In this document: in pieces, positions 1-31,035 of the stretch
Layout of the letters: each line of letters opens with the position of its first letter
How positions within the stretch are numbered: the first letter of the stretch is position 1
Source: a virus
Virus record (IMG/VR): IMGVR_UViG_3300021085_000130
Location: 1-31,035 of that record
Strand: one strand, 5' to 3'
DNA length: 31,035 bases
The notes under the pieces: generated by a model
What the model saw: only the letters and a program-made list of their open reading frames with translations
Database searches by the model: none
What the model was told of the DNA's origin: nothing
Translations under genes and position numbers: made by a program

Positions 1-1
1 T

Positions 2-370
2 GATCACCCTGAATCTCCTGTAGTATCGTTAAAGAATGCATCTCATATAGTAAAAGAGCTATATTGGAAAGGAGATGACCTAATGGGTAAAGTAGAGTTA
101 CTTAATACACCAGCAGGTAATATAGTCAAAGAAATAATTAAAGCAGGACATACAATTGGTATCTCATCTAGAGGTACAGGTTCTGTAAACCAAACAAATG
201 AAGGGCAATTAGAAGTACAGCCTGATTTTGAGTTAGTTTGTTGGGATTTTGTATCTAATCCATCTACACATGGAGCATTTATGAATCCAATTGCACTACA
301 AGAAGGTAATGTTAAATTATCTAAATATAGTAAGTTAAATTTAGTTATCAACGATATACTAAGAGCATAA
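2..370 (+). CDS. gp21: Prohead core protease gp21, C-terminal part (5' end outside window)
   Basis: The frame is open from base 2, before the first ATG at 83, so this is the C-terminal part (about 122 residues) of a longer gene. The fragment opens with Asp-His-Pro, which lines up with the Asn-His-Pro of T4 gp21 that carries the catalytic His. Next comes a stretch like T4's Trp-Lys-Gly-Asn-Asp, then Gly-Ile-Ser-Ser-Arg-Gly (Ser codons 164-169), matching the T4 Val-Ser-Ser-Arg-Gly block with the catalytic Ser. In T4-like phages this serine protease matures the prohead by digesting the scaffold and trimming the capsid protein. The following genes are scaffold and major capsid protein, the same order as T4 21-22-23. 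The identification rests on these motifs plus synteny. Confidence 0.85.
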   Translation, partial: DHPESPVVSLKNASHIVKELYWKGDDLMGKVELLNTPAGNIVKEIIKAGHTIGISSRGTGSVNQTNEGQLEVQPDFELVCWDFVSNPSTHGAFMNPIALQEGNVKLSKYSKLNLVINDILRA

Positions 371-389
371 CGTTCAGTTTTCGTAATTA

Positions 390-405
390 GTATATATTTA
401 TATAC
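390..405 (+). promoter_or_regulatory. Candidate late promoter inside a palindrome
   Basis: GTATAT-ATTT-ATATAC (390-405) is a perfect 6-bp inverted repeat. It contains TATTTATATA (395-404), a variant of the TATTTATAAT motif found upstream of five other gene groups in this window. An outer TCGTA (381-385) / TACGA (403-407) pair extends the symmetry. It lies 100 bases upstream of the scaffold gene start. The promoter role is inferred from recurrence and position only. Confidence 0.4.
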
Positions 406-409
406 GAAT

Positions 410-470
410 ACACAATCTCTATTGTGTTAATAAGAATTTTTAACTTCACATAACGATTTAAATAATCGTT
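410..470 (+). promoter_or_regulatory. Leader with two hairpins upstream of the scaffold gene
   Basis: Two perfect 7-bp stems occur in the 124-base gap: ACACAAT-CTCT-ATTGTGT (410-427) and AACGATT-TAAAT-AATCGTT (452-470). The first is followed after a few bases by a short T run (437-441) and could be a weak terminator of the gp21 transcript. The second lies 25 bases upstream of the gp22 start and could act in the 5' leader. Both stems are AT-rich, so stability would be modest. No ORF or tRNA is visible in 371-494. Confidence 0.4.
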
Positions 471-494
471 CGAAAATCAATTAATTTATTTAAA

Positions 495-1676
495 ATGGCA
501 AACAAAGATTTATTCAAGCAAGCTATTGCTGAAGCTAAATCTGTAAGGGAAGCCGCTATTGCTAACGCTAAAGAAGCTTTAGAAGAGACTTTAACACCTC
601 ATCTTAAAGACATGTTAGCTGCTAAACTACAAGAGATGGAAGATTCATCTGTTGAAGAAGAAGTAGTAAACGAAGTCGAAGAAGAGATTGAAGAAGGATC
701 TAAAGACAAGGACATGGACGAAGCCAAAGAGGACAAGGACATGGACGAAGCTAAAGACGACAAAAAAGACGAAGCAATCGAGGAAGACCTAACAGAGATA
801 CAACCAGTAGGAGAAGCTGACGAAGACGAAGCCGAGGATGATTCAGAAGAATCTGAAGACGAAGCTGAAGCAGAAATCGAAGACGCTGGCGAAGAAGCTG
901 GTGAAGACGCTATTGAAGGTGACGAGGATCTAAAAGATCTTTCAGTTGACCAATTCAAAGATATGATCAGAGACATTATTGCTCAAGAAGTAGGCGGAGA
1001 CGCTGCTGCTGACGATATGGATGCTGGTGATATTGAAGGAATGGGAGACGAAGAAGGTATGGAAGAACCTGGTATGGAACCTGAAATGGGCGACGGCGAA
1101 GAGGAAATTGACCTTGACGAACTTATCCGTGAATTAGACGCTATCTCAGAAGGAGATGACGAAAAAGAAATGGAAGAAGGCAAAAAAGAAGACGATATGG
1201 ACGAAGCTACTGAAAAAGTAGAAGAAGACACATCAGTTCAAGTTAACGCAGAATCAGATGGATCTGACTACAATATTAATAGAGTAGCTGATCTTAAAGA
1301 AGATGCAACTGAAGACAAGTCTGAATTAGGTCAAGCATTAGATACTATCCAAACTCTAAGATCAGAGTTAAACGAGGTAAACATTCTAAATGCTAAATTA
1401 CTTTACGTTAACAAAATCTTTAAGGCTAACAACCTTTCAGAATCTCAAAAAGTAAACATTATCGCTGCATTCGATAAAGCTGAAACTGTAAAAGAAGTTA
1501 AGCTAGTATTCGAAACTGTTGCTGATAACGTAGGTACTAAAAAAGAGACAACAATTAAAGAACATAAAGGCAGTGCTTCTAAAGCTACAGGTACAACAGC
1601 TAAAAAACCTGAAGTAATTTCTGAAGTATCTAATGCAGTTCTTAGAATGCAAAAATTAGCTGGAATTATAAAATAA
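495..1676 (+). CDS. gp22: Prohead core scaffold protein gp22-like, highly acidic
   Basis: This 393-residue protein is dominated by Glu and Asp in roughly residues 50-250, with an exact 20-base direct repeat encoding Asp-Lys-Asp-Met-Asp-Glu-Ala units. The C-terminal 120 residues are different: a predicted helical segment (Thr-Leu-Arg-Ser-Glu-Leu-Asn-Glu-Val-Asn ... Asn-Ala-Lys-Leu-Leu-Tyr) that resembles the conserved C-terminus of T4-type gp22 scaffolds. Such proteins form the internal core around which the gp23 shell assembles, and are then digested by gp21. T4 gp22 is shorter (about 270 residues); the acidic middle explains the extra length. The gene lies between protease and major capsid genes, as in T4. 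The ATG lacks a Shine-Dalgarno and is preceded by TTATTTAAA. Confidence 0.8.
   Translation: MANKDLFKQAIAEAKSVREAAIANAKEALEETLTPHLKDMLAAKLQEMEDSSVEEEVVNEVEEEIEEGSKDKDMDEAKEDKDMDEAKDDKKDEAIEEDLTEIQPVGEADEDEAEDDSEESEDEAEAEIEDAGEEAGEDAIEGDEDLKDLSVDQFKDMIRDIIAQEVGGDAAADDMDAGDIEGMGDEEGMEEPGMEPEMGDGEEEIDLDELIRELDAISEGDDEKEMEEGKKEDDMDEATEKVEEDTSVQVNAESDGSDYNINRVADLKEDATEDKSELGQALDTIQTLRSELNEVNILNAKLLYVNKIFKANNLSESQKVNIIAAFDKAETVKEVKLVFETVADNVGTKKETTIKEHKGSASKATGTTAKKPEVISEVSNAVLRMQKLAGIIK
704..757 (+). repeat. Two-copy 27-base direct repeat in the scaffold gene
   Basis: GACAAGGACATGGACGAAGC occurs exactly at 705-724 and again at 732-751, a period of 27 bases or nine codons. The copies sit in the acidic part of the scaffold gene and keep frame, so copy-number change would lengthen or shorten the protein without breaking it. 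Confidence 0.9.
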
Positions 1677-1699
1677 TAAAAATCTATTAAAATTTAATT

Positions 1700-3286
1700 A
1701 TGGAAATTAATAACCTATTAGAGAGTAGCAACAATTCTTACAAGAATATGCAAGCTGACTCTGCTAAATTAGCTGACAAGTGGGCAGCATCAGGTTTGTT
1801 AGAAGGTTTAGAAGAAAGACAGTCAGGTCACATGGCTATGATTCTTGAAAACCAAGCTAAACAAATCGTTGCTGAAGCAAACACAACTGGGACAGGTGGT
1901 ACTTTTACTGCAGGTCAAGGTGAGCAATGGGCAGGAGTAGCATTACCATTAGTAAGAAAAGTATTTGCTCAAATTTCTGCACAAGATTTCGTATCTGTGC
2001 AACCAATGAACCTACCTTCAGGTCTTGTATTTTACCTAGACTTCAAATATGGAGATTCTAGAAATGGAAGAACTGACGGAGAAAACATGTACGGTAATGT
2101 AACTGAAGCATCTTCAAAGATGACTAAAGATGCAGATCCAACAGGTGGTCTTTACGGTGCTGGACAATTCGGATATACAATCAACTCTGCTTCAAAAGCA
2201 TTTTCAAGTGCTGCAACTTCTTCTGTTGCTTTAGCTGATGTTGGATACGATCCAGTAAAACAAGTAGCATTTAAAAAAGTATCTTTAGCATTTAACGCTA
2301 ATGATAAAATTGATACTAAAGGTGTAAGAGCATTTAGATTATTATCTGCATCTGTAGATATTACTTCTGACGCACAATATACTTCTGTATCAGGTAACAC
2401 AGTATCTTTCTTAGTAAACACTGGATCTAAAGATCTTGGTGATACTGATGATTATACAGTACTTTACCACCAACAGCCTGCTGACAACGACAGAGGAGAC
2501 TTTGAAGCTGGATCAAACAGAGCTGTAGATACTTCTATTTCTATACCAGAAATTGATGTTACACTTGCATCTGAGGCAATTGTTGCTAAGACTAGAAAGT
2601 TAAAAGCACAATGGACTCCAGAATTTGCACAAGATTTAAACGCATATCACTCTGTAGACGCAGAAGCTGAATTGACTTCACTTTTAAGTGAGTACATTTC
2701 AATGGAAATCGATCTAGAGATTTTAGATATGTTAATCGTTGATGCAAACACAACAGACAGATGGTCTGCTGAGAACAATAAAGTATTCCAAGGTTCTGCT
2801 TGGACAACTTCAACTTCTGATTTTTACAATACTCAAGGACAATGGTTCCAAACTCTTGGTACTAAAGTTCAAAAAGTAAGTAACAAAATTCACCAGAAAA
2901 CGTTAAGAGGTGGTGCTAATTTCTTAGTAGTATCTCCAACAGTAGCAACAATCTTAGAATCTATTCCAGGATATGCAGCTGCAACAAACGGTGATCAAGA
3001 TCAGTTCGCAATGGGCGTACAAAAAGTTGGTGCATTAAACAACAGATTCCAAGTATACAAGAACCCTTATATGACTGAGAACATCGTTCTTATGGGATAT
3101 AGAGGATCTCAATTCTTAGAAGCTGGTGCAGTTTATGCTCCTTACGTACCATTAATGATGACTCCTTTAGTATACGATCCAGAAACCTTCACTCCAAGAA
3201 AAGGTTTAATGACTCGTTACGCTAAGAAGATGATCAGACCAGAATTCTACGGAAAAATAGATGTAATCGATTTAGATACTATCTAA
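1700..3286 (+). CDS. gp23: Major capsid protein gp23-like
   Basis: The 528-residue length matches T4 gp23 (521). The N-terminal ~60 residues are polar and Gln/Glu-rich, like the delta domain removed during maturation. Val-Ala-Glu followed by Ala-Asn at residues 57-61 resembles the gp21 cleavage rule (hydrophobic-x-Glu, then a small residue), and its position (after Glu59) is close to T4's cut after Glu65. The following Gly-rich stretch, Val-Arg-Lys-Val-Phe-Ala and Gln-Pro-Met-Asn-Leu-Pro-Ser-Gly-Leu-Val-Phe-Tyr are typical of T4-type HK97-fold capsid proteins. It forms the hexamers of the head shell. The gene follows the scaffold after a 23-base gap and is closed by a strong terminator, as expected for a highly expressed product. 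There is no clear Shine-Dalgarno. Confidence 0.92.
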   Translation: MEINNLLESSNNSYKNMQADSAKLADKWAASGLLEGLEERQSGHMAMILENQAKQIVAEANTTGTGGTFTAGQGEQWAGVALPLVRKVFAQISAQDFVSVQPMNLPSGLVFYLDFKYGDSRNGRTDGENMYGNVTEASSKMTKDADPTGGLYGAGQFGYTINSASKAFSSAATSSVALADVGYDPVKQVAFKKVSLAFNANDKIDTKGVRAFRLLSASVDITSDAQYTSVSGNTVSFLVNTGSKDLGDTDDYTVLYHQQPADNDRGDFEAGSNRAVDTSISIPEIDVTLASEAIVAKTRKLKAQWTPEFAQDLNAYHSVDAEAELTSLLSEYISMEIDLEILDMLIVDANTTDRWSAENNKVFQGSAWTTSTSDFYNTQGQWFQTLGTKVQKVSNKIHQKTLRGGANFLVVSPTVATILESIPGYAAATNGDQDQFAMGVQKVGALNNRFQVYKNPYMTENIVLMGYRGSQFLEAGAVYAPYVPLMMTPLVYDPETFTPRKGLMTRYAKKMIRPEFYGKIDVIDLDTI

Positions 3287-3314
3287 TATTTCTTTTTAGA
3301 ATTATATTTAAGAG

Positions 3315-3339
3315 AGAGGCCTTCGGGCCTCTTTTTTTT
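3315..3339 (+). terminator. Rho-independent terminator after gp23
   Basis: AGAGGCC (3315-3321), loop TTCG (3322-3325) and GGCCTCT (3326-3332) form a perfect 7-bp GC-rich stem capped by a UUCG tetraloop. A run of eight T (3332-3339) follows, the first T also closing the stem. It is 29 bases after the capsid stop codon and is the only canonical terminator seen in the window. Confidence 0.95.
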
Positions 3340-3344
3340 ACACC

Positions 3345-3354
3345 TATTTATAAT
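3345..3354 (+). promoter_or_regulatory. Candidate late promoter TATTTATAAT
   Basis: TATTTATAAT directly follows the gp23 terminator and lies 14 bases before the neck gene ATG, which is where a new transcript should start. Identical decamers occur at 15724 and 18361, and near-identical ones at 12121, 6096 and 395. Its last six bases are TATAAT. Its reverse complement contains TATAAATA, the T4 late consensus. Confidence 0.5.
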
Positions 3355-3367
3355 TAAACTAGTATAA

Positions 3368-4510
3368 ATGGCTGATATCACAATTTGGGGAGGTAGTTCT
3401 ACATTTACTACCGGATCTACACCATTTGGATTCTATGATACTGATTCAGATTTTCAAGCTGATGCAGATAAGGTTGCTAATTTTTGTGCAACTAGATTAG
3501 GTTTTCCATTAATGGATGTTGAGTTAAATAGTGGTTCTTTTTACACTTGCTTTGAGGAAGCAGTGACAACGTACGGTAATGAAGTCTTTCAATATAAGAT
3601 AAAAGAAAATTACCTTAACTTAGAAGGAGCAACTACCGGAAGCACAGTAAATAACCAACTTATAGACCCTACACTTAACAGAATAATACAAATCTCTAAA
3701 CACTACGGTACAGAAGCCGGTGTTGGAGGTAATGTAACTAAATATACAGGTTCAATAGCAATGGTTGCTGATCAACAAGTGTACGATTTAGATGATTGGG
3801 CAGTATCAGCAAGTATAGAAGGTTCAATACAGGTAAGTAAAGTGTTTTACGAAGCACCACCTGCTATACAACGTTACTTTGACCCTTATGCTGGTACAGG
3901 TACCGGTATACAATCATTAATGTCTGCATTTAACTTTGGAGCTATGAGTCCAGGTATTAACTTCATGATGATGCCTATATCTTATGACGTAGCTTTACTA
4001 CAAGGTATTGAATTTAACGATCAGATAAGAAAATCAGCATATAGCTTTGAATTAGTTAACAATCAATTAAGAGTATTCCCAGTTCCTAGTGGAGGAGCTA
4101 GTATGTTCTTTGAATACTACTTAGAAGATGACAAATCTAAAATAAATTACGATCAAAGTACTAATAAAATAACTAATATAGCCGAAGTACCATATAGTAA
4201 CCCTACATATAACCAAATAAACAGTGTTGGAAGACAGTGGATATACAGGTATACATTAGGATTAGCAAAAGAAATGCTTGCATACGTTAGAGGTAAGTAC
4301 GGAACGGTACCAATACCAGGTTCTGAAGCTACTTTAAATCAAGCTGACTTATTAGCTGATGCTAGAACAGAAAAAGTTGAACTAATGACTAGTTTAAGAG
4401 GTATGTTAGATGCTACCGGTCGTTCTGCTCAGTTAGAAGCACAAGCTAAAGAAGCAGAAGATGTACAGACTACATTAAAGTCAGTACCAATGGTAATATA
4501 CGTAGGTTAA
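3368..4510 (+). CDS. gp13: Neck / head-completion protein, T4 gp13-like
   Basis: This 380-residue protein has the N-terminal pattern Phe-Cys-x-x-Arg-Leu-Gly-Phe-Pro ... Val-Glu-Leu ... Phe-Tyr-x-Cys-Phe-Glu-Glu-Ala, then Lys-Glu-Asn-Tyr-Leu-x-Leu (residues 38-85). This is typical of neck proteins annotated as gp13 in T4-like marine phages. Gp13 closes the DNA-filled head and, with gp14, forms the neck that accepts the tail. A Gln-Gln-Val-Tyr-Asp-Leu ... Trp motif follows at about 138-150. It is the first gene after the gp23 terminator, and its stop overlaps the next ATG by one base (TAATG). Assignment is by motif memory and synteny with gp14- and gp15-like genes, not by alignment. Confidence 0.6.
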   Translation: MADITIWGGSSTFTTGSTPFGFYDTDSDFQADADKVANFCATRLGFPLMDVELNSGSFYTCFEEAVTTYGNEVFQYKIKENYLNLEGATTGSTVNNQLIDPTLNRIIQISKHYGTEAGVGGNVTKYTGSIAMVADQQVYDLDDWAVSASIEGSIQVSKVFYEAPPAIQRYFDPYAGTGTGIQSLMSAFNFGAMSPGINFMMMPISYDVALLQGIEFNDQIRKSAYSFELVNNQLRVFPVPSGGASMFFEYYLEDDKSKINYDQSTNKITNIAEVPYSNPTYNQINSVGRQWIYRYTLGLAKEMLAYVRGKYGTVPIPGSEATLNQADLLADARTEKVELMTSLRGMLDATGRSAQLEAQAKEAEDVQTTLKSVPMVIYVG

Positions 4511-4809
4511 TGAAATTAATACAGTTACTTTTAGAGTTAGATTATAGAACTTATGAAGCCATGGTAAAGATTACCTACGGTGATGAAGGATCTAAAGGGT
4601 ATGATGATGCTTTACGAGCTCTGCCAGGTGTTACTACCGTAACTATAGCATCAGAAGATACTGATAGTAAGTTAGCTACATATAAAGTTAAGTTAATCAG
4701 TCAAAAAGAACCTATAGAAGCTTTTAAATCATTTAAAGTTAATGCATCCACTAAGTATAGTAATATAATAGCTATAAAAGTAGGGGAACAAACAATAGAA
4801 GAGAAGTAA
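4510..4809 (+). CDS. Conserved-type small phage protein of unknown function
   Basis: A 99-residue protein with alternating beta-like and helical segments: Val-Lys-Ile-Thr-Tyr-Gly-Asp-Glu-Gly, Ala-Leu-Arg-Ala-Leu-Pro-Gly-Val-Thr-Thr-Val, Ala-Thr-Tyr-Lys-Val-Lys-Leu-Ile-Ser, and a C-terminal Ile-Lys-Val-Gly-Glu-Gln-Thr-Ile-Glu. The pattern would suit a small ferredoxin-like alpha/beta fold. It is coupled by TAATG overlaps to the gp13-like gene before it and the gp14-like gene after it, so it is probably made with the neck proteins. I cannot assign a function; a small assembly factor or virion component is possible. Confidence 0.75.
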   Translation: MKLIQLLLELDYRTYEAMVKITYGDEGSKGYDDALRALPGVTTVTIASEDTDSKLATYKVKLISQKEPIEAFKSFKVNASTKYSNIIAIKVGEQTIEEK

Positions 4810-5300
4810 TGTTATTCGGATCAAATAGAGACTTTAATTTAATGACTAAACTTAGTCGTGAGCTTATTAATGATATAATAGAGCAAGAAGTCCTATACCA
4901 TAAGATAAGTTTAGAAGATACAGACGTTAATTTATACGGTGAAGCAATGGACAAATCGTACTTTAATGCTAATAAGTTAAATTGTCTAATAACTAGAGGT
5001 GATCAAGTAATAGATATACAGGAATTCGGTCCTGATTTAGGTAGAGAAGCTTCATTTGCATTTATTAGAGAGGATATGGTAGATTCTAATATTGTAGCAG
5101 AGGTAGGTGACATTATTCAATGGCACACCGACTTCTATGAAGTAGATACAGTTAGAGAGAATCAGTTATTTGTAGGTAGAGACAGTGGATATAATTTATC
5201 TAGCTATGCTAACAACTTTGGATCATCAGTATCCATCATAGTTGACTGTCACCTTACAAGAGCTGATAAAGTGGGTATAAGTAAAGTAGTATCTAGATAA
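4809..5300 (+). CDS. gp14: Neck protein, T4 gp14-like
   Basis: A 163-residue protein whose features fit gp14 of T4-like phages: an N-terminal segment naming the neck/tail interface (Tyr-His-Lys-Ile ... Asp-Val-Asn-Leu-Tyr-Gly-Glu-Ala), then a beta-rich C-terminal part with Val-Gly-Asp-Ile-Ile-Gln-Trp and Phe-Tyr-Glu-Val-Asp-Thr-Val. The latter parallels the T4 'Pro-Gly-Asp-Leu-Ile-Tyr-Phe ... Phe-Glu-Ile-Lys-Phe-Val' segment. Gp14 builds the neck with gp13. T4 gp14 is longer (about 256 residues), so this would be a compact version, as in many marine relatives. Start overlaps the preceding stop by one base, and one base separates it from the gp15-like gene. Confidence 0.6.
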   Translation: MLFGSNRDFNLMTKLSRELINDIIEQEVLYHKISLEDTDVNLYGEAMDKSYFNANKLNCLITRGDQVIDIQEFGPDLGREASFAFIREDMVDSNIVAEVGDIIQWHTDFYEVDTVRENQLFVGRDSGYNLSSYANNFGSSVSIIVDCHLTRADKVGISKVVSR

Positions 5301-5301
5301 G

Positions 5302-6090
5302 ATGGCAGGAAATAAACCAACACCAGAGTACGAAGTACAGAATAACCTAAAGGATAGAGCTTTACAGGTATCTAGAGATAACGATACCGTTGAAACTATT
5401 ACTATTGGTGTTAAGGATATAGATGAATCTATCTTCTATTACTTTAATAACGTACTTAAACCTCAGGTAACTCAGAACAGTTCAGTAATTAATGTGCCTC
5501 TTATATATGCTTCACCTGAAAGATGGGCAGCTATGCAGAAAGATGGATATTATCGTGATAAAAACGGTAAGATGCAAGCACCTTTAATTACATTTAAAAG
5601 AACTAACCTAGAAAAGAATAGAAACTTAGGTAATAAGTTAGATGGTAACAATCCTCAAAACTTTGGCATATTTACCAAACAGTATTCACGTAAAAATGCT
5701 TACGATAGATTTGGTACCTTAAACAATAGAGTTAAAGATAAAGAAATGTATGCAGTAGCCATACCGGACTACGTTAATATAACATACTCTTGTGTAATAT
5801 TTACTGACTACATGGAACAGAACAACAAGATAATCGAAGGTATTAACTTTGCCTCTGATTCATATTGGGGAGACCCAAATAAATTCAAGTTTAGAGCTAT
5901 GGTTAACAACTATACTACTGCTACAGACTTAGTTCAAGGTAATGACAGAATTGTTAAGACTGAGTTTGATATAAACTTACTTGGGTACATAATAACTGAT
6001 GCAATAAATGCAGTTAATTTTAACCCTAAGAAGATGTACAGTAAGTCATCTATAAAAATAACTGGAGAAATTGATACGAAAGCTTTATAA
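5302..6090 (+). CDS. gp15: Tail terminator / sheath stabiliser, T4 gp15-like
   Basis: This 262-residue protein is close in length to T4 gp15 (272). Shared landmarks are Phe-Tyr-Tyr-Phe-Asn-Asn near residue 43, then Val-Pro-Leu-Ile-Tyr-Ala-Ser-Pro-Glu-Arg-Trp (65-75; T4 has Val-Pro-Ile-Thr-Tyr-Ala-Ser-Lys-Glu), and Ile-Thr-Tyr-Ser-Cys-Val-Ile-Phe-Thr-Asp-Tyr-Met-Glu-Gln (about 158-171; T4 Tyr-Glu-Leu-Ser-Ile-Phe-Thr-Arg-Tyr-Glu-Asp). Gp15 caps the finished tail tube and sheath and docks to the neck. It closes the gp13-14-15 block. Tail sheath, tube, portal and terminase genes are not in this window. Confidence 0.75.
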   Translation: MAGNKPTPEYEVQNNLKDRALQVSRDNDTVETITIGVKDIDESIFYYFNNVLKPQVTQNSSVINVPLIYASPERWAAMQKDGYYRDKNGKMQAPLITFKRTNLEKNRNLGNKLDGNNPQNFGIFTKQYSRKNAYDRFGTLNNRVKDKEMYAVAIPDYVNITYSCVIFTDYMEQNNKIIEGINFASDSYWGDPNKFKFRAMVNNYTTATDLVQGNDRIVKTEFDINLLGYIITDAINAVNFNPKKMYSKSSIKITGEIDTKAL

Positions 6091-6095
6091 AAAGC

Positions 6096-6105
6096 TATTT
6101 ATTCG
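6096..6105 (+). promoter_or_regulatory. Weak candidate late promoter TATTTATTCG
   Basis: TATTTATTCG shares the first seven bases of the recurrent TATTTATAAT motif and lies between the gp15-like stop and the giant adhesin start, 43 bases before the ATG. It lacks the TATAAT end, so this is the weakest member of the set. Confidence 0.3.
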
Positions 6106-6140
6106 TAGAAAAGGTTGTCGTAATGTTAAAAAAAAGTAAG

Positions 6141-6145
6141 AGAGG
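6141..6145 (+). promoter_or_regulatory. Shine-Dalgarno-like AGAGG before the giant adhesin gene
   Basis: AGAGG ends three bases before the ATG at 6149, after an A-rich run. It is one of very few Shine-Dalgarno-like sequences in the window; most other starts show none. The spacing is shorter than usual, so it may be chance. Confidence 0.3.
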
Positions 6146-6148
6146 TAA

Positions 6149-9100
6149 ATGACTACTTTTTCATCAGAATTATCCGGCTCATTAATATTTGCATCCGGAA
6201 GCGAGGTACAAGCTAGGATAGTACCAGGATCGTCATCGTTAGCAATAACAGGTGCACTACATGTTAGTGGAGCTGATATAACGTTTGACGGTGTTTCAGT
6301 ACTTGATCGTTTATCTAATCTAGAATCTGGCGGTGTAAGTGATTCAGCATCATTAGGACCACTAAATAGAACAACAGGTTCATTAAATATATTTACAGCA
6401 TCTATTCAATCAGAAGTAGATGCAATAAAAATTACAACTGGTAGTTTAACTTCATCAGTTGAAACACTTACCTCACAGGTATCTTCATTAATAACGGTAA
6501 CAGGATCATATTTACTTACATCCTCTACTTATTATTCTGAATCAGCACAGATATCCTCTTCAGGTTACTTAACATCTGCATCAGCTGCAGCAGCAGGCTT
6601 TGGAAGTGGTACAGTTCCAGCAGGAACAGTGTCTGGATCCACTCAAATAGAAGAGTTAGGATTCATTACAGCATCAGCAACAGCATCATACGTTAGTGGA
6701 TCTAATATAGATGGGTTAGTTGATAGTGCATCATTAGCTTTAACTGCATCATTTATATCAGATACATTTATTTCAGCATCAGCTGTTAGAAGTGGCTTTG
6801 GATCTGGAGGATCAACACCAGCAGGTACAGTATCTAGTTCAACTCAAATTGAAGAGTTAGGATTTATTACATCTTCTGTTAGTGATACAACCTCTTTAAA
6901 CATATTTACAGGTTCTATACAGACAGAAGTTGATACTCTTACAGCAGCTACTTCTTCTTATATAACTTCACTACCATCTGGTGTAGTTTCTAGTTCAAGT
7001 CAACTAACATCATCATATGATACAAGGTATGCCCTAAGTGGATCAGGCGGAGGAGGTGGAGGAGACGTAACATACGATGGAAATAGAGTAGTTTCTCAAG
7101 AAAACTTACCATCTTTATTTTCAAGTTCATTTAATCCAGGAACTTCAGGTAGTGTACAAGATTTTTTAAATGCAGTATTCTATCCAAACAGTGCTCCTAC
7201 TATTACTACAGGTAATCAAACAGTATCTGAGTTTACAACATCAGGATCATCAATAGTTACTGTAGCAGGTACAGATCCAGAAGGTCAATCATTAACTTTT
7301 GGTACTTCATCGGCATATACATCAGATTTTGTTAGAGTTGCTTCAACTGGTGAAATGACTCTTAACACTTTAGCTACTGGTTCAATGAATACTGTAGATA
7401 GAGGTGATGGAAATGATGCACATCCTATTATATTAAGGGTAGTTGATGCATTTGGTACTGCAGCAACAAAAACAATTTACTTAACTGTGAGTCTTAACAG
7501 TGCTCCTCAATTTAGAGAGACTTCTGTTAGTGGTAACGTTATTACTTCGTATAGTACAAGTAGAAATGAAAATGCAAGTGCAGCAGAAGTAACTAAAATA
7601 TATTTTACTGACACCGATAGTGATTCTATTACTATTACATCACAATCTGACGCTAATAACCACTTTATATTTAGTAAAACCGGTTCATATGTCAGACTAT
7701 TACAAAATACTAGCTCGTTAGACTACGAGACAACAGCATCTTATAGCTTATCATTAACAGCTTCAGATGAACATAGTGTAGCAGGAGTAGATGATAATTC
7801 ATTTACCACTTTACCAGTAACAATTACAGTAACTGATAATGCTGCTCCTACATTTAATAACCAGACCTTAACAGGTGTTACAGAAAGTGTATCATCTGGA
7901 ACTACAGCTGGTACAGCAACTGCTTCAGACCCAGAAGGAGATACTATAACGTTTGTATCTTTTACTTTAGCAGGATTAGAGTTAGATGGTGGTACAGTTT
8001 CACTTTCTACCTACGGTGGTACAAGTAAAACAGATCCAACTGAAGATGCATTTCAAATGGCATCTAATGGAGTAGTAACTCTAAAAGCTGGAGCATATCT
8101 TAACTCAGATTTAATTAACTCTTATGTTTATAGCTCTTCTGTTTCTGATCCTTTTAACACTTATAATAATGCAACGGTTACCGTTCCGGTAGCTGACGAC
8201 CAAGCACCTACTATTAGTGGTAACACAACATTATATGTAATAGAATCTGCAACATCAGGTGACGGTGTAAAAACTAACACAGATGGATACACAGGTACTA
8301 ATATAAGGTTTACAGCTGATCAATCAGTGACTTGGTCTATTTCATCATCAGGATGGTTTAGTATAGATTCTTCTGGATATGTAACATTAGCATCAAATAT
8401 ATCAGGATCATCATATAATGGAGGTACTCAATTAGTTGGCAGTGTTACTGCTAGTAATTCATTTGGTACTCCAGCACAAACAAACTTTACAGTTAATATA
8501 ACTGATAATGTTGCACCTACAATTACATTTACCGATACTTCAGCTAATCTGAATACAAATGGTGCAAGAAGTGGGTCAACAATTAATACAATTTCATTTA
8601 GTGACTCAGAAGGTGACAATGTAGATTTAACTTCATTTGTTTTCACCGACCCATCTGGTCAATTAAATACAATACAAGCAGGTGGTACGTTTATAGTACA
8701 ACCTATTAATAATTTAAGTTCTTCTAACTATGGTATTACCGCATCAATAGATGATATACATTCTTTTGCAACTAGAACATCTAAACATGATTTAAATATT
8801 GCTGCAGCTCCAATAGGTTCTGCATCTAATAACGGTGACTACTATATAATAGAATCTGCAGTAAGCGGTGCAAATATAGTTATCAACAGCAATGGTAGAA
8901 CAGGAACCAAAGGTGACTTAGATGTTACGTACAGTCCTCAATACAATAGTGCAGCAGTTCAGTCATTTACCTCATCTAATTCTGCAATAACTATTGATAG
9001 TGTAGGTGGACTAACTCTAAACACCAACGTAAGTGGTTCGACTACTAGTTCTGGTGATACTATTTCATCAACAATAACCTACCAGGATCAATTTAACAAT

Positions 9101-11278
9101 ATTGGTTCTAGTAGTATAAGTGTAAGTGTAGCGTTGAACACACCGCCTACTGCATCTTTTACTCAGCAATCTTCTAAATTTAATACAAATTTAGGTGTAG
9201 CTGGGACAACTTTATTTTCTGGTAGCATAACAGAATCAGAAGGAGATGTACCTTATAGTGCAAGTTTATCTGGAACAGATGCTGCATTATTTGAAATAGT
9301 TTATAATAATTCTGATTCTTCTTCTTTTGAAGTAAAAGCTATAAATGATCTACCAGCAGGTGATTATGATATTACAGCTAGTGTATTTGATTCTTTTGCT
9401 AAAGCACAACAAGTATCTAATACTGAAACAGATATTACAATTGCTGCAGCTCCAATTGGTACTTTAGGTACTAATGGTACATTCTATATTATAGAGTCAG
9501 CTGGTAATAGTAATAACATAAGAATCAATAGTGATGGTCGAACAGGTACACAAGCTGACTTATCAGTAAGTTACTCACCATCATATGGAAGTCCAACAGT
9601 ACAATCATTTACTTCTTCTAATGCTCAAATAGCAGTAGATAGTAGCGGTAATTTAACAACAGGATTTTTATTAAGTGGATCAGGAACAGCATCAGGTGAC
9701 ACTATTACTTCTGATATAACATATAGAGATCAATATGACAATGTAGGGTCTGGAAGTATATCAATTAACGTAACAACTAATAACGCACCTGATATAACAT
9801 TTAGTGACACAACAGCTAATCAAAATACCAACTTAGGTAGATCAGGAAGTACTTTAGTTACTTTAACGTTTAGTGACACTGAAAGTGATACGGTAGATTA
9901 CGATAATGTAACATTTACAGGACTTAATAGTCAATTAAATACATTTAGATCTGGTACTTCATGGATTGTACAAGCAAAAAATAACCTAAGTGCTTCTACT
10001 TATCCTATAACAGCATCAGTAACAGATACACATGCTTTCAGAACCAATACAGAAAACGATTCATTTACAGTAGCAGCAGCAGATATAGGTACTTTATCAA
10101 CTAATGGTACTTTCTATGTAATTGAATCAGCAGTAAGTGGAGCAGATGTAGTAACTAATTCAAATGGTAGAACAGGAACACAAGCAGATTTAGGAGTAAG
10201 TTACTCACCTAATTATGGAACAGCAGCAGTTCAATCATTTACTTCATCAAATGCTCAAGTAGCAATTACAAATGCTGGAGCAATTTCACTTAACCAACAT
10301 ATAAGCGGTTCTGGTACAGGATCAGGAGCATCAATAACATCTAATATTACTTTTAGAGATCAATATGATAATGTAGGATCTGGTAGTATAAGTATTAATG
10401 TAACAGAAAACGCAGCACCAACAGTAGTATCTTTTGCAGATATTACAGCTAATTTAACAGCTTCAGTAGCAATAGGTACTCACTTAGTAAGTATGAGTAT
10501 TGCAGATACTGAAAGTAATACACCATTTAGTGCAAGTGTTGAAGGTAGTGATTCAGATAAGTTTGATTTCTTCTATACAGCAGCAGATTCATCATCAGCA
10601 TTTATAAGAAATACTGCTCAATTAGCAGCAGGTACTTATAATTATAATGTAAAAGTTTCTGATAACTTTGGTAAGAGTACAACACATACTGGAAGAACAA
10701 TTGAAGTAGCAGCACAACCATACTTAGTTTATGCGTACGGATATGATGGAGGTTCACCAGCATCAGAAGCAGCAGCATATGGTACATTAGGTGATGTAGG
10801 AGGAGACGGAGTTGGCATTACTTCTGGTTCAGTAATAGCAATGTTTCAAAGTGGAGCATTAGGAACAACATTTAGTCCTTCTCATGTAGGAGGAGATAAT
10901 GAGCTACTTTATAGTTCATCACTTACAACATTATCTAATACATCTGGAACTGGTACAGGTTTAGCAAGTTTCGGATATTTAGACTTTAGTGGAGATGCTC
11001 AAATAGCATTATTCTTATTTCCATCTGCATCAGTAGTTGGTGATAAACCAGCTACAATGTATAATGGAGGAATACCTTACGGTAGTGGAACAGCAAAACA
11101 ATACTCTTTATATGCTAAAGATATTGCAATTGAAGGAGTAACAAGTGCAGGGATATATTATTTCGAATTAGAAAATGATCATTTAGGTCATACTAATTGG
11201 GGAATGATTTTTCAAACAGGACAAAATAATAATAATTCAAGACTATTTTTGATGCCTTCAACAGGGTCGGCACCATAA
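6149..11278 (+). CDS. Giant modular adhesin / fibre protein with cadherin-like and tandem repeats
   Basis: 1709 residues, strongly enriched in Ser, Thr, Ala and Gly. Residues 1-~345 resemble other fibre genes here (Ser-Thr-Gln-Ile-Glu-Glu-Leu-Gly-Phe-Ile-Thr twice; Thr-Leu-Thr-Ala-Ala-Thr-Ser-Ser-Tyr, shared with the next gene), ending in a Gly-rich linker. Residues ~347-790 contain cadherin-like repeats with Thr-Asp-Pro-Glu-Gly, Asp-Thr-Asp-Ser-Asp, Leu-Asp-Tyr-Glu and Val-Thr-Asp-Asn-Ala-Ala-Pro motifs, suggesting calcium-stiffened beta domains. From ~788 to ~1424 three tandem ~212-residue repeats follow, then a half copy to ~1525 and a unique Gly-rich C-terminus. Probably a long tail fibre or other virion surface protein for attachment. 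No lysin or hydrolase motif was recognised. No signal peptide is evident, as expected for a virion protein. Confidence 0.75.
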   Translation: MTTFSSELSGSLIFASGSEVQARIVPGSSSLAITGALHVSGADITFDGVSVLDRLSNLESGGVSDSASLGPLNRTTGSLNIFTASIQSEVDAIKITTGSLTSSVETLTSQVSSLITVTGSYLLTSSTYYSESAQISSSGYLTSASAAAAGFGSGTVPAGTVSGSTQIEELGFITASATASYVSGSNIDGLVDSASLALTASFISDTFISASAVRSGFGSGGSTPAGTVSSSTQIEELGFITSSVSDTTSLNIFTGSIQTEVDTLTAATSSYITSLPSGVVSSSSQLTSSYDTRYALSGSGGGGGGDVTYDGNRVVSQENLPSLFSSSFNPGTSGSVQDFLNAVFYPNSAPTITTGNQTVSEFTTSGSSIVTVAGTDPEGQSLTFGTSSAYTSDFVRVASTGEMTLNTLATGSMNTVDRGDGNDAHPIILRVVDAFGTAATKTIYLTVSLNSAPQFRETSVSGNVITSYSTSRNENASAAEVTKIYFTDTDSDSITITSQSDANNHFIFSKTGSYVRLLQNTSSLDYETTASYSLSLTASDEHSVAGVDDNSFTTLPVTITVTDNAAPTFNNQTLTGVTESVSSGTTAGTATASDPEGDTITFVSFTLAGLELDGGTVSLSTYGGTSKTDPTEDAFQMASNGVVTLKAGAYLNSDLINSYVYSSSVSDPFNTYNNATVTVPVADDQAPTISGNTTLYVIESATSGDGVKTNTDGYTGTNIRFTADQSVTWSISSSGWFSIDSSGYVTLASNISGSSYNGGTQLVGSVTASNSFGTPAQTNFTVNITDNVAPTITFTDTSANLNTNGARSGSTINTISFSDSEGDNVDLTSFVFTDPSGQLNTIQAGGTFIVQPINNLSSSNYGITASIDDIHSFATRTSKHDLNIAAAPIGSASNNGDYYIIESAVSGANIVINSNGRTGTKGDLDVTYSPQYNSAAVQSFTSSNSAITIDSVGGLTLNTNVSGSTTSSGDTISSTITYQDQFNNIGSSSISVSVALNTPPTASFTQQSSKFNTNLGVAGTTLFSGSITESEGDVPYSASLSGTDAALFEIVYNNSDSSSFEVKAINDLPAGDYDITASVFDSFAKAQQVSNTETDITIAAAPIGTLGTNGTFYIIESAGNSNNIRINSDGRTGTQADLSVSYSPSYGSPTVQSFTSSNAQIAVDSSGNLTTGFLLSGSGTASGDTITSDITYRDQYDNVGSGSISINVTTNNAPDITFSDTTANQNTNLGRSGSTLVTLTFSDTESDTVDYDNVTFTGLNSQLNTFRSGTSWIVQAKNNLSASTYPITASVTDTHAFRTNTENDSFTVAAADIGTLSTNGTFYVIESAVSGADVVTNSNGRTGTQADLGVSYSPNYGTAAVQSFTSSNAQVAITNAGAISLNQHISGSGTGSGASITSNITFRDQYDNVGSGSISINVTENAAPTVVSFADITANLTASVAIGTHLVSMSIADTESNTPFSASVEGSDSDKFDFFYTAADSSSAFIRNTAQLAAGTYNYNVKVSDNFGKSTTHTGRTIEVAAQPYLVYAYGYDGGSPASEAAAYGTLGDVGGDGVGITSGSVIAMFQSGALGTTFSPSHVGGDNELLYSSSLTTLSNTSGTGTGLASFGYLDFSGDAQIALFLFPSASVVGDKPATMYNGGIPYGSGTAKQYSLYAKDIAIEGVTSAGIYYFELENDHLGHTNWGMIFQTGQNNNNSRLFLMPSTGSAP
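8514..10720 (+). repeat. Three and a half tandem ~640-base repeats in the adhesin gene
   Basis: Units start near 8514, 9145 and 9787, with a half unit from 10421. Each encodes a beta-rich block beginning Asn-Thr-Asn-x-x-x-Ser-Gly, then Ile/Val-Glu-Ser-Ala, Gly-Arg-Thr-Gly-Thr, Gln-Ser-Phe-Thr-Ser-Ser-Asn and Arg-Asp-Gln-Tyr-Asp-Asn-Val-Gly-Ser-Gly. The second and third units are most alike; the first half of unit two and the final half unit (near Ser-Phe-Ala / Asp-Asn-Phe-Gly-Lys) form a more divergent subtype. Boundaries are approximate and read by eye. Confidence 0.85.
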
Positions 11279-11290
11279 AATGATTAGGAC

Positions 11291-12103
11291 ATGGCAGTAA
11301 CTGCAACAGACATATATATTAGATCCGGTAATTCCGGAGCGTTTACCAAAATTGACTTTGTTCAAGGAGGGTGGATAACTGTCCCTTCTGCTTCAAACAT
11401 GATTGCTTTGGATCCTACCAGAGTAGCTGAAGGTCAAATTGTTTACGTAGAACATACAAACGCTCTATATAAAGGATCATTCTTTGAAGCATTCGTAACT
11501 CCAGGCTATTCAGGATTTAGTAACTCACAATCATTTGCACCATTTACTTGGCCAGGTGGAGGTGGAGGAGGATCTTCTACTTTAGCAGGACTGACAGATG
11601 TATCTTCATCGGTAGCAAGTGCATCTAATGGTCAAGTATTAGCATACGATTCAACAGCAGGAGTATGGAAACCTCAAAGTGTTTCTGGTACAGGAGACAT
11701 ATCAGCAGTATTTGCTGGTGATGGTTTATCAGGAGGAGGTTCAGCAGGATCGGTAGTAATAGATGTAGATGCAGGTAACGGTATAGTACTTAACACAGAA
11801 GGTGTTAGTTTAGATACTGGTTCATCTCACTTTACAACAGCAGTTGATTCTAGAATAGTAACTCCTGCAACATTCAATTCATTCACATCTTCAATAGTAA
11901 CATTTACAGCATCTATACAGTCACAGGTTGATAGCTTAACAGCAGCAACTTCATCGTATGCAGATGCTAATAATAACGTCTTTTCTGGTGACGTAACTAT
12001 TGGAGGAACACTTACTTTACTAACTCAATCTTCTGAACCTACTTACGTAAGTGGAGGATTATACTTAGATTCAAATTATAATCTATTTATAGGGGGCAGT
12101 TAA
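11291..12103 (+). CDS. Fibre-type structural protein
   Basis: 270 residues. The N-terminal ~90 residues form a unique domain ending in a Gly-rich linker (six Gly, residues 90-95). A motif common in phage fibres follows: Leu-Ala-Gly-Leu-Thr-Asp-Val ... Asn-Gly-Gln-Val-Leu-Ala-Tyr-Asp-Ser-Thr-Ala-Gly-Val-Trp-Lys-Pro. The rest is Ser/Thr-rich with Ser-Ile-Gln-Ser-Gln-Val-Asp-Ser-Leu-Thr-Ala-Ala-Thr-Ser-Ser-Tyr, nearly the same as a segment of the giant adhesin upstream. It ends in a short beta-rich tip. It starts 12 bases after the giant adhesin with AGGA one base before its ATG, so the two are likely co-transcribed. A fibre subunit or connector is the best guess; receptor binding cannot be shown. 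Confidence 0.65.
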   Translation: MAVTATDIYIRSGNSGAFTKIDFVQGGWITVPSASNMIALDPTRVAEGQIVYVEHTNALYKGSFFEAFVTPGYSGFSNSQSFAPFTWPGGGGGGSSTLAGLTDVSSSVASASNGQVLAYDSTAGVWKPQSVSGTGDISAVFAGDGLSGGGSAGSVVIDVDAGNGIVLNTEGVSLDTGSSHFTTAVDSRIVTPATFNSFTSSIVTFTASIQSQVDSLTAATSSYADANNNVFSGDVTIGGTLTLLTQSSEPTYVSGGLYLDSNYNLFIGGS

Positions 12104-12120
12104 CAGTATACCATGATATT

Positions 12121-12130
12121 TATTTATAAC
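12121..12130 (+). promoter_or_regulatory. Candidate late promoter TATTTATAAC
   Basis: TATTTATAAC differs from the recurrent TATTTATAAT only in the last base. It lies in the 55-base gap between two fibre genes, 28 bases before the next ATG. Confidence 0.45.
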
Positions 12131-12158
12131 TAACGACAACTAAAAACATCAATAAGAA

Positions 12159-15100
12159 ATGGCAACTTGGAAAAAAATTGTAGTCTCGGGTAGTAATATA
12201 TCTCAACTAGCCAACGACTCAAATTATTTAGCATCATCCGGCCAGGGTATTTTATCTAGCTCAGCTCAGATAGCAACCGATATATCCGGATCAATAACAG
12301 CAACATCAGCATCATTAGCAACCAGTATAACAACTGAAGCAAACAATGTAGATGTCGTTCAATCACATGTTGGGAATATTCATTCCTTTACAGCATCAAT
12401 AGACGGCGAAGTAACATCATTAATGGCCTTTACTGCATCAGCAGCAAGAGGTTCAGCAATTAGTGGTTCGTCAACAGCATTAAGTGCTTCATTAGCTACC
12501 CGTATTACTACGGAAGAGAATAATGTAGACGTAGCACAAGCACATATAGGTAACATACATTCCTTCACAGCATCTGCAGATAGTGAAATTTCTGCACTTA
12601 TGGCATTTACTGCCTCTGCTGCTAGAAATGTAGCAATTAGTGGATCATCTACAGCATTAAGTGCATCGTTAGCAACAAGAGTTACAGACCAAGAAACATT
12701 TTCAAGTAGTTTAGATGCAACATTTGCAACTGAAGCTGAATTATTAACAGTTTCACAAAGTTTAAGTGCTTCGATAGCACCAGACATTACTACTAATAAA
12801 AACAATATTACATCGTTAGATGGTGAAGTAACGTCTTTAATGGCATTCACAGGATCAGCTGCAAGAAATGTAGCGATTAGTGGATCATTTACTTCAACAA
12901 GTGCCTCTTTAGCAGCAGCAATTGCTAATATAAGTACTGACTTTGATGATATTACAAACAAACCAACACTACTATCTAGTTCAGCTCAAATAGCAACAGA
13001 CATTAGTGGATCAGTTACATCTACGTCAGCGTCGTTAGCAGGTAGTATAACTACTAATACTAACAATCTATCAGTACAGACAGCTCACGTTGGTAATATA
13101 CATGCATTTACAGCGTCAGCAGATGGAGAGATATCAGCTCTTATGGCAGCTACAGCATCAAGAGATGCTCATATAGGTAATATTCATGCCTTTACTGCTT
13201 CAGCTGATAGTGAGATATCGTCATTAATGGCATTTACTGCTAGTGCAGCCAGAGATACTGCAATTAGTGGAGCAATAACATCTACAAGTGCATCGTTAGC
13301 AACAAGTATAACAGCCAATGCAGTAGATATAGATGATTTAGAAACGTTTAGTTCATCAGTTAATTCAGCATTTACTTTAAGTGGTGCCGATGTAACAGTA
13401 AAAGGTGACTTCACTGTATCAGGAACAACAACAACAGTTGATTCTACAACAGTAGACATTTCAGATAATATAATTCAATTAAATGGTACTGGAGCAACTA
13501 AGGGTGGTTTAGCAGTTAATGATGTTACTGCACCAGATACAAACTCTGGATCATTACTATGGGATGGTACTAATGACTATTGGGTAGCAGGTCCAACAGG
13601 ATCAGAGGTACAGATAGCATTAAGAGAAGGACATGGTATACTTTCTAGTTCAGCTCAAATAGCATCAGAGATTTCAGGATCTATAACAGCAACAAGTGCT
13701 TCATTAGCATCTGACATTACATCTGGTAATGCAGCAGGTACAGTTAATGCAGCAGCAATTGTAGCAATTAATACATTTACAGGATCTGCAGATGGAGAGA
13801 TAACAGCATTAATGGCTGCTACGGCTTCTAGAGATTCTCATATTGGAAACATACATGCTTACACAGCATCAAGTGATGCAGAGATAACAGCCTTAATGGC
13901 GTTCACAGGATCATCTGCTAGAAACACAGCAATTAGTGGAGCATTTACATCAACATCAGCATCGTTAGCAAGTGATATTGCTGGCATGAGTGTTGACTTT
14001 AATATAGCAGGTACAACAGGTACCGATGTTGTAACAGTAGGAACAGATACATTAACATTTGCAAATGGTGGTGGTATAACATCAGCAGTAACAAACAACA
14101 CAGTAACATTAGATGTTGTAGATGCAGTAATTAGTGGATCGTTTACATCAACTAGTGCTAGTATAGCAACAGACGTTGCAGCATTAACTGCATTTAGTTC
14201 TTCTATTGAAAGTACAATATATAGCTACACTGGTTCATTTGCAGGTGATGGTTCATCATTAACTAATATTACAGTAGATCAAAATGCAACAGTAACATCA
14301 TCGTTTACTAGTGTAACTACAGCTTCTATTACTCACAACTTTAATAGTGATAATATTTTAGTTACAGTATATGAAGATGATTATCAAATTGTACCTTCTG
14401 CAATATTTACTAAAACGGCAGATGTAGTAGAGATTCACTTTGGATCAGCAACCACTGGTAGAGCAGTTGTAGCAAGAGGTGGTCATATTGTATCAGGATC
14501 TATACCATTTAGTAATTTAACAGCATTACCAGCGTTAGTTAGTGCATCAGCACAGATAGCAACAGACATTAGTGGAGCTTTATCTAACACAGCTATAGCA
14601 GCATTAGGAGCAGGCATTATATCATCATCAGCTCAAATAGATTCAGATTTATTTGACATTGATGGATTAGTATCTAGTTCAGCTCAAGTAGTTGCTAACC
14701 TAGCAGGATCAGATGTAGTATCTGGATCAGCTCAAATAGCAGCAGACATTAGTGGATCAATAACAGCTACGTCAGCATCATTAGCTAGTAGCATAACATC
14801 CAACACTAATACTACTACAGCATTAGATGGTGAAGTAACCAACTTAATGGCAGCTACAGCATCAAGAGATGCTCACATAGGTAACATACATGCATTTACT
14901 GCATCAATTGATAGTGAGGTAACATCATTAATGGCATTTACAGCGTCAGCTGCTAGAAACGTTGCTATTAGTGGATCATCTACAGCATTAAGTGCATCAA
15001 TTGCATCAGATATTGCAGGTATAAGCACTACGTTTATTGTTTCAGATGGTAGTACTACACAGGATATTGATAGTGGTAACACTTTAACATTCTCAGGTAC

Positions 15101-15506
15101 AGCTAATGAAACTACAGTTGCAGTAAGTGCAACAGATACAGTTACTATTGGATTACCAGATGATGTAACAATTGGTGGAGCTTTAACAGTAACAGGTGAC
15201 TTAACTGTAACAGGTAATACGATAGAGCAACAAGTAACTAACTTGAATGTAGAAGATCAATTTATACTTCTTAACTCAGGTAGTGCAGCACAAGATGCCG
15301 GATTTGTTGTAAATGGTCAAGGAGCAGCATTAGGATGGGATGAATCAGAAAATAGATTCGCTTTAGACTTTGCAGGAGCAACTTGGAACCAAACATCAAT
15401 TACATCAGATGCATACATTGCAGCAGTAGTAACATCGGAAGATGCTAATTATGCTAAAAATGGAAACATTAGAATAGACGGAGAAGATATTTACATATAC
15501 TCATAA
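12159..15506 (+). CDS. Long repetitive Ser/Thr/Ala-rich fibre protein
   Basis: 1115 residues of low-complexity, repeat-based sequence. Six copies of Gly-Asn-Ile-His-(Ser/Ala)-(Phe/Tyr)-Thr-Ala-Ser alternate with Leu-Met-Ala-Phe-Thr-Ala-Ser-Ala-Ala-Arg and Ser-Ala-Gln-Ile-Ala-x-(Asp/Glu)-Ile-Ser-Gly blocks; the spacing suggests a trimeric coiled-coil or beta-helical shaft. Two copies of a Val-x-Gly-Asp-(Phe/Leu)-Thr-Val-(Ser/Thr)-Gly domain occur (near residues 415-490 and 1010-1085). A His-Asn-Phe-Asn ... Val-Tyr-Glu-Asp-Asp-Tyr domain (~730-780) recurs in the 15801 gene. The N-terminus (Trp-Lys-Lys-Ile-Val-Val-Ser-Gly-Ser) is also shared with that gene, suggesting a common attachment point. 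ATG context is AATAAGAA, with no Shine-Dalgarno. Most likely a tail fibre shaft protein. Confidence 0.75.
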   Translation: MATWKKIVVSGSNISQLANDSNYLASSGQGILSSSAQIATDISGSITATSASLATSITTEANNVDVVQSHVGNIHSFTASIDGEVTSLMAFTASAARGSAISGSSTALSASLATRITTEENNVDVAQAHIGNIHSFTASADSEISALMAFTASAARNVAISGSSTALSASLATRVTDQETFSSSLDATFATEAELLTVSQSLSASIAPDITTNKNNITSLDGEVTSLMAFTGSAARNVAISGSFTSTSASLAAAIANISTDFDDITNKPTLLSSSAQIATDISGSVTSTSASLAGSITTNTNNLSVQTAHVGNIHAFTASADGEISALMAATASRDAHIGNIHAFTASADSEISSLMAFTASAARDTAISGAITSTSASLATSITANAVDIDDLETFSSSVNSAFTLSGADVTVKGDFTVSGTTTTVDSTTVDISDNIIQLNGTGATKGGLAVNDVTAPDTNSGSLLWDGTNDYWVAGPTGSEVQIALREGHGILSSSAQIASEISGSITATSASLASDITSGNAAGTVNAAAIVAINTFTGSADGEITALMAATASRDSHIGNIHAYTASSDAEITALMAFTGSSARNTAISGAFTSTSASLASDIAGMSVDFNIAGTTGTDVVTVGTDTLTFANGGGITSAVTNNTVTLDVVDAVISGSFTSTSASIATDVAALTAFSSSIESTIYSYTGSFAGDGSSLTNITVDQNATVTSSFTSVTTASITHNFNSDNILVTVYEDDYQIVPSAIFTKTADVVEIHFGSATTGRAVVARGGHIVSGSIPFSNLTALPALVSASAQIATDISGALSNTAIAALGAGIISSSAQIDSDLFDIDGLVSSSAQVVANLAGSDVVSGSAQIAADISGSITATSASLASSITSNTNTTTALDGEVTNLMAATASRDAHIGNIHAFTASIDSEVTSLMAFTASAARNVAISGSSTALSASIASDIAGISTTFIVSDGSTTQDIDSGNTLTFSGTANETTVAVSATDTVTIGLPDDVTIGGALTVTGDLTVTGNTIEQQVTNLNVEDQFILLNSGSAAQDAGFVVNGQGAALGWDESENRFALDFAGATWNQTSITSDAYIAAVVTSEDANYAKNGNIRIDGEDIYIYS

Positions 15507-15512
15507 TAAGAA

Positions 15513-15716
15513 ATGTTTAAAAGGTTATTAATGGCAATAAAAGGTAAAAGAAACATAGGAAGAGGAGCAAAACAATCAGCCTCCTCTTCTATATTCTTAA
15601 AATCAGAAGCTCTATTTATAGGGCAAAAGCTTCAACAAGCAAATTACAAAGGAGAAGAATTTGAGATTTATCAAAAGATAATGCTTAAGTTAAAACAGTT
15701 GATAGATAAGGGATAA
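15513..15716 (+). CDS. Small basic protein of unknown function
   Basis: 67 residues, rich in Lys and Arg, especially residues 3-20 (Lys-Arg-Leu-Leu-Met-Ala-Ile-Lys-Gly-Lys-Arg). A likely helix-forming C-terminus follows (Tyr-Gln-Lys-Ile-Met-Leu-Lys-Leu-Lys-Gln-Leu-Ile). It follows the long fibre gene after six bases, and its start has the same AATAAGAAATG context as that gene. Uninterrupted reading frame, operon spacing and shared start context support it being real. Its base and amino acid composition differ sharply from the Ser/Thr-rich fibres on both sides. A small chaperone, fibre-assembly helper or nucleic-acid-binding protein are all possible; none is shown. Confidence 0.6.
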   Translation: MFKRLLMAIKGKRNIGRGAKQSASSSIFLKSEALFIGQKLQQANYKGEEFEIYQKIMLKLKQLIDKG

Positions 15717-15723
15717 GTTCCTA

Positions 15724-15733
15724 TATTTATAAT
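15724..15733 (+). promoter_or_regulatory. Candidate late promoter TATTTATAAT
   Basis: Exact copy of the recurrent decamer, 8 bases after the small basic gene and 67 bases before the next ATG. It ends in TATAAT. Confidence 0.5.
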
Positions 15734-15748
15734 AAAGCTAATTATCGG

Positions 15749-15776
15749 CCTCGTAAGAGGAAGTGGGCTCTTAGAG
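15749..15776 (+). promoter_or_regulatory. Structured 5' leader with alternative hairpins
   Basis: CCTC-GTAA-GAGG (15749-15760) forms a small hairpin. The CTCGTAAGAG strand (15750-15759) can instead pair with CTCTTA-GAG (15768-15776) with one bulge. The two pairings exclude each other. The element sits between the candidate promoter at 15724 and the start at 15801 and is unusually GC-rich for an intergenic stretch here. Regulatory function is conjecture. Confidence 0.3.
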
Positions 15777-15800
15777 TAACCAACCGTAAATAGAAGTAAC

Positions 15801-17255
15801 ATGCCAAATTGGAAGAAACTAATAGTTAGTGGTTCAGACGCTAGCTTATCTACATTAACGATTACAAATAGTGGATCAACAGACGATTCATTATTACTTA
15901 CAGCTACAGAAGATTCTTCAACAGCAGCACCAGTAGCTACATTCAAAAGAAATTCAAGTTCACCAGGAGATGCAGATTACCTTGGACAATTAAAGTTCAA
16001 AGGAGAGAATGATGCTGACCAAGAAGTAGTATATGCTAAGATAACAGCAAAGATACAAGATGCTTCAGATGGTTCAGAAGATGGACTTATAGAATTTGCA
16101 AATAAAAAAGCAGGTTCAAACAATATAACGGCTAGATTAAGGTCGGACAAATTACAATTAATCAATGGTACAGAGTTAGAAGTAGATGGTCAAGTATCAG
16201 CATCTTCATTTATAGGAGACGGTTCTGGTTTAACAGGTTTAGTATCTGGTACTACTAATTATGTTCCAATATATGATTCTTCTGGAATAACTGAAAGTCT
16301 TATTTCACAATCGACATATGGAGAAGAGAATGATACGCAAGTTGTCATTGCTGCACAAAGAACATTCATAAACTCTCAAGTAGTTACAACTACTTATTCA
16401 TCCCCAAGTGGAACTGCATTAAGATTAGGTGGTATTGGGAATACAAATGAAATTAGAATTGAAGGTGCAGATATTGAATCAGCAACTGATGCAGCTAAGA
16501 AAATTTTAACTGTTGGCCAAGATGGACAAATACATACTGCTGATGGAAATGAAAGTATATCAGGGTCTTTCTCTGGATCTTTTATAGGAGATGGTTCTGG
16601 TTTAACAGGTTTAGTCACAACTATACAAAGTTCATCAACAGCAGCTGATTCATTCACTTCAGCAACCACACATTCAGTAAGTCATAACTTAGGTACTTTA
16701 TCCCCTTTTGTTCAAGTATATGATGATAACAACGAATTGTTTATACCAACAAAAGTAAAAGTAGTAAATAGTGACACGGTTACTATATTTATGGATCCTG
16801 CAACATCAGGTAAAGTTACTATAGCAGATGCCGGTCATATAATTTCCGGTTCTGGAGATTATAGTTTACTAATTAACACTCCATCAGGTATAGTATCTGG
16901 AGCTGCACAAACTGTTGCTCATTTACCAACTAATACAGTATCAGGTTCAGCTCAAGTAGTATCACTTTTAAGTGGACAAAATTTAACTTTAGGAGAAGTT
17001 TCAGCATCTAAAATACACACAACAGTTGTAAGTTCATCTATTGCATTTTCTTCAGGTTCAAATATTTTTGGAGATGAATTAACCGATGTTCATCAAATAA
17101 CCGGCAGTTTAAACGTAACTGGTTCAGCTAATTTAGTAGCTTCACAATCAGTAAATACAAGAGATGACTCATCTTTAGGTATGTGGGCAGGATCACAAGC
17201 ACAATATGATGCTTTGGGATCATATAATTCGAACACAATTTATTTCGTAACATAA
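15801..17255 (+). CDS. Tail fibre / fibre-tip protein
   Basis: 484 residues. The N-terminus (Asn-Trp-Lys-Lys-Leu-Ile-Val-Ser-Gly-Ser) matches that of the 1115-residue fibre, suggesting the same attachment site. The phage-fibre motif Phe-Ile-Gly-Asp-Gly-Ser-Gly-Leu-Thr-Gly-Leu-Val appears twice (near 137 and 262). A Ser-Val-Ser-His-Asn-Leu-Gly ... Val-Tyr-Asp-Asp-Asn ... Ala-Gly-His-Ile domain (~290-350) is shared with the 12159 gene. The C-terminus, Met-Trp-Ala-Gly-Ser-Gln-Ala-Gln-Tyr-Asp-Ala ... Asn-Thr-Ile-Tyr-Phe-Val, resembles a short tip motif common at the end of phage fibre proteins. Five bases separate it from the next gene. A structural fibre role is well supported; receptor is unknown. 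Confidence 0.7.
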   Translation: MPNWKKLIVSGSDASLSTLTITNSGSTDDSLLLTATEDSSTAAPVATFKRNSSSPGDADYLGQLKFKGENDADQEVVYAKITAKIQDASDGSEDGLIEFANKKAGSNNITARLRSDKLQLINGTELEVDGQVSASSFIGDGSGLTGLVSGTTNYVPIYDSSGITESLISQSTYGEENDTQVVIAAQRTFINSQVVTTTYSSPSGTALRLGGIGNTNEIRIEGADIESATDAAKKILTVGQDGQIHTADGNESISGSFSGSFIGDGSGLTGLVTTIQSSSTAADSFTSATTHSVSHNLGTLSPFVQVYDDNNELFIPTKVKVVNSDTVTIFMDPATSGKVTIADAGHIISGSGDYSLLINTPSGIVSGAAQTVAHLPTNTVSGSAQVVSLLSGQNLTLGEVSASKIHTTVVSSSIAFSSGSNIFGDELTDVHQITGSLNVTGSANLVASQSVNTRDDSSLGMWAGSQAQYDALGSYNSNTIYFVT

Positions 17256-17259
17256 TAGT

Positions 17260-18342
17260 ATGGCACCGTTATATCTAGGAGATACAGCAATATCAAAAAT
17301 ATACAAAGGTACTACTGAACTAGCTCAAAACTATTTAGGTGATAGTGCTATGCTATCTACAGGCCCTACAGGTACAGATCATTTTGGTATTATTACATAT
17401 ACAGGAGATAGACCAACTAATGCCGGTAAAACTGGAATGGGATTCCAGCCTGATTTAGTATGGATTAAAGGTAGGTCGTATGATGACTTTCATAGTATAT
17501 TAGATTCAACAAGAGGGGCTAATGTATTATCACCTGATCATCATATGCAAGAATCTAGCTTCAGTGGATTTACTTTTGACAGTGACGGATTTACAGTAGG
17601 TTCAAGTGGTCAAGCTAACTCAAATGGAGAAACTTTAGTAGCATGGGGATGGAAAGCTAATGGAGGTAGTACTTCATCAAATGGAAACGGTTCTATAACA
17701 TCAACAGTACAAGCAAATACTACTGCAGGATTTAGTATAGTTACTTATACAGGTAATAACGCAGGTAGTGCTACTATAGGACATGGATTAGATTCAGCAC
17801 CCCAACTTATTTTCGTTAAAGGTAGAAATGTAAGTGCAGGTTGGCCTACTATGTTTAATGATGGTAGTTATTCTAACTATGGTATAAGATTGAATCAATC
17901 AGGAGTAGATCTTAATAACCAAACAGTATTTTTTAATAATACAGCACCAACAGATTCAGTATTCTCTGTAGGTAGTGCTGATGAAGTAAATGATGGATAC
18001 AATTATGTAGCTTATTGTTGGCATTCAGTAGCTGGTTATTCTAAGGTAGGATCCTATACAGGTACAGGAAATATAGGTCTTACAGAAAGTTTAGGATTCC
18101 AAGCTAGGTTTATAATGGTTAAAAAAGTAGCTCCAAGTGGTGATAGATGGCTAATGGCGGATACATCAAGACATGCAGCTACAAACAACGATGCATTTTT
18201 AGATGCAACATCAACTTTATCAGAAAGAGATTTTAACTGTACCAATGGAATAACATTTGGTTCTGACAGTTTTACAATTAACACGACAGACGGTTCATTT
18301 AATACTTCTGGCGGTACATATATTTACCTAGCATTCGCATAA
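17260..18342 (+). CDS. Fibre-associated protein with three DUF7483-like repeats
   Basis: 360 residues. The N-terminus has two short Tyr-Leu-Gly-Asp units (residues 5-30), a pattern seen in phage fibre proteins. Three copies of a ~100-residue domain follow, at about 41-134, 157-257 and 260-360. Copies one and two carry Thr-Tyr-Thr-Gly ... (Gln-Pro-Asp-Leu-Val-Trp-Ile-Lys-Gly-Arg / Ala-Pro-Gln-Leu-Ile-Phe-Val-Lys-Gly-Arg) ... Asp-Gly-Phe-Thr-Val-Gly; the third is more diverged (Ala-Arg-Phe-Ile-Met-Val-Lys-Lys). The pattern resembles the DUF7483 family that is frequent in marine phage structural proteins; I recall this rather than aligned it. It lies five bases after a fibre gene and before the S74 fibre, so it is probably a distal fibre or lectin-like component. 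Confidence 0.7.
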   Translation: MAPLYLGDTAISKIYKGTTELAQNYLGDSAMLSTGPTGTDHFGIITYTGDRPTNAGKTGMGFQPDLVWIKGRSYDDFHSILDSTRGANVLSPDHHMQESSFSGFTFDSDGFTVGSSGQANSNGETLVAWGWKANGGSTSSNGNGSITSTVQANTTAGFSIVTYTGNNAGSATIGHGLDSAPQLIFVKGRNVSAGWPTMFNDGSYSNYGIRLNQSGVDLNNQTVFFNNTAPTDSVFSVGSADEVNDGYNYVAYCWHSVAGYSKVGSYTGTGNIGLTESLGFQARFIMVKKVAPSGDRWLMADTSRHAATNNDAFLDATSTLSERDFNCTNGITFGSDSFTINTTDGSFNTSGGTYIYLAFA

Positions 18343-18360
18343 TTTAAGTAGAAAACAACA

Positions 18361-18370
18361 TATTTATAAT
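18361..18370 (+). promoter_or_regulatory. Candidate late promoter TATTTATAAT
   Basis: Exact copy of the recurrent decamer in the 59-base gap before the S74 fibre gene, 31 bases upstream of its ATG. It ends in TATAAT. It is the last intergenic copy in the window, so it may drive the remaining fibre genes and the enzyme operon. Confidence 0.5.
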
Positions 18371-18401
18371 AGACAGCAATAACATAATAAACTTATAACT
18401 C

Positions 18402-19529
18402 ATGAAAATACAAAAGCCAATAATATCCCAGCCTACTATTACGGCTCCTACTATTACGGATTTAGCTTCTTTAGAAGGGGATGGAGCAAATATAACTGGG
18501 TCTTTTTCTGGTTCATTTGATGCATCAGCTTTTGATAGCCCAGGATTAGGTATAGTTTCTGCATCTGCTCAAGTAGTTGGACATTTACCAACGGGAACAG
18601 TATCAGGTTCAGCTCAAACAGTAGCAAACTTACCAGCAGGAACAGTATCAGGATCAGCACAAATTTTAGCAGGTACTAGCATAGTATCAGCATCATCTAT
18701 AGCTACAACAGCTCAAGGTGAAGTACAACTTACAACCAACGGAGTAGCAGCTACAGCTGTTGACTTAGGGTTGAAAACAGATGATAATGTAGAATTTGCA
18801 AACGTAACAGTAACAGGTGATTTATCTGTAACAGGTACAACCACATCAGTAAATTCAAATACATTAAACATTGGAGACAATATTATATCGTTAAACGGAA
18901 CTGCAGCTACTAAAGGTGGTTTAGCAGTTAACGATGCAACAGGTACTACTACTAGTGGTTCTCTATTATGGGATGGCACTAATGACTATTGGGTAGCAGG
19001 ACCAACAGGATCAGAAGTAAAAATAGCATTAACTGAAGGAGATAGTTTAGTATCTGCATCAGCTTTATCATCAACAGCACAAGGTGAAGTAACTCTAACA
19101 ACTAACGGAGTAGCAGCATCAGCAACAGACTTAGGATTACAAACATCAGATGATGTTCAGTTTGATAGCTTTGGAGTTGGTACAGCAGCATCTGGTACAA
19201 CAGGAGAGATTAGAGCAACAGGTGATATTACAGCATACTATTCATCAGATGAAAGACTTAAGGAGAACTTTACTCCACTAGCAGGAGCTTTAGATAAAGT
19301 AAAAGCAATTGGTGGATATGAGTTTGATTGGAAAGATGGTATCGAAGACGTTGTTAGTAAAACAGGTCACGATATTGGAGTTAAAGCACAAGAGCTGCAA
19401 GTACAATATCCAGAATTAGTTCATGAGAGAGATAATGGATATTTAGCAGTTGATTATATTAAATTAAATGCAGTATTAATTGAAGCAGTAAAAGAATTAG
19501 CTGCAAAAGTAGAAGAATTAAGTAAATAA
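18402..19529 (+). CDS. Tail fibre with C-terminal S74 intramolecular chaperone
   Basis: 375 residues. The N-terminal part has repeated Gly-Thr-Val-Ser-Gly-Ser-Ala-Gln units. Residues ~135-213 repeat a module of the 12159 fibre (Val-Thr-Gly-Asp-Leu-Ser-Val-Thr-Gly-Thr-Thr ... Leu-Leu-Trp-Asp-Gly-Thr-Asn-Asp-Tyr-Trp). Residues ~281-375 are a peptidase S74 / endosialidase-type chaperone: Ser-Asp-Glu-Arg-Leu-Lys-Glu-Asn (282-289), a Gly-Val-Lys-Ala-Gln-Glu-Leu ... Pro-Glu-Leu-Val block, and a C-terminal helix for trimerisation. In this family a Ser and a Lys five residues on form the cleavage dyad; here they are Ser282 and Lys287, so release of the ~94-residue chaperone after trimer folding is expected. 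The mature protein would be a trimeric receptor-binding or tip fibre. Confidence 0.88.
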   Translation: MKIQKPIISQPTITAPTITDLASLEGDGANITGSFSGSFDASAFDSPGLGIVSASAQVVGHLPTGTVSGSAQTVANLPAGTVSGSAQILAGTSIVSASSIATTAQGEVQLTTNGVAATAVDLGLKTDDNVEFANVTVTGDLSVTGTTTSVNSNTLNIGDNIISLNGTAATKGGLAVNDATGTTTSGSLLWDGTNDYWVAGPTGSEVKIALTEGDSLVSASALSSTAQGEVTLTTNGVAASATDLGLQTSDDVQFDSFGVGTAASGTTGEIRATGDITAYYSSDERLKENFTPLAGALDKVKAIGGYEFDWKDGIEDVVSKTGHDIGVKAQELQVQYPELVHERDNGYLAVDYIKLNAVLIEAVKELAAKVEELSK

Positions 19530-19544
19530 TTCGTATATTAAATT

Positions 19545-20093
19545 ATGGGTTTAAGGTTACAGGTTGATTTGGAAACAAATCGAGGTCCAACTAATAAGTT
19601 GTTTGTCAGAATAGATAGTTGGAAAGTTAATATGACTTTAGGTGAGGTGAAATTTACCACAACATCTTGGTTAGATAAAAGTTACGGAGAAAAGTTCTTA
19701 CGAAAATATGCTGCAGATAAATTAAAACCTGCAGTAGGTTTAGTAGGAGGAAAAGTTATTTATTACCCTAAACCTTCTTCTGAAGGAAAGGAAATAGTAA
19801 TAGATAATTTATATGTTGCACCAATGATTGTTGAGAAAGAAGTAGAAGAAGATATTACAGAAAAACAAACAGTCAATAAAGAGGTACCATATGTTAGTTT
19901 TGATGAGAATGGAGATGAAGTAACGTTATATAGAACAGTAGAAGTAACCGAAGATATAGTAACAGGTACTAAAACTGAATTGAAAAGCGTTATAGATTAT
20001 ACTATAGTCGATAGACTACAGGAGTTTTCATATGATTATTTAGTGAAACAACTTTCAAAAGTTTTTCCTAAAAGTAAAATAAAAAAAATATAA
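19545..20093 (+). CDS. Unknown protein between fibre genes, probably structural
   Basis: 182 residues, beta-rich, without the Ser/Thr/Ala bias of the neighbouring fibres. Residues 1-75 include Phe-Val-Arg-Ile-Asp-Ser-Trp-Lys-Val ... Val-Lys-Phe-Thr-Thr-Thr-Ser-Trp-Leu-Asp-Lys. The middle is charged (about 95-150, many Glu/Val/Thr), and the C-terminus is basic (Pro-Lys-Ser-Lys-Ile-Lys-Lys-Ile). It starts 15 bases after the S74 fibre and ends one base before the next gene, with no Shine-Dalgarno (TTAAATT before the ATG). Position suggests a baseplate or fibre-associated protein, or a fibre assembly factor. I do not recognise the family. Confidence 0.65.
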   Translation: MGLRLQVDLETNRGPTNKLFVRIDSWKVNMTLGEVKFTTTSWLDKSYGEKFLRKYAADKLKPAVGLVGGKVIYYPKPSSEGKEIVIDNLYVAPMIVEKEVEEDITEKQTVNKEVPYVSFDENGDEVTLYRTVEVTEDIVTGTKTELKSVIDYTIVDRLQEFSYDYLVKQLSKVFPKSKIKKI

Positions 20094-20094
20094 A

Positions 20095-20538
20095 ATGGCA
20101 GTACATACTTACGGAACAACAAATATAGCATTTAGTTCATTTGATACTTGGTCAAATAATGTATCGAGTGATTCTAACGTTACTATGAATGATGCATTAG
20201 GAGATGCAGTACCTTCAAATAGTAATCCAACATCAGCTAGTGAGATTTACAATAACAACTGGTTTTATGGATCTTTACAAGTTTCAACAGGTGGTTATGT
20301 TGATATTAGTGCTACAGGTTATTCTGTTGCAGATAGTCAAGGTGCTACCATAAAGAATGTTAACCTAGACGAAAGTAACCTTACATTAACAGCAGACGAA
20401 TCAGCTGCTTACCCTAGAACATTTGTTAGATGGAGAGCTGGTGGATCAGGTGGATCAACGATATCTACAAATACAGTACTCACACTTACTGCGGCAGATC
20501 AAACATCTACTACAGTATTTTATGCAGAGTTTACTTAA
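20095..20538 (+). CDS. Small Ser/Thr-rich protein, probably virion or fibre-tip
   Basis: 147 residues rich in Thr, Ser, Ala and Asn, with predicted beta strands. The composition is like the fibre genes (Ser-Asn-Pro-Thr-Ser-Ala-Ser, Leu-Thr-Leu-Thr-Ala-Ala-Asp). The centre has Asn-Asn-Asn-Trp-Phe-Tyr-Gly-Ser-Leu and the C-terminal part Phe-Val-Arg-Trp-Arg-Ala-Gly-Gly. It is the last protein of the structural block. It ends with three consecutive in-frame stop codons (TAA TAG TAA, 20536-20544), a stronger stop than any other gene here. The next gene is in the same frame. A fibre-tip or head-decoration protein is plausible; no family was recognised. Confidence 0.65.
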   Translation: MAVHTYGTTNIAFSSFDTWSNNVSSDSNVTMNDALGDAVPSNSNPTSASEIYNNNWFYGSLQVSTGGYVDISATGYSVADSQGATIKNVNLDESNLTLTADESAAYPRTFVRWRAGGSGGSTISTNTVLTLTAADQTSTTVFYAEFT

Positions 20539-20559
20539 TAGTAACTAAAAAAAAGGTTT

Positions 20560-21414
20560 TTGAATACATATTGGGTTTACGAAAATATACAGGAACGGGT
20601 ATCTTTCTATAACAAGTTAGATACTCTCTTATTGTTATCTTCCGTCTACTTATGGAAGAAACACCATCCATCTTATACTACCAATCTTTCGGTAGATAAA
20701 CTTACATACGAATACTTACACAACCTTAATGGATTATACTTATGGGACAATGTAGAGATACTACCAAAGAATAAGTCAATCAATAAAGGAGTGTTCTGGG
20801 CATCAGCTAAACTAGAAAAGTTAAGGTATATCAAAGGCCCAGCTATAATGATGGATCATGATTTTCTTATTTATAAGAATATTGATAAATACCTAAACGA
20901 ACAACCTTTCTTTGCTCATGAAGAAAATGGAGATCAATATTACGATACTTCATGGAATCCTTTTATACAGCAAATTAGTCACATAGTTAACAGACCTAAA
21001 CCTCATGCTATTAACTGTTGTTTTGAATACTTTCCAGATAGTAACTTTACAAATAACTATGCTAAAACTAGTATAGAGTTAATGCAAAAATTTACAGAAC
21101 TAAAAGTACCTAATTCTAGGTTTTTAATATTTGCAGAACAATTACTGTTAAAACACTTATTAGACTTTCATAATATAGAATATGATACCTTACTTAACGA
21201 AAAATGGAATGCGAAAGGTAAATACTATGAGCAAAGCGATAAAGGTCATATGTCATTTGTAGAGAGCAATACTACGTATAGGCATTACTGGATGGATAAA
21301 CCTTTAATAAGAAAAAACAAAGAAGGGTTTAATCTTGAAGGAGAAATCACTATATTGTTAAATATACTAAAACGTACAGAAGTTAATTTAGACTATATTA
21401 ACAATGCTCTTTAA
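20560..21414 (+). CDS. Glycosyltransferase-like protein (possibly DUF6734-like)
   Basis: 284 residues from a TTG start; no in-frame ATG exists between the upstream stop (20542-20544) and residue 91. The N-terminus Asn-Thr-Tyr-Trp-Val-Tyr-Glu-Asn resembles GT-A-type proteins of the DUF6734 sort found in Bacteroidota. Supporting landmarks: Val-Phe-Trp-Ala-Ser-Ala-Lys-Leu, then Ala-Ile-Met-Met-Asp-His-Asp-Phe-Leu (about 88-96) as a DxD-like metal/nucleotide-sugar site, Ala-Glu-Gln near 198, and a late Tyr-Arg-His-Tyr-Trp. It is the first gene of the enzyme operon and overlaps the methyltransferase start by 11 bases. Sugar donor and acceptor cannot be told. The call is by fold-level resemblance. 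Confidence 0.5.
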   Translation: MNTYWVYENIQERVSFYNKLDTLLLLSSVYLWKKHHPSYTTNLSVDKLTYEYLHNLNGLYLWDNVEILPKNKSINKGVFWASAKLEKLRYIKGPAIMMDHDFLIYKNIDKYLNEQPFFAHEENGDQYYDTSWNPFIQQISHIVNRPKPHAINCCFEYFPDSNFTNNYAKTSIELMQKFTELKVPNSRFLIFAEQLLLKHLLDFHNIEYDTLLNEKWNAKGKYYEQSDKGHMSFVESNTTYRHYWMDKPLIRKNKEGFNLEGEITILLNILKRTEVNLDYINNAL

Positions 21415-22132
21415 TTTAGAATACATAAAGAACTACTTAACCAATAACAAAGACAAACCAGTAAGTTATAGGTGGACTCATGGTGCTACTGATTTACATT
21501 TAGGAGACGGATTACTTATTTACTCAATAATACAGTTTATGAGAGCCAAAGTATGTGTATGCTTAGGTTCAGGAGGTGGATTTATACCACGTATAATGAC
21601 TCAAGCAAGAGTAGACTTATATGATTCAGGTATATTTGAAGGTAATCGTGATTACAATTGGGGTGATATAGGTAGTACCTACATAGTTGATGCGGCTAAT
21701 GAAGTTGGTGGTGAAGTTAACTGGTTAAAGAAAGACTCATTTTTTAGAGAAAACTTTTATCCAAGGATTATCAATGAAACTACTGAAGATGCATACTATA
21801 ACTTTTTTGTAAAAGAAGATATTAAAATTGACTATCTACATATTGATGCTGGACATACATATGATGACGTAAAACTAGATTTTGAACTATACACTAAGTT
21901 ACTGTCTAAAAACGGAGTAGTATCAATACATGATACAGATATAAAATATGCAGATAACTATATTATTTCAAAAGATATATCAGATAAAGATGCTCATGCA
22001 AAATTTGCAGAAGGTCCTTCAAAGTTTATAAAGGAAATACCTAAAAAATGGCAAAGATTTGATTTCTTTAATACAGGTATTTTACCAGAAAAACCAAGTT
22101 CTACAGGACTAACAATTTTAAGACATGCCTAA
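21404..22132 (+). CDS. Class I SAM-dependent methyltransferase
   Basis: 242 residues. Motif I is Val-Cys-Leu-Gly-Ser-Gly-Gly-Gly-Phe (about 51-59), the glycine-rich S-adenosylmethionine loop. A Leu-His-Ile-Asp-Ala-Gly-His-Thr-Tyr-Asp-Asp-Val (146-157) segment followed by Gly-Val-Val-Ser-Ile-His-Asp-Thr-Asp is characteristic of the Methyltransf_24 / CmcI-like group, which often methylates sugars or hydroxylated small molecules. A cephalosporin-hydroxylase-like annotation would be an alternative label for the same fold. It overlaps the preceding glycosyltransferase-like gene by 11 bases and the next by 8, so the three are probably made together. That context suggests sugar O-methylation during glycan building. 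Confidence 0.8.
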   Translation: MLFNLEYIKNYLTNNKDKPVSYRWTHGATDLHLGDGLLIYSIIQFMRAKVCVCLGSGGGFIPRIMTQARVDLYDSGIFEGNRDYNWGDIGSTYIVDAANEVGGEVNWLKKDSFFRENFYPRIINETTEDAYYNFFVKEDIKIDYLHIDAGHTYDDVKLDFELYTKLLSKNGVVSIHDTDIKYADNYIISKDISDKDAHAKFAEGPSKFIKEIPKKWQRFDFFNTGILPEKPSSTGLTILRHA

Positions 22133-22964
22133 CCTAGTAACAGTAGTAGGTGAGAATACCCATATTCTCCCTCATATGTTAAAACATTACGAAAACCAGA
22201 TTGATAAAGCTTATGTTGCTGTATATAGACAAAGTGAGGATGACGGTATATTAGAAGAAATAGAAGAATTAGGGATTACTCCTTTTATGGTTTTTACAGA
22301 ACCTAAATATAACTGGCATAGAGTAACAGAAATATACAACTCAGTAAAAGAAACAAAACCAAACGATTGGTGGATAGTATCAGACGATGACGAATTACAA
22401 GTATACCCAGAACCTATAGAGAGTATCATTGAGAAGTGTGAGAGAAGTGGATATGACTTTGTGACAGGAGGTTTCTTAGATAGGATAGGTATAGATGGCA
22501 TATTTCCTGAAGTAACGAGAGATACAATTATTCATGAAGCTTTTCCTTTAGCTGGTTTCTTTAGATACCCTATGAGTAAAGCATGTCCAAATAAAGTAAC
22601 ATTAATGAAAGGACATCAACAAATTACATCTGGTCAACATTATGCCACATTTGCTGACGGTACTAACAGTTGGGGTAAATCACATCCTAAGAGAATGCCT
22701 ATACAAGAGGTATTTACTCAAGTTCATCATTTCAAATGGGATAAGACATGTGTAGATAGAATAAAGAAAGTAGCAGATAATGCAAAAGACTATTCATTTT
22801 CAGATGAATATAGAATAATGTATCATGCTATTAGGAAATCTAATTGGAAAATAGATGTTAAAAATCCTTTGTATTTAGTTGAGAATCTGAGGGATTTTAC
22901 CTATATTAATTATAATGACTATAGCAAATGGTCAAGTATAACAGATAAAATAGTTACAATATGA
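22125..22964 (+). CDS. GT-A fold glycosyltransferase (family 2-like)
   Basis: 279 residues. An N-terminal Val-Thr-Val-Val-Gly-Glu-Asn ... Leu-Pro-His-Met-Leu-Lys-His-Tyr opening and Trp-Trp-Ile-Val-Ser-Asp-Asp-Asp-Glu-Leu-Gln-Val-Tyr-Pro (about 82-95) give the Rossmann-like start and acidic metal site of a Glyco_tranf_2_4-type enzyme, where Asp-Asp-Asp-Glu should bind metal and the nucleotide sugar. A later His-His-Phe-Lys-Trp-Asp (about 203-208) fits the C-terminal part of such enzymes. No membrane segment is visible, so it would act in the cytosol. It overlaps the methyltransferase by 8 bases and the following small gene by 4 (ATGA). Confidence 0.75.
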   Translation: MPNLVTVVGENTHILPHMLKHYENQIDKAYVAVYRQSEDDGILEEIEELGITPFMVFTEPKYNWHRVTEIYNSVKETKPNDWWIVSDDDELQVYPEPIESIIEKCERSGYDFVTGGFLDRIGIDGIFPEVTRDTIIHEAFPLAGFFRYPMSKACPNKVTLMKGHQQITSGQHYATFADGTNSWGKSHPKRMPIQEVFTQVHHFKWDKTCVDRIKKVADNAKDYSFSDEYRIMYHAIRKSNWKIDVKNPLYLVENLRDFTYINYNDYSKWSSITDKIVTI

Positions 22965-23173
22965 CAGAATCAGAGTACAGAATTAAGAAAATAGAGCTAG
23001 AAGAAGCTAAAGTAAAGCATTTAGAAAAACTAGCTACCTGCGTAGATATACTTACACTGTGGTTTGAAGAGATAGATAAGGAAGATTGGGACAACAGAAT
23101 GCAATTTTACCTTAATGAATTTCATAGAGCAGTAGTTCCAACAAAAGACGATGAAGAAGAGGTAAATGAGTAG
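22961..23173 (+). CDS. Small acidic helical protein of unknown function
   Basis: 70 residues, largely helical and charged: Lys-Lys-Ile-Glu-Leu-Glu-Glu-Ala-Lys-Val-Lys-His-Leu-Glu-Lys near the start, then a hydrophobic/aromatic helix (Asp-Ile-Leu-Thr-Leu-Trp-Phe-Glu-Glu-Ile) and an acidic tail ending Asp-Asp-Glu-Glu-Glu-Val-Asn-Glu. It starts within the stop of the glycosyltransferase (ATGA) and overlaps the GT7 gene by 8 bases, so translational coupling supports it as real. Size and coiled-coil look suit a partner or stabiliser of a neighbouring enzyme, but that is a guess. Confidence 0.7.
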   Translation: MTESEYRIKKIELEEAKVKHLEKLATCVDILTLWFEEIDKEDWDNRMQFYLNEFHRAVVPTKDDEEEVNE

Positions 23174-24680
23174 AAAAAAGCTTGGTATTATTGTTCCGTA
23201 TAGAGACAGACCAGGTCAACTTAGATCATTTATAAAAGGAATTGGAGATTACTTTGCTACTACCGTTAAAAACTTTAGACCCTATATTTTTGTAGTAGAA
23301 CAGAAAGACACTAAAGACTTTAATAGAGGTAAGCTACTAAACGTAGGTTTCTTAAAAGCAGAAGAGTTTGGTTGTGATTACGTAGTGTTTCATGATATAG
23401 ATATGTTACCTTACAATGTTGACTATTCATTTAGTGAAACTCCTTTACAACTTGCTAATAAGTTTGATGCAACAGAGCAGTTTACACGTACTATCAATGA
23501 CGACTACTTTGGAGGTGTTACATTATTTTCAGTAGATGCATTCAGAAAGATAAACGGCTATTCTAATAAGTATAGAGGTTGGGGGTTTGAGGATAATGAC
23601 CTTTTGTATAGGTGTGAAAAAAATGGTATTAAACTAGATGAACAGGTTTATAGGAGTTATTCTGAAAACGGTAAAACTATTTCATTTAACGGTAAGAATT
23701 CACATATTAAGATACCTAATAACTATACCTATGCTCGTCCATTAACATTTTATGCTTCTTTTTACCCTAGTGATATAAAGTGTGATAAAGATGAAATAAC
23801 AGATGAGTATGCAGTGTTTGCAGTACCAGGTGAAGATTTAAATTTATCTTATAACTCTTTTAGAACATATAAATTTGAAGCCTTTCTTAGTAGTAATGAA
23901 GCAGTATCAGTTACATCTAAAACTTTACCTAACATGCCTTGTAGAGCTGTTGTTACTGTAGACTCTAGAAACAAAGAAATATATTTTTATTTAAACGGTA
24001 TTAAGATTGGTAAGAATAGATGGGAAAAATACGGTATAAAAAAGTATAATACTGAACCTTACTTTTATTTAGGAGTAGGTAATCCGAAAAGAAAACTCAA
24101 ACAAAAGTGGTTTAAAGGTAATATAGATGAATTTGCAACTTTTAATAGAATACTAACAGAAGAAGAAATAAGAGATATATCTACTAAAATATCAGGAAAG
24201 TTAACAGATAATATCAGAAGATACAAACCAGATGATAGTCTTATAGGTTATTATAGAGCAGATACTACTCAAGAAGTTAAAGTAGAAACTTCCAAGTCAA
24301 ATATTGGAGGTAGGTATAATGAATTAGATACAGAATTGCAGTTAGTAGATTTATCTGGTAAAAATAACCACGGTAGCATACATAACTGTAAAATAATAGA
24401 AAATAAACATCAAGCTAGTACTAAAATTAAAATACCTCATAGACGTAGAGGTAAGTATAAATTAATACCTCATGAAGAACAGGGGTATACACTTGGATAT
24501 TGGAAGAATTGGAAAAGTAGAATAAATCAGCTTAGATACTACGAGATTATCAATAGCGGTAAAGAAGAGTATTTAGAAGATGGACTTTCATCATGTAGAT
24601 ACAAGGTATTAGATGAATACGATCATTTTTTAGGAGCTAATTATAAAATAGATACTAAAGTTATATCAATAAGGTCATAA
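23166..24680 (+). CDS. GT7 galactosyltransferase-like enzyme with inserted LamG-like domain
   Basis: 504 residues. Residues 5-160 match the N half of beta-1,4-galactosyltransferase-type (GT7) enzymes: Val-Pro-Tyr-Arg-Asp-Arg, Phe-Asn-Arg-Gly-Lys-Leu-Leu-Asn-Val-Gly-Phe (52-62), metal motif His-Asp-Ile-Asp (76-79), Tyr-Phe-Gly-Gly-Val (114-118) and Gly-Trp-Gly-Phe-Glu-Asp-Asn-Asp (138-145). Residues ~168-410 are a concanavalin/LamG-like beta domain (Ser-Phe-Asn-Gly-Lys-Asn ... Tyr-Phe-Tyr-Leu-Asn-Gly ... Phe-Lys-Gly-Asn-Ile-Asp-Glu-Phe). The GT7 C-terminus then resumes at ~424: Leu-Ile-Pro-His (433-436), corresponding to the metal-binding Met-x-x-His region, and Asp-Gly-Leu-Ser-Ser-Cys-Arg-Tyr-Lys-Val-Leu (472-482), matching the mammalian Asp-Gly-Leu-Asn-Ser-Leu. 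No transmembrane anchor is seen. The next gene is a paralogue; overlap is one base. Confidence 0.85.
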   Translation: MSRKKLGIIVPYRDRPGQLRSFIKGIGDYFATTVKNFRPYIFVVEQKDTKDFNRGKLLNVGFLKAEEFGCDYVVFHDIDMLPYNVDYSFSETPLQLANKFDATEQFTRTINDDYFGGVTLFSVDAFRKINGYSNKYRGWGFEDNDLLYRCEKNGIKLDEQVYRSYSENGKTISFNGKNSHIKIPNNYTYARPLTFYASFYPSDIKCDKDEITDEYAVFAVPGEDLNLSYNSFRTYKFEAFLSSNEAVSVTSKTLPNMPCRAVVTVDSRNKEIYFYLNGIKIGKNRWEKYGIKKYNTEPYFYLGVGNPKRKLKQKWFKGNIDEFATFNRILTEEEIRDISTKISGKLTDNIRRYKPDDSLIGYYRADTTQEVKVETSKSNIGGRYNELDTELQLVDLSGKNNHGSIHNCKIIENKHQASTKIKIPHRRRGKYKLIPHEEQGYTLGYWKNWKSRINQLRYYEIINSGKEEYLEDGLSSCRYKVLDEYDHFLGANYKIDTKVISIRS

Positions 24681-26095
24681 TGAAACATAAGTTAGGAGTA
24701 TGTGTACCATACAGAAATAGAGAATTACATCTACATGAGTTTATACCCAAGGTAGGTAAATACCTGAAAGAACAAGGTATTGATTTCTGTATGTATTTTT
24801 GTCATCAAGTAGATGATAAATTATTCAATAGAGGTGCTACAAAAAATATAGCTGCTAAACATGCATTTGAAGATGGATGTGACTATATAGTATGGCATGA
24901 TATAGATATGATACCAGAAGATGGTGCTGACTATTCATACCCAGAAAAAGCTCCTAGACACATAGCTACTCAAATCCAGCAGATGGATTATGAATTAAAA
25001 TACCATGAATACTTTGGTGGTGCAGTGTTATTCACAAAAGAACAAGTTGAAGCAACTAATGGATATTCTAACGATTACTGGGACTGGGGTATGGAAGATG
25101 ATGATTTATTTTGGAGATGTCACTTAGAGGGGTTAACAAATGATACATATCTACCAGGAGAATTAAAAAATCAAAAATACCTATCTTTTAATGGTAAAAA
25201 TGCTTATGCTAAAATACCTTTTCAAAGAGAGTATAGAGGTTTAACAACTAGGTCTCATACTATTTCAGCTTTAGTTAGATGTTACCAACAGCCAGAAAAA
25301 AATGATGTATTTTTAATAGGTGCAGATAAAAGAAAATATGTTGAATACCCTATATTAAGATTACCAGGTTATGACTATGGTCTATCTTTTAATAATTCAA
25401 GAGCTTTATCATTTACTTTTTGGAATAGTTTCAACAAACACAATTACATGTGGTTAAAAAGGTACGATAAGCAATGGAGTTGGGTTACTACAGTATTAAA
25501 CACAGAAGATAGATTAGCTCATTTTTACCTTAACGGTACAGAGGTAGATTCTAAGGTAGGATTAGGTAGTCCTTCTCCTCTGAGATTTACAGGTAAGTTA
25601 AAAAGTTACGGTACTAATGATTTTTATTTAGGTACTAGTCCTTCAGAACCAGAAGAAAGTTCAGTAAAGTTTTTTAAAGGTGATGTTGCTAAGGTATATG
25701 CGTGGAACAGAGCATTAACACCTAACGAAGTTTCTAATCTACATACAGACATACCTACTGAAGGTAATATTGTTAATTTAGACTTTAAAGACCCAAAAGT
25801 ACCATTTACACCATTTGGTTGTGAAGAAAAAGTAGAAGATATCAGAATACCTAACTCAATTATACCCCATAGGGTAGAGGGTAGAATGAGATGTCTTCCT
25901 CATGAAGATGAAGGAATAGTAGACGGTAAGTTTAAAAAAGGTGAAACGACAGCTAGAAACGAAAGAAGATATATTCTTGAAATGCAAAAAGGAAGCTGGG
26001 ACTATAAAGGTGATGGTATTAAACAACTTAAATATGAACTAGTAGGGGAGAAAGAATTTACTCCTTGGGCTAAAATGATAGATATCAAATTATGA
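24680..26095 (+). CDS. Second GT7 galactosyltransferase-like enzyme with inserted LamG-like domain
   Basis: 471 residues, a paralogue of the gene before it with the same split order. GT7 N half (residues 4-160): Val-Pro-Tyr-Arg-Asn-Arg, Phe-Asn-Arg-Gly (49-52), His-Asp-Ile-Asp (73-76), Tyr-Phe-Gly-Gly (111-114), Trp-Gly-Met-Glu-Asp-Asp-Asp (136-142). LamG-like insert (about 165-375) with Ser-Phe-Asn-Gly-Lys-Asn, Phe-Tyr-Leu-Asn-Gly and Phe-Lys-Gly-Asp-Val. GT7 C-terminus from ~397: Arg-Met-Arg-Cys-Leu-Pro-His (402-408), then Gly-Asp-Gly-Ile-Lys-Gln-Leu-Lys-Tyr (444-452). The two proteins differ clearly outside motifs, so the duplication is not recent. The residue before Leu-Pro-His is Cys where vertebrate enzymes have a metal-binding Met. 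It overlaps the radical SAM start by four bases. Confidence 0.85.
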   Translation: MKHKLGVCVPYRNRELHLHEFIPKVGKYLKEQGIDFCMYFCHQVDDKLFNRGATKNIAAKHAFEDGCDYIVWHDIDMIPEDGADYSYPEKAPRHIATQIQQMDYELKYHEYFGGAVLFTKEQVEATNGYSNDYWDWGMEDDDLFWRCHLEGLTNDTYLPGELKNQKYLSFNGKNAYAKIPFQREYRGLTTRSHTISALVRCYQQPEKNDVFLIGADKRKYVEYPILRLPGYDYGLSFNNSRALSFTFWNSFNKHNYMWLKRYDKQWSWVTTVLNTEDRLAHFYLNGTEVDSKVGLGSPSPLRFTGKLKSYGTNDFYLGTSPSEPEESSVKFFKGDVAKVYAWNRALTPNEVSNLHTDIPTEGNIVNLDFKDPKVPFTPFGCEEKVEDIRIPNSIIPHRVEGRMRCLPHEDEGIVDGKFKKGETTARNERRYILEMQKGSWDYKGDGIKQLKYELVGEKEFTPWAKMIDIKL

Positions 26096-27477
26096 ATCCT
26101 GCAGAAGTAAAAAAGAAACTTGATAAGGTAGGGTGTGGTTTTTGTTTAGCTAAATGGACACAAGTTACATTGCATCTTGGTACCGGTATGACTCATTCAT
26201 GTCACCATCCATCTCCTCACAAGATACCACTAAGTGAGTTGAAACGTAACCCAACTGCACTACACAATACCAATTTTAAAAAGACTAGAAGAAAAGAAAT
26301 GCTTGAAGGTAAAAGACCTGAAGAGTGTAATTACTGTTGGAATGTAGAAGATAATTCAACATCATTTTCAGATAGAGTATTTAAATCAACAGAACCTTGG
26401 TCATTAGAAGAATTTGATAAGATTAAAGACAGTTATTGGAGAGAAGATTTCAATCCACGTTATGTAGAAGTTTCTTTTGGTAATGCATGTAATTTTGCCT
26501 GTGCTTACTGTGGACCACAATACTCATCTAAATGGGTAGAAGAAATTGAAAAACATGGAGGTTATGATACAACTCATAAATTTAACTCCATAGATGATAT
26601 CAAGGCAAGAGATCAAATGCCATATAAACAGAGAGAACATAATCCATATGTTGAAGCTTTTTGGAAATGGTGGCCTGATTTATATAAAGACCTACATACG
26701 TTTAGAATGACTGGTGGAGAACCTTTAATGTCTAAAGATGTGTTTAGAGTATTAGAGTACATACAAGAAAATTGGGAACAAAATCCTAACATATCATTAG
26801 CTATTAACACTAATTTAGGAGTACCAGATAAGTTAGTTGATAAATTTATAGCTATAGCAAAAGATTTATGTGAGAATAATAAAGTAAGAGAGTTAATTAT
26901 TTTTACTTCTGTTGAAGCAACAGGTTCTCAAGCTGAATATACAAGGTACGGATTAAAATATGATAAATTCTGGTTAAATGTAGATAAGATTCTTACTGAA
27001 CTACCTAGAGTTACTATTAACGTAATGGCAACCTTTAATGCATTATCTGTTTTTACATACGGAGATTTAATAGATAGAACCTTTGAAGCAAAAAAGAAAC
27101 ATGCTAACGGATTAAGATATTGGACATCCGCAATACAACTTGATACGTCTTACTTAAGATGGCCTACATTTCTTTCAGTAAAAATATTACCAGAAGAACA
27201 TAAAGAGTTAATATTAGATGCAGCAAAGAAAGCTCTTTACTACGGCATAAAGACTTTTACTCACGATAATTATGGTTTTTCAAATATTGAAATCCAAAAA
27301 ATGAAAAGATTATATGACTATGCAATAGGTACATCAGATTTTAATATTACTAAATTTAGAAAAGACTTTGTAAAGTTTGTTGATGAATATGATGACAGAA
27401 GGAATTTAAACTTTAGTGAAACATTTCCTGAGTTAATGCCAATGTATAACGAAACAAAAGAGACACTAAATGATTAA
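26092..27477 (+). CDS. Radical SAM protein (twitch-type, marine phage kind)
   Basis: 461 residues. The radical SAM cluster motif CxxxCxxC is Cys133, Cys137 and Cys140 (Cys-Asn-Phe-Ala-Cys-Ala-Tyr-Cys), and Gly-Gly-Glu-Pro (208-211) is the SAM-binding motif. An N-terminal domain with Cys18, Cys37 (in Ser-Cys-His-His-Pro), Cys79 and Cys82 (in Glu-Cys-Asn-Tyr-Cys-Trp) looks like a twitch-type auxiliary iron-sulfur site; such N-terminal-twitch enzymes recur in phages. A barrel half follows and the C-terminus ends with an Asp-Arg-Arg ... Phe-Pro-Glu-Leu motif shared with the 28072 gene. It should cleave SAM to a 5'-deoxyadenosyl radical; substrate is unknown. ATGA overlap with the GT7 gene before and 8-base overlap after suggest a shared pathway. 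Confidence 0.85.
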   Translation: MNPAEVKKKLDKVGCGFCLAKWTQVTLHLGTGMTHSCHHPSPHKIPLSELKRNPTALHNTNFKKTRRKEMLEGKRPEECNYCWNVEDNSTSFSDRVFKSTEPWSLEEFDKIKDSYWREDFNPRYVEVSFGNACNFACAYCGPQYSSKWVEEIEKHGGYDTTHKFNSIDDIKARDQMPYKQREHNPYVEAFWKWWPDLYKDLHTFRMTGGEPLMSKDVFRVLEYIQENWEQNPNISLAINTNLGVPDKLVDKFIAIAKDLCENNKVRELIIFTSVEATGSQAEYTRYGLKYDKFWLNVDKILTELPRVTINVMATFNALSVFTYGDLIDRTFEAKKKHANGLRYWTSAIQLDTSYLRWPTFLSVKILPEEHKELILDAAKKALYYGIKTFTHDNYGFSNIEIQKMKRLYDYAIGTSDFNITKFRKDFVKFVDEYDDRRNLNFSETFPELMPMYNETKETLND

Positions 27478-28072
27478 CATACCAATAGATGATGTTTGGG
27501 TTCTTTGGCCTACTACTATTTGCTCTTCTTTTCCGGAAGATCCTGGCAATTTGTACCTCAATGGTAAAAAACATTTTAAGTTAGAATTAGATTTTGAACT
27601 TACTGATGAAACAGACCACTATAAAGCTATCTTTAATATACTACCAGCATACACTATGTTAAAGCTTCTGAGAGATAGAATGATATTTGTTGCTTCATTT
27701 GACGACGGTACTAAAGAAGATCATAACCTACCACTTTTTGTTACCCCACACGAAAGGATATTTCTTAGTTACGAATTTGAACCAGATCAGGATATAAAAC
27801 TATTTATTAGAAATAACACTACAGGTAACGAGATTGATTTTAAAATTAATATGGAAGGTAGAAACTTCAAATATGAAGCTGAACCTTTTATAGTACTTGC
27901 TGGTGATAATATACCCGAACGTTCAGACAAAGAACACTTTACCGGTGTTACTTTTCACGAACTAAAGTTATACAGTAACGAAAGGTTGTTATCCCACCAT
28001 ACATTTGACGAATTCATTCATGATAAATCTGTAGATAAAACAGGCAATTGTAACTTTATACATAAATTTTAA
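27470..28072 (+). CDS. Stand-alone concanavalin/LamG-like protein
   Basis: 200 residues, beta-rich. The second half shows the ending typical of LamG-like domains: Phe-Ile-Val-Leu-Ala-Gly-Asp-Asn (140-147), then Phe-Thr-Gly-Val-Thr-Phe-His-Glu-Leu-Lys-Leu-Tyr-Ser-Asn-Glu-Arg-Leu (157-173), close to Phe-Lys-Gly-x-Ile-Asp-Glu of the inserts in the two GT7 genes. An earlier strand, Leu-Tyr-Leu-Asn-Gly-Lys-Lys (28-34), matches the Asn-Gly-Lys start of those inserts. There is no catalytic residue pattern. It lies between two radical SAM genes, coupled to both. It may bind glycans or hold a carbohydrate or peptide substrate. The fold call is by resemblance; identity is low. Confidence 0.5.
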   Translation: MINIPIDDVWVLWPTTICSSFPEDPGNLYLNGKKHFKLELDFELTDETDHYKAIFNILPAYTMLKLLRDRMIFVASFDDGTKEDHNLPLFVTPHERIFLSYEFEPDQDIKLFIRNNTTGNEIDFKINMEGRNFKYEAEPFIVLAGDNIPERSDKEHFTGVTFHELKLYSNERLLSHHTFDEFIHDKSVDKTGNCNFIHKF

Positions 28073-29694
28073 TGGGAGTATACGCAAAAAAACCTAATGA
28101 AACTCATCAAGAGTATAGGGACCGAGTTATAGATAAACTATCTCCTTCATTCTGTGGAGCTAAATGGTATAATGCTACTATATGGCTAGGTAACGGTCAG
28201 ACAACATCTTGTCATCACCCTCCAGCTCATAAGATACCTTTAGATGAACTAAAGTTTAGTTATAAAGCACTTCACAATACTAAGTACAAGAAGGCTGTAC
28301 GTAAGCAGATGATGGAAGGTATTAGACCTAAAGAATGTGAATATTGCTGGAAGATAGAAGATTTAGGTAAAGATAAAGTTTCTGATAGAGTTTATAAATC
28401 AGTTATATACACAGATGAGGAATTAAAAGATGCTAAAGAAGTGATGGGATATACAGAAGATGTAGATCTTAAAACTTTAGAAATAGCTTTTGATGCTAAT
28501 TGTAACTTTGGTTGTTCATACTGTAATGCATCTTTTAGTACTACTTGGCAGAAAGACATTAAAGTTAATGGTCCTTATCAAAATTTAGTATCTGATGGAG
28601 CAGCAGCATTTCAACACGATGGTTCTCATGCTATGCCATACGGTAGGAAGAACACAGATAATCCATACATAGAAGCATTTTGGAAATGGTGGGAAGCAGA
28701 ACTACAATTTAGCTTAAGAGAATTAAGAGTAACAGGAGGAGAACCTTCTATGTCTCCAGACTTCTGGAAACTAATGGAATGGTGGAAGAAAAACCCTGAT
28801 TGTAAAGTACCATTTGCAGTCAATTCAAACCTAGGTCAGAAAAAGAAACTTTTAGATGCATTAATTGAATCTTCTAAGAGTTTTAAAGATTTTAGTATTT
28901 ACACATCTTGTGAAGCAGTTGGTCTTCAAGCAGAGTATATTAGGTTTGGATTAGAGTGGGATGTTTGGTTAAAGAATATGTATAGGGTAAATCAAGAAGG
29001 TAATATCAAGACAGTCAACGTTATGATGACTATTAATGCTTTGTGTTTGTTTTCTATTACTGAGTTTATGGATGAAATGATGAAGATTAAAAAGAAATTC
29101 GGATATAAGGCAGCAGTTATGTCGTTTAATATCTTACGTTTTCCATCTTTTCAGTCTATTGTTACATTACCAAAAAATATTAGATTAGAAAGAGCAGCAG
29201 CAATGGAAGCTTGGCTTGATAAAAATTGGAACAATGGTCAAAATGGGTTTATAGATATAGAAAGAGATGCACTATTAAGACTTATTGAATATACAAAATC
29301 AGTTGATAAAGGACATGAATTTACTTCATCTATAGATACGAGAGAAAGAGACTTTAGATCTTTTTACCTACAATACGATAAAAGAAGAGGTAAAGATTTT
29401 TATGCTGCATTTCCAACCCTTAAAACTTGGTTTGACGGTATACCTGAGACTAACTTACAACCTCTCACAAAGGTGGTAGATGGTGATGATGCTAAGTCTA
29501 ATAGGTATGTAGACGGTGTATTAGAACAAGCTAAAGATGAAGGATGGATACTTAACCCACAATGGGCTAATCCAGGAGCACAAGATTTTATAGAACCGGA
29601 TGACCAACAACAAGATGATATGATTGATCTAGTAGAACAATTACAAGCAGATTCAGATAAAACATATGCAGGCAGTCAAGTTAAAAAGATATGA
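28072..29694 (+). CDS. Second radical SAM protein (twitch-type, marine phage kind)
   Basis: 540 residues, paralogue of the 26092 gene. Cluster motif Cys144-Asn-Phe-Gly-Cys148-Ser-Tyr-Cys151 and Gly-Gly-Glu-Pro at 222-225. Same N-terminal domain with Cys28, Cys47 (Ser-Cys-His-His-Pro-Pro-Ala-His-Lys), Cys89 and Cys92 (Glu-Cys-Glu-Tyr-Cys-Trp). The C-terminal core repeats Asp-Phe-Arg-Ser-Phe ... Tyr-Asp-Lys-Arg-Arg-Gly. A tail of about 80 further residues, Gln- and Asp-rich with Asp-Gln-Gln-Gln-Asp-Asp, is absent from the first paralogue and could be a docking segment. It starts in a TAATG overlap with the LamG-like gene and ends in an ATGA overlap with the third radical SAM gene. Substrate is unknown. 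Confidence 0.85.
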   Translation: MGVYAKKPNETHQEYRDRVIDKLSPSFCGAKWYNATIWLGNGQTTSCHHPPAHKIPLDELKFSYKALHNTKYKKAVRKQMMEGIRPKECEYCWKIEDLGKDKVSDRVYKSVIYTDEELKDAKEVMGYTEDVDLKTLEIAFDANCNFGCSYCNASFSTTWQKDIKVNGPYQNLVSDGAAAFQHDGSHAMPYGRKNTDNPYIEAFWKWWEAELQFSLRELRVTGGEPSMSPDFWKLMEWWKKNPDCKVPFAVNSNLGQKKKLLDALIESSKSFKDFSIYTSCEAVGLQAEYIRFGLEWDVWLKNMYRVNQEGNIKTVNVMMTINALCLFSITEFMDEMMKIKKKFGYKAAVMSFNILRFPSFQSIVTLPKNIRLERAAAMEAWLDKNWNNGQNGFIDIERDALLRLIEYTKSVDKGHEFTSSIDTRERDFRSFYLQYDKRRGKDFYAAFPTLKTWFDGIPETNLQPLTKVVDGDDAKSNRYVDGVLEQAKDEGWILNPQWANPGAQDFIEPDDQQQDDMIDLVEQLQADSDKTYAGSQVKKI

Positions 29695-31035
29695 AGGTAA
29701 AACCAAAAGATGGGAATAAAACATTTTGTATGGCCCCGTGGTCCCATACCTACTTATCACCTCAAAGTGAAAGAAGAATGTGCTGTGCTTCAAGAGAAAA
29801 AGCTGAATGGGCTACACAATACCTAGATTCAGATAAAGCAGAAGAAAATTCATTTTACAACCCAGGTAAGTTAGAAGATCATTGGAACTCAGATTATATG
29901 AAAGGTATAAGAAGAGATTTAATGGCTGGTAAAGAGATACCACAATGTCAGGTATGTAATGACCAATTACTTAACGTATCTATCTATAGAGATTACTTCA
30001 ATAAGACTCTATTTCCAAACAAGATAGACGAAGCGTTTGAGAAAACTAGAGATGATGGCCATACTGACATGCCACCTATTTCATTTGACTATAGAGTTAG
30101 GAATTTATGTAACTTTAAATGTAGAATGTGCGGTGATCAATTATCATCATCTTGGGAAGCAGAAAGAAGAGCTATGGGTGACTACGATGCTGAAGATAAC
30201 ACTGACTACTGGGCTCAAAAAAAGAATAAACCAGCAATAGAAAACTTTCAAAAAGATGTTGCAGAAGCTGAATTATGGAAAGCTGTTAAGGACGGTACTA
30301 TTGAAGAAATATATTGGGTAGGTGGTGAACCTCTGATGTGGGAAATACATTGGGAAATTATGCAGTACCTTATAGACAATGACTTAGCTAAAAATGTATG
30401 GATAAGATACAATAGTAACTTTTCTAGATCTAAATACAAACATTGGGACTTAAAAGATATGCTACCTCATTTCAAAATGGTACAAATGTGTGCTTCTATA
30501 GATGGTACTGGTGAGATAGTAGAGTATGTTAGACACGGTATAAAGTGGGATAGTTGGATTGCTAATTTTAAAAACTTTTTATTCCTTAATAAACAGTATG
30601 GTGATTACGGTATAGCTTTTGACTTAACTATAACAACTCCAGGTTTATTTAGTCTAAAAGAATTATTCGATTTAGCATTAGAGTTAGACATACATACACT
30701 GATTAAGACTACTTTTGCTTTTGATAGTAGTATAATGATGTGTCCACAGGTTCTACCAAGAGAACTATTTAACGAAGTAATAGATGATATATTGGACTAC
30801 ATCAGACCTAAGGTAGAAGCTAACCAAAAGTACAATTACTGGATAACCTGTTTAGAGGACCTTAAAAATAGACAAGTATTTTCAGAGCAATACCCAGATT
30901 GGCAAAAAGGTTTAGTACAAGGTAAGGAAAGATTAGCTAAAGTTGATAAATGGAGAAATAACGAAGACATATTAAATAATATTTACCTTAAACACAATAA
31001 AAAAGTTTACGATTGGTGGAACAGCAACATAATAT
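29691..31035 (+). CDS. Third radical SAM protein, partial (runs off the window end)
   Basis: Frame is open from the ATG at 29691 to the end without a stop, so about 448 residues are visible and the C-terminus is missing. Cluster motif Cys140-Asn-Phe-Lys-Cys144-Arg-Met-Cys147, and Tyr-Trp-Val-Gly-Gly-Glu-Pro follows near 205. The N-terminal part is closer to the canonical twitch-type family than its neighbours: Phe-Cys-Met-Ala-Pro-Trp-Ser-His (12-19), Met-Cys-Cys-Ala-Ser (30-34) and Gln-Cys-Gln-Val-Cys-Asn-Asp (85-91). It thus differs from the Ser-Cys-His-His-Pro pair upstream and may act on another substrate. ATGA coupling places it in the same operon. Confidence 0.83.
   Translation, partial: MKVKPKDGNKTFCMAPWSHTYLSPQSERRMCCASREKAEWATQYLDSDKAEENSFYNPGKLEDHWNSDYMKGIRRDLMAGKEIPQCQVCNDQLLNVSIYRDYFNKTLFPNKIDEAFEKTRDDGHTDMPPISFDYRVRNLCNFKCRMCGDQLSSSWEAERRAMGDYDAEDNTDYWAQKKNKPAIENFQKDVAEAELWKAVKDGTIEEIYWVGGEPLMWEIHWEIMQYLIDNDLAKNVWIRYNSNFSRSKYKHWDLKDMLPHFKMVQMCASIDGTGEIVEYVRHGIKWDSWIANFKNFLFLNKQYGDYGIAFDLTITTPGLFSLKELFDLALELDIHTLIKTTFAFDSSIMMCPQVLPRELFNEVIDDILDYIRPKVEANQKYNYWITCLEDLKNRQVFSEQYPDWQKGLVQGKERLAKVDKWRNNEDILNNIYLKHNKKVYDWWNSNII

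Follow-up and report, generated by a model that had tools for sequence, protein, structure and literature searches.

In the GT-A glycosyltransferases GALNT, POMGnT1 and GnT-IVa, a lectin domain lies before or after the enzyme within a single chain (PMC9296478). PGAP4, an animal Golgi GPI-GalNAc transferase, has a GT-A fold that is split by a pair of transmembrane segments (PMC5785973). Among viruses, the particle of Aureococcus anophagefferens virus (AaV) contains LamG proteins and a putative beta-1,4-galactosyltransferase (PMC7507832), and pelagimyophages have a host-recognition cluster next to the fibre genes in which glycosyltransferases occur together with radical SAM cassettes, read as altering the host surface (PMC7029224). 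The lectin domains of GT-A enzymes that we found described are at one end of the chain; here we report phage proteins in which a LamG domain almost certainly lies inside the GT7 catalytic domain, nested by the mobile metal loop. Our literature search, which was incomplete because most subscription papers were outside its reach, found no report of a GT7-LamG protein or of a GT7 enzyme with an internal LamG domain.

The sequence under study is a 31 kb fragment of IMG/VR record IMGVR_UViG_3300021085_000130, from an uncultured marine phage; the whole stretch analysed (31,035 nucleotides) is referred to as the window. For the major capsid protein we found a match to T4-like head proteins (PHROG 138) and 67% identity to the major capsid protein of Flavobacterium phage immuto. 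Thus, the host is likely flavobacterial. The fibre module of immuto has no annotated glycosyltransferase cassette, and among cultured phages (INPHARED) no relative was found at E 1e-5, nor any significant match when the GT core alone was the query. The two genes of interest, ORFs A and B, come after a run of fibre-like genes. The fibre-like proteins encoded at window 6149-17255 have repeated segments and 26-30% Ser+Thr, and are possible substrates of the adjoining glycosyl cassette. We also identified genes encoding a DUF7483 protein (17260-18342; E 7e-82), a fibre protein with a C-terminal Peptidase_S74 chaperone domain (18402-19529) and, at the start of the glyco cassette, a DUF6734 protein (20560-21414) that is possibly another glycosyltransferase-like enzyme.

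ORFs A and B are paralogues with 29% identity overall (core 40%, LamG 25%, C-terminus 30%), and have the following features:

23166..24680, plus strand: ORF A, GT7 galactosyltransferase-like with inserted LamG domain, 504 aa (Pfam, AlphaFold2, fold matches)
23166..23636, plus strand: ORF A, GT7 N-terminal part of the catalytic domain, residues 1-157 (Pfam GT7N and GT7C; phmmer to B4GalT7/B4GalT1, E 1e-21)
23394..23402, plus strand: ORF A, metal-binding D-I-D, residues 77-79, equivalent to D-V-D of B4GalT1 (alignment; 99-100% conserved in 79 relatives)
23580..23594, plus strand: ORF A, W-G-F-E-D catalytic motif, residues 139-143 (alignment and conservation)
23655..24413, plus strand: ORF A, inserted LamG/concanavalin-like domain, residues 164-416 (Laminin_G_3, E 2e-9; fold match to pentraxin/PAPP-A/4dqa)
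24426..24677, plus strand: ORF A, GT7 C-terminal part after the insert, residues 421-504, with His436 equivalent to metal-ligand His347 of B4GalT1 (hhalign to insert-free GT7 columns 159-231, E 1.7e-13)
24680..26095, plus strand: ORF B, tandem paralogue with the architecture of ORF A, 471 aa (Pfam, AlphaFold2, fold matches)
24680..25141, plus strand: ORF B, GT7 N-terminal part, residues 1-154, D-I-D at 74-76 (Pfam, sequence search, profile alignment)
25157..25843, plus strand: ORF B, inserted LamG domain, residues 160-388 (Laminin_G_3, E 7e-13; fold match to PAPP-A/pentraxins)
25856..26092, plus strand: ORF B, GT7 C-terminal part, residues 393-471, with metal-ligand His408 (profile alignment)

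A preliminary description of this DNA had proposed that the LamG domain sits within the GT7 catalytic domain of both tandem paralogues, and profile alignments, Pfam, structure prediction and insert-free relatives agree on this. The order it expected from profile searches was recovered in both ORFs: GT7N (A 2-84, B 2-83), then GT7C (A 112-157, B 93-154), then Laminin_G_3 (A 175-335, B 172-352). All of these Pfam matches exceed the curated cut-offs, with GT7N/GT7C scores of 59.8/57.7 bits for A and 62.6/68.1 bits for B (cut-offs 27 and 23). The GT7C match ends at model position 62 of 78 in both ORFs, compared with 77 of 78 in an insert-free planctomycete GT7. In sequence searches of solved structures only residues 2-158 (A) and 2-153 (B) align, to B4GalT7 and B4GalT1. 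An uninterrupted catalytic domain is usual in characterised GT7 enzymes without being defining; here it is interrupted by 208-295 residues, a variant feature.

To follow the GT7 domain across the insert, we compared profiles of the phage segments with ten insert-free bacterial GT7s (hhalign). The N-terminal part aligns with columns 4-160 of the insert-free profile (E 3.7e-68) and the roughly 80 residues after LamG align with columns 159-231 (98% probability, E 1.7e-13); therefore the two halves join in the middle of a normal GT7 domain. The LamG part gave no alignment with this profile. One insert-free bacterial GT7 aligns with B4GalT1 through the His347 region (B4GalT1 numbering) and so places the join, which, counted back from the metal-ligand His, is about 11-16 residues upstream of it. 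When the ORF with LamG excised was searched as a single sequence against the PDB, the match did not run past the join, and the C-terminal profile alone found B4GalT1 ambiguously, at E 0.03 and ranked below unrelated glycoproteins. Because neither search gave a clear PDB match, the insert-free bacterial proteins matter as a bridge, and it is on this sequence bridge that GT7 continuity across the insert rests.

The AlphaFold2 models, built from alignments of 50-55 sequences, are confident throughout for both ORF A (pLDDT 92.8, pTM 0.88) and ORF B (pLDDT 92.1, pTM 0.82), and predict a LamG-like sandwich in the middle of the chain with confident structure after it. Following the insert they have a strand, a long helix and two strands, which agrees with the GT7 C-terminus. 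Foldseek matched the GT part of the models to B4GalT1/7 over about 150-160 columns and the LamG-type part to pentraxin, PAPP-A, 4dqa and sialidase lectin domains. Structure prediction and structural search, the checks suggested in the preliminary description, thus yielded both the middle beta-sandwich and the two expected fold matches. Its placement of the insert near the segment bearing a metal ligand also holds, the join mapping 11-16 residues before that His in beta-1,4-galactosyltransferase. So do the C-terminal GT7 landmarks that it had named, in a segment that profile-matches the GT7 C-terminus. Of 79 non-redundant relatives, 99% retain the His of I/L-P-H (A H436, B H408), and four positions never vary among them: Pro (A424/B396), Arg (A426/B398), Asn (A454/B427) and the Gly of DG (A473/B446).

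The GT7 motifs DxD, YFGG, WGxED and metal-ligand His are all present, in order, in both ORFs. Conservation across the 79 representatives is 97-100% for the metal D-I-D, the Tyr of YFGG, the E-D of WGxED and the metal-ligand His, and 92% for the Trp. Tyr289 of B4GalT1 favours UDP-Gal over UDP-GalNAc, and from the Tyr at this position we infer that ORFs A and B would use UDP-galactose. A third paralogue, class C, lies upstream of the pair in some loci (L083:1881-3335, L089:2429-3889, L078:1965-3422, L070:2856-4340). Here GYGFxD replaces GWGFED, and the catalytic-motif Glu is absent in two, possibly reflecting changed specificity or loss of activity. Given these altered motifs, not every GT7-LamG copy need be active.

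The insert is present in 79/79 non-redundant phage proteins, at 208-295 aa, across three paralogue classes. Its assignment to Laminin_G_3/LamG follows from both the profile match and the predicted beta-sandwich fold. It diverges along with the core, but faster. In class A the conserved LamG positions are mostly fold hallmarks; in class B, invariant polar and aromatic positions are densely clustered in the list (P229-G-Y-D, N238-N-S-R, W248, Y256, W258, K260-R-Y). The C-terminal strand pair, LxGYY...DLSGxxNxG, looked permuted relative to bacterial LamG_3. Pentraxins end in a similar way, and on this likeness a circular permutation was set aside.

The ORF B search returned 174 related stretches, from which 80 loci were kept; the 79 representative proteins are clusters at 75% identity. 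The last two GT7 genes are adjacent in 55/80 loci and apart in 19/80; in 6/80 one GT7 core was recognised, several of these loci lying at the end of a contig, and ten of the 80 carry at least three GT7 genes. A second, overlapping search recovered the GT7-LamG architecture in 168 ORFs. Insert-free GT7s occur in other viruses and in bacteria: a search seeded with them found 109 viral ORFs with LamG and 38 without, and in the latter 38 the C-terminus directly follows the core (gap -6 to 9). A tree built from only the GT residues splits classes A, B and C and does not reject a single origin of the insertion (p-AU 0.52), which is compatible with, and not proof of, one insertion event. The architecture also extends beyond phages. 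A GT7-LamG gene lies beside a GT2-type gene in a 3.4 Mb bacterial genome (L112:3944-5434), and a sister genome (L223) carries a copy of it at 78% identity. The L112 genome gave no Gp23 match, in a search that gave none in controls either. MAG contigs L099-L101 and L115, which also bear the insert, could well be of phage origin.

The GT7-LamG cassette adjoins the tail-fibre genes of this T4-like phage, and its order is conserved: methyltransferase, GT2-like, GT7-LamG A, GT7-LamG B, radical SAM, small LamG-like, more radical SAM. In the window the conserved neighbours are:

21404..22964, plus strand: Methyltransf_24 methyltransferase and GT2-like glycosyltransferase, upstream (in 66/81 and 74/81 loci, respectively)
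26092..27477, plus strand: twitch-domain radical SAM protein, downstream (NCBIfam NF033640, E 4.6e-103; radical SAM in 79/81 loci)
27470..28072, plus strand: small free-standing LamG-like protein (cluster in 27 loci; cluster relatives match the LamG-insert profile weakly, E 7e-5)

Three radical SAM-type genes, all from one cluster, follow one another at window 26092-31034. The first and second match NF033640 (E 5e-103, 6e-93), and the small LamG-like gene sits between these two. Free-standing small LamG proteins at the equivalent place in other loci match the insert profile at E 1e-17. Some loci extend with genes for an NAD epimerase, a dTDP-4-dehydrorhamnose 3,5-epimerase-like protein and a TPP enzyme. 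In one locus a cytidylyltransferase-like gene (137 aa; L056:5588-5998; cluster in 20 loci) lies exactly between the two GT7-LamG genes. None of the gene neighbours directly indicated a substrate.

The further proposal of the preliminary description, that the LamG domain may hold a glycan acceptor in position or govern loop closure, is plausible. The reading that we favour, with a probability of roughly 0.6 as a whole, is an active galactosyltransferase whose LamG domain docks the acceptor. Each ORF would be a metal-dependent, inverting enzyme of the GT7 (beta-1,4-galactosyltransferase) type, with a complete LamG jelly-roll placed between the helix that follows WGxED and the strand bearing the metal-ligand histidine; the simplest history is a single insertion that predates the divergence of the paralogues. 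The LamG domain would hold a growing glycan or glycoprotein beside the active site, and the two to three paralogues could add successive or alternative sugars. Because the cassette is part of a T4-like fibre module, the most likely product is a glycan on the surface of the infected cell or on the fibres of the phage itself.

LamG folds can also have proteins as ligands, or serve in structural contacts only. The main rival, itself rather unlikely, is that the ligand of LamG is a protein, be it fibre, capsid or partner enzyme, and that the domain serves to attach the enzyme to the virion or to a partner from the cassette. It would fit the position of the cassette directly after Ser/Thr-rich (26-30%) fibre genes, the free-standing LamG proteins encoded beside the enzymes, and the packaging of LamG proteins and a putative beta-1,4-galactosyltransferase by AaV (PMC7507832), although AaV is an unrelated virus and its proteins are separate chains. 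A LamG domain that acts as structural filler, stabilising the fold with no ligand of its own, would account for the faster divergence of the insert and for the fold hallmarks that dominate class A conservation. This seems improbable, since the insert is never lost in 79 representatives even though LamG-free GT7s exist, and numerous polar and aromatic positions are invariant in paralogue B. In lactose synthase, alpha-lactalbumin acts on B4GalT1 in trans, and a comparable candidate role for LamG, as an integral specificity subunit in which acceptor binding closes the adjacent metal-histidine loop, is a tentative and doubtful proposal.

Two further explanations concern the architecture itself. 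Single-sequence searches align the N-terminal part only, as a plain tandem fusion of a truncated GT7, a LamG domain and an unrelated C-terminal segment would predict. The C-terminal segment, however, profile-matches the missing GT7 columns (E 1.7e-13), and the same segment comes directly after the core in insert-free GT7s of viruses and bacteria, which largely refutes such a fusion and leaves it very improbable. The contig is metagenomic and could in principle be an assembly chimera or a chance juxtaposition, but this is refuted, since the architecture recurs in 80 related loci drawn from numerous metagenomes, in the ORFs of the overlapping search and in two sister bacterial genomes. The architecture suggests an enzyme with a built-in substrate-docking module, in keeping with the favoured acceptor-docking galactosyltransferase. 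It also points to a glycan pathway that the phage encodes next to its fibre genes and that may change how phage or host surfaces are recognised. Kept across three marine-phage paralogue classes, the nested LamG domain provides a natural experiment on how a glycosyltransferase can be coupled to a binding module.

Compared with known systems, the phage proteins are most like B4GalT1 and B4GalT7 of CAZy family GT7 (PF13733/PF02709), sharing the GT-A fold, D-V/I-D, the donor-selecting Tyr of YFGG, WGxED, the metal-ligand His and the C-terminal helix-hairpin, in order. Unlike those enzymes, they have a LamG domain of 208-295 residues 11-16 residues before the metal-ligand His, and ORFs A and B are phage-encoded and lack a signal anchor or stem. 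The insert resembles Laminin_G_3/pentraxin-like LamG domains (PF13385) in sequence and in predicted fold (PAPP-A, pentraxins, 4dqa, sialidase lectin domains) but is here nested within another domain. As in the pelagimyophage host-recognition cluster, also from T4-like marine phages, a fibre-adjacent island combines glycosyltransferase and radical SAM genes; that report gives GT8 as the most common glycosyltransferase family there, and its available part does not mention GT7-LamG proteins (PMC7029224). GALNT, POMGnT1 and GnT-IVa likewise join a binding domain to a GT-A enzyme in one chain, but theirs is terminal whereas the phage LamG is internal (PMC9296478). PGAP4 shares with the phage proteins a split GT-A fold, in its case divided by transmembrane segments instead of a LamG domain (PMC5785973).
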